In this document: positions 1 through 64,000 of the stretch, in pieces
How positions within the stretch are numbered: the first letter of the stretch is position 1
Layout of the letters: the number at the start of each line of letters is the position of its first letter
Source of the DNA: Pyropia yezoensis
Lineage: Eukaryota > Rhodophyta > Bangiophyceae > Bangiales > Bangiaceae
Assembly: GCA_009829735.1 (NCBI GenBank)
Contig: CM020618.1
Coordinates: 18,523,346 to 18,587,345, forward strand
Reading direction: 5' to 3'
DNA: 64,000 nucleotides
Notes under the pieces: model-generated
Seen by the model: only the letters and a program-made list of their open reading frames with translations
What the model was told of the DNA's origin: nothing
Database searches by the model: none
Program-made: the position numbers and the translations under genes

Positions 1-843
1 GTTGTCATTGCATGCCTTGACAAACCGGCGCAGGAAGGCAAAGATAAGCGCCGGTTTCTTCCCGGAAAACTTAGGATGTCCCCCAAAACTCGGCTGCATT
101 CGCCGGCTCAGGGATGCCATCTTCTTGGCCATCTTCCGGGTGTAACCTTGGTCTTGGTTCTCCAGCCGGTAGTTACCCCAATACGTGACCTTGTTCAGGG
201 TGGCATCTCCCACTTGGTGGGCAGGGAAGTCGAACTCGACTAGCCTGCGCCGGGTAGGACCGGGAGATGCATCCCAGTCATATCCCTCCTCAGAGCTGGA
301 GGAACTGGTCTCGCTGGTGCTAGAGCGACGGCGACGACGCCGACGCCTACGGCTGCTCCGGTTACCGGTCTTGGAGCTCCCCGCCCCATAGGACGCAAGG
401 GGAGGAAAAGCTTGGCCGGTCCCAGGAGTCGAAGTCTCAGGAAGACCCGTAGAACCAGTCATAGCGGTGCCTCTGGCACTGCCAGTGCCCACAGGAAGAG
501 GTGTATACACCCAGCTGCCATGTGTGGGTCCAGGAGTAAACACACCAGGGGCTATCCCTGGAGGTTGAAGAGTAGAACCGACAGGAGGGAGACATCTGCT
601 GCGAGCGGACTCGAACGCCGTTGACCCCGGGGTGGCTCCCACAGGAGGAACAGCCGGAGGAACGGGAGCAGGCGGTACTTGGCCGCCTGTAGACTCCAGT
701 CCCCTACCGGATGTCACGCCCAGGTCTGCTTCACCCGTAGGGAGAACGCCGGGTTGGGCACCGTCCCCCGCGGTGACCAGGGATGCGTCAAGGGACGCGG
801 GGTCTACCCCTTCGGGCACCGTCGTGCCAGGGAGGGTAGCCAT
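1..843 (-). CDS. LTR-retrotransposon Gag, N-terminal part (runs off the left edge)
   Basis: The minus strand is open for 281 codons from an ATG at 843 to the window edge. The N-terminal half is rich in Pro, Gly and Ala. An Arg run and a Ser/Glu run follow, then a segment that matches the capsid-like part of the Gag in the complete element at 33-35 kb: here the residues read FLRRFVKACNDN and there FLRRFTKACDDN. The start context (CCAACATGGCTA) is also the same as that of the other gag. Gag would form the particle that packages element RNA. The rest of gag and all of pol lie outside the window, so I cannot tell whether this copy is intact. The family assignment follows from the match to the neighbouring element. 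Confidence 0.75.
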   Translation of the reverse strand, partial: MATLPGTTVPEGVDPASLDASLVTAGDGAQPGVLPTGEADLGVTSGRGLESTGGQVPPAPVPPAVPPVGATPGSTAFESARSRCLPPVGSTLQPPGIAPGVFTPGPTHGSWVYTPLPVGTGSARGTAMTGSTGLPETSTPGTGQAFPPLASYGAGSSKTGNRSSRRRRRRRRRSSTSETSSSSSEEGYDWDASPGPTRRRLVEFDFPAHQVGDATLNKVTYWGNYRLENQDQGYTRKMAKKMASLSRRMQPSFGGHPKFSGKKPALIFAFLRRFVKACNDN

Positions 844-1030
844 GTTGGTCTCTTGACAGCCACAGTCCAGTTGCCTGCGTGTCCAAAGATCGCAAGACCA
901 CAAGAGAGGGGTTGGAGAGCCAGGAATGGGGTTCCCGTGAACGGGTGCAAATAATTCCCAAACCACAGAAAAAGACAGAACAGGAACAACGCAACCGCTG
1001 CTCCCAAATGTCTCTTCTCAAACACTCCAA

Positions 1031-1048
1031 TCCCCTGCTGCTCCACCA
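1031..1048 (-). promoter_or_regulatory. primer-binding site of the left-edge element
   Basis: Read on the minus strand this is TGGTGGAGCAGCAGGGGA, four bases after the LTR end. It begins with TGG, the complement of the CCA end of a tRNA. The same 18-mer follows the 5' LTR of the complete element at 33040, which supports a role in priming minus-strand DNA synthesis. Confidence 0.7.
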
Positions 1049-1052
1049 AATA

Positions 1053-1624
1053 TGTGGTATAAAACTCGATCCTCTCAGACACGTGTCAATATCCCTCGGG
1101 GGAAAGGGACAGGTAACGCAGAAAGGGGAACTACGAGAATGGTATGCCTGTTGCCTCACGTGCCTGCTCGCAGAGCAAACAGATACGCACGGTAGTGCAC
1201 ACGGGGAAGAGGAAAGCAAACGCGCAGTTGTCTTTTTCCCTGAGGGCGCGGGCCGAGGGCGCCTCGCTGTCCCTCTTAACGTGCATCTGGGGGAACCCCG
1301 GCACGTTGGCCCGGTAGCCCCCCCATAACCCCGAGTGGCCCCGACCCGAGTCTAACCTCGTCAGGTCGGGGGCCACTATCACTACTAATTCTATTCCCAC
1401 TCACTAATCTCACACTCAAATTCTCTCAAATCAAGTCCCTCACAAATATGCAAAAACACATCAGAAATCCCTCTCTCGCGTGTGGATAGCGTAGTCCACC
1501 GCATCCCAGTGCCGGGCACGGGCCACGGCCGCCAACCATCGCCACACGGCGGGCGTGTTCTGGCACCTGGTGCCCTCTGGTTGCAGTCCCGGGTCGGCGC
1601 CAAGTCGGGGCCAGGGATGCTACA
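1053..1624 (-). repeat. 5' LTR of the left-edge element (family A, 572 bp)
   Basis: On the minus strand the repeat begins TGTAGCA at 1624 and ends ACCACA at 1053, giving TG...CA ends with an imperfect terminal inverted repeat. The first roughly 380 bp match the sequence starting at 31839, which shows that this LTR is dispersed. The primer-binding site and a gag start follow in the right order and orientation. The 3' LTR is outside the window, so the boundaries rest on the termini and the primer-binding site. Confidence 0.65.
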
Positions 1625-1911
1625 CGTCCCCCGCCCACCACTTTCTCGTTCCGTTCTTCTGCGCCGCGGCCGCTCTCCCTGACCCTACACCCTGTCCCCT
1701 GCCTCATTAGTGCCCGCATTGGGTCACCTCGACTTCCACATGAAAGGACACGCCCACCGCGAAGCAAACAATACCCCCCATCGTTGGCGAGGCGGCGGGT
1801 GGCAGCATCTTTGGCGGGACCCCCCCCACGCTGACCCGGCGCCCCCCTCTTGTTGCAGCCACCTCCGCCGTTCCGGCTGCTTCCCAAGCCCCTTCCACGG
1901 CCGCCCTCTGG
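1625..1911. other. intergenic, GC-rich
   Basis: This is the 5' flank of the left-edge element and the upstream region of the membrane-protein ORF that starts at 1912. I see no gene or clear promoter element. Confidence 0.5.
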
Positions 1912-3054
1912 ATGGCGGCCAACCGGGCGCTGCTACGGCGGTCAAGCCGCCGAACCCTCTCTGCCACGATGGTACTCTTGGCAGCGGTGGTGGTGGTCAC
2001 GGCGACGGCCGCCGATGGGGACACGCGCACCACAGCCCCGGCCGCCTCGTCGAGCGGCGCAGAGGCTGGCCCAGGAGGCGGTCAAGGGCGGCCGCCTGCA
2101 CTCCAAAAAGAGACGGTGGGTGTGGTGGAGACCACTACTCCCCCCGTCGCCGCCCGGCAGACGTGCGCAGGTATCCCCAACGTCCCCTCTTCCATTGCGG
2201 GCTCCGTTAAACCCCCACCCTTCCTATGCTCTGTGGACGTGACGGTCACGCCCAACTCTGGGCGCGCCACTAACGCCCCTGCCTGTTCCATCACGGTCAT
2301 AGAGTCGCTGACGTGGCCATGGACGGCACGCGGAGGGGAGGAGTGGCATGTCGCGGGAATGTCCCTCGCGCTTGTAAACGTAAGATACACGCGGGATTTT
2401 GTGGACGGGGTGTACCCCACCTCTGGGTGGGTGGTTGTGGACACGGAAGAGTGCGGAAACTTGACACGGCTATCTTCAGAAACCAGGTGGAGCACCCGCC
2501 CCACCACCTTCCAGGTGACCTACACCCTCCTGGGCGGGCTGGCCGTAGAGGCAGGCACCTGCGGGGGCCCGGGGGGGTTACCCCAATCCACCCCGGTTGG
2601 CTGGGAGCTGGGTCAAGGCTGGGCGCGGAAGCTCTACCGCCTGACCGTCCGATTCGGGCTGCCAAAGGGGGTGGCCGGCGGGCGCTGGACCGCCCGCCCG
2701 TCGGGGACGGGGACGACCAACGGGGGGGCGGTCGGGACGTGGCCGGCGGTGAATGTGGAGGCGGACGCTTACGCGGACGAGATCTACCGGGTGTGGTGGG
2801 TACCCCCCACGGGAAGCTCCCCCGCGAGCACCTGCACACCGCGGCGGTGCGGCCGCAGCAGCGGCCTTTGTGCTTCTACGAAGGGTGGGGGGAGGGTGCG
2901 TGAGACGGCCTACTATGTCTCGGGAGCTACCGCCACCATCCTCTTTCTGCTGTGCGTGTATACGTGCCAGATGTACTGCGGGGGAGGGGGTAGTGGAGGG
3001 GGGGGGTGTGGCGGCGGGGACGGTAGGGGCTGGACGGCAGAGGCAGGTGGCTAA
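1912..3054 (+). CDS. predicted type I membrane protein, function unknown
   Basis: The 380-residue ORF has a basic N-terminus (RRSSRR) followed by a hydrophobic stretch (MVLLAAVVVVTATA, from residue 20), which reads as a signal peptide or signal anchor. The middle is an ectodomain-like region with scattered cysteines and an N-L-T glycosylation sequon. Near residues 330-350 lies a second hydrophobic segment (ATILFLLCVYTC). The short tail is mostly Gly and Cys. A single-pass surface or secretory protein is the simplest reading. I recognise no family. The first ATG (1912) and the ATG at residue 20 (1969) are both possible starts. The gene lies outside the adjacent LTR, so there is no reason to call it a retroviral envelope. 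An uninterrupted ORF of this length in GC-rich DNA is only moderate evidence for a gene. Confidence 0.5.
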   Translation: MAANRALLRRSSRRTLSATMVLLAAVVVVTATAADGDTRTTAPAASSSGAEAGPGGGQGRPPALQKETVGVVETTTPPVAARQTCAGIPNVPSSIAGSVKPPPFLCSVDVTVTPNSGRATNAPACSITVIESLTWPWTARGGEEWHVAGMSLALVNVRYTRDFVDGVYPTSGWVVVDTEECGNLTRLSSETRWSTRPTTFQVTYTLLGGLAVEAGTCGGPGGLPQSTPVGWELGQGWARKLYRLTVRFGLPKGVAGGRWTARPSGTGTTNGGAVGTWPAVNVEADAYADEIYRVWWVPPTGSSPASTCTPRRCGRSSGLCASTKGGGRVRETAYYVSGATATILFLLCVYTCQMYCGGGGSGGGGCGGGDGRGWTAEAGG

Positions 3055-4326
3055 CACCCGTCGGCCCGTTGGGGCATAGTAGCAGTCGTCAACGATCGTG
3101 CCACGCTAGAATCATATTGCATAAATTGCCTGCGCGATCACGATCGGAGACGTTGTCGGGCCCCAACCAGCGTGCGAGAATGGGGAATGGGGATGGGATC
3201 ACCTCATTTCCGACGAGAATGGGGTATCCCCATACCTATTCGAGATCCGTGACCCCACCCAGGGGCGAAACCGGGAGGAGGCATTTGTAAGGGGTTGTGT
3301 CGAATCCGATCCGGAAACATCGGGATGGGGTCGTGCGCACCACTACTGTATGTGACCCTCTGCCAGACTTCCAAGCTCTAGAACAGATATTTGACGCCGT
3401 TTCCAGCCGTCCAATTACTTGCCACGTTGCCATATTGCGAATGGGATTCACGACGGTACAGTCTTTCTCCATTGTTGGGCACCCTTTGTGGCGACCGTAA
3501 GCCCAAGGAATGTAACTTGATTCCGCCCTCTGATTGGTCGGTGACAACGATCGAATGCTGACACATGCGTTGATCGCACCGTAGAGGTCGGTCGACCTGC
3601 ATTGGTTACTAGACGCCGTGCCCAGGAAAGGATGTCACAGCAATGGAGATAGACTGTACAGTGCGACCCCTCACTTACCCCACGGTAGACCAAAAAGGTG
3701 GCCCTCCGAAAAGTGTCCGGGGCCTTATTGCCGAACGGATCCCGGTCTGACCCAAATAGGTTGGGGGAGACAGGCTGGCGGTGGGGTGGGACAGTCTGGC
3801 CGGGGGACGGCAACGCACCTGACAGTAAATATGCACTTGCCACGCAACCCTGCACTCTGGACCCACCCAACCGCAGCCGTGGAGAGAGGCCAGCGGCGCA
3901 TTCGACTTCCATCGGGACCTCAGGAAAAACATGCTGCACTGAATCGATCGTGCATTGCCACGATCGGCCATGATCGAGCACCGCCGAGGGGTTCTCGGAA
4001 CCTCCGCAAAGTCTCAATGCACACACAAGAAACACCAGGAGTTTGGGAGTTACCAAGAAGTTAGAAGGCGCTCAAAAGAAATTATTGCCACCCGTTGTGG
4101 TCGGTCGATCCAAAAAGTGGTCTCAGAGCCACGATTGGTGCCTGCTTTTTTTTAAATCGATCTCCGCAGTTCTTGTCTGAGGACGACCTCCGAGGAGGAC
4201 AGCTCACCACTCTTAGCGGTCGATCTCGAGAGCGATCGTAGACGACGGCCGCCAGGGCTATCAAGACATGCCGGCCGCCGCCACCTCTCGCGGCCCCCGT
4301 CCCCGACGTCCAGCACGAAAATCACC
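3055..4326. other. non-coding, many GATCG-containing words
   Basis: The base composition is more balanced than in the flanks and the words CGATCG and GATCGT recur throughout. ORFs here are short and overlap on both strands, and none resembles a known protein. It may include the left end of the Harbinger element whose genes follow, but I could not find a terminal inverted repeat pair. Confidence 0.4.
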
Positions 4327-4805
4327 ATGGCCACGCAGCGGGGCACGTCTGCTGCGCCCCCCCCCCCCCCCTCCCCACGCCCAGCTGCATCTCCTCGGGC
4401 GAGCACTCGCACCCGCCCCCCCTCTGGTTCCAACTTTCCAACTCGAGCCGAGGCACGTTCTCCGGCAGCGGTACTTTCTGGGAAGCGCAGCACGTCCGCC
4501 GCTTCGCCATCGGGTCCGGCGCGCCGGCAATGGTCCGATGCCGCCACAGCGGAGCTTTTGAGCATCCTAGTCTCCACGGCTGACGAGCGCAAAAGTATGG
4601 CGGCGCGGAACGACCACCAGGGCATCAAGGCGCTGAACAAGTCGGCTGCCAAGGTCCTGATAAAGGCGTACCAACCGAGGTCTTCTACGCCGAGCGGGTC
4701 AAGACAACGGCCAAGAATATGCAGGCGCAGTGGCGGACCATCAACCAGGCAGTAACTTTGCTGCGCAACAACGGGGCCACCACGACAGCAGTTGAGAGCA
4801 AGGAA
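4327..4805 (+). pseudogene. Myb/SANT-like partner protein of a Harbinger element, 5' part
   Basis: The ORF starts at an ATG in ACCATGG context. After a Pro/Ser/Ala-rich leader it enters a Trp-containing helical region (RRQWSDAATAELLSIL) like the Myb/SANT-like domains of Harbinger DNA-binding partners. The likeness continues one frame over from about 4680 (residues FYAERVKTTAKNMQAQW), so there is a frameshift or a tiny intron near 4675. A candidate intron follows at 4806-4870, with donor GTAGGT and acceptor TTTTTCAG. Harbinger elements typically encode such a protein, which helps bring the transposase to the element ends. The convergent broken transposase at 6.1-7.7 kb fits this. The family call is by pattern recognition only. 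Confidence 0.5.
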
Positions 4806-5091
4806 GGTAGGTGCGGCATGCAGTTGTTCCTTCGTAGTTTTGACGCTGGCCGTGGCTGTGCGCTTTTTCAGGGGGTCGAGCCTGGCGGGCGTCGGAAGGA
4901 CGTCGACGGCCCTGACCTAACCGACCGCGTGACTTAACCTGTGCAATGGGCGAGTGGGGAAGGGTCCCATCACATGTAGTCGGAAACTGACTAGCTGGCA
5001 TTCTTTCTGATTGGTGGATGGTTTTGTGCTCTTTTGGAGATTGATTTGAGCAGCCTGATTTATTGACTTTGAGGCGGGCGCTAGCTTGTGG

Positions 5092-5757
5092 ATGCCTGCG
5101 GTTGACTTAGAGAACTCGACTGTGCGAGAGAGCGGGTGGTCAAACAAGGATGGTCCGTCCCCGTCTGCTGCGGGCGCATCCGCCCCGTCGATAACGGTAG
5201 GCGCTGGGACCACCTCTGCGGGCACCCCTCCGGTCGCCGCCGGCGCGACGAACGCCGTTTATGACACCCCCCCGCCCGCCTCGCCCGCCCTCTCGAGCGA
5301 AAGCGACTCGGGGCAGGAGGAGGCTGTGGTTGATCCGGGAAGTGACGCGGATGCTGCTGGGAGCCGCAGCGCGGCCGCGTCCTCCAGCGAGCGAGGTGAT
5401 GGCGGCTAGGAGAGGGATCTCGTTGTCCCTCCCTCTGCGCTGAAAGCCAAGCAGCGATCAACGAAGGAGGGTTCGGCGGCGCGCTTCATCCGGATGGCTG
5501 ACGCCTCCGAGAGAATGTCGCGCGAGGAGAGTAACGCGCGTATGCTTACTGCGCGCGCCAACGACGAGTACCAGCAGAAGCGGGTGCAGATTATGGAGCA
5601 GTTTCTCTTCCTGGCGCAGGCCAAGATGGAAACGAACAAGATTGTCGCACTGGCCAAGGCAAATGTTTCCCCGGAGGACTACACCCATTGGAAGGTCATT
5701 TTGCCTGGCGGCGGTGGGACTGCCAATGGCTCCTATTCTCGCCCGGAGAATTGAACA
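5092..5757 (+). pseudogene. probable 3' part of the Myb-like partner gene, split by one TAG
   Basis: One reading frame runs from an ATG at 5092 to the TGA at 5755-5757 except for a single in-frame TAG at 5407-5409. Before the stop the product is Pro/Ala/Ser-rich and then acidic. After it comes a basic and then long helical segment (SREESNARMLTARANDEYQQ), with regular charge spacing up to about 5700. Charged helical C-termini are usual in Myb-like transposon partner proteins. It lies downstream of the SANT-like ORF on the same strand and could be its last exon. A single nonsense change could explain the break. An independent small gene remains possible. Confidence 0.4.
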
Positions 5758-6100
5758 TTTATGTCCCGTAAATGTGAAACTGTTGTCTGACCGTACTTGC
5801 CTACAAAAAGTGAGCCGGTAAGCTCGGGCCATGCGCGCGGCAGCACGTGTCCGCGCCAAGGCAAGACATGTTCATGTCACGGCCAGTCCCCCGTCGGAGA
5901 AAGGCCCCTCAGTTTCCGCTCTTTGAGCAGCACACTCACACCCCTTCCCGCGCCTGACCTAACGGGGACTGTTTTGGCGCCCCATCGGCAACTGAGCTTT
6001 GAACCGTTCCTCAATGTTTTCACCGCATGAAGCAGCACGTAATACGTCTTGCACCTACTCACACTCCCTCCACATCGCCACACCCCGCGTCCCCAGGCAG

Positions 6101-7262
6101 CTACGCATACGCTTTCCACAAATCGTCAACCACATCTTTCCGCATGGCACGCGCCTTCTCATAAGAACCGCCCACCAAGTCGACCGCCCCACTCTCGCCA
6201 GAATCAGCATGCACGCTCCCAGCAGCAGACGTCCAAACATCATTGACGTCTATCAAGTAGTTATGGAGGCGAGCACACGCTTTCACAATGGCAGGCACGA
6301 GCTCCGTCTCAGCGCACACCTCGCGGTGCAAAATACTCCACCTCCCCTTAAGAAGGCCAAAAGCCTGCTCCACGACAACCCGAGTGGAGGACAGCATTAC
6401 TTTGTAGAGCTTAGTTCTCCCGTCCAGCTGCGCCCTGGGAAACGGCTTCAACAGCCAGCACTCCTAGGAAAAACCCCCGTCTCTAAGCAAGTAAAAGCCA
6501 GGGTGGAGCATGCGCTGTCCTGTGTCGTCTGCCGCCGGTACCACTCGCTGTCTTTGAAAGCGCGGCTGTCGGTGACGCTTCCCGGCACCCCGGACCGGCA
6601 CCAAGTGAACTGCTTCCGCGCGTCGCACATGGAGAGCAGAGTGACCCCATAACAGCACTTGCGAGTATTGTAAACAAGCTTAACCATGCGGGGAGGCGTG
6701 CTAATGCGGATAAGAGAGCCATATATTACCCCGCCACTCCGCGAGTGGGGCAGCCGTGGATCGATGCAAACTCGGCCGCCATCTTGGTCTGCTGCTCGAT
6801 GGATGTTGAGAAGCTTGGTGATGGTACCGCCGACAGGATTCCTTGGATGGCTTTTCGAAGGATGCTTGAGAAGGACGACGCCGGTACATCAGCACCATCG
6901 CTGAATGAAAACTGGGAGTCGCCATGGGCCAACCAGAACAGAGTCAAAAGCAGCCTGACACGTGGTTTAACCGTGCTTGGCCGCCGACCCCTCACTCCTC
7001 CCCCATTAGGTCCACCAACGCCACCCCCTCCCCCCCCCCTCCCGCACGGTGACTGCCCCTCCCCAACACCCGCCTCACCGCCTCCGTAAATGCCTCCATC
7101 CACCCCAGCCGTCCCCGACCCACATCCCCCACCGCCTCCCTGGTGAACAGTCCCCTCCCCACCCCCATCCTCACCCGCCCCCCCCACCTCACCATCGGCG
7201 GTTTCGCCACGCTGAAAGGGAGCCACTCGAGCATAAAGTGCGGAAAAAGTGTTGGGTGGCAT
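6101..7262 (-). pseudogene. PIF/Harbinger-type transposase (DDE_Tnp_4), inactivated
   Basis: In minus-strand order the pieces are: an N-terminal helical domain (LLLTLFWLAHGDSQFSFSDG), a GxIxG block near 6723 followed by LIRISTPP, an RK-containing strand, a central FTWCRSGVPGSVTDSRAF block, and a C-terminal STRVVVEQAFGLLKGRW block. These follow the order of HARBI1-like transposases, which cut and paste DNA with a DDE triad. At least two frameshifts separate the pieces, near 6735 and between 6450 and 6480. The first catalytic Asp, expected in I-D-G, is encoded as Tyr (TAT at 6721-6723). The middle D survives in SVTDSRAF and the Glu in VVVEQAFG. The copy cannot be active. It converges on the Myb-like partner genes. 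Confidence 0.8.
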
Positions 7263-7310
7263 CCGTATGCGCTGCGTATAGTACTCGGGCGAGTGCTCAA
7301 GCCGACTTGG

Positions 7311-7697
7311 TTAAAGCCGTCCATTGTCTCGGTCAAACAGCACCCGCCCACTTTTGGGCTCACCAAACAGGAACAAAGCAGCGGTGGCAGTCAACCAGTC
7401 TCGCCTTGTCGCGCCAGCTTGCCGCCCCGCACCGTCCTCGTCAGCCCAACCATCGTCGAGGGCCATCTCATCGCCGCTACCGCCTGAGCCGCCGTCACGA
7501 CCTCCGTCAGCATGGCCACCTTGCTCATCATCATCATCGTCGTCCACGTGCAGGTCCTTCAGTAGGGCGTCACGGTCTCGCTGCATCTCAACTCCCCCGC
7601 CGGAAGCATCCAGGCGGAGCGTCGCTAGCTCGGCCCTGAACTCGGACAGGGGATCGTGCACGGCCGCGTAGCGGCGAGCCGAGGGCCACAGGTCCAT
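7311..7697 (-). pseudogene. probable N-terminal exon of the Harbinger transposase
   Basis: This 128-codon ORF starts MDLWPSARRYAAV and has an acidic Asp-rich middle (codons at about 7520-7540), then Gly/Asp-rich sequence and a hydrophobic end (DWLTATAALFLFGEPKSG). It lies directly upstream of the transposase on the same strand and is the natural candidate for its N-terminus. There is no diagnostic motif, so the link rests on position and strand. Confidence 0.35.
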
Positions 7698-8234
7698 GGT
7701 GGCGATGGGGAGGCACCAGGATTGTGGGATGTGGAGGGGGCAATGGGAGGTGACGATCAGCTAGAGAAATGGAAACCAACGCGATCGGACCATGGGGGTA
7801 GGGCCGCAAAAGCAGGCGGCGGAGGGGGAAGGAAACATGAAGTGGGTCGCACGGGCCGAAGAGTAACGCCGGCGGGGCGGCTCCCAACGAGAGGCATGGC
7901 CGTCAGCACCTGCGCCGGGTGGCCGTCGTGGCGCAGTGGGCGCGCACGACAGTGAGATTCAGCGGACGTCCGGAAAGGAATGTGTCTGGCGATCGTAAAG
8001 AAAGAATTTGTAGAGAATGATATCGAAGAGATCGTGAGCGATCTGGCCAGGTCGATTGATTCATTCGCGGGACGTGGGTGACCCAACAACGGACCTGCGT
8101 GAGACCCTGGGGCGCAGAACTGGTCGATTAAGCCTGGAATCGAAGGTCCGCGGGAGACCCCGATACCTGTCGAATCGCCCGCAGCGCCATTTGCCGAGCG
8201 ACACTAGACCGCATGCCGTCTCCTCTCGGTCACC
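7698..8234. other. intergenic, no gene seen
   Basis: The sequence is mixed with several GATCG words near 7980-8060. It probably contains the right end of the Harbinger element, but I could not match it to an inverted repeat on the left. Confidence 0.4.
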
Positions 8235-8329
8235 CGTCATGGCCTCATCGTACTCGTGACTGTGACGGCCGGTGCGGCCGCCCGACTCGGGAAGGTGACG
8301 GGGAGGGTGACGGTGATGGGTGTGGGGAA

Positions 8330-8600
8330 GGTGACGGTGAGGGGACAGTAATGGGAGTGGGGAAGACGATGGCGTGACGTAGGCTGTGGTCGTGGGTTTC
8401 AATGGTAAAATGGTCTGTGTCTGTCGCTCTCCTCCGTCTCCTCGAAGGCGCCCACTCTCACCGACTGTATACCAATGGTGGGGCACCCGGGGTGCCCCAG
8501 AGCATGCATTTGCCCGGTGCGCCCCGGGGCGGCACCAGAAGGCTGGAATCAAAGCCTAGCGGGCGTGCGCACAAAAAGTGCGGCACCAGATGGCTGGAAT
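8330..8600 (+). repeat. dispersed repeat D, copy 1
   Basis: This stretch matches 43235-43530 in the same orientation over a series of blocks: GGAAGAYGRTGGCG, TGTCTGTGTCTGT-like words, a GCGCCCACTCTC/GCGCCGACACCCAC block, GGTGCCCCAGAGCATGCATTT and GGGCGTGCGCAC. The order is kept while the bases between have drifted. The unit has no coding content and is probably part of an old transposon or a conserved element end. Both copies contain a short TATA-like word (TGTATACC here, ACTATATAC there). Confidence 0.5.
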
Positions 8601-8958
8601 CAAAGGTTAGCCCTCGGCCCGACCTCTTGGGCGCGCACTCGGGCCCGCGGGCCGAGGTCTAGAGTGCTCTCATGCGTTCTGGCCGAGATCTTGACACGTG
8701 TGCCGAGGAGTCGGGCAGCCGACCGCGGGACTCGTGCGGCCGGCCGAAGGTTGCCAGGTGGAAACTTGTACAGATGTCAAACTAATGGAGTGAAATAATC
8801 TCCCCGTTGGTGGGGGAGTTAACGTCACGGAATTACAAGACATCAATAAGATCAATATCTCAACTCGACGAGAGAGACCCATAGGCGACGCCACGTGGCA
8901 CGTGTGGCCACGTGTAAGGGGGTGGGCAATTCCTTACACCCCAGAACCGCCGTGGTAG
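8601..8958. other. intergenic, no gene seen
   Basis: The sequence is GC-rich with a paired word CACGTGGCACGTGTGGCCACGTG near 8890-8912, that is, three CACGTG-like E-boxes in tandem. No ORF is convincing. Confidence 0.4.
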
Positions 8959-9421
8959 TCAGGTTCCCCTCAAGGTCCATGAGTTCTGCGTCGGGCACGT
9001 CCCCGTGGTCCAGGAGGTTGGCCACGTACACGGTACGACCAACTGGAGGGTCTTAACGATGACCGAAAGACTCCTACGACCAAGCGCCCGGACCACCGGA
9101 GCGACCCGCGGGACCCACTTCGTCCGACTGATCAACGTTCCCGTCTTCGTCTCCGAGGATCTCGCGCCCTTCCAGTACGTCCGACGAGTACGGCAGGTCC
9201 AATGGGGCCAGGTCCTCGTCAATCAGAGCCGCCCATACCCCGTCCCGGCTCTGGAACCGAGCTTGAACAAAGGAAGCACGGTCCTTGCGACGTTTCCCGG
9301 AACTAAGGAGACGCGCACGGAGCCCCGCCACGGAGAATACGCGGTTGCTCGCGTGCAGTGGTTTCAAGGTATAGGCTTCCAGCACCCCGATAAAACTGAG
9401 AACCTTACCGTGCAAAAACAC
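8959..9421 (-). pseudogene. fragmented minus-strand coding remnant, unrecognised
   Basis: Two overlapping minus-strand frames give protein-like sequence, for example RFQSRDGVWAALIDEDLAPL and, one frame over, VYVANLLDHGDVPDAELMDL. The shift between frames suggests one decayed gene. It lies on the same strand as, and downstream of, the decayed antisense-family copy at 10.1-10.4 kb and could be its C-terminal part or part of the same retroelement. I do not recognise the family. Confidence 0.25.
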
Positions 9422-10099
9422 AGGGAGACCGGTGAGATACGGAGCCCGCGACCGTCTCGCTGTTTAAGACGTGACAAGCACGCACCAAAGCGGCAGTAAT
9501 CACGCACACACAAGTCTGTCTGTACGAAGGGGACAAGCAACGAGCACCCCCGTGCGCACATATCCCCCCCCCACACCCCGCACCCAGCGACCCTACACCC
9601 CGGGCCACATGCGGGCCAATCATATCCGAAGCTAGCGGTGCCAGCACGAATCTCCCCGCCCTCCTCCCATGGGTCATCCCAGCCAGCGGGGCAGTGGCCC
9701 CAAAACAAGAACAGCAACAAATCCCTCAACAATGCAAAACTTCAAAAAGAAAGTAGCCCCCCTAGTGGCGGTAAAACCCATACAATTGGGTTCGGCTTGC
9801 GCCCACCCAAATCCATTATCCCAGGGAGATACCGGCACCGGTCTCGGGTCTCCCCTTTCCCGGGTGAGCCGAGGGATCCCGGCGGGACCCACCGACTGGG
9901 GGCCATGCGGATCGCCGCGTGGCCACCCAGTGAGGGCTCCACGTGTGCGTGCCTTGGCACCGGTGGCACCGTATGCCACCGTATCGCCTGGGCTGTGCCC
10001 CTGCGTGAGTGTTGGGGGGGATCCCTCGGATCCCCACATCACGGTCAGGAGGGCATCAAGGTCCCGCACAGCGGCATCGTCCACACCACCGGGACCCTG

Positions 10100-10420
10100 G
10101 CAGATAGTACGGATACCGATGCGCTAGATCCACGTACGACGGGGCCGAGAGAAGTGGCACAGGTAGCCCTCCTGCCTGGCGAGCCCGAGGAGGTACACGG
10201 CACAGTTGGTAGCCCATTCTGTACGAAACATGTACCATGCGAACGCGTCCGACGAACGCAGAAGAGCTCCGTAAAGTAACACTGCACCGCAGGTAGTTCC
10301 ACAAAGCCCCCGAACGGTAGCTCAACCTTCTCAAACCAGTGTAGAACCCGAACGTAATGGAGCCCGCAGGTAGCCGCCGAGCAGCTGAGAAACTCCTGCT
10401 GGTGCCACCCCACAAGGAAC
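10100..10420 (-). pseudogene. decayed member of the antisense-ORF family
   Basis: On the minus strand one frame reads WFEKVELPFGGFVELP. After a frameshift near 10265 another reads AWYMFRTEWATNCAVYLLGL and then RQEGYLCH. These line up in order with three blocks of the antisense ORF of the complete element (WWPQVEVPYG, VWAMLATQW, QRRGMLWH). A family member broken by at least one frameshift is the best explanation. Upstream on the minus strand the homology stops near the LTR fragment at 10457, so its N-terminal third is missing. Function is unknown. Confidence 0.55.
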
Positions 10421-10456
10421 CGATTCTTGTCCCGATGGTGCCGGCTAAACACCATG

Positions 10457-10695
10457 TGGGCCCTGAAGGGGCCAGGGGGGGAAGTTCTTAAGGGGTGCTC
10501 CGGGGTTCTTCCCGGGGCCATCTTGTAAAATCAACAGTACTTTGAGTTCCTTCTCCCGCGGGCTTTTGTCCTGTTTACCTTTGCCTCGTACCGTGGCGGG
10601 CGAGTGAATCAGCAAGGGCTCTTACCTATTCCTTTCTGGGCTTTGGACTGTGGTCTCTCTGTGTGTGTTTGTGGTTTGTGGTTTCGGGAACCTGG
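10457..10695 (+). repeat. LTR fragment, family B
   Basis: It starts at GGGCCCTGAAGGGGCC and is nearly identical to 11960-12200 and to the reverse complement of 18900-19130, including the run TTTGAGTTCCTTCTCCCGCG. It lacks both LTR ends, since the homology stops at about 10695 before the CA terminus. It is therefore a broken LTR in a rearranged cluster. Confidence 0.75.
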
Positions 10696-10719
10696 GGCCC
10701 GGGTACCGGAGACCCAACC

Positions 10720-11500
10720 GCGCGCCTCTTCCCGGCGCCACGCCGAAACCCTCTCGGGCCCAAAGTCCTCGGGAACCACGCCGACAACGACCGCGTGCGC
10801 TTGTCCCGCCCAGGTCTCCTCTTGGTCCATAGGTCGATCGCCTGTCCCAGCAGTTGGGTCACCTTGAGTATCCGGTACGCCTGGCTCAGTAGCGGGGCCA
10901 CCTTGATCGGCTCGGACACCTTGACAATCGGGGGCCACAGGGCCTGCGCCAGCAGGCGATCCCGCCGCGGCGCTGCCAATATCAATGAGGGCCCGGGTGG
11001 AGGGGTACGCCGTGGTGCGCGTGATGGGGTACGGGGCCACAAAGACGGGGAAGGGGATCGTGGGGGGGAAGGGGAACGAGGTAACGGGGGAGAACGAGGA
11101 CCACGGGAAGCGCCGCAAGGACGATGGTGCGTTCGGACCCGGGTGCTGGGGACGAGGGAGCCCGAGAGGGGTTCCATTATCCACTGGCCCCCGACGTGCC
11201 AAACGGCACCCGGGCTGCGTCCGCGTTCCGCTGGCCCCCGTCTGTGCCCCTACACCGCCTCACCCTCCCCTGGCGTGCAGCGCCACATGGGGAGGGCGAG
11301 TGGGAGGAGCAAAGCAGGCGGGCGGCCGGTGTGGGCTGCGCCGCACCCCCTGGCTTCCCCTGTGCGTGGCCGACACCTCTCCCGTACCCGCCCCTGGTTA
11401 GTCTGAACGGGTTCCCCTGGCACGAGACGCTTGTCGGGGAGTCCCCGTTGAACAGACACTGGCCCCACACCCCGTCCGTTGTCGTCCTGATGAAGCCCTG
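10720..11500 (-). pseudogene. possible C-terminal half of an antisense-family ORF
   Basis: Minus-strand frames here give Pro-rich sequence followed by IPFPVFVAPYPITRT and, one frame over, LWPPIVKVSEPIKVAPLL then LLGQAIDLW. The 654-residue antisense ORF of the complete element has a similar arrangement after its core (IPISVAV, then YPKLVLPPTPLTSEMM). The block lies immediately 5' of a complete LTR at 11574, the place where the antisense ORF sits in the complete element. The match is weak and could be chance in GC-rich sequence. Confidence 0.25.
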
Positions 11501-11573
11501 TCCAGCGTTCCCGAGCCGCTTTCCCCGGCTTCTTTAGTGGCCGGCGGGACGCTCTGCCCTAGCGAGGGCGCCA

Positions 11574-12217
11574 TGTGGCGTTATGAGCCCCTGGGACCGT
11601 TGGAACCCGGGAGACTGTATTGGGACCCGGCTGGAAGCGTTACGTGGAACCACGCGCTGGCCGAGGATCCCGGCATCGGTGGCCAGGGGCAGTGGCGACA
11701 CGCCCGCTGCCCTGATTGGTCACCCGAAGAGGTGGACTTGCCCGGCTGGGGGCGTGCTAACCTTTGGGTTATTTGCTTGATTTTTCGCATATGTTTACTT
11801 TGCGTGATTTCGTGTCTTTCCCCTTTTTCCCAATGGGGTTTTTTTGGGGATTGACATCTGTGTGTGGGGTGATTTCGCTTGCTTTTTGTATGTTGGCCCG
11901 GTGAGCGGCCGGTGCCTTGCTGGCACTTGGCCCGCTGGGGGCGCCCTCTGTGGGCCTCGCTCAGGGCCCCTAAAGGGGCCAGGGGGGGAAGTTCTTGAGG
12001 GGTGCTCCGGGGTTCTCCCCGGGGCCATCTTGTAAATCAACAGTACTTTGAGTTCCTTCTCCCGCGGGCTTTTGTCCTGTTTACCTTTGCCTCGTACCGT
12101 GACGGGCGAGTGGATCAGCAAGGGCTGTTACCTATTCCTTCCTGGGCTTTGGACTGTGGTCTCTCTGTGTGTGTTTGTGGTTTGTGGCTTCGGGAACCTG
12201 GGTTCCATTACGCTACA
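11574..12217 (+). repeat. LTR, family B (644 bp)
   Basis: The repeat begins TGTGGCGTTATGAG and ends TTACGCTACA, so the ends are TG...CA with a one-mismatch inverted repeat (TGTGGCG/CGCTACA). A primer-binding site follows directly, which makes it a 5' LTR. The segment from about 11639 onward is repeated in reverse at 18880-19456, and part of it at 10457-10695. No matching 3' LTR for this copy lies downstream. Confidence 0.7.
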
Positions 12218-12348
12218 TTTACGGTGGAGCAGCAGGGGAGGGCTTTACTCTTCTCCCGTATCGGGACAGCTCTTTCCTTTCTCTGTGGCGTTTGGTTCCG
12301 TGACTCCTGTTTTAAGGAGCGAGATCGCTTGGTTCAGGTCGAGTACCG
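12218..12348 (+). repeat. primer-binding site and 131-bp leader of family B
   Basis: After the LTR comes TTTAC then GGTGGAGCAGCAGGGGA, the same primer-binding site as in the other families with its first T changed to C. The leader continues to CGAGTACCG at 12348. The inverted copy at 18749-18879 has a leader of exactly the same 131 bp before the two copies diverge. Confidence 0.65.
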
Positions 12349-12622
12349 GTACCTACGCGGGCTCGCCGGTCTGCGCTCGGACCGTCACGGACCTCTCCAC
12401 CCGTCGCTTCTTGTTGACTTACGCCCACCCGGCCAGCCAGACAAGACGCATTCGATGTCCCAAGCTACACATCTCACGGCAGCCACAGGCGACGGCGGAG
12501 TGGCGGTCTTGAGTGTGACCCAGTTGAACAGAAAGAAAAGAGTGCGCACAGAGAACGAAAAGCCACAAGCGATTGATTACTCAACGTAGCAGCGCGCCAC
12601 GGAAGCCTGCGTCAAGCTACAG
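12349..12622. other. no gene seen
   Basis: Unique sequence follows the leader breakpoint. I find no gag-like or other coding sequence. Confidence 0.4.
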
Positions 12623-13612
12623 CTACCAAGAATCATCATCGTCTACGTCGTGGTCAAGAGCAGCCCCGTATCCGAAGTCGCCAAGGGGGGCTTGAGGTAC
12701 AGTTGGAGCATTGGGATCGTATCCACAGCCACAGCAGGAAGGGTCTTGGGAAAAGTAGTACTGCCTAAGGTTGTACTTCTCCGTCAGCCGGTACACAGAG
12801 CAACTGCGGACGTGGGCCATGACATTGTAGAACACAGTCTCCAGCTGTAAAATCGACATGTACTCCTATTGCCCGCATGCCCGCAGGGACCGCCTCATGA
12901 GATTAATTGGCGAGTTGCGCTGCTCATGTGCCACTGAGTTGGCACCGTCCAGACCTGTATACGTCCGGGGATGGAGAGCATCGCTGCAGAGATGACTCAC
13001 AATATGGAAAAGGTCCGATACAAACACAACGCTCGAGAGAAGAAAATGGAGCTTCCCCAGTGCTGACCGCAGCGCCCCGCACCCAAAGTCATATACGCGA
13101 AAGAAGGGAAGCAGCGCAAAGTGGGACAATATTGTATTCAACAGCGCAGGCGGGCCCTCTCTCTGATCAAGAACAACAAAACCAATCATCTTTCGGTGAG
13201 GACAAGCGCAGCACAGCGTTAACGTACCGAGGGAGTAATACTTGCGCACGTCCTGACAGTTCTTCACGCAGGTCCCTAGTTCTGTCTCGTCCGTCATGAC
13301 GATTGCTCCAGGTCTGCATCGCTTCATTGTCGGGAAAAAGGCCCCCGTAGCCCGCGGGTTGTCCTTGGCGCTTGGGTGCTCAGTCAAGAAGCGGGCTCTC
13401 AAGCCCTCCGGGCTCATCATGGGATTCCCCCATTTGTGTTCATATCGTCCACCGTTGTCGTCATTCCCAGGCCGCGGCACATGGTAGATCTCCACCGCGG
13501 CGTGCACAAAGAGCAGCACGTCGACCACCGCAACGCGCATCCGCTTCAACAGATGAGCCGACGACGATATAGCAGCAATAAAAGAGAAAACCGTGCGGTT
13601 CTCACTGAGCAA
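12623..13612 (-). pseudogene. C-terminal catalytic-like part of a Cys-rich KDZ-type transposase
   Basis: One minus-strand frame covers this block, interrupted by a single TAG at 12866-12868 (GQ, stop, EYM). Before the stop it carries CCACPHRKMIGFVVLDQREG, then YDFGCGALRSALG, VFVSDLFHIVSHLCSD, and LDGANSVAHEQRNS. A YD-x(2)-C block followed by D-x-F-H-x(3)-H-x-C and N...E-Q-x-N is the layout I associate with KDZ (Kyakuja-Dileera-Zisupton) transposases, in which Asp and Glu residues of this region form the DDE site. After the TAG the frame continues as a helical tail (SILQLETVFYNVMAHV). The stop looks like a recent CAG-to-TAG change. The family name is tentative; the conserved Cys/His/Asp pattern itself is visible. 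Confidence 0.45.
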
Positions 13613-13924
13613 CTGGATAGCGGAAAGATCAATGCCTCCAAGATGACAGTGATCGTCGGGGTATGCACTTCAGGCAGCGAGCACGGCTTCCAGGCGAACC
13701 GCTCAATCCTCCTAACCAAGCAGCTTTCTCAACGCCGCTAGTCCTCGGCAATTCCGAGGCTTCAACAGGTTCACCACTGGTTCTGCTGCCATAGCGAGTC
13801 AGAAAGATGTGATGTCCTCGTAAAGAGTAAGACTAATGGCCTTGATGTCCCGCAGCAGGCGTCGCGGGTCACCAGGTTCACTCGTAGTACGATCAAGATG
13901 ACGCTGGTGAGCGGGGCGTGCCGG

Positions 13925-15163
13925 CTAGCGTGACCGCCCAACGCTCGCCCTCTGGGCTCTAGCAGCACCACCACTAACACTGCCTCCTCCACCAGCCGCA
14001 CCTCCACCGGTAGCCCCACCAACGCCACTAGCCGCACCTCCACCGGTAGCCCCACCAATGCCAACAACCACTTTTGCACCGGCAGCCCCACCGACGCCAC
14101 CAGCCGCATCTCCACCGGTAGCCTCACCAACGCCGCCAACCGCACCTTCACCGTTATCTTCATCAATGCCAACAACGGCATTTGCACCGGCAGCCCCATC
14201 AATGCCAACGACCGCACTTGCACCGGAAGCCCCACCAACGCCACCAGATGCACCTCCACAGGTAGCCCCACCAACGCCACCGGCCGCACTTCCACCGGTA
14301 TCCCCATCAATGCCAAAAACCGCGTTTGCACCAGCAGCCCAACCGACGTCACCAGCCGCACATCGACCGGCAGCCCCACCGACGCCACCAGCGGCACCCG
14401 AACCTGCAGCCCCACCATCGCCATCAAGCGTCAATGTACCGGCAGCTCCACCTACACCACCAGCCGCACCTCCGCCAGCAGCGCCATTAGCGCCACCAGC
14501 TGCATTTGCACCGGCAGCCCCGCCGAAGCTACCAGCTGCACTTGCACCGGCAGCCCCACCGACGCCACCACCCGAACCTCCCCAAGCCATACCCTCCCCC
14601 CCGACGGCGATGAAAGAGCCTTGCTCCACGTGATATGTCCAGGCAGTGGAATCTTTAAGCGTGGTGTGGAGTTGATCAGTTTCTTCCGCGCTGAGATTGC
14701 CTTGTGAACTCAGCCGCTTCCTCACGTGGACGATGACAGCCCCACGTAGAGTGAGTCTGGCGCGCTCCGCGTCCCACACGGCCACCAGAAACAACCGGAG
14801 GCGCTCTATTCCAGCCAGTTGTTCATCTGGCAAGCCTGTCTCAGACACGGTAGGAAGAGCACGAGGGCACAGCAGCCCCAGGGCCCGCTTGGCGCTCTTA
14901 ATCTGGTCACCCTTGATCACCTCAGCTTTCGTCAGCTGCTTCGAGGCCATTCGGAGGAAGCGCCGCAACCACTCTGATGGGTGCAACGATGCAGCGCGGA
15001 CGGTCTCAGCCACGGACGTGCACTCTTCCGTCGCGTTCGCGAACCCCCCGGCAGCAAGCCGCTTCATGTACCCCAGCCATGTCTCGTCCGCCGTGACGAT
15101 GCGCCACCGACCGTCCTTCTCTTTGCACACCGCGCAGGAAAACGCCCACGGGGGCGGCGCCAC
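13925..15163 (-). pseudogene. middle part of the KDZ-like gene with a Gly/Ala repeat
   Basis: The N-terminal third contains FSCAVCKEKDGRWRIVTADE, a Cys-pair segment resembling a small zinc-binding module, followed by a helical stretch to about 14640. The remaining 230 codons (13927-14620) are degenerate repeats of GGVGGAAG-type units, whose core is often 27 or 39 bp long. All three frames of the repeat are long and open, so length alone proves nothing here. The frame chosen is the one continuous with the Cys-containing part and in phase with the catalytic-like ORF downstream. Between 13924 and 13612 the frame has several stops, so the gene is either spliced or decayed. Confidence 0.4.
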
Positions 15164-15165
15164 AG

Positions 15166-15489
15166 TTATGAGGTGGACACTTTAAAAAAACATATGCTGC
15201 TGACAGTCTGCCGGGATCTTGTCTGCACAGTCGTCATGGCAGGGAACACCACCGAGTCTCGCACGTCTACACACTTGTTCTTCCAATGGCGGTAGCACGC
15301 TGCAAAGGTCAACCCACTGGTCGTCACTTTCCGCGCATTGCCGCGCATTATCACCGCGGTTGCTGCTGTAGAGGCACTCCAGATGACGACGCCAAGGTCC
15401 CGGCCGTCTGCGTAGGCGCGTCTCAGGCACTTGCCGTTAGTACACTCGAAGGACTCCAAGCGCATTGCACAAAAGCCCGTAGAGCACAT
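15166..15489 (-). pseudogene. Cys-cluster segment of the KDZ-like gene
   Basis: This frame gives ESFECTNGKCLRRAYADGRD, followed by LGVVIWSAS and, later, CYRHWKNKCVD. A C-x(4)-C followed by an aromatic-Ala-Asp-Gly block and a C-Y-R-H-W block is the type of Cys cluster often found upstream of the catalytic region in KDZ-related proteins. An overlapping frame at 15423-15779 supplies more Cys-rich sequence (TSCTFCDSAAGFTCVHALRC). The piece sits in correct order and strand between the N-terminal and middle parts. Confidence 0.4.
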
Positions 15490-15708
15490 GCTAGACCCCT
15501 TGTCAAACTCGATGGACGAGAGCTCACGAGCATGTCTGTGCGCACCGCGGAAGGGCAGTTGTACATAGCGATTGGAAGCTTGGACCTCGCGCCATCTTCC
15601 CGGACATCATCCTTTCTCTCCCCGCTGTTGCCCCAGCCGTCCGTGGTTGAGCCCCGCCAAACGCTCCTACAGCGCAATGCGTGTACACATGTAAACCCGG
15701 CGGCGCTG

Positions 15709-16947
15709 TCACAAAAAGTGCAGGACGTCGAAGTTGCGCGTGCAGCGTACAGGAGCAAGCACCTTGTGCACATCCACACCAGTCATGACGACCGCCACAG
15801 CGCTCTGTCCAGTCCGGAATATCTCGATGGAACCCTCGGATTCCCAGTCCTCTTCCCCCACAGATAAGCCCGACACAGGCGCTCCCACCTTCGCGCCCGC
15901 GTCTTCGGTGTAGATGGCGGGCACCGTGCGGCAAAACGTGCCCACAGAAACCTCGAGGCGCTGGCACAGCCACGAGATCGTCTCCGTAGAAGTGCTGTCG
16001 TGCATGCACTGCGTGTCGCCAACCCCCGAACAGTCGGCACCAGTGCCAGGAGTCGCATGACCGCCAACCAGTCCACTCGGTCCGTCCCTCGCACTGTCCA
16101 GAGTCCCGCGCGGTTCACCCTGCCGCCGGCCGACTTGACGCGCCTCACGTCGTAGATGGCCAACATGCTTCGACCGTCCAACGCAGGAGCAGCGCACCAT
16201 AGCACAGTCGCTGAGCCACGTTGCCGCCAGATCGGGCGTCCGCATCTTTCTGCCAGGCTCGTTCACACCATTGGCAAACCGCGCAAGCAAGCCGAACGCG
16301 TGTCGAAGCGGCCACAGCTCGCCACGGAGGTACTGCTCAGCCCGCCGCTGAAACGATGTAAACAGGTCGTGAAAATCGGGCTTGGATGGTAAAGGGTGAA
16401 GAAAATCCAGAAACACGTCAAAACCGCGCTGCACGATGGCCGCGCACGCTGCCCGTAGCATTCCAGACCTCAACGTCTGCTTTGTGCTGCGCCTCGTTCC
16501 GACGGGCCTTCCGCCGCCCCCAATGCGCCCGCCGGTGTGCACCTGCGAGTTCTGCCCGCCCAGCACGCTCTGAAGTAACCCGCCGACAGCCGCCCCTGCT
16601 CGCTTGTACGCAGGTCTTGACACAGTAGCAATGGGAATCTCCTGTGCGGGGCTCGGAGCCACCCGGTACAAACGCTTGCTGAGAGGTACGGTTTGGGATG
16701 CCACTGCCTTGGGCATTAGTCGCCCGTAAGATACTTCCATCAGTGATGACGACACAGCAACAGGAATCTGCGATCGCAGCGCCCTAGGTAAAGGAAAACG
16801 CACGCGGTACAGACGCCTAGCCGGGCCCTCGGAGTGGGACATGCTCGCCAAGCTCTCGGTGGCGATGCCAGCGACCAAAGGTGAAGTACCACAGGGCGCC
16901 TCTAGGGGATAGGGGGTGGGCGAGAGGCTAGAAAGGTAGGTAGACAC
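15709..16947 (-). CDS. N-terminal ORF of the KDZ-like gene
   Basis: A 412-codon minus-strand ORF. The first 150 residues are Ser/Pro/Arg-rich. A helical region follows around LRAACAAIVQRGFDVFLDFL and FHDLFTSFQRRAEQYLRGEL, and then a Cys/Trp segment (TISWLCQRLEVSVGTFC). It is directly upstream of the Cys-cluster segments on the same strand. I recognise no domain in it, and its role as the N-terminus of the transposase-like gene is inferred from position and continuity. Confidence 0.4.
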   Translation of the reverse strand: MSTYLSSLSPTPYPLEAPCGTSPLVAGIATESLASMSHSEGPARRLYRVRFPLPRALRSQIPVAVSSSLMEVSYGRLMPKAVASQTVPLSKRLYRVAPSPAQEIPIATVSRPAYKRAGAAVGGLLQSVLGGQNSQVHTGGRIGGGGRPVGTRRSTKQTLRSGMLRAACAAIVQRGFDVFLDFLHPLPSKPDFHDLFTSFQRRAEQYLRGELWPLRHAFGLLARFANGVNEPGRKMRTPDLAATWLSDCAMVRCSCVGRSKHVGHLRREARQVGRRQGEPRGTLDSARDGPSGLVGGHATPGTGADCSGVGDTQCMHDSTSTETISWLCQRLEVSVGTFCRTVPAIYTEDAGAKVGAPVSGLSVGEEDWESEGSIEIFRTGQSAVAVVMTGVDVHKVLAPVRCTRNFDVLHFL

Positions 16948-18748
16948 GGCAATGTCAGCACCGGATGGGGGGGGGGGGCAGAGCGCTCGCGGCCGAGCAG
17001 GCAGCCGGAGGAAGCAGGATGGTCCTCCCTTACGTGACCACCACGTCGTCGCCCACCTTCAGCCCACGTGGCTCCATCCCCGGGTGCGATACACGTGTCC
17101 TTACTGTAGAACGCCGATTGCCACTTGGATTGTACCCCTTAAAATGGATTGTACCCTTCTGAATTTGGATTGTACCCTGCCATTACCGGGGCTCCCCCCG
17201 AGAGGCGACTAGATTGTGCCACACGTTTCCGCGATCTGAGTGCTTCTGTCAAAATGCGGCTGTAGTCTTACTTAGTTTTGAAAGGCATGCAATGAGTTAA
17301 CCATCATCTGCACCACCAAGCGGGGAAACGACTGAGCTGAAGAGGCCAACCCTGCTGCCCGACGCCCCTCATCTCACAGCCCCCTGGGTGTTCAGGGGGA
17401 ACGGTATCTCTTCCTCGTTTGGTGATGCTGCTCGGCCGCCCCCAGGCGTCGCCCAACCGCTCTGCATCTGCCACTGCCGCGCCCCGCTGCTCGACGGCGG
17501 TGCCGCGTTGCGGGGCTTGGCGGACACCGCCCGTGGGCGTCCCACCTCCTCGCAGCTATCGCCCCTCCTTCATCTTTTTCACTGCTTTCCCGCGATGTGT
17601 GGAGTACCACCCGTCACTCCACCGACTCCTCTCCCTCCCCCCCATCCCGCACCTGCTCTTAGTCCCTCTCCGAGCAGTGCAGCCCGTTATTGCCTGCCCC
17701 GCGTCCCCTGCAGCTGAGTGCCGCACCGCACACGCCTGGCGCGTCGGGGGCCCGCCCGTGGGCGGCAAGGACGAGGGGGAACGATGCTTTCTACTCCCTC
17801 CGCCCGGGGGGGTGGTGCGCCCGCTGCGGGACCACTCCTGTTGACTGTCACCCTCTGCCCCCGCCGTGGCGCACCGGCTGCGGCCAAAGCAGAAACCTTG
17901 GCATAAGTGGGGGGATGCATTACCAGTGCAGAACAGCGTGTCCTGCATCGGAGTAAATAGAGGAGGGACCATCGAGACAACACCCTGAACGGTAGAGATT
18001 TGGGGGTCTGTCGCCATTGACCAGAGGAAGAGGGACAGAGACGCCATAAACGTGACATTTTTTGTAATTTTCCAAGCAGACTAAGCTAGGACCCCCATAG
18101 CTACTCGTTGACCGGCAAGCTTGTCCTGCGGAAAGAAACAGAAAAGGTAAAGAGACAGAGGGACGAGACGCCCAAATAGCGGGCCCGCGTGCCCGCGACA
18201 AAAAGTACCCGGAGCGTTAGCGCACGAGTAGATGATGACGTGGGTCAGCGATTGAGCACATTCCCGCAACAGTCAGAGTGCCGCGGGAGAAGTCCCGTGC
18301 GTTTCGTAAGAAGAAGAAATGGGCGCTGTGTGCCTCGGGATGCGGCGGTGGCAGCGGCGGGGACGGGGGCGGCGGGAGAAGGGGAGCCATGACAGCGGGC
18401 AGCGGCAGCGGCGGCCACGATGGGGCGGTGGAGGCGACGGCGGCCGCCCGTGCGACCAGGACGGCCGACGCTTATTCCACAGGCAGAGCGACTCCCTTAT
18501 CCTTGGGGCGCCGAGCGCTTTTAAGTGCTTTCGAAGCCATATGGCAACCCGGCGTAAGCTCCAATCGGTGCGCCCGGCGGCACCGATCTAAAGATCCCTG
18601 TGGCACGACGCCCGTCGTCGTCCAGCCTTCACCGATCGGTTTTGTCGCCCGGCGCGACACCCGATCAAATGATCGTAAACGCAACTGCCACAAGGCAGCA
18701 CCATGGCCCCGACCTCCCGGGGGAACAGTGTCCGTCGTGTTTGCCGTG
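16948..18748. other. no confident gene; short tandem repeat near 17.13-17.19 kb
   Basis: The word TGGATTGTACCC occurs three times between about 17127 and 17190 at 23-27 bp spacing. The rest, including the GC-rich stretch 17.4-17.9 kb, has overlapping ORFs on both strands without recognisable motifs. Confidence 0.4.
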
Positions 18749-18879
18749 CGGTACTCGATTTGAAACAAGCGATCTCGCTCCTTAAAACAGGAGTCACGGA
18801 ACCAAACGCCACAGAGAAAGGAAAGAGCTGTCCCGATACGGGAGAAGAGTAAAGCCCTCCCCTGCTGCTCCACCATAAA
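18749..18879 (-). repeat. family B leader, inverted copy (131 bp)
   Basis: Reverse complement of the 12218-12348 leader. The primer-binding site here is the intact form TGGTGGAGCAGCAGGGGA. Homology to the other copy ends exactly at the CGAGTACCG word. Confidence 0.65.
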
Positions 18880-19456
18880 TGTAGCGTAATGGAACCCAGG
18901 TTCCCGAAGCCACAAACCACAAACACACACAGAGAGACCACAGTCCAAAGCCCAGGAAGGAACAGGTAACAGCCCTTGCTGATCCACTCGCCCGTCACGG
19001 TACGAGGCAAAGGTAAACAGGACAAAAGCCCGCGGGAGAAGGAACTCAAAGTACTGTTGATTTACAAGATGGCCCCGGGGAGAACCCCGGAGCACCCCTC
19101 AAGAACTTCCCCCCCTGGCCCCTTTAGGGGCCCTGAGCGAGGCCCACAGAGGGCGCCCCCAGCGGGCCAAGTGCCAGCAAGGCACCGGCCGCTCACCGGG
19201 CCAACACACAAAAAGCAAGCGAAATCACCCCACACACAGATGTCAATCCCCTAAAAGAACCCAGTGGGAAAAAGGGGAAAGACACGGAATCACGCAAGGG
19301 AAACGAATGCGAAAAATGAAACTAATAGCCCGAAGGACAGTATGCCCCCAGCCGGGCAAGTCCACCGCTCCGGGGGACCCATCAGGGCACCGGGCGTGTC
19401 GCCACTTCCCCGGGCCACTGATGTAGGGACCGCAAGCCAGCGCGTGGGTCCACGTA
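18880..19456 (-). repeat. LTR family B, inverted copy, truncated at its 5' end
   Basis: On the minus strand the 3' terminus is TTACGCTACA at 18880. Homology to 11639-12217 runs to about 19456, then stops at the GTTACGTGG word in favour of AT-rich sequence, so about 65 bp of the LTR start is missing. It is in opposite orientation to the copies at 10-12 kb. Confidence 0.7.
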
Positions 19457-20449
19457 ACCAGAGAGGTGATTTAATCAAAAATTGGTCGACTGAAAATGTG
19501 ATGACAACCAACCCTTCATTTAAAATTTAAAACCGAATGAAGCGATTTATATGGACTTCAATCATGGTGACCGATTTCTATTCTAATCGGTCCGATGTAC
19601 TTCGACGACCGCGCTTACGAGACAAGAGAGGTTGGGCGTCTGTCGCAGGCTCGGTCCGTGCGTCAACCGGTAGCGTGGCGGCCATCACGCCAGGAGGAAG
19701 GCTGTCTCCGCCAGGAGGTGCCGCCGGGACAGGCTCGTCATGGGTCCTGTCCGTGGTCTCCGCTAGGGGTGGTGGGGATGCGGAACCGTCCATCGCGGAG
19801 CGGCGACGTCAGGAGGACCGAGAGGGGGGGGTTGACACGCCGGCAGTCTGCAGACGTCAGTAACGACGGCGTCGAGCACGTCAGGGATGGGTGGAATCCT
19901 TGGACGGACGATTGGGGGGCACCTGGGGGGGCCACTGTGGGAAGATCTAAGTGATTACAATGAAACACGCGTGATTGTAAGTGATTTAATCATATAAAGT
20001 CAACATGATTGTGATCTAATTGAAATCACTACATCTCTGCACGTAATGCTGCCAGCAGGGTCCAATGTCAGTCTCCCGGGTCCCAACGGTACTTAAGGGC
20101 CACAACGCCACACCCACGACCCCGTTAGGGCCATGTTGTTGAAATCGAGTGAACAACAACTCCCTCGCTGTATGGCATTGAAAGGGGGTCCCGGACGCTC
20201 GGAATTACACGCGCTTACCCCGTGATAAATGCGATCCGCCAGAGTACGAGTACCAGCGGGCAACTCTATTCGTTAGCTCAGATTAGCTAGCTACTACGGA
20301 CCGCCAGTTAGGCTGCTTCACATGCGGTGACGACCGCTTCTTGCGCTACAGTATGTGGCACGCTCATCACATCTGGTGACGCGGCAATGCACCGCTCCAG
20401 GCACCCCCCCGCTCTGCAGCCGGGGGGCCGGCAGCCGCTCACCGCACCC
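19457..20449. other. no gene seen; AT-richer stretch with repeated TGATT words
   Basis: Around 19.47-19.60 and 19.95-20.03 kb the sequence is AT-rich with GTGATTACAAT-like and TGATTGTAAGTGATT-like repeats. ORFs at 19.5-19.97 kb overlap on both strands and show no motifs. Confidence 0.4.
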
Positions 20450-20610
20450 CGCGCAGTGGATCCAACACCGGGTACCTGACTTTCTGTGCAAGACAGCCCT
20501 CACGGGGTCGTGAGGGCCTGCTTACAAAACCCGACCTTCCTCACAGAGGCCGGAAACGCCGCTTTGCAAGGAAAGTCAGGTACCGGGTGCTGGACCCGCT
20601 GCGCCGCCAC
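20450..20610. repeat. imperfect inverted repeat (about 42-bp arms)
   Basis: The left arm (about 20452-20493) runs from GCGCAGTGGATCC through GGTACCTGACTTTC to TGCAA. The right arm (about 20565-20605) is its reverse complement with about seven mismatches. The roughly 70-bp loop holds a smaller hairpin, CCTCACGGGG facing CGTGAGG. The GC-rich minisatellite starts directly after the right arm. Confidence 0.65.
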
Positions 20611-23340
20611 GGCGGCGCTGCGGGGGACGGCGGCTGCTGCAGGGGGGCCGGCAGCTGCCGGCCGGCGGGGGCGGGCGCCGGCGGGCAGGGGACGTTTTGG
20701 CGTGGGACGGGCGCGGCAGCCGCCGGGGGGCGGGTACCGCTGCCGCCGGGCGGGCGATGCGCGGGCGCGGCTGCTAGCTCGCGCGTCTGCAGCTGCTGGT
20801 GGGCGGGAGTGGCTGCTGGCCGACGGGCGCGGCTGCTGGCGGGCGGGCCCGCCCGCTGGCTCCCCGCCGCGAGCGCTGGCGGCCGGGGGCGCGCGCGTGC
20901 TGCCGGACGCTGCTGCTGGCCGCCGGGGGCTCCTGCTCGCGGCCGCGCGCTGCTGCTGGCCGGCGGTTGCCCCCGGTGCCGCACGGCGGCGGCTGTTGGT
21001 GGGCAGGGGTCGCCGCTGCCGCACGTTGGCGGCTGCTAGTGGCCGGGGGTCGTCGCTGGCGGACGAAGGCACCCGCTGGCGGCCTGTCGCGGCTGCCCGC
21101 CTGCGGTTGCCCCCGCTTCCGCGCTGCGGCGACTGCTGCTTGCCGGGGGTGACTGTCGACGGGCTGGCCCGCCCGCTGGCCGCCGAGGGCGGCAGGTGGC
21201 ATGCGGGAGACCCCGCTGGCTGCCGCCCGCGGCTGCAGGCCGGCGAGGGTCCCCGCTGTCGCGCAGCTGCGGCTGCTGCTGGGCGGGGGTGACTGCATGT
21301 GGGCTGCGCTCATTGGCGGGCGGGCGCGGCTGCTGGCCGGCGGGGGCCGCCGTTGGCGGCCGCCAGCCGCTGCTGGCCGGCGGGAGCCCCCGTTGGTGGT
21401 CGCTCCTGGCTGCTGGATGGCGGGGGCCCCCGCTGCCACGCAGCGGCTGCTGCTGCTGGGTCGGCGCGCCCGCTGGCGGTCTGGGGCGCCCGCTGGCGGC
21501 CGGGCGCGGTTGCTGGCCGGTGGGGGCCTCCGCTGGTGGCCGCGTGCGGCTGCTAAGCGGCGTAGGCCTCCGCTGCCGCGCAGTGGCGGCTTCTGGTGGG
21601 CGCGGGTGGCTGCTGGCTCGCGGGGGCGGGTGCTGGCAGGCGAGCGCGGCCGTTGGCCGGCGGCTATCAGCGCTGACGGCTGGTGGCGCCCGCTGGCGGC
21701 CGAGCGCGCTTGCTGGCCGGCCAGAGCGCCCGCTGGCGGCTGCATGCGGGTGCGAGCGGGCGATGGTGCCCGTGGGCGGCGGCGTGCGAGTGCTGGCGGG
21801 CTGGAGCGCCCCCTGTCGGCCGGGCGCGGCTGCTGGCCCGCGTGAGCGCTCGCTGGCCGCCGGGCGCGGCTGCTGGCATGCGGGAGACTCCGCTGGCGGC
21901 TGCCCGCAGCTGCTGGCCGGCGAGGGCCTCCGCTGCCGCGCAGCTGAGGCTGCTGCTTTTCGGGGGCGGCCGCTGGCGGGCTGGGGCGGCTGCTCGTGGG
22001 CGGTCGCCAGCGCTGGCTGCCGGGGGCGCCCGCTGGCGGCTGGGCGCGGCTTCTGGCGAGCGGGGACCCCCGCTGCCGGCCGCTCGTGGCTGCTGGCCGG
22101 CATTTTCCCTCGCTGCCGTGCAGCGGTGGCTGCTGGTAGGGGGGGGTGGCTGCTGACGGGCTGGTGCGCTTCCTGCCGCCCGCCCGAGGCTGGTGCCCGG
22201 CGGGGGCGCCCGCTGATGGGTGGTTGCGCCCGCTGGCGGCCGGGCGCCGCTGCTGACCGCCGGGCGCCGCTGCTGACCGCCGGGGGCCCCTGCTGGTGGG
22301 CGGCGGCAGCTGCTGGTGGGGTGGGGGGGCTTCTGGTGGTCAAGCGCGGGTGATGGCCGCCGGGCGCGGGTGCTGGCGGCTGGGTGCAGCCACTGGCCGG
22401 CGGCCGCCAGTGCTGGCGGCCAGGGGCGCCCGCTACCGTCCGGGTGTGACTGCTGGCCGGCGTGGGCCTCTGCTGGCGTGCGGCGGCGGCTGTTGGTGGG
22501 GGGGGGGAGCTTCTGGTAGGCGGAGGCGGCTGCTGGCGCGCTGGGGGGGAGCGCTGTCGGGCCGGCGCGGCCGCTGGCTGGCTCGCGCGCCCGCCACCAC
22601 GCGCAGGCGGCTGCAGGCTGACCGGGGCCACTCCTGGCGGCCGGGGGCGCCCGCTGGCCGCCGGGCGCGACTGCTGGTGGCTCAGTGTGGCGGCTGGCCT
22701 GCCGCCGCGCCTGCTGGCGGCCGGGGGCGCCCTCTGGCGGCCGTGCGCGGCTGCTGGAGGCCAGGGCCCCGCGCTGGCGTGTGGCGGCGGCTGCTGGCTC
22801 GCCGCCACGCCCGCTGGCGACCGAGCGCGTCCGCTGGCGGCCGGGCGTGGCCTCCGGCCGCCGGGAGGCCCCCCCAGCTAGCGTGCGGGGGCGCCCGATG
22901 GCGGGCCGAAAGCGACGGCTGGCTCGCTGGGGTGCCCGCTCGCTGGCGGGCGCCGGCTTGTTTGCCAGCATGGCCGCTGCCCGGCGGAGACGTCCGCTGA
23001 TGGTGGGTGGGGGTGATTGCTGGCTGGTGCGTGTGGCCACTGTCGGGAGGGAGCACCGGGTGGCGCGTGGGCGGGCGCGGCTTCTGGTGGGCGGCGGCGG
23101 CGACTGGTGGGCGAGGGTGGCGGCTGGCGGGTGGGGGCGCCTACTAGCAGGTGGTAGTGTCCGATGGCGAGCAGGGGCCGTTGCTTGTGGGAAGGGCCGG
23201 CGGCTGGCGAGCTGGGACAGCTGTTGGCTAGCCGGCACGTGCTGGCTGGTGGGTGCTGCGGCTGGCGGGCGAGTAGGCGGGGAGCCGCTGGCGCGGGGTT
23301 GGGATGCTCGCGGGGCGGGAGGTCGCTTGTCTCCGGCGGG
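20611..23340. repeat. GC-rich degenerate minisatellite, about 2.7 kb
   Basis: The words GCTGCTGGC, CGCTGGCGG and CCGGGCGCGGC recur throughout. At 21331, 21371 and 21411 the TGCTGG word recurs at exact 40-bp steps, while elsewhere the spacing drifts. Because stop codons are almost absent, most frames on both strands stay open for hundreds of codons (for example 21036-22808 and 21667-23460 on the minus strand). These translate to Arg/Pro/Ala/Gln-rich repeats and are most simply by-products of composition. Whether any is translated cannot be told from sequence. Confidence 0.7.
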
Positions 23341-24642
23341 TGCTGTGATAGCGGTCGCTGCCGTGGTGCTCAGCGACCCTGAACCGCCTTCCTGTGGGGG
23401 GGTGTATGCAGGGGAGAAAGGGGTGAAGGAGTCATCGGCGAGCTTAGTGACCACCACCACTGTTCCCAGGACAAAAAATAGGGTCGATACAGCTCATGTC
23501 TTTTTTTTTTCGTTCTCGTCGTTGTGGGGTGTGCATACCTTCCGATCACCTGGACAGGCAGCATCCATGACGGGGTCAGGACGCGCACACGACGGTTGAT
23601 GCTGGCATGTTTCAGGTCGTGCATCACTGGCCTAGAAGGGTTATAGGAACACGCCGTCATCTCTTCGGCTACGTTGGCGGCGGCTTCCGCCGCCTCACAT
23701 CCTCGGATGCGACCCCCCCGCGCGCAGCCGCCGTGGCGGTCGCGTCCAGAGCCGCCGCGGCCGCCGTTCTAGCCGCGTCGCACACCAGCCCATTCACGGT
23801 AGGTGTGAAGCGCGGGTGGGGGCCGCGGCGATGGCCACCGACGCGGCGGCGGCGGCTGCGGTGGCGGCAGCGGCGGTGGCCGCTGCAACGTTTGCGATAG
23901 CTGCTGCCACGGGCGGCGGCGCAACTGCGCACGAAATGGGAGGGGAGGCAGATGACGGCCGGGAGGGGAGGGCTGTCACCGGCGTGCAGGGACGGCGGCT
24001 GACTGCGGGGGCGGTGGTCGACGACGAGGCGCGCCGGAAGCTACAGCAGGTCCATTGCCGGCGGGGGACGGCGATCGCTGGCGGGGCGGCAGTCGTTAGC
24101 GGGGAGGGGGGACGCACCGGACAGGTGCGAGGGAACGTGAACGGGGAAGCAGACGAAAGGCCACAACGCTGCGTCACGAAGAGCCCCTCATGATTATATG
24201 CAGTGGTCCCCGCACATGTGGTGATGCGACAATAGGCCGTCACCACAGCGCGTCACGTCACCAACGTCATGGGCCAGAGAGAACCAAGCGTAATCAACCC
24301 TAATCAGCGAAAACGTCCCAGATCTCGACCCCACCGCCCGGGGAGGGCAGTGCCGTGGGGGAGCCATTCACGGGCGCGGCAGCCGGCAGGCCCGAGGCGC
24401 CCCCGTTGGCCACCCCCCCCACCGCGTCCACCCGAAAGACCAGGGGGAGAAGGCCCAGCTCAGAGATCATCCCGACGCCCCGCACCACCGGCGGCGCGCG
24501 GCACCCACCCAACAAACAAATTGCACGACAGCACAGCAGCCCCAGCACGATCAGTATCCCCACAGTCCTACCAGTTCCCCGGGCCACCCCCCGCCTGCAG
24601 CTGGGCGACAGTTGACGCCACCGCCGGAAGAACGTGAAGATG
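23341..24642. other. no confident gene; CGG-rich stretch
   Basis: After a short AT-rich patch (poly-T at 23.50 kb) the sequence is rich in GCGGCGGC triplets at 23.7-23.9 kb, translating to Ala runs in several frames. No recognisable protein is seen between here and the end of the NTPase gene. Confidence 0.4.
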
Positions 24643-27600
24643 TCAAGAAGAGGCGCCCCGTCCACGCTTGGTCTGAGGCTTGCCAACGCTTCGCCGCCGC
24701 ACGATGTTCGTGCCAAACAACGATTCCGCACACACCACGAATGTAGAAATAGTATTGCCGTACGCACTCTCCACGGAGTCGGCGTCCACCACGATCACGC
24801 TCTCAACAGCAAACGTCGGTTTGCGGGTGCGCAAGTCCAGTTTTGGAGGCGCCTTCAAGCGCGTCGTTACAACGAGGGCAGTACGCCGCTCCCACTTCTT
24901 CCACAGCTCCGGTCCAAACAGCCCACGCAGAGAGGTGCAGGAATTGGCTATGTCCGCAGCCACCAGCCCACCGCTCTTGAACTGCACCGCCCTCGCCACG
25001 AGCTCGCCCTTCCGAGGCCCCCCTTTGGCCCCGCGCAAGCAACGCGTCAGGACGATGCCGTCGATCCCTTTAAAGGTGGAGCTCCACGGCCTCCACACAT
25101 GCCCAATCAGGTCCTCCTCAGAGTACTCCTCGAGCAGCTGCGGGATGGAAGAGAAGTAGACGACGCCACGACAACGGATCGACACGTCCAGGACAGCTCG
25201 GGACAGCCAGGGCGCTTGGCCCGTCAGGCGGTCAGGTGCGGGATACAGCTTCCGCATGGAGTACTGTTTGTACGGCAGGGGCCCGGACGCGTGGAGACAA
25301 GCATGGTTCCTGGAAAGCAGCGCCCGGCAGCAGCTCAGCATCACCTCCGTCCAAAGGAAAAGGTTTTCCCACGCCACAGGCACATCACCCACGAGTAGAG
25401 CGCGTCGCACCTCGTTGCACGCGGCATAGACCCCGCCATCATCTCCAGAGACGTCGATTTTAGTGGCCACCACCGAATCCTCTTGGTCATCCTCCTCTCC
25501 TTCGCCGTCCGCGTCCGTCACCGCCTCCGAGTCCTTCAGTTCTTTCCTCCCGCCGCAGCTGTCCGGGGCAGGAAGTACGTCAATAGCAGCACCCACATTG
25601 GCCGACCGCGAGACCAGACGCTGCCTGATCGACAGTGCCGCCAAAAAGAACGTCACAATGATGGTGGGGTTCCGGGACTTAAATATCCCACTTGACCGCT
25701 GCTGGAGAGCGCCCGTCCCAAAGACCGTGTTCCACGATAGCTGCTCCGTGAGGATGCCAGACGAGGGTGCGTCGTAGTTAAGCAGCCCAACAGCCATCAC
25801 CACCGGGTGCTGCGCCAAGATGTCGATGCTCTTCTTTGCAACGGATAGCTTGGTCGGGGCAAGGGCACCAAGGAGAGTAGAGAAGAAGCTGACACCGTCC
25901 GTCGACCCCTCGATAGCTCTGTCAAGGACGATGGCCGCCCGAGGATGGCCGAGGGTGAGCGTCGCGAGATGGCTGGCCACAGTTCCGACAGGCAGCAGCC
26001 GCCGTTGTCCCGTTGCAGTAGACCGCCGCAGCGCAACCTTAAGGTCCAGGAGACGGAGACGTTGCTGGGCTCGTAGCTCCTCCAGAGGTATCAGAGGAAT
26101 TACAACGACCTCTTCGACGGTTGACTGGGACCCCGTCAGCCGGCCACCTTGCCGCTCAGCAAAGCGCTCCTCAAACGCGGTCATCAACGGCCGGATGCGC
26201 AGCTCTTCACACCAATCACAGGTCTCCTTTCGCACTGCCTCAGCCGTCTGCAAGGCAGCGTCTTCAGGTTGAACGTCGTCGTTCACTTCAGCGTCGGTGA
26301 CGGACGCAGCATCACGGCCCATCGACTCGACCTCGGTTGTCCATGCAGTGGCTGTCTCGGATGCGGTTGCTCCCGCGGCCGCCGTGGATGTTTCCGCCGT
26401 GGATTTGGGTGCCGTCGTATTCGACGTTGCTGACAAGTGATCAATAGCAGATAGCAGCCTTGTCCTCGCCGGGATCGGCGCCTGAGAATCCGGTCCAGTC
26501 GCTCCTTCGCCACTGCCGTACATGAGCCTCAGCACGTCCATGCCCCGCTTGCACCTCTGTCGCAGCGTCAGCAAGGCATCGCGCTCATCCTTAGGTAGAG
26601 AAGCGAGAGAGAGGTTAGGCAGCTCGTCAACGAGCAGGAGCCCACGCATGCCGTTCGCTGACGCCGGCAGCAGCCGAGCCTGCACGAGGGTGGTGGCGGT
26701 CGCCTTCACTGCAGCGACGCTTGTTCGTCCGTCGATCAGCATTTTCGACACGTCATCCCGGTACGTGCTGAATGTGTAGCCGGTGGTCCTAGGGTCCCAG
26801 GACTCCGCGTAGATGATGCGCAGGAGACCCGGTAAGCCCAAGTCAATCGCGGCAAGCACGTGGTCACCAATAGTGGCCTTGGTGATACCATTGAAGGACA
26901 GCACGTAGACGGGCAGACTTGCCCACCAGTCCAGCACCTCGGGGGTCAGCGACATAACCAGGTTCGGCTCCTCGATGACCGACAGAAGCAGCAGCAGCAG
27001 GAGCAGCGTCTTGCCTCGACCCGGCGGGCCCGTCACGAACCCCGTGGCACGGGCGTCATGCCGAAAGGAGTACAGCTTCCGTACAGCTGCAGGTACGAGA
27101 TTGTCGCCAAAGCGCCTCTTGGACAGCCCTTCGCCATGCACCGGGTTGGGCGTAATGAAGAAACGCAGCTGTTTGGCCACATTCGTGACGGGCTCGGCGT
27201 GCAAGGGCGACGGGCCGCGGATGAGCCGCTATGTCCATGTCCAAACAACGACAGCACGTAGGCAAGTACATGATGTACATGACAGGTCAGCAGGAGAGCC
27301 GTGCGACACAAAAAAAGACAATGATATACGAATACCAACCACAAGCAGCAGTGGACGATGGTGAGAGGCACTCAAAAAAATACCTCTGTGCGCTCCTTGG
27401 TCTTGAGCGTGTTCTTCACGCGGCACAGGATCTTGAGCACGTCCAGGATGTACGTCTGATCCTCCCGGAGGCTCTCGTCCAAAACACAAAAGGCTTCGTA
27501 TTCACGATGGGCGCGTGCGCGCGCCTCGTCCCATCCGCTCGGGTCTTGCTGGGCCAGAGCAGTGCCTCGGTCAGCCAGCTCTAACGCTGCAGCCTTGAGC

Positions 27601-28157
27601 TGCTCCTGCACTGCCTTCACCTGGGACCGCTTCTCCACAATGTGCACTGACAGCACCTGATGATCTTCTGTTTTGGACGCGCCCACGACGTGGACGGCGT
27701 CATCCAGGTTCTGGTACAGGCTGCGGAGGACGTCTAAAAGGAAGGACTTAGCCTCTCGTAAACTGGCCACCCTGGTCAAGGCGAGCTTCCAAGATCGCTC
27801 AACCGCAACGTCAACCTGCAGCTTCACGAGCCACTCTTTCATGTCTACCTGCAGCTCCTCCAGGTCCTTCTCCTCCTTGGTAATCTCCGCGTAGACCGAC
27901 TGCAGTTCCTGCCCCATCGTGACATTGACAGAGATGCCCACCGTGGGCACAGACAGATCAGCAGACAGCCCGGCGCCCAATCTCGCGGCGTGCACAGGGC
28001 GCGTCAGAGGAATGCGCGAGCCCAATCGGATTGGAGGACGACGTAGAGGTGACGCAGGACCAGGAGGTAGACAGATTCTCGGCACCACCCAACGTCTTGA
28101 GGATGCATGAAGGATGCCGCATCCAGGCGCAACAAACAATTGCACGCAGAGCGCCAT
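24643..28157 (-). CDS. Crinkler/RHS-like P-loop NTPase, two exons
   Basis: Exon 1 (28157-27384, ATG at 28157) encodes a largely helical, coiled-coil-like region. Exon 2 (27228-24643) encodes the NTPase. It contains a Walker A motif (GPPGRGKT) followed by a Leu run and, about 125 residues later, a Walker B motif (LLLVDE). The C-terminal part has GELVARAVQFKSGG, whose Q-F-K resembles a restriction-endonuclease-fold active-site segment. The predicted protein has about 1,119 residues. Size, order and the W-rich segment after the P-loop recall Crinkler and trypanosome retrotransposon-hot-spot proteins, which pair a STAND-like NTPase with a nuclease-type domain and are often linked to mobile elements. 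That assignment is an inference. I see no typical Crinkler N-terminal header. No frameshift or stop interrupts either exon. Confidence 0.65.
27229..27383 (-). other. spliceosomal intron (155 bp) in the NTPase gene
   Basis: The donor reads GAG|GTATTT at 27383 and the acceptor ACATAG|CGG at 27229, after a pyrimidine-leaning stretch. Both junctions are phase 0. Without splicing, exon 1 would run into TGA ten bases past the donor. The exon 2 frame has an in-frame TAG that is the last three bases of the intron itself, so splicing exactly removes both stops. Exon 2 has no ATG near its beginning, which also argues for a spliced gene. Confidence 0.7.
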
Positions 28158-29388
28158 GCAGCACACTGGCCAAGGGAGTCCAAACAGAACCGTGGCCGCG
28201 TGCGGTTGTAGGCATTGTGGGCTGCATCGCGGGCGGGCGGTGGTGGCGGCATCAGCGGCGTCAGCTTTGCGGGACGCCCCGTGGTGGCGCCCTACCGCGG
28301 CGAGGGCAACGGACTGGAACCCTGGTAATCGTAGGTTTGGTGTAAAGGTAGGCTACAGTTTGAAAAAGGGGAATACATTTCGCAAAGGGGGCTACAAACC
28401 ATATCTATTCCAATCAGTAGCTTTTGGGAGAATCGCTCTTCGTGGGATCGATCGGGTGGGTCGTTTGGATTTCATCGTCATCACTAGCTCGCTCGTTGAG
28501 GTCTGGGGCGCTCTCCCGTGTACTAGCTGGGTACATTGCCGCCGATCGGACACTGGTCGTGCACGGGGGGTAGACTGGCGCTCGATGGGTGCCATGTCGG
28601 CGCAGGTGGCCGCGCGTGTATGAGGTACATGCCGCTGGGTTCCCTGCAGCTGAGCAAACAGTGCCTCTGCTCAGGTAAACGCTGCTTTTTTTCCATGGAG
28701 TCTCTCGGTGGGGTGAGCGCTTCTCTCGCGGCGTTAGGATACGGACCCCATTCCGCCGCTTGATTTTGCGCCCAGGCACTTCACCACGCTGCGCACATGC
28801 TATCAGAAGCTGCTCAAGGCGATCTGGTCGTACTGTGGCAAGACGGTGCCCCGAGTAAACAGTACAAAGCATATCACCTTCAGACCTACCGAGCCCGGGG
28901 GAGAGATCGAGGGGCCGGCAGCTGAGTGCCTATAAGGCCACTCAACGCCGGCGAGGGCGAAATCAGGGTCCCAGTCTGGGGGCGGAGAGCCCATCGATTG
29001 GGGCCTGCGTCTCGCCAATTCCCTCCAAAACGATAGTAGAATTGAGATCCCTCCAAAGCGGAATTGGGTTACATAGTTAGGCGGGCCCTCCGGAAGTCGG
29101 AATTATCGTCTTTCGGGCGGGCTCCAGCTCGAAGGATATCTTCCGGGAAGGGTGGTCCGCGCCCCTTCACTGGGAGCCTAGCTGGGGCTCACCTGTTGCG
29201 TCCTGAGCCAATAGGAGAGCAGGGTGGCCGCCCCGGAAGCGGGTGGCCACGCTGTGCCCCAGCGAGCCTCCCAGCCAATGTATGGACGTTAGGGGGCGGG
29301 ACGGGTGCGGTCTCCGCCCCACACACAGCCGGGGAAGCGTAAGGGACCCGCTGCCCCGCGCCATCCCGGCGTGCGGGGGGGGGGGGGC
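28158..29388. other. intergenic, no confident gene
   Basis: Upstream region of the NTPase gene, followed by sequence with overlapping short ORFs on both strands (for example 28414-28872 minus). No motif is recognised. A poly-G run at 29376-29387 borders the solo LTR. Confidence 0.4.
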
Positions 29389-29986
29389 TGTGGCGTTGCG
29401 TCTGCGTGGGGCCAGGGCGGGACCCAAGGGGCGCGGACCCGTTCCCTGGTGGCGGGCGCGCCCTGCGCCCTGCCTGTTGGGACGGAGGATCGGTGGCGCG
29501 GGAGTGCGGCGCTGCATCCCGGGCCTTGATTGGTCCCCTCTTGGCCTCGGATCCGCCTGGTTAGGGGCGTGGTGACCAGGGATTTTTCTTTCCTTTTTGT
29601 TTGAATTTTGTTGCTTTTCGCTTTTCTCGATGGCTTTCCCTTTCTTCCCACTGGGTTTTTTGGGATTGCCACGTATGCATCGAGGGAATTATTTGGGTTT
29701 TGAGGGATTTTCTTGAGAGATTTGGTGGCGACCCTTGGAGAGAATCGGGGGTGCGCTGGCGTTGCTTCGAGGGTTATTTGAGTGGTTAGTCCGGGGGTCA
29801 CCCCGGGCCAATATTGTAAATCAACGTGCTTTGGGCGTCCTGTTCCCTTGGGCTTCTGTCCTTCTACCTTTACCTCTCGGAGGTGGGCAAGTGGATCTGC
29901 AGTACCCCTGTCCCGTTCCTTCCTGGGCACCCGGTGGTACCGTTGTTTGCGTGGTTTCCCCAGGCCTAGGGGCCAATTACGCCACA
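29389..29986 (+). repeat. solo LTR (598 bp), related to family B
   Basis: It starts TGTGGCGT and ends ACGCCACA, a perfect 8-bp terminal inverted repeat. The flanking five bases are GGGGC on both sides (29384-29388 and 29987-29991), a target-site duplication, though the left one borders a G run. The inner sequence shares blocks with family B LTRs, such as GGGCCAATATTGTAAATCAAC and the TTTGCCTCG-like segment. No primer-binding site or coding region follows, as expected after LTR-LTR recombination. Confidence 0.8.
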
Positions 29987-30021
29987 GGGGCGAGGGGGTG
30001 CTGGGTCGTCGCCCCCCCTAT

Positions 30022-30879
30022 ATGCCACACGTACTACTCATTGCAAAGAAGACGGCAGCAGGCAAGCAGCCAGGGACGGTTGGAACTTACAGGTCGTTGA
30101 CGCCCAAGTCGTGCTTCCATACGACGGTCAAGTTTATGGATGGCTCTGCGACTCACACGGTGGTGAGGCCGTTCATGCACAACACGACAAAGATTAACAA
30201 TGTTGTGTACCTAGCGATTGTGCTTCTCAAAGCACTCAAACAGCAGAACATCTACCAGTGGCTTGTTGCGCAGTTCTCTCAGGGAGTGGTATGCACCACG
30301 GGCAGAAAGCGCCTGGCTCCCTTGTCCGATGCAGTAAATAGTGGCGAGGGCAACACGGGCGGTGGAAACAAACAGTTGGAGAGCGGCGGGACGGGGGACG
30401 GCTGTGACGGGCAAGTTGTCGACGGCACAACCCCCACTGTCGGGGAGGTGGAGTGGCGTGATCAAGCGGCCGGAGAAGTACACGTGCCGCGTGAGCCACA
30501 ACCGTCTTCCAAAGCGTTTGCTTTTGTGGTAGGTAGACAGGTAGCAGCGAGATTTGCAACAGACCAAGTCGGGGCTGGACGCATTGATAGTGGCTGTGGA
30601 CAGCCGGAGAGAGGTAGTTCCCCCGCAGCTGCGACGGTGTTGGGGTGCTCGCCGACGGACGGCCGTTTGCAGCCTCCACGGAGTTCTTCCACGATGTCGC
30701 TCGCTCCGTTCGTAGCGGCGGGGATAATGGGAGGTACAGGTCTTGGACTTCCTGGTAGGGTTGGCCCGTCTTGCACTGGCAGCAGACTGCCCGGCGGCAG
30801 TCGTTGTCCCGGTGTCGGCACGGCATCAAGGGGCAGGGTGTTCAAGCTCAGCTGCACCAGCTCGAACTCCCTCAGCTGA
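30022..30879 (+). CDS. hypothetical ORF
   Basis: From the ATG at 30022 the first 90 residues look protein-like, with helical and hydrophobic segments (NNVVYLAIVLLKALKQQNIY). The rest is Gly/Ser-rich and low in complexity. I recognise no family. It begins 36 bp after the solo LTR and could be an older gene remnant beside which the LTR inserted. Confidence 0.3.
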   Translation: MPHVLLIAKKTAAGKQPGTVGTYRSLTPKSCFHTTVKFMDGSATHTVVRPFMHNTTKINNVVYLAIVLLKALKQQNIYQWLVAQFSQGVVCTTGRKRLAPLSDAVNSGEGNTGGGNKQLESGGTGDGCDGQVVDGTTPTVGEVEWRDQAAGEVHVPREPQPSSKAFAFVVGRQVAARFATDQVGAGRIDSGCGQPERGSSPAAATVLGCSPTDGRLQPPRSSSTMSLAPFVAAGIMGGTGLGLPGRVGPSCTGSRLPGGSRCPGVGTASRGRVFKLSCTSSNSLS

Positions 30880-31336
30880 GAGAGGGGCACCGAGAGACGG
30901 AGATCCTTCTGCTGTGGGTCTCACGTCACCAGTGTCCGCTCCAGTTCGGTGTGCTGACCTGCTGTTGGATAGGTGCGCTCCTGTTGCTCTGTATGGAGCG
31001 CCCTTCTTAGACCTGCGGGACGACGCGCGGGCGGTTGCGTTGCGCGTTTGTGACCCACGTGCCCAGAAAACAGCTGGCGAACCTCTCGGCGACGACGTCA
31101 TCGTCGTGTGTGGTGGCGCTTTTGCTGTAAGCGGCTGCGAGGAGCTCCCACCATCTCTTGATGCTCTCTCTGGCGCTTGTCAATCCGAGGCGTGGAGGAG
31201 GCAGCAATTAATGAAGGCTGTCAGTGGTGCAATGTTCTGTTGGCCGCTTGCTTTCGGTGGGTACGTTCCCGGCTCGCTCACTTTTTTTTATTTTTGGCAT
31301 TGGGGCAGAACTAAGCATCCATCGCGACTGACGTAG
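30743..31336 (+). CDS. hypothetical ORF overlapping the previous one
   Basis: It starts MDFLVGLARLALAADC in a different frame from the preceding ORF. It shows alternating hydrophobic segments (GDDVIVVCGGAFAV) and an aromatic end (SLTFFYFWHWG). No domain is recognised. Together with the ORFs on either side it may represent one gene broken by frameshifts. Confidence 0.3.
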   Translation: MDFLVGLARLALAADCPAAVVVPVSARHQGAGCSSSAAPARTPSAERGAPRDGDPSAVGLTSPVSAPVRCADLLLDRCAPVALYGAPFLDLRDDARAVALRVCDPRAQKTAGEPLGDDVIVVCGGAFAVSGCEELPPSLDALSGACQSEAWRRQQLMKAVSGAMFCWPLAFGGYVPGSLTFFYFWHWGRTKHPSRLT

Positions 31337-31397
31337 CTCCATTGTTCGTGTTGGGACGACAACTCACCACCCCCCGGGCGCACGCCACGCTCTTCAT

Positions 31398-31763
31398 GTG
31401 CCAATATGCGATGGCGGATGGCACCTGAGCAGACCTCGCGTCGAACTGTGGGAGAGACCACTGCGCTTCCGTCGAGCGACCGTGCTGGGAACCAGGCTTG
31501 TGTGGCGCAGGGCTCTTCCGGCAGTTCCGGATGCTGTCAAGGTGGCGGCAAGAAGGCAACTTTCTGTGTACGAGTTATATGCTGTGCGTGTGACCACTGG
31601 GCAAGGACAGCGACGGTACCCATTCACCAATCTTCTGTACCAGTCCGCAGCTTTCAGGACGTTTGTGGGGACTCACTTTCCCAACCGAATCGTGGTCAAG
31701 GTTATGGCGGACGTTGGCGTGCTGAAAGACCAACAGACGCTGAAAAGAGAGATTTTATTGTAG
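31398..31763 (+). CDS. hypothetical ORF, possible C-terminus of a broken gene
   Basis: The 121-residue product is basic and ends with a compact aromatic segment (RRYPFTNLLYQSAAFRTFVG) followed by IVVKVMADVGVL. This is more protein-like than the overlapping frames, but I recognise no family. Confidence 0.3.
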   Translation: MPICDGGWHLSRPRVELWERPLRFRRATVLGTRLVWRRALPAVPDAVKVAARRQLSVYELYAVRVTTGQGQRRYPFTNLLYQSAAFRTFVGTHFPNRIVVKVMADVGVLKDQQTLKREILL

Positions 31764-31838
31764 GATGCGCGCTTTGTATGTGCATCTGGAATGTAGCGAA
31801 GGGGTGGTTGCGTCGGTTAAGTGAACTCAGGAGGGGAT

Positions 31839-32230
31839 TGTAGCATCCCTGGCCCTGACTTGGCGTCCACCCGGGATGGCGGCCAGGGGGCACCAGGTGC
31901 CAGAACACGCCCGCCGTGTGGGGATGGTTGGCGCCCGTGGCCCGTGCCCAGCACTGGGATGCGGTGGACTACGCTACCCACACGTGAGAGAGGGACTTCT
32001 GATGGGCTTTTGCATTTTTGTGCGGGACTTGATCTGAGAGAATTTAGTGTGAGATTAGTGAGGGGGAATAGAATTAGTACTGATAGTAACCCCCGACCTG
32101 ACGAGGTTGGACTCGGGTCGGAGCCACTCAGGGTTAGGGGGGGGGCTACCGGGCCAACGTGCCGAGGCTCCCCCAGATGCACGTCAAGAGGGACAGCACA
32201 CGCCCTCGGCGTTTTTCTCGTCGCGGTCGG
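31839..32230 (+). repeat. partial LTR, family A
   Basis: It begins TGTAGCATCCCTGGCC and matches the 5' two-thirds of the left-edge LTR (1624 down to about 1245), including CGGCGGGCGTGTTC-type and CCCGACCTGACGAGG words. After about 32230 the match is lost, and no family A 3' terminus follows, so the copy is truncated. The complete chromovirus starts 340 bp further on. Confidence 0.65.
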
Positions 32231-32568
32231 CCCCTGTCACCTGAACAAGGGTCGCTGCCCGCGCCGCCCGTCGAGCTGCCACTACTCCTTGCGCCGGCGC
32301 TGTTCGCAGGCGCCCCTCGCAGACGCCGCTGGCCCCGGGAAGAACGAGGCGCGCTGCCGCGGGTTCTCTCTGCTCCCCAAGAGTACTAGCAGCAAAGACC
32401 TGGAGAGAATGGGCCAATAGACTGGCTCGCACACAGAGCCGGTATCCAACCCTCGCCACACAACGCCCGCAATCTGCGTGAAAAAAGCCCCGCGACGAGG
32501 TCTCGCATGGCGAGATCGGACCCCCCCCCCCCTCTGGAGAGGCCGTACGGGGGCCTTCGGCACGGATT

Positions 32569-33037
32569 TGTGGCAGTATTGACCCCCAGGTAGGGAGGCA
32601 ACACGTGCCATGCAAGGGGCGGCAGGCCACTAGCCTGATCCGTTCCTCCCCCTGCATTTGGGTCCATATTCCCTAAGTTTGGGATAGTTAGCTTAGTAGT
32701 AAATCCAACTTGGATTTGAGGGTTTTCTGCATTTATCGTCTTGAATTTTCGTGTGGCCCGGTGGGCAGGTGCTGGGGTGGGAGATTCTGAGTGGCGAGAT
32801 TCTGAGTGGACCCTGGGGGGATAAGGGGAGGGACAGCGGGGCTTGGCCCGGCGTCCCCGTCCCGACCAAGAAACTGTTGGACCACACACCATCCTCTTGT
32901 TTGTCCGTGGGGGGTTTGCCCCACAACAGGGACAGAGTGTGTGCGACTTGCACTTCTTCCGGTTCCCCCGACACGGGAGGCAGCCCTTGCACACCGCCCC
33001 AACTTGGGTGCCGTGTGTGCATGTGGTTTTTGCCACA
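32569..33037 (+). repeat. 5' LTR of the chromovirus
   Basis: It begins TGTGGCA and ends TGCCACA, a perfect 7-bp inverted terminal repeat. Its differences from the 3' LTR lie in the GGCCCGGCG, AAGAAACTG, GTCCGTGGG, CTTGCACAC and CCGCCCCAA words. Confidence 0.9.
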
Positions 33038-33039
33038 TT

Positions 33040-33057
33040 TGGTGGAGCAGCAGGGGA
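33040..33057 (+). promoter_or_regulatory. primer-binding site of the chromovirus
   Basis: TGGTGGAGCAGCAGGGGA starts two bases after the LTR end. TGG pairs with the CCA of a tRNA, so priming by a tRNA 3' end is expected. Which tRNA is used cannot be read from this window. Confidence 0.8.
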
Positions 33058-33156
33058 CAGAGGTAAGCTTTACCTCCGGGTGCACCCGGGTGTAGGGGGC
33101 CCTCTGTCTCAGAGGAACGGTGGACTTGGACCGTGTCATACGGATCGTCAGCCAAC

Positions 33157-35103
33157 ATGGCTAGCTCGGACCCCCCGTCGTCCGGGGAGTACACGGGTGA
33201 CGCACGTACTTCAGTGCCTTTGAGTACTGGTGAGACACAGGTGGGTTTACCTGGGGTCGCAGAGGGACTAGAGGTCCCTCAAGTCAGCAGGACTGGAAGT
33301 GCGGGCGGGCAACAGGCCACCCCGACTCAGTCGGGAGTTCACTCGGGTGACACTTCTGATGTGGGTGGGCCGAAGTCTGGCCACCGTGTGGTATACTCAA
33401 CGGGAACGTCCCAAGGGGTGAGGACTGTCCCCGCGGGTTCCACTCGGGTTGGAGCCAACTTTGGCTTGGAGCCGTCGCCAACTAGGCTTTCGGAGGACGG
33501 CGGACCTCCGTTGGTCGGCGATGGGCTCGCGCCCATGCCCCCGGTTGAGACCCCTGAGGAACGTGGTTACCCCTCAGGTGGACTCCCGGAGGCGGACCGA
33601 GACTCAACTGGAGTCGTCAATCCCCTCCTCGCGGAAATTGTCCGTCGGGAGGCGACCAATGTGTTGCGGCAGACTTTGCCGGACCTGGTGGTCACGATGA
33701 CGAATACTATTCTGAATCAGATTGTGGCGAGTTTGCCAGATGGCCTTAATGTCCAGACCGGATTGGGGCTTTCGAGCCCGCAGGCGCAGGGGGAATCCCC
33801 CCTTACGCCTATCTCTGGTCGCCCCGAACTGGGGGCGACACCTGTGACTCCCAACGAGGGAGCCACACCGTACTCGGTGGGGCGTACGCCCTTCATGGGG
33901 GAGTTCCCCCCGGAAACGCCGGCGGCTACACCAAGCGCGCCGCGCCGGACTACAGGCACTGAGGGTGAACTTACCCCAGTGCCACAGCGGCTGTTCCCTC
34001 AACGTGAGGTGCCGCCAAAGATCCAGGTAGCCAACCCGGTCTACCAGAGGATCTTTGACTGTGAGACCTACGCCCTCCACAACAAGTCGGTGGTGTATGG
34101 TCCTGACCAGGCCCGAGCCATGGGCCGTGCCAAGAAGAATGCACTTCATTCTTTTGGGCACAAAGCGGAGTGGGATGGAACCCCCCCCCTCCGTGTCTTT
34201 GAGTTCCTACGTCGTTTCACAAAAGCCTGTGACGACAATGCCATAAGTGAAGGCATGGCGTTTTACATGCTACAGGAGTTTACGAAGGGCGACCTGCGGA
34301 CAGAACTTATGTCCGTCATGCCCAGCTCCTCAAGTGGAGGCGCTGGGGAGGTGACGTCCTATTTGGAGCTCGTCAACTGGTTGTTGAGAGCCATGGTTGA
34401 TGAGGCAGCGTTGGCTTCTCAAGTCGAGGAGTTTACGCAAGCCCATCAGGAAGAGGCGGAGGACGAGTTGTCCTTTGCGGAGCGAGTCCGTAAGCTCAAC
34501 AATCTTTGTGGGTTTATTCATCCACAAGCTGTGGTGAAGAGTCGGTTTGTGGAGGGACTCCATTGGTCAGTCCGGATGGAGACCCGGGAGCATAACACTG
34601 CCCGGGCGACCCTGGCCGAGTTGGCTAGGTTCGCCTATCGCAGAGGCGAGGCCTACCGCAAATTGCGGGAGGAACAACGCCAGGAGCGTCAGGCCGAGTT
34701 GGCCAAGGAACGGGAGGAGGCGCGCCAGGCCAGAGAGTTGAGAGAGGCACGCCGAATCCGCAAGGAGAGGGTGGTAGCTGCCGTGGGAACTTCCCAGGGT
34801 ATCCCTTCGTCTTCCCCAGTTGGGAAGACCCCTCCCGGAACAGACCATCGGTGTTGGAACTGCAACTCCGATGGACACTGGGCATACGATTGCCCCAAGT
34901 TGAGTAAACGCATCCAACAACTTGTTAGGAATGCGAGTAAGAAGTCGGCTACGAACGAAGTACGTTCACGCCGCGAGGGTGGGTCTCGACCGGTCGTCGC
35001 GGTCGCCACACCCTCGGCAGAGGAGGCGGACACGTCGTCCTCGGACTCGTCGTCTTCCTCCCCGCCCTCAGATTCGGACGCCAAGTCGGCGGGAAACGAA
35101 TGA
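33157..35103 (+). CDS. gag: Gag polyprotein of the chromovirus
   Basis: The 648-residue product has a long Pro/Thr/Gly-rich N-terminus. A capsid-like helical region follows (FLRRFTKACDDNAISEGMAF and onward). A charged Arg/Glu coiled coil comes next, then a CCHC zinc knuckle, CWNCNSDGHWAYDC, and a Ser/Asp-rich end. Such proteins assemble the cytoplasmic particle and bind element RNA. I took the ATG at 33157 because it stands in the CCAACATGGCTA context shared with the other gag at 843; the longer frame upstream has no ATG. The last sense codons contain GGGAAAC, and the TGA overlaps the ATG of the protease frame. Confidence 0.9.
   Translation: MASSDPPSSGEYTGDARTSVPLSTGETQVGLPGVAEGLEVPQVSRTGSAGGQQATPTQSGVHSGDTSDVGGPKSGHRVVYSTGTSQGVRTVPAGSTRVGANFGLEPSPTRLSEDGGPPLVGDGLAPMPPVETPEERGYPSGGLPEADRDSTGVVNPLLAEIVRREATNVLRQTLPDLVVTMTNTILNQIVASLPDGLNVQTGLGLSSPQAQGESPLTPISGRPELGATPVTPNEGATPYSVGRTPFMGEFPPETPAATPSAPRRTTGTEGELTPVPQRLFPQREVPPKIQVANPVYQRIFDCETYALHNKSVVYGPDQARAMGRAKKNALHSFGHKAEWDGTPPLRVFEFLRRFTKACDDNAISEGMAFYMLQEFTKGDLRTELMSVMPSSSSGGAGEVTSYLELVNWLLRAMVDEAALASQVEEFTQAHQEEAEDELSFAERVRKLNNLCGFIHPQAVVKSRFVEGLHWSVRMETREHNTARATLAELARFAYRRGEAYRKLREEQRQERQAELAKEREEARQARELREARRIRKERVVAAVGTSQGIPSSSPVGKTPPGTDHRCWNCNSDGHWAYDCPKLSKRIQQLVRNASKKSATNEVRSRREGGSRPVVAVATPSAEEADTSSSDSSSSSPPSDSDAKSAGNE
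35091..35103 (+). promoter_or_regulatory. GGGAAAC slippery heptamer and ATGA overlap at the gag end
   Basis: GGGAAAC at 35091-35097 is read in gag as xxG-GGA-AAC, the X-XXY-YYZ phase required for -1 slippage. The protease frame is the -1 frame. Three bases on, ATGA joins the protease ATG (35100-35102) to the gag TGA. Downstream, GGGGCTG and CAGCCTC about 21 bases apart could pair, but the fold is uncertain. Confidence 0.6.
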
Positions 35104-35600
35104 CCGTTGGGGCTGGTCGTCCGAAGCTCACAACGGCAGCCTCGGCCAAGTGGGCCAGGAGCACGAACCAACCGTGCCGGATACTGCGGCGACCTAAGGG
35201 AGTCCGCCCACCTCGGGTAGGACTCCCCAAGAACGTAAACCCACGTCGGGTCATCGCGGTGCTGACGAGTGAGAACTTCCAGGTGGCTGGACGGGTGCAA
35301 TTTGCCCCCGGCCGCGCCTGTTGTGCCCGTATCGTACTTGATACCGGGTCAGGAGCCTCCTTGATACGCAAGTCGCTATTACCAAAGGAGGTGAAGCTCC
35401 AACGCTGGAGGTCCAAAGCTGACCGTATGATTGACATCAATGGTGGGGTACTTCCCATCGTTGGTGCCGTGACCCTACCAACTAGGTTGGGGACTCATGA
35501 GGTCGACGTGACCTATGGTGTAGTTGAGAATATATCGGTACCCCTGCTTCTGGGTACCCCTTATGTTGTTACACAAGTGCCTTTGATTTTGTGGCCCTGA
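35100..35600 (+). CDS. aspartic protease frame
   Basis: The frame, -1 relative to gag, contains ARIVLDTGSGASLI, the D-T-G-S active site of retropepsins, and later VPLLLGTPYV, the conserved flap-side hydrophobic/Gly block. It ends at TGA (35598-35600). The enzyme would mature Gag and Pol. Translation could come from -1 frameshifting at GGGAAAC or from re-initiation at the ATGA overlap. Confidence 0.85.
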   Translation: MTVGAGRPKLTTAASAKWARSTNQPCRILRRPKGVRPPRVGLPKNVNPRRVIAVLTSENFQVAGRVQFAPGRACCARIVLDTGSGASLIRKSLLPKEVKLQRWRSKADRMIDINGGVLPIVGAVTLPTRLGTHEVDVTYGVVENISVPLLLGTPYVVTQVPLILWP

Positions 35601-38346
35601 GTACTGGGTCAAGTTGATGAATGGGGAGACTATCCCCATCCTTGGTAAGGGAAAGTCTGTGGCTCCTGTGACAGTTTCACAGTCGATGCCTGTTTGCTCT
35701 GTGAGGGAAGGGTTTACTGCTACCCTGCGTCTAGCCCGTAAAGTCACGTTGCCCCCCAACTCGGTGGCGCACGTTGACGTTGTAACTGATTATACGGGGA
35801 ACGGGTTGGTGCACCCTCACCCCCGTCTTGCTCGCAAGCACCAAGTGCATGTTGCCCTTGGCACGATGGACTCCAAAGCCCGAGTCCCGTGGAGGATACA
35901 GGTGATGAACCTGAGCTCGTCGCCCCAGTACTTCAAGTCGAGAGCCAAGTTCGGCTATATCGACCAACACGAGGGACCGGTAGTAGCGGTCACCCTCAAC
36001 GCGGGCGCAAGTAGCGACCCGAAGTCCGGAAAGGAGAAGCATCAAGCCAAGTCGGCCGCCTCTCCTCGGCCCCATGTGAACATGGAGGGTGTCCCCCCCA
36101 GGTTGAGGGTTCAAGTTGAACGCCTCTTGGACCAATATCACAAGTTGTGGGATGGTCAATTGGGACTCATGAGAGCCACCCAACACCGGATCGAGTTGAA
36201 GCCCGGTGCACCCCCTATACGCCAACAACCGTATAGAGGAGGACCTCGTTCAAGGGCCCTCGTTAAGGAGCAAGTTGCTCGCATGGAGGCCCTCGATGTG
36301 ATCGAGGCCAGCAACGCCGAGTGGGCGAGTCCGGTGGTTATCGTCCCCAAAGTTGATGGGACCCCCCGGTTTTGTATCGACTACCGTAAGCTCAACGAGA
36401 GCACAGTGAAGGACAGTTATCCCCTACCTAGGATGGACGACTGTCTGGACTCTCTGGGGGAGGCAAACGTGTTCTCTACCCTGGACTGTAACGCGGGGTA
36501 CTGGCAAATTCCCATTGCCCCGGAGGACAGGCATAAAACTACCTTTACCTGTCACTGTGGTACCTACCAGTGCAAGCGCCTACCGTTTGGTCTGTGTAAC
36601 GCGCCGGCAACTTTCCAGCGCGCTATGGACATGATTCTGGCCGGAGTACGGCGGCAGGTCTGTCTTGTGTACCTAGACGATATCATTGTGTTCTCCCGAA
36701 GTCCGGAGGAACACATTGGCCATCTTGGCCAGGTGTTCAAGCTACTTGCTGACGCCGGTGTGTCACTGAAGGCGAGTAAGTGCCACCTCTTCACTCAAGA
36801 GGTGGAGTACTTGGGACATGTTGTCCGTCCGGGGCGTCTCAGTGTTAACGAGAAGAACTTGAGGGCCATTCGTAAGGCTCAGTACCCCCGGACCCAGACC
36901 CAGATGAGGAGCTTCCTCGGGATGTGTAACGTATACCGACGTTTCACCAAGGGCTTCGCCAAGGTGGCGAAGCCGTTGAATGAGCTAGTGAGCTCAACGC
37001 TACCGAAGAACCTGCCTCCCCCAAGTCGGGTGGAGCAGGAATCCTTTGAGACTCTTCGGGACCTTCTGCTGAAGCCCCCTATCCTGGCTATTCCCAGGTT
37101 GGGAGGCCACTACATCCTGGATGTGGACGCTAGCTACGACCAACTTGGTTGTGTGTTGCTTCAGCAGCAGCCGGACAAGGAGTACTTGCCAGTGGGATAC
37201 TTCAGCAAGGGGCTGAACTCGGCCGAGAAGAACTACGGAGTCACCGAGTTGGAAGGACTCGCAGTGGTGTGGGCGGTGACGTCACTTCGTCACTACCTAG
37301 AGGGTGAGAAGTTCCTCATCCGCTGTGACCACCGCGCGTTGCAGTTCATCTTTAAGACGGGCTGTACGAACACTCGTCTCAATCGGTGGAGGGTGCGACT
37401 GGCACCCTTCAACTTTGACATTGAGTACCGACCTGGCAGGCAACATGCCCTTGCCGACGGCCTCTCTCGGGTACCTACCGAGGGGCTGGACACTAACCCA
37501 GTCGATGAGGACATCCCCATCGTGGGGGTAGTCACGCGCTCGGGTCAGGCGTTGAACCCCGAGGCGCCAGGGAACAAGAAGTACTTGCCCCTGTCCCTGG
37601 ACGAGGTGGTGAAGGCCCAGGCCGAGGATCCCTTCTGCAAGTCGCAGAGGGATACACTGGATACAGTGGTGGAGACGCGTTTCTTTCTGGGAGACGATGG
37701 CCTCCTCATGAGGAGGGGGGTATTCCAAGGGGCTGAACAACTTGTCGTCCCCGCATCCCTCAAGGACAGTATCCTTGAGAGGGAGCACAACGCTCCCACG
37801 GGTGGACACCTGGGGTCTAGTAAACTGTACCAGACCCTGAGGACCAGGTACTACTGGCCGTCCATGGTGGTGGACATCTACAGTTGGGTGGCTGCCTGCA
37901 CAAGTTGTGCACAGAACCGTCTGATGGAACGGCGGCCTACTACGGCTATGCTATTGTTCCCGGCCAAGGAGCCCTTCGCCGCGTTGGCGATGGACATCCT
38001 TGGGCCACTGCCAGTGACCGAGGAGGGGAACCAGTACCTCCTGGTCATCTGTGACCGCTTCACGAAACTTACGCGAGCGATCCCACTGGCAGAGATCACG
38101 GCCATGTCGGTCGTGTCAGCCCTCCTAGATCACGGGGTTGCCGCGTATGGCATCCCGGATAGTACACTATCGGACAATGGACCGCAATTTGCGTCTGTAC
38201 TGTTTCAGGGAGTGCTGGATATGTTGGGGGTTAAGGCAAACTATGCCACCCCCTACCACCCACAAACTAATGGGCAGGTGGAGCGCTTCAACAAAACTAT
38301 TGTTAGGCAGCTGCGCCACTATGTGAGTGAGCACGTGAAGACGTGA
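35587..38346 (+). CDS. pol: Pol: reverse transcriptase, RNase H and integrase (stopped by TGA)
   Basis: The frame opens after a TGA at 35584-35586 and overlaps the protease end; the first ATG is 35614. It encodes RT (FCIDYRKLN, LPFGLCNAPATFQ, VYLDDIIVFS), an RNase H (DVDAS, TELEGLAVVWA, CDHRAL, ADGLSR), an HHCC zinc finger (HNAPTGGH ... CTSC), and the integrase core with the DDE residues in MDILGP, LSDNGPQF and GQVERFN. It stops at TGA (38344-38346), where W is expected before DQYISILTTAYN, and the same frame continues after the stop. A TGG-to-TGA mutation is the simplest cause. These enzymes copy and insert the element. Confidence 0.92.
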   Translation, partial: FCGPEYWVKLMNGETIPILGKGKSVAPVTVSQSMPVCSVREGFTATLRLARKVTLPPNSVAHVDVVTDYTGNGLVHPHPRLARKHQVHVALGTMDSKARVPWRIQVMNLSSSPQYFKSRAKFGYIDQHEGPVVAVTLNAGASSDPKSGKEKHQAKSAASPRPHVNMEGVPPRLRVQVERLLDQYHKLWDGQLGLMRATQHRIELKPGAPPIRQQPYRGGPRSRALVKEQVARMEALDVIEASNAEWASPVVIVPKVDGTPRFCIDYRKLNESTVKDSYPLPRMDDCLDSLGEANVFSTLDCNAGYWQIPIAPEDRHKTTFTCHCGTYQCKRLPFGLCNAPATFQRAMDMILAGVRRQVCLVYLDDIIVFSRSPEEHIGHLGQVFKLLADAGVSLKASKCHLFTQEVEYLGHVVRPGRLSVNEKNLRAIRKAQYPRTQTQMRSFLGMCNVYRRFTKGFAKVAKPLNELVSSTLPKNLPPPSRVEQESFETLRDLLLKPPILAIPRLGGHYILDVDASYDQLGCVLLQQQPDKEYLPVGYFSKGLNSAEKNYGVTELEGLAVVWAVTSLRHYLEGEKFLIRCDHRALQFIFKTGCTNTRLNRWRVRLAPFNFDIEYRPGRQHALADGLSRVPTEGLDTNPVDEDIPIVGVVTRSGQALNPEAPGNKKYLPLSLDEVVKAQAEDPFCKSQRDTLDTVVETRFFLGDDGLLMRRGVFQGAEQLVVPASLKDSILEREHNAPTGGHLGSSKLYQTLRTRYYWPSMVVDIYSWVAACTSCAQNRLMERRPTTAMLLFPAKEPFAALAMDILGPLPVTEEGNQYLLVICDRFTKLTRAIPLAEITAMSVVSALLDHGVAAYGIPDSTLSDNGPQFASVLFQGVLDMLGVKANYATPYHPQTNGQVERFNKTIVRQLRHYVSEHVKT

Positions 38347-39084
38347 GACCAATACATTTCTATTCTTACTACCGCCTACAATTCGCAGGTTCACTCATCT
38401 ACCGGGGAAGTACCCCTCGCTTTTGTGACCCCCCGTCGTGTGCGGTCTATTGCCGTGCGGCGGTCTCTCCCAACTAGGGAGGATGGTGGCAGTACGCCTA
38501 CTCCTACTGAGAGTAAGGCGGAGTTCGCTGCTAGGCTTGAAAACCTCATCCCTAAAGTCAGGGCTGAGATGGACAAAGCACAAAAGCGCTACAAGCGTAC
38601 CTTTGACAAAAAGGTGCGCAATACTAAGCACGTCCCCGAGCAGGGTGACTGGGTGCTGGTACACTCGCACACCCCAACTGGCGGTAAGCTGGTATTCCAG
38701 ACGAAGGGGCCGTACCAGGTCCTTCGTACTGATGGGCGGCGCTGCACCATCGAAAGTGACGATGGGGTCCGCACAGTGAACGGACAGGACGTGGTCAAAG
38801 TTGCACCACCGCCTGCAGGCGACCCAGCTTGGGCGCGTGCTTTGGAAGCGTGGCGCCTCCCCTCACTGCCTGCGGCCAAACAGGGCCCGCAGGAGTATGT
38901 GTTCGATAAGTTCATCGACCACGGATGGGATGAAGACACTGACCGCCTCATGTTGAGGGTGCGTTGGTTTGGCTACAAAGCCAAGGACGATAAGTGGGAG
39001 TATGTGGAGGACCTTCCCGCTGAGAAGGTCCGGGCGTACTGTGCCCGGAATGAGATAGACCCTAACAGCCCTCCCTCAACCTAA
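38347..39084 (+). CDS. pol: Pol C-terminus: integrase tail and chromodomain
   Basis: This is the continuation of pol in the same frame after the TGA. It completes the integrase helices (AYNSQVHSSTGEVPLAF), then a GPY/F-type module (QTKGPYQVLRTDGRRCTIES). It ends with a chromodomain (LRVRWFGYKAKDDKWEYVED and a final acidic/aromatic helix). Chromodomains direct chromovirus integration through chromatin contacts. Without read-through of the TGA this part would not be made. Confidence 0.85.
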   Translation, partial: DQYISILTTAYNSQVHSSTGEVPLAFVTPRRVRSIAVRRSLPTREDGGSTPTPTESKAEFAARLENLIPKVRAEMDKAQKRYKRTFDKKVRNTKHVPEQGDWVLVHSHTPTGGKLVFQTKGPYQVLRTDGRRCTIESDDGVRTVNGQDVVKVAPPPAGDPAWARALEAWRLPSLPAAKQGPQEYVFDKFIDHGWDEDTDRLMLRVRWFGYKAKDDKWEYVEDLPAEKVRAYCARNEIDPNSPPST

Positions 39085-39173
39085 GGGAAGGCCGAGCAAC
39101 AGTGCCAAGAGAGTGCTTCAAGTGGAAGTGGTACGCAGAGTGGCTTTTAACTACAGCCCTAACCCTCACACTC

Positions 39174-41138
39174 TCACAACAAAGGCAGCTGCCAACTAGG
39201 CACGCATGCTAGACTCTCCCACTCCACGGCCCTCGCCCTCACGTGGAGGCGAGCGGCGAGACCCACGCCGATAACGGTCTCCACTCGTTGGAAGGGGCGG
39301 CGGCTCCAAGTCAGAACCGTCGCGCCCTTCACGGTCGCGCAAGTGGCGCCGACCGTGGCTACTCTTCTGCCTGGTCTTGCGCGCAAGTTTGCGACGCAGA
39401 CGCTGGACAGACTCCGTCTCCGACGGGGTAGAGGACTCCGAAACGGAGTAAGACAACTCTTCTTCCGACACGGTGAAGAGCGCCGCGAGTGTCGGCGACG
39501 ACGGCGAGGAGGCGAGTATGCCCGGCTCGCGCGACGTTTGCCACGCCCAAGTGGGGCTGGCTGGGGCATAATAGCCCCAATGCGAGCCAACTCGGCTGTC
39601 ATAAACTCCGCCACCGACTCGCAACTCGCGGTCGCCACTGCAGTACGAACGCGCTCCTCAAGTTGAGGAGTCTCGGAACTTTGGAGGGTTGCGGTCGACG
39701 CGGCCAACCAGGAAATGGTGCGCAGCAACGTGGTGATCATCATCTCTGAGGTTAGAGGCGTGGGCGGTAACACCAACTTGGGGTATACCGTCAGGAGGGT
39801 GGCCCCCAAGTTGGAAGACACCGGGGTGGATGACTCCACGGCCACGCTGATCGGGATGTTCCCGTGAGGCTGGAAAGGAACAGGAGGAAGCGGAGGGGCA
39901 CGCCGAGGTGGCGGTACCCGGGTATAACTGCGACCCCGACTTGGGGCCCCCGCAGTAGGTTGAGTCATATGGTCATCATATGAGGGCACAGCCATAACTA
40001 TGGGCTTGTCCGGGGGTGGCGCAGTGTGGCGATCCACCCCCGGGGCATACGGGTAGTCCCCGATGCCCAACCCCTCTCGTAGGACCACACGGCCGTCGTG
40101 AAGTTCACGAGCGACCCACACGAACTGGCGAAGTGCGCCATCGTCCTTGGGCCCACGAGTGGGGCGGCGAAACTTGTGCTCAATGCTCTCCCACTCGATG
40201 AACTTATGGAGCCGGAGCATCTCATCAAGTAGAGTGAGTTGTCCTGATGAGCACCCCTCAGCAACTAGCTGAGGGGTGAGCTGTTCCAAACCTTGGATGA
40301 GCCGGAGGGGGAGATGCCAGAGCATCCCCCGCCGCTGAACACAAGACACCCAGGTCGACATGACCTCGAGGAGCCACTGGGTGGCCAACATGGCCCACAC
40401 CAGGTGATCAGGGCCAACCGTCAACATGACGGAGCCGAAGTGGTCAAGCAACCGTGGCAGCAACGCCGGGAACCCGTAGGGGACCTCAACTTGAGGCCAC
40501 CACTCGGGCTTCTTCGGATAGTACTGCTCCTTGCTGGCAGCAGACTGTTGAGGAAACTCAAGTTGAGCCGAGGTCACCAAGTAGGGACCTCGCCGGAAGT
40601 CTTTCTCCATCCGCACATCAAAGTGATGAGTGTGCGGATCGGCCTCGTGGAGGTACGGGGGGCGAGTTGCCACCGCGTCCCAAGTAAAGGTCGGCAAGTC
40701 GCCGGGACCCGGGATAGTTCCCCCGCGGTCCACCATGGCCTTGGCACGCTGAACGTCCTCAACCTCCTCATCGTCCAGGAAGGCAAACTGGTCCGTCCTG
40801 AAACCGGCAGGGAACCCGACCCTACGGGGATACTTCTCCCGTAGGCGGTCCCATACCCGATTCATCGCTGCGCCAAGTCGGCCACAGCGAAGAACAGTCA
40901 ACCCCTCCTCATAGAGAGGCCAAGCGGGGTAAAACCACCGCCCCAAGGCCTCACGCGGGACAGCTTGTCCCGCCTCCGGGGGAGACCCCGCCGTCAACCC
41001 AAAGCCGGGTGACGCGGGAGTCCCATCCCCCGGAGCGATCGCGGAGCCCCCGCCGGAAGTCCCGGCGGGTGCTGCACCGTAGGTGGTGTCCTCCATACGC
41101 TCATCTAGAGAGTCCGTCTCCACTCCCGGGGTCGCCAT
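39174..41138 (-). CDS. antisense ORF of the chromovirus, unknown protein family
   Basis: A minus-strand ORF of 654 codons from the ATG at 41138 (Kozak-like AGCCATGG). It lies between the chromodomain end and the 3' LTR and converges on pol. Core blocks are RVWDRLREKYPRRVGFPAGF (about 94-113), WWPQVEVPYG (213-222), VWAMLATQWLLEV (247-259), QRRGMLWHLPLRL (268-280) and DGRVVLREGLGI. A Pro-rich linker and an Arg/Ser-rich basic tail follow. A neighbouring frame at 39196-39624 gives a different Ser/Glu and Arg-rich tail, so the true C-terminus may be shifted. The core blocks recur in three other places in this window, which argues for a real protein. I do not recognise the family. The basic tail suggests nucleic-acid binding, as inference. 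Confidence 0.75.
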   Translation of the reverse strand: MATPGVETDSLDERMEDTTYGAAPAGTSGGGSAIAPGDGTPASPGFGLTAGSPPEAGQAVPREALGRWFYPAWPLYEEGLTVLRCGRLGAAMNRVWDRLREKYPRRVGFPAGFRTDQFAFLDDEEVEDVQRAKAMVDRGGTIPGPGDLPTFTWDAVATRPPYLHEADPHTHHFDVRMEKDFRRGPYLVTSAQLEFPQQSAASKEQYYPKKPEWWPQVEVPYGFPALLPRLLDHFGSVMLTVGPDHLVWAMLATQWLLEVMSTWVSCVQRRGMLWHLPLRLIQGLEQLTPQLVAEGCSSGQLTLLDEMLRLHKFIEWESIEHKFRRPTRGPKDDGALRQFVWVARELHDGRVVLREGLGIGDYPYAPGVDRHTAPPPDKPIVMAVPSYDDHMTQPTAGAPSRGRSYTRVPPPRRAPPLPPVPFQPHGNIPISVAVESSTPVSSNLGATLLTVYPKLVLPPTPLTSEMMITTLLRTISWLAASTATLQSSETPQLEERVRTAVATASCESVAEFMTAELARIGAIMPQPAPLGRGKRRASRAYSPPRRRRRHSRRSSPCRKKSCLTPFRSPLPRRRRSLSSVCVANLRARPGRRVATVGATCATVKGATVLTWSRRPFQRVETVIGVGLAARLHVRARAVEWESLACVPSWQLPLL

Positions 41139-41463
41139 GGCTCTCCCCAAGTTGGGGAGAGACGCTCTGGCTATCGCGGCACGAGACGCGCCTCGAGTTG
41201 AGGGGGACTCGGATCGTGGGTATACGGGTGGCCTCCCCAGCGTGGGGCGGCCCAGTGGAAGGTGAAGGGGAGGTGGTGGTGATGGTGAAGTGTGAACTGA
41301 GGAAAGCAAGCTGCCGAGTGGGCAAGCTTGAGGAGAGGGGCGGTCAACGTGACCGCCTCCACATCCGTGTTACGTACTCGATGGGGGACAGCAAGTCGCG
41401 CCCCCAACGCCGAGACGTGCGTTTACGCACCCCCTCACAGGGCCGACCGGGTCGGTCGGAACT

Positions 41464-41476
41464 GAGGAGAGGGGAG
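41464..41476 (+). promoter_or_regulatory. polypurine tract
   Basis: GAGGAGAGGGGAG lies directly before the 3' LTR. It is all purine and in the right place to prime plus-strand synthesis. Confidence 0.75.
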
Positions 41477-41945
41477 TGTGGCAGTATTGACCCCCAGGTA
41501 GGGAGGCAACACGTGCCATGCAAGGGGCGGCAGGCCACTAGCCTGATCCGTTCCTCCCCCTGCATTTGGGTCCATATTCCCTAAGTTTGGGATAGTTAGC
41601 TTAGTAGTAAATCCAACTTGGATTTGAGGGTTTTCTGCATTTATCGTCTTGAATTTTCGTGTGGCCCGGTGGGCAGGTGCTGGGGTGGGAGATTCTGAGT
41701 GGCGAGATTCTGAGTGGACCCTGGGGGGATAAGGGGAGGGACAGCGGGGCTTGGCCCTGCGTCCCCGTCCCGACCAAGAACCTGTTGGACCACACACCAT
41801 CCTCTTGTTTGTCCGGGGGGGGTTTGCCCCACAACAGGGACAGAGTGTGTGCGACTTGCACTTCTTCCGGTTCCCCCGACACGGGAGGCAGCCCTTGTAC
41901 ACCGCACCAACTTGGGTGCCGTGTGTGCATGTGGTTTTTGCCACA
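41477..41945 (+). repeat. 3' LTR of the chromovirus
   Basis: The same 469-bp unit as the 5' LTR with five differences. GGATT (41946-41950) follows and repeats the bases before the 5' LTR. Confidence 0.9.
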
Positions 41946-41950
41946 GGATT

Positions 41951-43234
41951 CCGTGCCGATCTAGCGTGCCGAACGCCCTATATGGCCTGGATTGGCCGCC
42001 ATTCCAGGTCTCTGGGGGCCATGCGCTGGACCTCCCGGGTGGCACACGACTCTATCCTCTCCCGACGGCACCGCGGCGGGTTCCGTTGGGTGGCACGCCC
42101 CGAGCCCCCGCCCGTCCCAGCCTCCCCCCCCCCTGTTCAACCCCCTCCCCCTCCCCATCCCGCACCCCCCCCCCCCTCGGCAACGCACCCCCGGCCAACC
42201 GGACCGACTCCCGCCCAAAGAACCCCCCCCTCTTTCCCGCCATCCCCCCCGACCCGTCGCCCCCAGCACTTGCGCGGGACCCGACCAAATTCGGTCACCC
42301 ATCATTGTCACCACTTGGGGCATTGCGCTGGACCTCCCGGGTTGCACCCTCCTCCATTCTCACGCAGTCCTGCCCACCGCACGGGCGGCACGGGCCACCG
42401 GCTCCGTCCCCGCGAGCCACCCTCCCAGCCGAGGCGTGGCGTGGCGGCGGGTGCCACCCGGCGGCCTGCTCCCAACCCCCCAGCCCGGCCCCACCCGTCT
42501 CAGTGCCCCCCTCCACCCATCCTCCCTTCTACCAGGACCCTCCCTCCCCCCCCTGCCTGTATCACCCTCCCCCCGTGCCATCATGGCGGCACCCGTGCCA
42601 TAATGGCGTAAGGGGGGGGTGGGGATGATTCCCACCGGCCTCTCCCCAAACCCAACACCTTAAGGTGGGACCCGCGCCCCGCAGGGCCACCCGATCATGC
42701 GCGGCGCCGCGGTGGATGACGTTGCGCGCCCAGCCCCCCCCCGCTGTCCGCCCCACCACCCCCCTTTTTCTTCCACCGCCCCCTCCGACCGCACTGCGAC
42801 GGGCGCCGATCAAGTATTGTCACCCATCGTTGCCTTGCGGGGGGTGTCCTGACCCATGACCCCCCCGTGGATACTGTAGCGCTTTGGGGGCATGCTCCCT
42901 CGATTCCATCCTCAAAATCCACCACCGCAGCGGAGCCGCCGCGAGCCCCGGCAAAGGGTGCCTCCGGGCGCCTCGCCCACGACCCCCTCGCACCCCGCCC
43001 TTCCGGCAGGCCAACTCGAGACGATCATAGCTTGCCTTCTGTGGCCATTGTGCTTCTTTTCTTTTTTTTCCGGGCAATATTAAGCACAAGGCATCGGGTA
43101 GTAGGGGACGCAGCCATGCCGTGTTGGTCGGTGTGAGGACCCACCCACAACCGGAGAGCCCTCAACGTACGCATGGGGGTGTCAGCGGGCCCTGCCAGCC
43201 AACAGGGCGGCAGGGTACGGGGAAGAGGACGGTG
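41951..43234. other. no gene; C-rich with a partly repeated segment
   Basis: The word GCGCTGGACCTCCCGGGT occurs at about 42024 and again at about 42327, and a word like GTCACCCATCRTTG appears near 42296 and 42820. Between them are long C runs. ORFs in several frames are Pro/Ala-rich products of composition. Confidence 0.5.
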
Positions 43235-43530
43235 GTCTTGACGGGGGTGGGTCTGGGGAGGAAGATGGTCGCGACGTCGGTGAAGATTGAGGGTACAAAG
43301 GGTAAATGGGGTTCTTTGTCTGTGTCTGTGGTTGCCCCTCTTCTCTCCCCCGGTGGCGCCGACACCCACGCACTATATACTCACGTCGGAGCACCCGAGG
43401 TGCCCCAAAGCATGCGTTTCCATGTCGCGCCGCCGGTAGGCACCGAACGGCTCAAAAACAAAGCATGTCTCTCAGAACAAAGCATGGGCGGGCGTGCGCA
43501 CTAAAGGAGTGCAGCTCCAGCTTGCAAGAA
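43235..43530 (+). repeat. dispersed repeat D, copy 2
   Basis: Homologous to 8330-8600 in the same orientation (see that entry). It carries TATATAC at about 43374. Confidence 0.5.
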
Positions 43531-44120
43531 ATGAAAGGGGTCCGGTGGATGGCACTCAGCGCGCCCCACCAGCCGGCTCCAAACGCCGGTCGGCCGGGAG
43601 GTCCGACCGGCTGTAAGGGCCAGCAGGGCCAAATTCAATCAATCCCTTGGCCAGCCAGCCAGTCACCAGCCAGCTGGCCGAATTCAGTCAATCCAAAGGC
43701 CGGCGAGCCAGTCATATCACACTCAGCCGCCAGCGAGGATGTGTGGTGTCCCCGGTGTCGGTTAATCATGTGACTCGTCCTTGATTGCCAGCTTTCGGCC
43801 AGCGCAGAGAAAAATGTTCTGGCAGTCACAGACAGGGATGTCCTCCCGTGGTTGGTCGACGATGTTACTCGTTCCTCGTTGTCGAGTTTCGACATCCACG
43901 ACCAGGTTCCGACAGTGAGTTGACGACGGTCTTCGTGCGGCCAGCCGACGTTCGCAGAATGTCAGGAGTACAGCGTGGTGTCGCCCAGGGTAATGCGGAG
44001 CTGATCTGTCTTGGGAGGAGTGAGCGGGGCAGGACATGTAAGGAGAGGTCCCAGTCCATATCCCCTGGGTTCCAGGCGTGGATTTAAGGGGCAAATCCTT
44101 ACAGTCGGTCTGGCTTAGGG
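43531..44120. other. no confident gene
   Basis: GCCGGC/CAGCCAGC-rich sequence, with the word CCAGCCAG repeated near 43650-43720, and then the 3' flank of the pogo-like pseudogene. Confidence 0.4.
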
Positions 44121-45770
44121 TCAGTTCATTTCTGTGTCCACAACGGACATAATGGAGTCTGCGCAATCTTCATCACCCAGCCACACCTCAATGACAGACA
44201 GCGCACGAGGATGGCTGCCAGGAATGAAGACCTCATGCGTGCTGTTTGCACCCCCGCGAAACCTGCCGACCGCCGACCGGGCCCACGCTCCTCGCGCTGC
44301 GCAGCAGTGCAAAAATGGCCTGCGCATCGTCAGTCTAGGGGGGCTCGCGGGTCGCCGCCACCGCCTGGTCCAGCCTCAACTGGATGAGGCGCGAAACGTC
44401 GGGGGGGGTGCAGTCGGCGCGCAACCAGCAGCGCATGATGGCAGTGGCGGACAGGCCATCAAAAGCCTCCTCGACGAGGCCGATGGCATCCAGCACGTGC
44501 GGCGCTCCCCCGTCCGCCACGCCGAGGGATCCGGGCCTCGCCCGAGCATCCCTCCTCCGCCGGGCGTCCCACTCGGTCGAGGTCTTCTCAAATTGCTGGT
44601 CAAACGCCGCCAGCATATCTCGGATCATGCCGCGCTTGGAGGTTGACTTAACCGCGTTGATGGCGCCTTTGTCCGCCGGTTGAAAGCGCGCCGTGGTATC
44701 AAAAAGCCGCGCTGCGCCGTAAAGGCGGCCCAATCAGCGCTCAGGTCGGCCAGCCGATTGGCATACACGGTGGAGTTCATCCACGCGTTCTGTTGGCTGT
44801 AGTACCTTAGTGGAAAATCTTGCACCCCACGGAAGCAAACCGGCTCGACCGCCTTCCCAATCACGGAGAGAGACTTGAAGGTGCCCGTTGCGTTGACGCC
44901 CATGATCAGAGAGTTGCGTGCTTTTACCGTCTGCAAGGCAGTACCACGCGCTTCCCGTGCATCACAGTCCAAGACGTAGCAGCACGTTGGCGCCAGTTGG
45001 TAAAATAGCGCCGCGTCGTCCATGTTGAGGATGCAGTCTGGGTCAAGCCCAACAAGTTTTGCCCGTAGTTCAGCCATTCTTGCTTCCCCTTCCACCTTAT
45101 CCACATCGCCACCGGCGCCGTGGAGGTGAATGCTTCGAACACCGTGTCGCCTTGCGCAGCGGTCGACAAACCCGTTCGACGCCGAGAAGTCCTGCCCAGG
45201 GTAATGGCGATGCGCAAGCTCGCGGGTTTTGAAGGATAAAGCCAGCCGAGAGAGGGGCATCGTCTTGCGCCCCATGGTCCGAATGCGCAAAAACCATTCA
45301 GGAAGGAGGGAGTTTACTAGTGGGAAGCGGCATGGCTGCGCGCACCGAGCAAACGAAGGGTTTCCTGCAGCAGCGGCGGCCCACACGTCGCGCCGCCGTG
45401 CGTACACGCTGTGGATGGTCCGCTTGGAGATGCCGTATATCAGGGAAAGCACATTGCGAGGGACCTTGTCGTCGACTTGGGTGATGAGCAGCTGCTTCTG
45501 CTGGATGCTCAGGCTTTCCCTCCTCGGTCGCTCGCCGCGCGCGGCGCCTGGAGCAGCAGCCCCAGACACTCCAGGAACTGGGGGTGTGGGTAGAACTGGC
45601 GGGGGGAACGGGTCTTGTACGGCTTGGCCAGCGCCGTGGAGGGCAGCGCTTGCTGGTCGCTCCCTGCGAGGGGCGCTTGTAGCAGCAACGGGAGACGCCG
45701 GGGGGCCTGGGGTTGCGGGTAGAGCTCGGGGGGGGGGGGCTGTTTTGTAGTGATTGGTGAACGGCATCAA
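44121..45770 (-). pseudogene. pogo/Tigger-like transposase (CENP-B fold, DDE_1), deleted
   Basis: Minus-strand order: a Pro/Ala-rich leader, a psq-type helix-turn-helix (QQKQLLITQVDDKVPRNVLS), a second helix-turn-helix of the CENP-B type (SASNGFVDRCARRHGVRS), then the DDE_1 catalytic domain beginning ILNMDDAALFYQLAP with its first Asp. RNSLIMGVNATG and the F-R-G-V segment follow. The frame then fails near 44700. One frame over, the C-terminal catalytic block is found (TTARFQPADKGAI, with the third acidic residue). The expected segment with the second Asp (LLLDN) is missing, so a deletion removed it. A further frame at 44121-44327 may be the C-terminus. The gene cannot encode an active enzyme. 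Confidence 0.8.
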
Positions 45771-46262
45771 GGGCAGCTGCGTTGACGCCTCGGCCGTCCC
45801 GGGTCGTGAGGGAGTAGGGCGGCAGTAGTCAAAGGAGCAGTAAGGAGGGATCGTGAGGGGGAAGGACCTTCTTGAGCGCGGTCCGCCATGTCAATCAAAG
45901 AAGGCTGGAAAGCGTCAGGGTCGTGGGGAGGAATGGGGTGCGTTCGTATGCTGGATGACGGTTGATCTGTGGATGGTGGCGTGTCGCGTCGGGGGTATAG
46001 GTTTGGCGACGGCCGGCGACATCGACCAGTTGTCTTCCACAAAATATGGCCAAATACAGCAACAAGTGCCAGAACAAGTGACACGGCAATTTTTCCATAA
46101 CGCCTCCAAAGAGCGTAAATATATGTTCAAATCTCGCCTCTATGGAGGGCCACTTGATGCGTACCCCCCCCTCAGTTGTGCCAATCGGCACAACTGCGGA
46201 GTGGCCAAGTGAGAGGTCGCACTGTAGCTGTGCTGCAAAAACTGTACATACTTATTTTAGCT
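45771..46262. other. intergenic, no gene
   Basis: Upstream side of the pogo-like gene. A simple-repeat G run at 45729-45739 lies at its edge. No further feature was found. Confidence 0.4.
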
Positions 46263-46395
46263 GTGAGTAGCGCCCCGTTTGGGCGCGGCGCGAGGCGCTT
46301 CTGTTATTTCGCCCCCAAGTCGCGCCTATGTTACGCCCCCGAAGACGTCGTCGCGCCTCAAAGCGGCCCCAGCAGCGCCCCTTACAACTTACTTC
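46263..46395 (+). repeat. dispersed repeat E, copy 1
   Basis: The series GCGCCCCG-TT-GGCGCGGCGCGA-GCGCTTCTG-TTACGCCC-GTCGTCGCGCC matches 63204-63328 block by block in the same orientation. It has no coding content and may be a non-autonomous element. Confidence 0.55.
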
Positions 46396-49300
46396 ATCAA
46401 CCCAGTGGCATCTTTGAACGCGGTCATCATGTCACTTCCGGCGCATAATTGCTGAGTTCCGTCGCTCTCTTCATGCAGCTTCTTCGATGAACGCAGGTAG
46501 CCCACCTCGTCAGACTCGTCGACCATAGCACGGAAAAGGACGCTGCTGTTGTGACTGTGTCTAGACGGCAGAGAGAAGAGGTGGGTCAGACACGAAGCAC
46601 TGGCAGGGACCACTCCGATGGGTCGACGGACGGGAAGTGGTTCGAGGTCATTTCACGAACACCTTTCGGGGCACAAGACACTTACGCGCACACGTTAGAG
46701 TTAAACGGAGTTGCAGACACGCCTGTGAGTGGTCGGAAAAACACAGTGTTCTTCCGCCCACTCCCAAGCTCGCCCTGAGCACCCAATCACAACGGAATGT
46801 AGACATCGACTGGCTCATTGCCTTCGAAATGGATAGATCCGGCCAAACAGGGGCGTGTTCTTGCATGAAAGTGGCCTGTGCCGTTCAAACAAATCTACCG
46901 AGTTTAAACACGACCTGTCGTGGTCCTGGTGCTCTCTGTTCCGTCGTCAAGACAGCCGCGGTGCACGAGCACGGAAACAAGGAATCAAAACTGTGTCTCA
47001 TCAGACACGAGCATCTTTCGTGCTGCCGTTTAGACATGCCCTGAAAGCGGGGACAGCAGGAGCGCTGGAGCAACTGAGGGGCACAGAGCCGAACGAGGCC
47101 AGTCGACCTGTCCATAGCCTCAAGTTGAGAGTAGTCTGTGAGCATCGTCAGACACTTCCATCGTATGTACCGCACGCAGAGGACCACCGCTTGAAAATTC
47201 GAGGTGTGAGGGCGTGGCAGGGGGGGTTCTGGGCTGCGCGGCGGACAGCGAGGCCCGGGCGCCATACACATATATACGAGATGTTTATTTCGATTAGGGA
47301 CGCTTTCGAAAGTTGATTAGCACTTCCGATACTATCTGAAGCGTTTCAGCAAAGACAGTTAAATGGTCCCTGCTTGCCCGTGCAAGAGGCAGTGGAGAGA
47401 GCGGCGTCATCCTGTTTGACTGACGTTGTATGCCCTCCTGGAGGTGCATTTTAGATGGGGACGTACAAGGTCGGAGAGGGACCGCTAAGGGGGTGAGGAG
47501 GGGGCACCAACTTGTAAATGAGGTTTGAGGGTGGCGTCGTACGTAGATACGGCGTTGGAACGCGGTGCCGGGCGCTGCGAGGAAGAAGGAACAGTTCGGA
47601 CCCGAACTATTTTTAAAAGGAAACTGCAGGCTGTCACAAGCGGCCCTACTGGCAATAAGCATGGCAGTCGGTACATACTGGGCGGCCACAGGCTCAGGCC
47701 GAGCCACCGGCCGGGAGTTGTTGAGACGACCAGAAACGGAGTACGTGTTGTCCCATTCAAGCGCAATCAAGATCGCCGCCTCAGCCATTCCGCTACGGCT
47801 CCTCCCCGCCGTAAGGTCGTTGACGTGGGAGGAGGCGGCGCCGGGGACGCCCGTCAGCAGACAAAAACACCGCAGCACAAGCACAAAAGTCTCGACGGCA
47901 CCGTGCAGAGCGCCACCATTGGCGGTATGGATGGACCGACGCGGCATCGTCACAAGTACCGCCCGCGGCGGACGGACAGGGCACACAGGGAATGCACAAG
48001 GGACAGGGGACACAGCCACAAAGACAATAGGGATGTTTAATCCAACAGGATGATCGCGTCTGTCGTCTCGCCTTGCACCTTGTTGACACCCTTTCCACAA
48101 AGCAAGCATCCGTCCAGCACCACGTCAGCGTTTGCACGGTCGCTCCAATCCTAGTCGCAGTCTGATTGGTCCATTTCTTCGCCGGGGGGTGTCGGTACTT
48201 AGCCTGACCGCGGATGACTTGTCGGTATTCGGGATGGCCGTGAGGCGCTCGCACTGTATCCTTCTCGTGGGTCAATCTGACCGCGGCGGGCAAATATGAC
48301 AGGACTGAGAATCACCAGTTTCATAGTGTTTGCATAGGAACCTGCGTCCGTCAGATAGTCCACGAGGTCCCCCATGGCTTGTCAAAGCGCGCGAAGGGAG
48401 GCAGAAGGGCGAGCAATGACCGCCATGGCCACTAAATTGGACCCGCACAGGCGAGGAGCTCCTCTTGACGTCCTCGCGGGGTGTAGGGGGTGGACCAAAA
48501 CGTGGAGGTCAACAGAGGTTACAGTACTGTATGTACGTAGGCGCGGAGAGCCCCAGCCAGAAATCCGAGCAAGTGCTGGCTTGTTTTTTTTTTTTGTTTG
48601 GACTGGATTTCCAACGAGGTGACCTGTACAGTACAGTACGTGCATGGCCTCCTCAGCGGCCAATGCGATGTCCTGGTTTGGGATATGCCACAGCACAGCG
48701 GTAGAAGATCAGCCGACTGGGGCGGGCGAGGGCCCAGCTGGGCGGCACCTGCATCCAGTTTCTCAGCCAATGGGAATTCATTCTGTGACGTTGTCCGGAC
48801 AAGATTTACCATACCTACACTGCTGCTCCTCCGCCTGAGGCCGTTCCGCTGCCAGCCGTTCCACAGGCGGCAACGACCGCGCAACAGCCAGCCGCGCATC
48901 GCGAGAGCGCGGTGTCGTCAAGAGTTATCCTGATCGCAAATTGCCAGCCGTGTCTCGCCCTCGGTGGAGGACGTGCGCACCGCCACGGGGGATCCTCCGA
49001 GGTGCGGGGTCGGGCTGTGATGGCGTTGGCGGGGCCGGGCTGGGACTGCACAGACGGGGCGGTTGGGTCGGTGGGAGGGAGTGCGCGGGGCGGCGACGTT
49101 GATGGGGGGGTGGAGGCGGGGCGGGGTGGAGGGGCCTAGCCGGACACGGAGTCTTCTAGCGAAAAAGATGGCCCGTTCCTGATTAAATGTCATCGGCTGG
49201 GCACACGCGCAGGGCCGAGGAGTGGGGTGGGTTGGGGGGTTGTGTGGGCCGTGCATCCGCACCGTGTGTAAATAATCTCGACGACATGGCAAAGCAAGGC

Positions 49301-50823
49301 GGCCCTCGGGCGGGACGGGGCGGGAAGCGTGGGGGGGGGGGGGGGTGAGCGGGAGGGAAAGGGGGGGGGGGGGGGCGAGGGGGGCGGGGGGGGGGGGGGG
49401 GGGGGGGGGGGGTTCCCGCGCCCCATCCCCGGGCACCACAGCAGCGGCTGATGGGTGGGTGAGGGTCGTATCTACAAACCGCGATTCCCCGTGCCCCACG
49501 TGTCCATCGGCAGGTGGTACCGCCCGTGGGCATTGTCCAAGGCCTGTTACCACAACGGCTTTGTATGGCACCCACGTCGAAATTGTACCCTCCCGTTGGC
49601 TCTGGTGCACCACAGCGGGCGACGAGACGCGCCACGTCAAAGCAAAGCCCGACCCTGATTGGATGATACGAAATATCCCGTCTCTGTGGGACGGGCCCCT
49701 GGAAAAGGCGAAGGGACGTCTCGGGCACGCTCCCACGCCCGACTCCGACTGACAAGGGGAGGGGGGGGGGTTGCGCATGGGTGTCCGAGCAAGCAGCGCT
49801 TGCTTCCACATCATTGGGCGAACGTCCGTGCTGGTCTCGCGTGAGTCTGTTGTCAATAGAGCTCTGGAACCCTCTCTCCCGTGCACCGTCCAAAAACCAG
49901 GCTTCACAGGCCACCCGCGCACCCGCGTCCTTGGAGGCTGTGGACAGACCCACGCGCACACCGTACGTGGATCGTCAATCGTTCCACACGCGCGCGGCTC
50001 GTGCGCGCGTCGCGATGCGTACAGTAAAAACGAGCACACGGCCACTAATCGCATCTCTTTGCACCTCAGCGGCGACACGGTCACGTTCGCCGATACTGCC
50101 TACCAATGTGGGGCCCGGCTGCAGTATGGGGCATACAGTACTGGCCTTTGTCGCGGGGGGGCCGTGGCACACACATAGAGCATGTCGCCTCAGCCGCCTG
50201 GGGCGGCCTGGTCCCCTCCCCCAACCGCACACAACTCGCCCTCGGGGTTAGACGCTTCCCGGAGAGCGCCCCGCCCGGCCCTTCTCTCTCAACCGTCCTT
50301 GGAGGCGCACCCCGTCCCGTTCTTTGCCCGTGACGGATGATGGGTGCGCTTGTCGAGCACTGCGAGCGGCCCAGGTATGTACCCCGCGGCGCCGGGGGCG
50401 CGCGGCTTCGCACTAATGCCCAGCCGCCCATGGCGGGTGAAGGGGGGGCTTGACTAGTATTGGGGGCGGCCGGGGCCAGCACCCTGCAGCGCAGGGGGCG
50501 GGCGGGCGTGCCCGGGCCCTGCAGCTCCCCTCCTCCCTCCACCATGGGCGGGGCCCCCAGGCAAGGTGGACGGAGGCGTGGCGTGAAAAAGATGGTCACG
50601 CACGGGAGGGTGCTGTGCGTGGTCGAGGAACGTGCTCCTGGAGGGGCGCTAGTGTAGCCGAACCGCCCTTACGCACGCGCTCTCTGTGACACACGCCTGT
50701 GCACAGGCATCCCTCAACACGACCCAACCCGCACCCACACTGTTGGTGGTTGTGCCCTTCCCCGCGCCCGCCCGCCAGGGCCGCCGCGCCCCCATCTTAA
50801 TCCTGCCCCACCCCTTTCTATCC
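46396..50823. other. 4.4 kb without a confident gene
   Basis: Many overlapping ORFs under 270 codons occur on both strands, but none shows motifs or a consistent frame. The minus strand at 47.3-48.3 kb has somewhat Cys-rich pieces (for example LDGCLLCGKGVNKVQ) that may be a decayed gene. A TATA-like word (ACATATATACG) lies at 47268. There are G runs at 49329-49412, including one of about 28 G. Confidence 0.4.
49329..49412. repeat. poly-G-dominated low-complexity tract
   Basis: Runs of 9 to about 28 G are separated by single A, C or T bases. Such tracts can form G-quadruplexes and are prone to length change and assembly error. Confidence 0.8.
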
Positions 50824-50828
50824 CCACG

Positions 50829-50840
50829 GGATATTAAAGC
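50829..50840 (+). promoter_or_regulatory. TATA-like element upstream of the stand-alone gene
   Basis: GATATTAAAGCC lies 260 bp upstream of the ATG at 51101. It resembles the CATAAAGGCGG words upstream of the genes at 59954 and 57711, suggesting a shared core-promoter style. Confidence 0.4.
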
Positions 50841-51100
50841 CCTGCCGCGGGTGTGCCTCGGCACGCGGTTGTTGCAGGCTCCCCCACCCCCCGCTCCGCA
50901 CACGTCCTCACGTCGAAGAGACAGGCGGGCCTCACTGGTGTGCTCCACCCCTGTCGTCCAGGCACATCTCCCCCGTTCCCCAGTCCCGCCTCACCGCGAT
51001 CCCAGCCCCCCGATTGTTTCCGCGCCTGCCCCCTCCCCCCCCCCCGCCCCGCCCTCCCCCCCCCACATCGCCGGTGCCTGCCGCCCGGCACTCGGCCCTG

Positions 51101-52147
51101 ATGGAGAACCAAGACGCGCCCAACTCTCTCGCTGTGTCCTTGGTGGCCGCCCTCCCCGCCACTCCCGGCCTGTCGTGGACCGCGACCCTGCGCGACTGCC
51201 GTGCTCGCGACCGCTGGGCGACTCTGCCGACGCACGTCGCCTTTTTTCCGTGGTCGCTATTCACGTCCCTCTTCCCTTTGGCCGCGCCGGTACCGTCTAA
51301 CGAAGTGGCAACCGACGGGCTGTTTTTGCACACTCCGTCGGAGCAGGTGGAGTTGATGGCCATGCAGCACGTCTGCGACAAAGCCGACCTACCGATAGGT
51401 AGCCTGCCGTCCTTTGACCCGGACAACTACCCAGGCGACATCCCGACGGCGGTCCACGAGGCGCTCGGGTACAAGGAGAGTGCCGCACACCTCGAGCGCT
51501 TCTTCCGTCGCAAGCACCGGGTACTGGTGTGTGCTTCCCAGGTCGAGTGTGTGTCCATGACACACGACAACCTCACTGACCTGTGTCCGGCGCTTCCCTT
51601 GTGGTGGTTCCAGGTGGAGGTTCCGTACGGCATGCCCGTGGCACTGCACCACGTCGTCTACTTCCGCGGTAGTCTGCTACAGTACGACCGGCCTGAAAAT
51701 GGCGCTGCAGCCGCCTTGTCCAGTTCGTGGCTGCTGGGCGTTGCCGTCGTGCTGGCGGGGTCCGTCGTATCGAAAAAGATTCTGTGGGTCATCTCTCAAG
51801 ACTTGGCGGACACCCTCGCCGAGGCCGACCATGCGGCGCTGTGCAACGGGGACGACACGCTGCGCCATGTCTTGGGGGAAGCGCTCGAGCTACTACGGCT
51901 GGTGTGGATCGATCAGTACGCAGTGGAGGAATTCTTCAGGGAAGCCCTAAACGAGCGGCGCGCCTTGCGCTGCGAGTACAGCCCAGAGGGCGGCGCTGGC
52001 CGTGTGTACCTGCGGGAAAGCGTGGGTCTCCCGCGCCCGTTCTGCACCTCGGATGTGCTGGCGGACGTCGTGATGCCTGGCGTGGCGCCGGTGCCCATCA
52101 TTACGCCCCCCATGGGCTTTGGTGAGGGCGTCCCCGCCAGCATATAG
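51101..52147 (+). CDS. stand-alone homologue of the chromovirus antisense ORF
   Basis: From the ATG at 51101 the 348-residue product shares ordered blocks with the antisense ORF at 39174-41138: LWWFQVEVPYGMP against EWWPQVEVPYGFP, SSSWLLGVAV against ATQWLLEVMS, SKKILWVISQDL against RRGMLWHLPLRL, and GGAGRVYLRESVGL against LHDGRVVLREGLGI. It lacks the Pro-rich linker and basic tail. No frameshift or stop interrupts it, no LTR is next to it, and a TATA-like word lies upstream, so it may be an ordinary or domesticated gene. A relic of an otherwise lost element is possible too. Its role is unknown. A second, decayed member lies tail-to-tail 150 bp downstream. Confidence 0.7.
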   Translation: MENQDAPNSLAVSLVAALPATPGLSWTATLRDCRARDRWATLPTHVAFFPWSLFTSLFPLAAPVPSNEVATDGLFLHTPSEQVELMAMQHVCDKADLPIGSLPSFDPDNYPGDIPTAVHEALGYKESAAHLERFFRRKHRVLVCASQVECVSMTHDNLTDLCPALPLWWFQVEVPYGMPVALHHVVYFRGSLLQYDRPENGAAAALSSSWLLGVAVVLAGSVVSKKILWVISQDLADTLAEADHAALCNGDDTLRHVLGEALELLRLVWIDQYAVEEFFREALNERRALRCEYSPEGGAGRVYLRESVGLPRPFCTSDVLADVVMPGVAPVPIITPPMGFGEGVPASI

Positions 52148-52299
52148 TCGAGTGGTGGCGAAGGTGGTGGCAGCGGTGGCTGGCTCGCCTCGTGTACACG
52201 AGGCGGGCTTGTGGTAGCCGAGTGCCCTGACAGCGGGGGGGTTCGTGAGTAGGTGAGCGGGCACCACCTGTGCGTGACCGTTTCCTTGTCCTGTGGTTC

Positions 52300-52900
52300 A
52301 GGCGGCTTTGTGTTTGCGTGTCCAGATGTTCTCTGTGTTCCCCTGCCATGACGGGTTGTCGTGTGTAGATTGAGAAAAGGGGTCATTGTGGTCGTGGAAA
52401 TACGAGCATACTTGCATGCCAACGGCCGGCCAAAACATCAGCCACAGTGCCACACTATATGGCCCCTCCGATGCAAGTGCGTGTAGCACCTGCTGCCCCG
52501 TCGCCACTGTCACCGCCCCAACAGCCGTACCGGCGAAAAGGGTGACCTGGAACTGAGGCGGCCTGTATACCGGAGACAGGGGAAATCGGCAACGCGAACG
52601 TGTCGGAATGAGCTGGGCCCACCGTCTCCAAACGGGACAGCACGCAGATGGGGATCGGCAACCACCCACTGGGCGCGGGCATGTGCTCGCGCCCGTCACT
52701 ACCAAGGCGGGGGGCGTACAACGTTCCCGAAAGAGAAGCCAGCTTCATATGCCTTCCTACAATATTCTCTCCATAGCCTACTGCCCCCCATGGCCATACC
52801 ACTCCCTGTCACGACAGGCGGGCGTGATGGCGGGCGTGGCTGCGGCAGGCGCTTGCGGAGCGGAGCCCCTCCGCCGCTCTGATCGTCTTCGACGCATGCC
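52300..52900 (-). pseudogene. decayed member of the antisense-ORF family, convergent with the intact one
   Basis: Minus-strand frames give, in order, RLWREYCRKAYEAGFSFG (compare RVWDRLREKYPRRVGFPAG in the chromovirus ORF), then after a frame change FQVTLFAGTAVGAV, and LASEGPYSVALWLMFWPAVG (compare VGPDHLVWAMLATQWLLEV). The core order is kept, but at least one frameshift, near 52700, separates the pieces, and the LRE block is not found. I read it as a decayed copy. Confidence 0.5.
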
Positions 52901-53371
52901 ACCCACTAATAATGACTCTTGACGGGAGCGGCAATGTGGAAGCGCCAGTTCGGGCATCCCCGGGGGGACCTGCCGGTGGGGCGGGTTCAGTCACCCTTCG
53001 CCGCCGCCCTGGTCGTCCCCGCAAGACACTTCGCGTGTGGTGGTAGCGCTGGGAGCTTCCATGTAGCAGATGATCTTCCCCCATAGCAATGCTTTGTTTT
53101 TTCGATAGCCTTCTCCGTGAAAGTGGTGTGCCGTCGGGGCGTTGCTGGGGTGCCCCGGTTCGAGCTGCCGCCGCCGCAGGTGTCGCTCTTGCCTACGAGC
53201 ACAAGTACGCCTCCGTGTGTATGACGGGCGTTGTCAAGAGCAGTGCGACTGTGGTCCTTGTCCCCGCCATCCTTGCCGGCGGCGGCGGCGATAGTGGAGG
53301 TGGTGGCAAAAAGGGGTGGGGGAGGTGGAAGAACTGGGCACGTCTAGGCGGGCGGCCGTGGCGACCTCGGC
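52901..53371. other. intergenic, no gene
   Basis: No feature recognised apart from GGCGGC runs near 53280. Confidence 0.4.
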
Positions 53372-53464
53372 GGTCGACAACAGCACCGGTTTGCCCAATG
53401 CCGGTCGACAACAGCACCGGTTTGCCCGACGCCGGTCGACAGCAGCACCGGTACGCCCAGCTGG
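53372..53464. repeat. 31-bp tandem repeat, three copies
   Basis: The unit GGTCGACAACAGCACCGG plus TTTGCCCAATGCC starts at 53372, 53403 and 53434, exact 31-bp steps. The second differs slightly and the third has several changes. Confidence 0.85.
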
Positions 53465-53660
53465 CGTGCGGCGCAGCCACCCCGCCCTGGCAAGGGCAAA
53501 GGAAACCGTCTAGTGGAACCGCGATACAAGACCTTGACAAACCCATTGCACACTATATGTTTGAGAAGAATTGTCAAAATTCAAGTGACCAACACCGTCT
53601 ACTTTATGAGTTGTGTGTGTACTTTGAAATATATTTCCTGCGAGTGCCGCGCAGCGCTCC

Positions 53661-53674
53661 GTTATGTACATAAC
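53661..53674. other. 14-bp perfect palindrome, copy 1
   Basis: GTTATGTACATAAC is its own reverse complement. It recurs exactly at 54013. Confidence 0.8.
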
Positions 53675-54012
53675 AACACGGGTGTGTGTGACCACGACCG
53701 CTGTCGGGCATGTCCGTAACCAATGAGATCGTGATAGACAAAAACACAAACTTCGTTCACGAGTGCCATTCCCACGTACGAAATCGTGCGATCGATGACG
53801 TGGTCCGATTTGATGAATCACGCCACCATATCATATTATAGTGTTCAGGTTACTTTTTCAACTGATGGCGAGGACCACTTCTTTAGTTGACAGATAAACT
53901 ACGGCCTCGTCCAACTGTTTCAGTGTGCACCGTTCGCGATCCTCTGGAAACCACATGAAAATAGTCGCGGCCCTGTGCACGTGGTGCGACGCAAGAGATC
54001 TCTCGGCATCAT

Positions 54013-54026
54013 GTTATGTACATAAC
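54013..54026. other. 14-bp perfect palindrome, copy 2
   Basis: GTTATGTACATAAC again, 338 bp after the first copy. The sequence between is AT-richer than its surroundings and has no ORF of note. Confidence 0.8.
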
Positions 54027-54167
54027 GCGACCCCGTCGCTGTGGTCGGTCTGTATGAGTGCAGTATGAGTTCTGTAATTGCTTGGTGAATTAAGAGGTAA
54101 GTATGTCTGGGATTGTTTGCTACCGGATCACTTCACCTCTGTGGATCCGCCTGGGTGGGGGGCGGAA

Positions 54168-54350
54168 GTGGGGGTGGGGGGTAGGGGGTGGGTGGGGGGG
54201 GGGGGGGGGGGGGGGGGGGGGGTGGGGGGGGGGTTGTGAGCCGCACATTGTTGGTGTGTGTCCAGAGTCCGTCTGCCAAGCAAAGCGTACCGCCCGCCCG
54301 CCCGCCAACCAACCCACCCACCCACCCACCCACCCACCCACACGCCGACC
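54168..54350. repeat. poly-G tract followed by a (CCCA)n microsatellite
   Basis: Long G runs at 54197-54234 are followed 80 bp later by CGCC repeats and about eight CCCA units (54303-54341). Confidence 0.85.
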
Positions 54351-54667
54351 AGCAGGGTGTTGTGACGGCAGAGGCGCCGTCGGTGGCGGTGTCGTCGGTG
54401 GTGGTGTCGTCGGTGATGTGCGGCCGCTCGAGTCAGCGGCCACGGGCGACAGTCCGGTCGGGATGGTGGTGCGCCTGGGGCCCTCCCTCCCATACCCCGC
54501 CAGTGTCGTCGTGTGACCCTACCGCATCGGGAGGTGGTGTGGTTGGGGGGGTAATCACGGGCGACGGCAGCGGGATGCTCCGTTGTGACTCGTCCAAGAG
54601 AAAATCATCGTTGTGCCCACGCGTCCGCAGCGTGAATGCACTGGGTACTGTCGCGCCTGGGGGGGTG

Positions 54668-54871
54668 GGCGGTACAGGCGCGGGGGCGGGCGCAGGCGCC
54701 GGCGCGGGCGTGGGCGCGGGCGCGGGCGCAGGCGCGGGCGCCACGGGCGGCGCCGGCGCGGGCGCTGCCGCCGGGGTCAGGTGGGGGCGTATGGTGTGGC
54801 CGGGACGGGCGCGGACGCCGGGGTCAGGTGGGGGCGTATGGTGTGGCCGGGACGGGCGCGGACGCCACCAC
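54668..54871. repeat. (GCGGGC)n-like tract and a 47-bp tandem duplication
   Basis: Hexamers such as GGGCGC and GGCGCG dominate to about 54770 and translate to Ala-Gly repeats. A unit of about 47 bp containing GCCGGGGTCAGGTGGGGGCG and GGGACGGGCGCGGACGCC then occurs twice in tandem, the second copy starting near 54819. Confidence 0.75.
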
Positions 54872-55293
54872 CACCGGGGCGCGCGCGGGCACGGGCGGTA
54901 CCGACACGGGCGAGCGCGGGCGCGGGCACCACGGCCTACGACCTAGACTGCTCGTCACGTAGGGGAGGATGACCCACGGCGACCACGGGGAGGGGTGTTG
55001 TAGGGGAGGGGAGGGGGGAGCGGGGGGGGGGGCAGGGGGCGGCGATCGAAATGTGAGCGGAAGTACTTTGTTTTCCACATGGTCTTCTTACCGTTGGCCG
55101 TTGTCTAGATATGGAAAACCACCTTTCCCATCTTCCGTGGCTGTATGCCCCAAGAGTTTTGATCCACGCACTACCCCGCGTCCTTGCTGGGAGAATTAGG
55201 ACAGACAAGGGAACGACTGGTGCACAGTCAGACACAGGGAAGGGGGCGGGGGGGAAGGGGGGGCAGACTGCACCATTGCATTGTCGGGGGGCG

Positions 55294-55485
55294 CCATGTC
55301 TGCATGACAATACACATTGACGAGGTGTCGGACAGCATGTCTGTATGACAATACATATTGAAGTAGTGTCGGACAGCATGTCTGTATGACAATACGTACA
55401 CATGGAAGCGGTGTCTGGCAGCATGTCTGCATGGCATTACACAATGACGTGGTGTCGGACAGCATGTCTGTATGACAATAGAAGT
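55294..55485. repeat. 42-bp tandem repeat, five copies
   Basis: The word CATGTCTG[CT]ATG starts at about 55294, 55336, 55378, 55422 and 55463, steps of 42, 42, 44 and 41 bp. Each unit carries GGTGTCGGACAG before it and ACAATAC after it, and GACAGCATGTCTGT is partly self-complementary. The stretch is AT-richer than its flanks. Confidence 0.85.
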
Positions 55486-55999
55486 GGTGTCCGGACTGCA
55501 TAAGCTGAAAGAGATTGGGTGCAGGTGCGCAAAACCATGGCGGAGGCCGAGGCGGTCAGCTTTGATGGCTCTGTTGACGTGCACCGGGACGGCGGCAGTA
55601 CTGGGCGTGGCGCCGCCGTCGGCGGCACCGTTCTCGCCCGTGGCAGTCGTTGGAGGTGGCGGTGGTGGCGCGGCGCCGCGCGGCGCGTCGGATCAGGAAC
55701 AGGCATTCTACCTTTGCCGCCCCACACCAGCTCGCCCCCACCCCCCCCTCCCACTTTCTGCGCATGCGTCGTCGGACAAAGGGGGATGTGATTTTCAGGC
55801 GCTCAGAGCAGTCAGTGAGCTTGCCGTCGCACCGGGCGAGAGTGTGTAGGGGCCAATAGCCTCGGGTCGGGCCGGGTTCTGAGTTCTTTGCGAGGGGGGC
55901 CGGCGGGCACAGCTGGTTTTGCACGTTCTCTTGCTTCTTTGTTCTGTCTTGGCTCATTTTTTCCCTCTGTTGTGAGGTGTGCTGGAAGGATGGGGCCGG

Positions 56000-56130
56000 G
56001 GCCAGCCAATGGCGAGGTTGCTCGGAGGGGGGAGGGGGGGTGCCGGGGCCAGCCAATGGCGGGGTTGCTAGGAGGAAGAGGGGGAGGGGGTGCCGGGGCC
56101 AGCCAATGGCGGGGTTGTTGGGAGGGGGAG
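56000..56130 (+). repeat. three tandem copies of a CCAAT-box unit
   Basis: CCAGCCAATGGCG[AG]GGTTG occurs at 56002, 56049 and 56099, each followed by a G-rich spacer with GGAGG words. GCCAAT is the core of the CCAAT promoter element. Confidence 0.75.
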
Positions 56131-56679
56131 GGGGGGGGGGGGGTGCCGGCCCCGCCTCCACGCGCTTCCACCCCCAGCCACACGTCAAAGACGCGCACGC
56201 CGGGAACCGCCGCGGGCGGCCACATCTCGGCCCAGTGGAGCCGCACAGTGACGGCGCCGCCGCTGCCACAGTCGCCATCACCGCCGCCGGCCGCCGCGAC
56301 GGCGGGCGCCGCGGGGACGGGGAGGGTTGAGGAGAGGTTGTCCCCCGGAGCGAAGCGGTACGTCTGCTATAGCCCCGGTGTGTCGGTGCCGCCAACCGGC
56401 CGGCCGCGGCGGGCGGCCACGTACGTGGACGCGGGGGTGGTGAGGGTAGCCGCGACTTCGAGTGCCCAGCCGGGCGGCGCGGCAACGGCGCCAACGCTCA
56501 TGCGCCACGCGGGGGGGGCGGGCGCCGTCGGCACGGCCGCCGCCGGGTGCACCGCGGCGGCGGCGGCGGTGGCCGCAGCGGCGGCGGCACATGCCGCCGT
56601 CGGTGGCGCCCGCGGCCGCGGCGCGCCTGTCTGGGCGCCCCCCGCCCCCACCTTCTCCCGGGCCTTCCCCCCGCCCGCC

Positions 56680-56895
56680 GCCGCCGCCGCCGCCGCCGCC
56701 ACTGGTGGGGGGGGGGCGGCCGCCCGCCGCGGCCACGGAGCCGGGGACGGCCGGCGCGGGCGGAGGTGCCGTGGCGACAGGCCCCACCGACGCTGCCGCT
56801 GCCACCGCCCTCCGCAACGTGTGGGGGGGGCGGCCGCCCGCCGCGGCGGCGGCGGCGGCGGCGGTTGAGGTGCTGTTCCGGCGCCTCTGCCGCGC

Positions 56896-56939
<44 letters not shown>

Positions 56940-56945
56940 AGCGGC
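56680..56945. repeat. (CCG)n and (CGG)n triplet runs
   Basis: CCGCCGCCGCC-type runs near 56680-56700 and a run of about 14 CGG near 56898-56940. They translate into Ala, Gly, Pro or Arg homopolymers depending on frame, and ORFs spanning 55.9-57.1 kb on both strands owe their length to them. Confidence 0.85.
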
Positions 56946-57588
56946 GCGCCGTCGGTAGTGGTCGGTGATGGGGTTGGCGGTGGCGGTGGTGGGGGTGGGG
57001 GTGGTGCTGCAGCTGATGGGTGGGGGCGGAGGCCAGCCGACTCCGTTGCCGCCTCCACAGCCACCGCTGCCGCCACGCCGCCACGCCGCCACACGGCCAC
57101 GCGGTGCCAGCTGGTGCGCGACTTTTCAGCCTGAGCTGGCGATCGCGGTCGGCACCGCGTCGGCGGCGTCGGCCGCGGACCGTTTCCTGTGGACAATAAT
57201 CCGGTTTTTATGCTGGTTATTTGGCCCAGGAAATACACACTGCAGGCCAGGAAACGCCCAGGAAACCCTCTCAATGAGACAACGAATCGATAACGGAACG
57301 CCGTAGAGAGTGCACCAGAGCAGAGAACATGACGTATGCTGTCCTCGGGAGCATCTCTGATGTAAGAACGCGGCAGTGACGCCACAATCCAGCACTGACG
57401 GTTCGGTTGCACAGAACGTCTCGAACTGGGTTGAGAGGGGATAGTTATAGTCGGATTATTACAGCTGAATATTTCACTGTATTAATCCAAACCATGGATG
57501 GGCAGACAATAATTATGCAACGTGAGCACCACGTGTCGATAGTTGATTATCATTTCCTCTCTCTACGTTGTAATTAAGTACTGTAATC
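56946..57588. other. no gene; AT-richer tail
   Basis: The word CCAGGAAA recurs four times around 57226-57275. Otherwise nothing is recognised. Confidence 0.4.
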
Positions 57589-57711
57589 TCATCGGCGGTT
57601 GAGCACCGTCGGGTTGCCCAAGAGGGTCTTAGTGCAAAACTTGCACACAAAGCGCCGCGGGTCGTCGGTGGCGGTGAAGTAGGCCCAGACGGGGTCCTTG
57701 GCAGCCCCCAT
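57589..57711 (-). pseudogene. BED-type zinc finger fragment (hAT-like transposase start)
   Basis: The minus-strand ATG at 57711 opens a 40-residue ORF with VWAYFTATDDPRRFVCKFC, then TKTLLGNPTVLN. An aromatic pair followed by C-x(2)-C and a G-N-x-T-x-L segment is the front half of a BED finger as in hAT transposases. The His pair that should complete the finger is absent before the stop, so either splicing occurs (a GTG word follows NPT) or the copy is broken. A CTCATAAAGGCGG word upstream (about 57889) could be its TATA element. No catalytic domain is found nearby. Confidence 0.5.
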
Positions 57712-58131
57712 GGCACTCGGGCGGTGGCGGCGGGGGGAGGGGCGCGGGGGGGAGGGGGGGGGCGTGGCGTTGGGGGAGGGCGGGGGGGGAAGAGTCGGGA
57801 GTGGGCGTGGCCTGGGTGACTGTGGAGGGGAGGGTGGCCTGGACGTGGGGGGGAGTGGTCGGCAGCTGTGCCACCCGCCTTTATGAGGAGGGGGGGGGGG
57901 TAGGCAGTGGGTGATGGCCGCGCATGAGAACTGTGCACCTGGGAGGGGGGTTGCGGCAGGCGGCAGGCGCGGCCACGACCCAGCCACGATACTGCACGTG
58001 CGGCGAGAGCGCAGGCAGTGCGGCGTGAGGGGCAGGCACGGGCGCCGCCTGGCGAAAGCTGAGCAGGCAGGCCCTCCCAGTGCTCCCGCCACAACCGGCT
58101 CTGGCGACACAGCCAGCAGCACCACCCTCTC

Positions 58132-58262
58132 AAAACGGCTGTCTGGAAATGCCCGCAGCGCCACCCCCCCCAGCGCAGCGAAACGGCTGCCTGGCATTGC
58201 CTGCTGCTCCGCCCCCCCCCCGCAAAACGGCTGCCTGGCATTGCCCGCAGCGCCGCCGTCAG
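58132..58262. repeat. about 45-bp tandem repeat, three copies
   Basis: AAACGGCTG[TC]CTGG then TTGCCCGCAGCGCC recurs at about 58133, 58181 and 58224 with C-rich spacers of variable length. Confidence 0.75.
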
Positions 58263-58344
58263 CCGCTGCCATTGCCGGTGACAAGGTAGATCGCCAGGCG
58301 AAACGGTCGGAATACTTTTGATATATTTGGAACGTGAAACTCAT

Positions 58345-58947
58345 AACTCTTCCACAAATGCTTTCTATAAGTATACTGTCAGCATTTATATAGTTATACT
58401 GAAATAGATCCTTTAGCGGATGATTACACCGTAAACTTGCATCCCTGGTCTCGAATGCGCTCCCGAAAAACGCCCCGACTCGACGCTGGGCTGTCCGAAC
58501 GCGGCGGGACGCGCATATGTCGATCAGACACCCGGGCGTTCCGGGCTCGGGCTTTCGTCAGGTTCAGATCCGGCGAGATGCTGCAGGCGAAGCGGTAGGA
58601 GCATCCAGCATGCGTCTGGTTGAGAGTAAATAGTTCAATGGACAGGATGACTCGTAAGCACCTCTCTTCGTCATGGACTTGACCTAGATGAGACTAATAC
58701 GGTTGGACTTCATCTTAGGACGTGTAGTATTGAGAAAGCGTTTCCAGAAATTTCAACTACCTTTCCTGGCCAGTATAACCACGAATAGGACGGCTCTAAC
58801 TGCTATGGACTTGGGCGGGAGCTGACTTAGACGTCATGCTTAGAGAATGACTTGTGCCTAATACACGCATGGAATGATATAGTGTTTCCCGGGGGCTCAA
58901 CTATCCTTTCCCCACCAGGCTAACTTCGCAGGCGCATCTTCTTTCAA
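58345..58947. other. no gene seen, AT-richer
   Basis: Short ORFs only. No repeat or motif recognised. Confidence 0.5.
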
Positions 58948-59785
58948 GTGAGTAATTGTACGCGTGGACTACAGGGACGGAAACGAGTGCACGGGGCTCG
59001 CTTGACCGCTGCCGTTGAGGGAGCGCCTACAACGTGCGTTTGGCGACGGGCCGGTTTGTGCATTGCGCGACGCCAACCGCCAAACGCAGCGGGCTGCGGG
59101 TACCCCGTGCGTGCTGTCGTCGGGCGAGGCGCTCACCGCGGCCACCCGGTGACTTGGGCGCCCCCGTCATGCGGTACCGCCTTCGTCCGTGGCACTGTGC
59201 CGCTCCCGTCACGCGGTGCTGCCGGCCGTCGCTACGCCGCCATCGGATGCCGGAGGGGGGGAGGGGGTGAAGATGTGGGTGGGAGCAAGGTTGCGGGTTG
59301 CGCGCGGGGAAGGGGGAGGGGGGGGTGAGGATGCGGGGGAGGTAGGTAGAGGCAACGGCGGGAGGGACCGATAGTTTGAGCGGGGGGGGGGGGGGTGCTG
59401 ATGCGGAGACGGACAGCACGGCTGTGTGTGGGGAGAGGGATGGGGGAGGATGCGGCGATGCTGGGGGGGGGGGGGGGCTGCACAGGGGGAGGGATTGAGG
59501 GTGCGAGGGGGGAAGGGGGTGTGATGGGGGGGGGGAGTGAGGGTCGGGGGGGCGGGGGGGCTGCCGCGGAGGCAGCGGCATGCAGGGAGGCGAGGGTGCT
59601 TGGTGGCTCCAGGGTATGGCTGGCGAGCCGCGGGGTGCTTTTCGTATGCACCCTCCCCAGCCCAGGGCGAGTGGCTGTGTGCGGCAGGACCGCCGTGACC
59701 TACGCGACCCGCGTGGGCGGGGGTGGGGGACCCCGCGGCCTCGGCGCGCGTGGTGCCTCCCGTCGCTGGCAAGCCGCCTCGGGGC
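58948..59785. other. GC-rich, no confident gene
   Basis: Long ORFs on both strands (for example 59209-60189 minus) come from Pro/Ser/Ala-rich low-complexity sequence with G runs at 59379-59395 and 59461-59475. None has motifs. Confidence 0.4.
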
Positions 59786-59798
59786 GCCCATAAAGGCG
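59786..59798 (+). promoter_or_regulatory. TATA-like element of the secreted-protein gene
   Basis: GCCCATAAAGGCG lies 165 bp upstream of the ATG at 59954. Confidence 0.45.
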
Positions 59799-59953
59799 GC
59801 CGCGCGGGGCAGCTGCTGCCACCCGGCCCACTCCCTTTTTTCATCACCCTCTCCACCAGCACACGTCGCGCACCCCTCCATATTTCTTCCCTTCCCTTCC
59901 CTCCGCTGCCTGCCCCCTCCCTCCGCTCCGTCCCCCTCCCTCTTTCCTTCGCC

Positions 59954-60355
59954 ATGGCCGGCTCTGCCATCCGCTCCCTGGTTGCCGCCGTCGCTATCGG
60001 CGCCGTGCTGGTGGCTGCTGCTTTCCCCGCCGCTGTCTCTGCTACCGACTCACCGTCGTGCACGACCGAAGCAGATGTGGGCACCTTTGTCGGGTGGTGC
60101 CGCTGCTCGTCCATGACCATCCCCCGCGACCTGGTCAAGTTCAATGGCCTCTCGTCTGACCCGTGGTGCAAGGTGTCGGCACCCGACACGACCGTTCACT
60201 ACTGTGACGCTGAGGGCCAGGGTAACTGTGACCTCCAGTGCGCGTCGCCCATCCACGAGTGCACCTCCGCGCCGTCGCCGGTCAACCAGGTGTGCGCGTG
60301 CGCCAAGGGCAACGTGCGCACCGTCCTGCGGTACAATGGGCCGCTGGCGCCTTGA
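59954..60355 (+). CDS. small secreted Cys-rich protein
   Basis: The ATG at 59954 stands in GCCATGG context. The first 30 residues form a classical signal peptide (basic Arg at position 7, a long Ala/Val core, A-V-S-A before the likely cleavage site). The mature part of about 103 residues has ten cysteines (36, 49, 51, 72, 84, 92, 96, 103, 114, 116), an even number, as expected for disulfide bonding. It has two C-x-C pairs (WCRC, VCAC). No family is recognised. The upstream frame is open further but contains no better start. A secreted extracellular or cell-wall protein is inferred. Confidence 0.7.
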   Translation: MAGSAIRSLVAAVAIGAVLVAAAFPAAVSATDSPSCTTEADVGTFVGWCRCSSMTIPRDLVKFNGLSSDPWCKVSAPDTTVHYCDAEGQGNCDLQCASPIHECTSAPSPVNQVCACAKGNVRTVLRYNGPLAP

Positions 60356-61164
60356 GGTTGCCTGCTTCTGGGGAGTCGGGGGGCGGGGGAGGATGGGAGC
60401 TGCGTCCCCTCTTGCGTGCTCCCCGCGGTTGTCCTTGGATTGTTGGGGTGGCAACGGGCGGGGGGACCTTGCCCGGCTGTGGGGGCCGAAGGCTGCCGTG
60501 CAGCTGCGGTCGCGTTTTGTGCACTGGACATAGAAATTAGCACGGAGAACGCAAGGGCGTGTTTCGCTGGAACCGATTTTGCACAGGCGGGTGCCGTAGC
60601 CGCTTCCTCCCCCCCTCCCCCAGATTGTCCCCCCGTTCTTCCCCCCCATCCTGCCAAAAGTCAAGCAAGACGCTGGCACCTGACGCCATAGCGGTTCCTT
60701 TCCCCGTCGTCGTGGTGACGGCGCCGACCAACGAAGCAGTTGTTGAACAAAGACACGGGGGCTGTCGATGGTGCTGCCCTTGCTTGCGGGTCGAGCAGCC
60801 GGCGGCCATCGTCTTGTTCTCGCACCAGCCGCCGCAGGCGCTGCCATAGACCCCTATGGGTGCTCAGATCCGGAACAACTGTGAAGAGCCCAGAAAAAAG
60901 GTTGATTGCTCGGGGGCCATCCCTCGTCGGCAAGGGCGCCCGCAGGCACACGGGGCGGCGACGATGGGCTACTCAACTCGCGTCTCGTTCCCCCAAGGGT
61001 AGCTGGGGACCCTTAGCAGGCACCCCCTTCCCGCGACGCGTCCCTCTGCGTCGCGCACTGCCCACCCTCTTCTCTCTTTCTACACCCAAACCCACCACAG
61101 CTCCCCTGATCAAGGTGCTTTCAAGGTGCTTGCCCTTCCATTTGCGAAATTGCCTCGCCTACCC
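60356..61164. other. intergenic, no gene
   Basis: Overlapping ORFs on both strands without motifs. It is the space between the secreted-protein gene and the end of the convergent SRPBCC gene. Confidence 0.4.
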
Positions 61165-62070
61165 TCAAGAAGATGCCATACCGCCCCTCGCCGCGGCCGC
61201 CCGTGCCAGCCGCCGTCGCCGCTGCGACCGCAACACATACGCGCGGAAGCGTGCCAGGTCGGCAGCGATGGCGCCTTCAATCCAGCTCCCTGCCGACGTC
61301 GAGGACACGACCGTTGCGAGGATGCCCCCCAGCTGGGCGTCAACCACCATAGTCAGGCGGGTCGTCACCACCCCCGCCCCCGACCCCCCCTGCATCCCGC
61401 TTGTTGTCACGTCGGCAAATGTCACCCCCCCGACATGGCGCACCCCAGTTGTGGCCGTCCACACAATCGGTCGCCCATCATCTTCCGTCTCTTCTGCCGC
61501 GTCGTCGACAGCCGCGGCGGCCGACAGGGCGCCGCCGGCCTCGGCCGGGCCCCGCTCCGGGGGCACCACCGTCCCGGGGGCGTCGACGGCCTGCCAGCTG
61601 AGTTTGACGCCCCGCCAAGAAAACGACCAGGTCGTCACGGACGGGTCAGTCGGGTCACGGACGACGGACGTGAGGCATGCCGACCAGGCGGGCATGCGGG
61701 ACAGGTCACGAAACGAGGCGGCCACAGCGGGAAGGGGGGCGGGAATGTCCACTGACACAACCACCCGGGTGGTAGGGCCGGCGGGGGTACCCGGTGCGGG
61801 GCTGGGAGCGGCGGCCGCTGCCACAGGGGCCGACGGGCAGGGGTGTTCAACGACAAATGAGGCACCCCGGGAGGGGGAAAGAGCGCGCGCCCCAGAAGAG
61901 GCCGCCACCCCCAAACGCCACGCGTGTAGAAAGGAAGATCGAGGAAGAGAAGGAGGGGGTCGCCGAGGGGTGGTGCCACCGATGACAGCGGCACGGCGGG
62001 CAACCCCGGCGGGCCAGGGTGCTAGGAAGGTGACGGCGGCCACCTGAGGGGGCGGGGACGGCGCCATCAT
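61165..62070 (-). CDS. SRPBCC (Bet v 1/START-like) domain protein, probably plastid-targeted
   Basis: I chose the ATG at 62070 because the longer frame lacks a supported start. The first 95 residues are Ala/Ser/Arg/Pro-rich with few acidic residues, like a plastid transit peptide. From about residue 103 a SRPBCC fold can be followed: VVVSVDIPAP (first strand), SFRDLSRMPAWSACLTSVV, TTWSFSWRGVKLSWQA, then IVWTATTGVRHVGGVTFADV, VTTRLTMVVDAQLGG, and a final helix (AIAADLARFRAYV). This matches the cyclase/dehydrase-like proteins of cyanobacteria and plastids, which hold hydrophobic ligands. An acidic Ala-rich insert (residues 170-200) separates two strands. The ligand cannot be told. An AT-rich TTTATATTGG word on the minus strand lies about 260 bp upstream. 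Confidence 0.75.
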   Translation of the reverse strand: MMAPSPPPQVAAVTFLAPWPAGVARRAAVIGGTTPRRPPPSLPRSSFLHAWRLGVAASSGARALSPSRGASFVVEHPCPSAPVAAAAAPSPAPGTPAGPTTRVVVSVDIPAPLPAVAASFRDLSRMPAWSACLTSVVRDPTDPSVTTWSFSWRGVKLSWQAVDAPGTVVPPERGPAEAGGALSAAAAVDDAAEETEDDGRPIVWTATTGVRHVGGVTFADVTTSGMQGGSGAGVVTTRLTMVVDAQLGGILATVVSSTSAGSWIEGAIAADLARFRAYVLRSQRRRRLARAAAARGGMASS

Positions 62071-63203
62071 GGGGGCCAGGGCGTGCCGCACAAGCAGCCC
62101 AGAGAGCAGCAATCGGGGGTGGAGAGTGACGGTGGGTGCTTGTCCGCGTCGACAGAGAGCGACGCTGTGGAGTTTCTCAGAGAGATGCAACTGGCTGCGA
62201 AGGACACTCTGCAAGCTGACTCCCCCACCCTGTTCGCAAGTGGAGGCAGCGTCCGTTCGCTCGGTTGTGTGGGCTGCATTCGGTAGCTTTTGGACGGAAT
62301 GGAGCCCGAATTTCAAAGAAGGGCCAGCCAATATAAACATTCGCAAGTAAACTTTGGACGTTTCAATGTGGCAGGCGAAAGTACTAACTATCTATAGGCT
62401 TGGGATCACACGCCGCACCTGATGTAAGATCACGTACTTTGCGTAATCTCATGCGTGATTTAGCGCGTAACCACATGTCAAGCACGGCTAGAAAACGCGT
62501 GCTTGATTAGGACCTAAGTATGCGATACAAATACTACATCTCATGAGGGGACTGGCCCGAATTATAGTGGCTCTGCCCGCCTGCGCGTGGTTCTCCGCCA
62601 TGGGGATGCAAAGTGCATCACACCGCGGACGACGCCCCGCATCCGCTTCCGCGATGCGCGCCCGACGACGGCGCTCATGTCACCAGCAGCCGCGGCAGCG
62701 CCGGTAGCGTGCGACTTCTCGTCCGCCGGCAGGGATTGCAGCGATGGTGGCAGCGGCGGCAGCGGTGGAAGCCGCGTCAGCGGCGTCAATGACGGTGCTG
62801 GTGGCAGAGGCGGCGGTGACAGCAGTGGAAGGCCCGGCATTGTCTCTCAAAACTCTACATTTGACACCCTCGAGTGCACCGCATCTCTGTCAGCCCCCCT
62901 GTCGTCGTTAGAAGGGATTAATTATTCTCCATTGCGAGCAAAACGGCCTGAAATCACTCTTAGTAACTATTCCTGGCGCATGGACTGTATACAGCGCGAT
63001 TCATCGCAAACTTATACAAGCTAGGGATTAAACTAGCTCCAGACTAGTCAAATGTTTCCTATGTGGCCGTTTTCGGGAAGAAGTGAGACGATGTATCCAA
63101 GCAGTACAGCCTCGTCCAAGTTAATTCCGGACAGATTGCTGCTGAGCCAGAGGCAAAGATGTAAATGCCATTTTTCACAAGTGAACGCATTAGGGCTGTG
63201 AAA
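62071..63203. other. upstream region of the SRPBCC gene; no confident gene
   Basis: Near 62400-62520 the sequence is AT-richer with GCGTGATT and CGCGTGCTTGATTA words. A 145-codon plus-strand ORF (62587-63024) is Gly/Ser-rich in the middle and unrecognised. Confidence 0.4.
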
Positions 63204-63328
63204 CGCGCCCCGATTCGGCGGGGCACGATGCGCTTCTGCTACATAGCACCCCATCGCGCCTTCATTACGCCCTCGAGGAAGCCGTCGCGCCCCAGAGCAC
63301 TTCTTGTAGCCCCCTATACTTTACTGTA
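63204..63328 (+). repeat. dispersed repeat E, copy 2
   Basis: CGCGCCCCGATTCGGCGG, GCGCTTCTGCTACATAGC, TTACGCCCTCGAGGAAGCC and GTCGCGCC follow in the same order as at 46263-46395. Copies differ by about a third of bases. Confidence 0.55.
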
Positions 63329-63404
63329 TCGACCTACCGCCGTTCTTAAAAAACACAACATATTTTGAGAGAACGTCTGTAATGGCATGTTCGAACTCAC
63401 ATAG

Positions 63405-63671
63405 TTGTTTGACGTTCGGTGCGTGCTTGCCGAGGCAGATCTCTCTCGAGTCTGCGGAAGCGGCACGCGTGTCGCATTGGGCACCCTTCCCGTCGCCTTG
63501 CGAAGATGCAAGGTCGACCGCTGCTTTCCAGGAGCCACTTGCGCAAACGGTACCTTCTACTGTGGATGTACCGGGGGGGTGACCGCACGGCTTGCCGTGT
63601 CGGGGGCAGGTGGCGGAGCAGCTGTCGTCGGTGCGGTGGGCGGCCCCAGCCGGTCAGTGCTGCCACCCTGA
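63405..63671 (+). CDS. possible exon with an EGF-like Cys motif
   Basis: The frame contains RCFPGATCANGTFYCGCTGG, with C-x-x-G-x-x-C and C-x-C-x-x-G spacing like the end of an EGF-like module. There is no ATG at its beginning, but CACATAG precedes it and could be a 3' splice site. It might be part of a secreted protein gene. The evidence is slight. Confidence 0.25.
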   Translation: MFDVRCVLAEADLSRVCGSGTRVALGTLPVALRRCKVDRCFPGATCANGTFYCGCTGGVTARLAVSGAGGGAAVVGAVGGPSRSVLPP

Positions 63672-64000
63672 AAAATGTGCCAAGTGGGAAAAAGTACCGC
63701 CCCTGTAGATATGCTGTTATAATTATTTTATGATCGCGCCCAAATCGCGCCCATCGACTGTCGGGCGCGAGGGCCCTAGAATGCACCCCGAAGGGCTAAA
63801 ATTGGCTCGTAGCTGCTCGAACGATGAATCTTCTTACGGAGGGCCACAGAGTGCTTGCACTACTTCTTCTCGGATGCTACGGCTTGTTCGCCGTCAGAAG
63901 GCCAATCTAGAGAGCTCTTGACGGAATCAATGGTACCTTCAACAGAAGCGTGGCATGCGCCGAGTAGATTTTGCCCAAGTGCAAGAGATCAAGAAAACAA
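63672..64000. other. no gene seen
   Basis: Repeats of CGCGCCCA near 63735-63770 resemble words of dispersed repeat E. Nothing else is recognised up to the window edge. Confidence 0.4.

Follow-up and report, generated by a model that had tools for sequence, protein, structure and literature searches.

A conserved protein family encoded antisense to gag-pol in chromodomain LTR elements of the red alga Pyropia yezoensis

The LTR element and its antisense reading frame

We analysed a stretch of 64,000 nucleotides of Pyropia yezoensis DNA (contig CM020618.1 of assembly GCA_009829735.1), referred to here as the window. It holds a Ty3/gypsy LTR element of 9,377 bp with TG...CA ends, 469-bp LTRs and the target-site duplication GGATT (Table 1). 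The reverse transcriptase, RNase H and integrase domains stand in the chromovirus order and are followed by a C-terminal chromodomain match (E 0.0041) that lies under the curated cut-off. The copy in the window is broken, with one in-frame stop between the 919-aa pol piece and the chromodomain piece.

Antisense to gag-pol, between pol/chromodomain and the 3′ LTR, lies an open reading frame of 654 codons, which converges with the chromodomain piece across a gap of 89 bases. An earlier note, made from the letters of the sequence alone, had described such a frame on the strand opposite gag-pol and put it at about a fifth of the element; both statements were borne out, the frame being open throughout and covering 1,965 of 9,377 bp (21%). 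The stop-to-stop frame extends over 39174-41369 (-), or 731 codons, and the remaining five frames over the same segment contain 16-21 stops apiece. A stop-free frame of at least 731 codons arose in none of 2,000 simulations under a first-order Markov model of 39085-41477, the longest reaching 483 codons; together with the frame-specific dN/dS given below, this agrees with the note's view that the frame is not a chance one. The C-terminal ~96 residues of the window protein are read in a different frame from that of the majority of copies of its family (family A), and this window-type C-terminus is common to at least seven further A loci (L002-L008).

Table 1 Features of the LTR element and members of the antisense protein family in the window
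Feature	Position	Strand	Details
Short family fragment	10048..10530	(-)	Profile E 5e-5 and 7e-4 with two of three profiles, no match with the third
Target-site duplication GGATT, left copy	32564..32568	.	Flank comparison
5′ LTR (TGTGGCA...TGCCACA)	32569..33037	(+)	464/469 bases identical to 3′ LTR
gag with CCHC zinc knuckle, open frame	33067..35103	(+)	PF00098 E 2.2e-5
Aspartic protease frame, weak match	34941..35600	(+)	PF13650 E 0.0031, 18.6 bits, cut-off 24.3
pol: reverse transcriptase, RNase H, integrase	35587..38346	(+)	PF00078 6e-37, PF17917 2e-30, PF17921 7e-18, PF00665 2e-11
Chromodomain piece, pol frame continued	38347..39084	(+)	PF00385 E 0.0041, 17.4 bits, cut-off 25.1
Antisense ORF	39174..41138	(-)	654 aa, new protein family; ATG at 41138; from ORF reading, homologues and dN/dS
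Region upstream of antisense ORF, slow-evolving; candidate promoter site	41139..41476	(-)	Raw divergence among A copies
Polypurine-tract-like run GAGGAGAGGGGAG adjoining 3′ LTR	41464..41476	(+)	Read from sequence
3′ LTR	41477..41945	(+)	LTR comparison
Target-site duplication GGATT, right copy	41946..41950	.	Flank comparison
Family member B	51101..52147 (stop-to-stop 50801-52147)	(+)	348 aa from ATG; 26% identity to antisense ORF, E 6e-15

Several further repeats and mobile-element remnants were seen in the window. At 1-225 (-) the window contains the edge of a different gag, with 33% identity to that of A, and a Tc5-type transposase frame lies at 44625-45890 (-) (PF03221 E 4.5e-5, DDE_1 E 2.8e-4). 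An array of a 36-bp unit at 13881-14620, reported as 14 overlapping copies, overlaps a 412-aa frame at 13925-15163 (-). Two direct repeats of ~240 bp (10458-10696 and 11965-12202), 91-94% identical and 1.5 kb apart, were also found, one of them overlapping the short family fragment.

Members of the protein family in the genome and beyond

Block-wise homologues of the antisense protein had been claimed for three other sites in the window. Two of these stand: the site at 50801-52147 (+), which gives a profile E of 3e-137 with a profile containing it and of 2e-40 with a profile built without it, and the short fragment at 10048-10530. The third gave nothing to E 10 with three profiles run on six-frame pieces of at least 30 residues. 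The site described there as outside any LTR element, 51014-52147, belongs to a separate dispersed repeat (repeat B) with a length above 9.5 kb, which spans about 47624-58927 of the window and recurs at L025, L026, L027, L038 and L039. Pol was not found in any of the fetched loci of repeat B. The right end of the repeat lies near ...TTTCCCCACC, and the window copy is interrupted by other insertions. At L038/L039 the repeat holds two diverged copies of another unrecognised ORF, recognised by eye, which start MPGHAAHSLHGG / MPRRPIHTANGG or MPRRSIHTANGG.

Both family members of the window are repeated across the genome. With the window ORF as query, 60 of the 68 best-scoring A copies (of 4,665 candidates) contain no stop inside the match; most of the scored A copies are near-identical and match residues 1-559 only. 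The query 51014-52147 matches at least 109 places, namely itself, 29 at 48-86% identity (with some fragments of a single copy among them) and a further 79 at 25-34% identity, many of which have open frames several hundred codons long.

Twenty ten-kb loci were fetched, four of family B and 16 of families A, C, D and F. Among the 16 non-B loci, 13 have a chromodomain on the opposite strand facing the 3′ end of the antisense ORF, and a fourteenth (L024) shows the same arrangement once the adjacent stretch L041 is included. The exceptions are L023, with no chromodomain match, and L032, where the nearest one is 5.7 kb off. All eight best A loci (L001-L008, L001 being the window) have the chromodomain convergent with the antisense ORF. 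Four chromodomain families (A, C, D and F) thus have the antisense family at one position and in one orientation, and a weak match (24.5%, E 3e-6) shares both in a lineage G (L040/L036). Family F (L036) and lineage G represent further chromodomain lineages, each in a decayed state. Within a C copy (L024) sits an inserted LTR element, with 848-nt repeats, whose pol is 32.7% identical to that of A; this element has neither a chromodomain match nor an antisense ORF, so the ORF is not needed by all LTR elements of this genome. A stretch of the window at 43132-43617 is 84% identical to part of the LTR of this ORF-less element and is, from that identity, probably a solo or partial LTR.

Protein searches, each scoring ~8,000 candidates, identified P0002, P0004 and P0005 (source 'lgn') and P0003 (EukProt) as relatives. 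The name format of P0003 (contig_3307_g703) resembles what we take to be an older nori gene set, and for this reason P0003 is not counted as another species. Six proteins from JGI metagenomes and ENA (P0006-P0011) are 31-39% identical to C, one of them being on a 77.6-kb contig. Homologues therefore occur beyond the element lineage of the window, a point on which the earlier note had made its claim depend: in families C, D and F, weakly in G, in repeat B and among these metagenome and ENA proteins. No relative was found in the phage, IMG/VR and GTDB prokaryote collections. Neither P0001 nor nine family members matched a Pfam family (the latter at E 1), and a Pfam scan of 12 members returned a single match, at chance level (E 0.21). 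A PDB sequence search with P0001 gave nothing, and the profile gave two chance-level rows (E 0.3 and 0.35). In the tree, family E, that of P0006, groups with D (85/95) and C with F (97/97); A and B are on long branches and their joining is weak (73/83).

Selection and divergence

dN/dS was calculated from codon alignments by the Nei-Gojobori method, uncorrected for codon or transition bias. Between C1 and C2 copies, the antisense frame has a dN/dS of 0.17-0.21 at dS 0.88-0.97 in all eight pairs. In four of the five remaining frames the ratio is 1.2-2.5, and in the fifth, which has its third positions in common with the antisense frame, it is 0.31-0.35. Values among A copies are 0.22-0.50 (10 pairs). 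Loci with stops or large breaks were left out (L003, L005 and L007 of A; L022, L024 and L035 of C; L010 and L015 of B). Close copies within the other groups give 0.37-0.68 for C1 (6 pairs), 0.42 for C2 (1 pair), 0.43-0.96 for B (15 pairs) and 0.40-0.90 for D (6 pairs, one of which gave 0.95 in another alignment). These close-copy values are not decisive alone, because other frames sometimes give equal ones, and their looser range is what would be expected if much of the divergence arose after insertion. The earlier note had proposed selection on the protein of an unrecognised family and named a ratio near 1 between copies as a result that would speak against it; the ratios at depth lie well away from 1, and selection on the protein sequence is well supported.

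Pol is more tightly held than the antisense protein. Its C1 x C2 dN/dS is 0.08-0.09 (6 pairs), which puts the constraint on the antisense protein at about half that on pol. Identities in pol are 63-64% between C1 and D, 57-65% between C2 and D (partial pieces), 57-60% between A and D and 54-57% between A and C, and those in the antisense protein are 31-35% for C-D, 26-29% for A-C and 23-25% for A-D. C and D are thus the nearest pair in both proteins, but the order of A-C and A-D differs between them, so the divergence pattern gives only partial support to joint inheritance of pol and the antisense gene.

The region upstream of the ATG evolves slowly in family A, a stretch of 345 nt showing raw divergence of 0.017-0.070 against an ORF dS of 0.094-0.220 in the same 10 pairs. 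In C the upstream stretch differs by 0.18-0.19 from that of L021 and by 0.53-0.54, hardly alignable, from that of L023. The slow change of this region in A may be due to the polypurine tract or to further signals acting in cis.

Possible functions and comparison with known systems

The loci and alignments contain a gene of fixed place and orientation in several chromodomain families, with constraint at the level of its protein. The conserved core, approximately residues 90-360 of A, has invariant Trp, Pro, Gly and Glu residues and the motif PxWWxxxEVPxG, from which P0002 departs by one missing Trp and P0009 also differs at that position. The protein ends are rich in Pro, Gly and Ser and are family-specific. 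Runs of at least four Lys/Arg residues, two in A, are present in A sequences only among the 19 examined. Two AlphaFold models are of poor quality (mean pLDDT 39 and 45), so that no fold backs a role with nucleic acids; in their helical centre the best blocks of ten residues score 70-86.

As a whole, the explanation that we favour, and consider somewhat better than an even bet, is a conserved antisense accessory gene with a regulatory, nucleic-acid-associated protein that likely serves the element's own expression. Its first part, a conserved protein-coding accessory gene, we regard as highly probable; a regulatory, nucleic-acid-associated protein, suggested by analogy, is put forward tentatively, at rather less than even chances. 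In this explanation a red-algal chromovirus lineage would carry an accessory gene antisense to gag-pol whose protein is under purifying selection. By analogy with plants, transcription of the gene would start from a promoter of its own, lying either between the ATG and the 3′ LTR or within the LTR itself. The protein would work in trans, and would likely be nuclear and act on transcription or silencing of the element, as has been proposed for the antisense ORFs of Grande, RIRE2 and Retand.

A second Gag-like or an Env-like product of the antisense strand, serving as a structural or particle protein, is an alternative that we consider unlikely. A core that is helical in low-confidence predictions, tails that vary and a linker rich in Pro would suit such a protein, and the carriers also contain gag and pol. 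By hydropathy alone, one segment of the core is borderline for a membrane segment in the metagenome proteins (1.65-1.85) and in B (1.91-1.93); the 19-residue maximum in the analysed A, C and D sequences is 1.23-1.47. Comparison of the family profile with that of the elements' own gag by hhalign gives a probability of 0.7%, both profiles being shallow. An Env-like protein would be expected in sense orientation after pol, and the ORF here is antisense, an orientation that would separate a structural protein from the packaged mRNA.

The elements are also rich in short inverted repeats, which bear on a second alternative. These are 2.8- to 5.3-fold over dinucleotide shuffles in the window element (32569-41945) and in L020, L022, L029 and L030, 2.5-fold in F, 2.3-fold in the ORF-less LTR element and 1.7-fold in B; three other stretches of the window give 1.4-, 0.9- and 1.1-fold. 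In the A element, CCCCAA-N-TTGGGG ranks top among all 4,096 six-base half-sites with spacers of 0-4, with 20 occurrences where 30 shuffles predict 0.8. In A, C1, C2 and D we counted 24-38 dyads in which no fewer than 7 of the 8 pairs match, against shuffle means of 4.7, 3.7, 6.8 and 5.8-6.5 (six shuffles each), the counts for C and D covering whole loci with their flanks, and the ORF-less element has 15 odd dyads against 4.0 and 8 even against 2.3. The arms are free, and the core and parity are family-specific, odd with AAsTT in A, where the arms match around 11 of 40 such cores, and even and TA-centred in D; among the odd cores of C1, CTwAG has matching arms in 7 of 18 cases and CGwCG in 4 of 29. 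The excess is also seen within gag, pol and the antisense ORF, where the encoded proteins do not account for it: the dyads survive synonymous-codon shuffling in seven of seven element genes, with their number reached by 0 of 200 shuffles, and no such excess is kept in the B gene or in two other ORFs of the window. No strand preference beyond that of random windows was seen.

The dyads of some families also change slowly. Their divergence is 0.052-0.147 between C1 and C2 against 0.148-0.231 for the rest, and 0.021 against 0.047 in A, but they are no slower in D (L030 vs L029, 0.037 against 0.036) and hardly so between C1 and F (0.289 against 0.307), and choosing intact dyads biases this comparison towards slowness. 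The insertion site of the window element is itself a perfect odd dyad, GGCACGGATTCCGTGCC (flanks 32549-32568 and 41946-41965). Dyads as general integration targets of A were rejected: of 10 other A copies checked, five lacked a 5′ edge within the sequence fetched, one lacked a target-site duplication, and none of the four with both LTR edges and a duplication lies in a dyad (3-5 of 8 pairs). A role of the dyads as RNA hairpins was not supported, the internal mismatches being 95 G-T against 88 A-C in nine sequences with no consistent side (those of A lean to G-T, 7 vs 4 and 4 vs 1), and the coding-strand folding of 368 dyads giving p 0.023 against zero but p 0.45 against random windows of the same regions.

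Signals of this kind would be in keeping with an anti-silencing factor of the VANC kind, which binds its own element and lifts host silencing. The VANC proteins of Arabidopsis VANDAL elements are, in the passages on them in PMC5735166, likewise accessory proteins with variable regions and family-specific DNA signals, a likeness that we take as analogy only. The elements here bear family-specific dispersed signals with the palindromic cores given above, and the antisense protein changes more quickly than pol, which is how a factor caught in an arms race would behave. Compared by description, however, VANC targets (those of VANC21 among them) are tandem arrays of one motif in non-coding DNA (PMC5735166, same passages), whereas the dyads are free-armed and dispersed across coding DNA too. 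The dyads may be binding sites of the antisense protein, but the ORF-less element has them too, and in repeat B the excess is only 1.7-fold although a family member is present there. A factor of the VANC kind is for these reasons unlikely. More speculative still, and to our minds a long shot, is the idea that the fast-evolving protein of an ancient antisense gene recognises the dozens of dyads along its own element and so marks its own DNA against silencing, element and signal having co-diverged in each lineage; if true, this would be a self-made control system, a retrotransposon counterpart of VANC independently evolved in red algae.

Alternatively, the chromovirus ancestor may have captured a host or foreign gene on a single occasion, and its descendants may now transport it as cargo; repeat B would then be either another carrier or the source of the gene. 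The position of B as a distant relative in another repeat, in whose fetched loci pol was not found, is consistent with capture, but no host or other lookalike gene appeared in Pfam, solved structures, the phage, IMG/VR and GTDB collections or the protein searches of ~8,000 candidates each, and we judge this origin improbable. Capture concerns the origin of the gene, not its function, and is compatible with the regulatory accessory gene favoured above. That the antisense RNA alone matters, as a dsRNA source or a brake on gag-pol, with the open frame incidental, is very improbable: retroelement antisense RNAs can be regulatory (in the passages concerned of PMC7264820), but dN/dS is 0.17-0.21 in this frame against 1.2-2.5 in four others, and separate families hold 25-35% identical proteins with a common core.

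The regulatory reading draws on systems in which the same arrangement has been described. The TRP28 proteins (Transposase_28, PF04195) of Retand elements are also antisense, lie between pol and the 3′ LTR and have been proposed to be regulatory, and TRP28 is described as confined to flowering plants (both in the relevant passages of PMC11963269). The comparison of sequences with plant antisense proteins was made for TRP28, and no link was found. PF04195 gave no match in the genome at E ≤10, in nine members at E 1 or in 12 members at E 10, and the published strict spacing of six conserved TRP28 residues is present in none of 19 family sequences. With the domain sought and not found, the antisense protein is, as judged by sequence, not a member of the TRP28 group.

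HTLV has an antisense gene as well, which we take to be the one also known by the name HBZ. Compared by description, HTLV APH-2 is likewise antisense, driven from near the 3′ LTR and regulatory, in this case in a retrovirus (passages of PMC11963269 and PMC7264820). In the same two sources, the passages on Grande gene23, RIRE2, Silene Retand and PvRetro13 describe genes that are likewise antisense, placed from pol to the 3′ LTR and conserved across copies and families, with function unknown; the functions of antisense genes near the 3′ LTR are called unknown in the review text concerned (PMC7264820). Retand belongs to a non-chromovirus lineage of flowering plants, whereas the carrier here has a chromodomain match and comes from a red alga. 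Titles and abstract openings of open-licence PMC articles about antisense reading frames of LTR elements, chromoviruses and retrotransposons of red algae contain no report of this protein family. The antisense ground plan is thus known from plants, and the protein family and its chromodomain carrier appear to be new. Repeats make up 48% of the Pyropia yezoensis genome, with LTR elements predominant (as stated in part of PMC7423979), and given this predominance a regulator of LTR elements would matter for genome size and silencing. The family offers a second system for asking what such genes do, in a cultivated alga with a chromosome-scale genome, and the finding of a second protein family in the same position, in red-algal chromodomain elements, suggests that the antisense arrangement has been favoured more than once.
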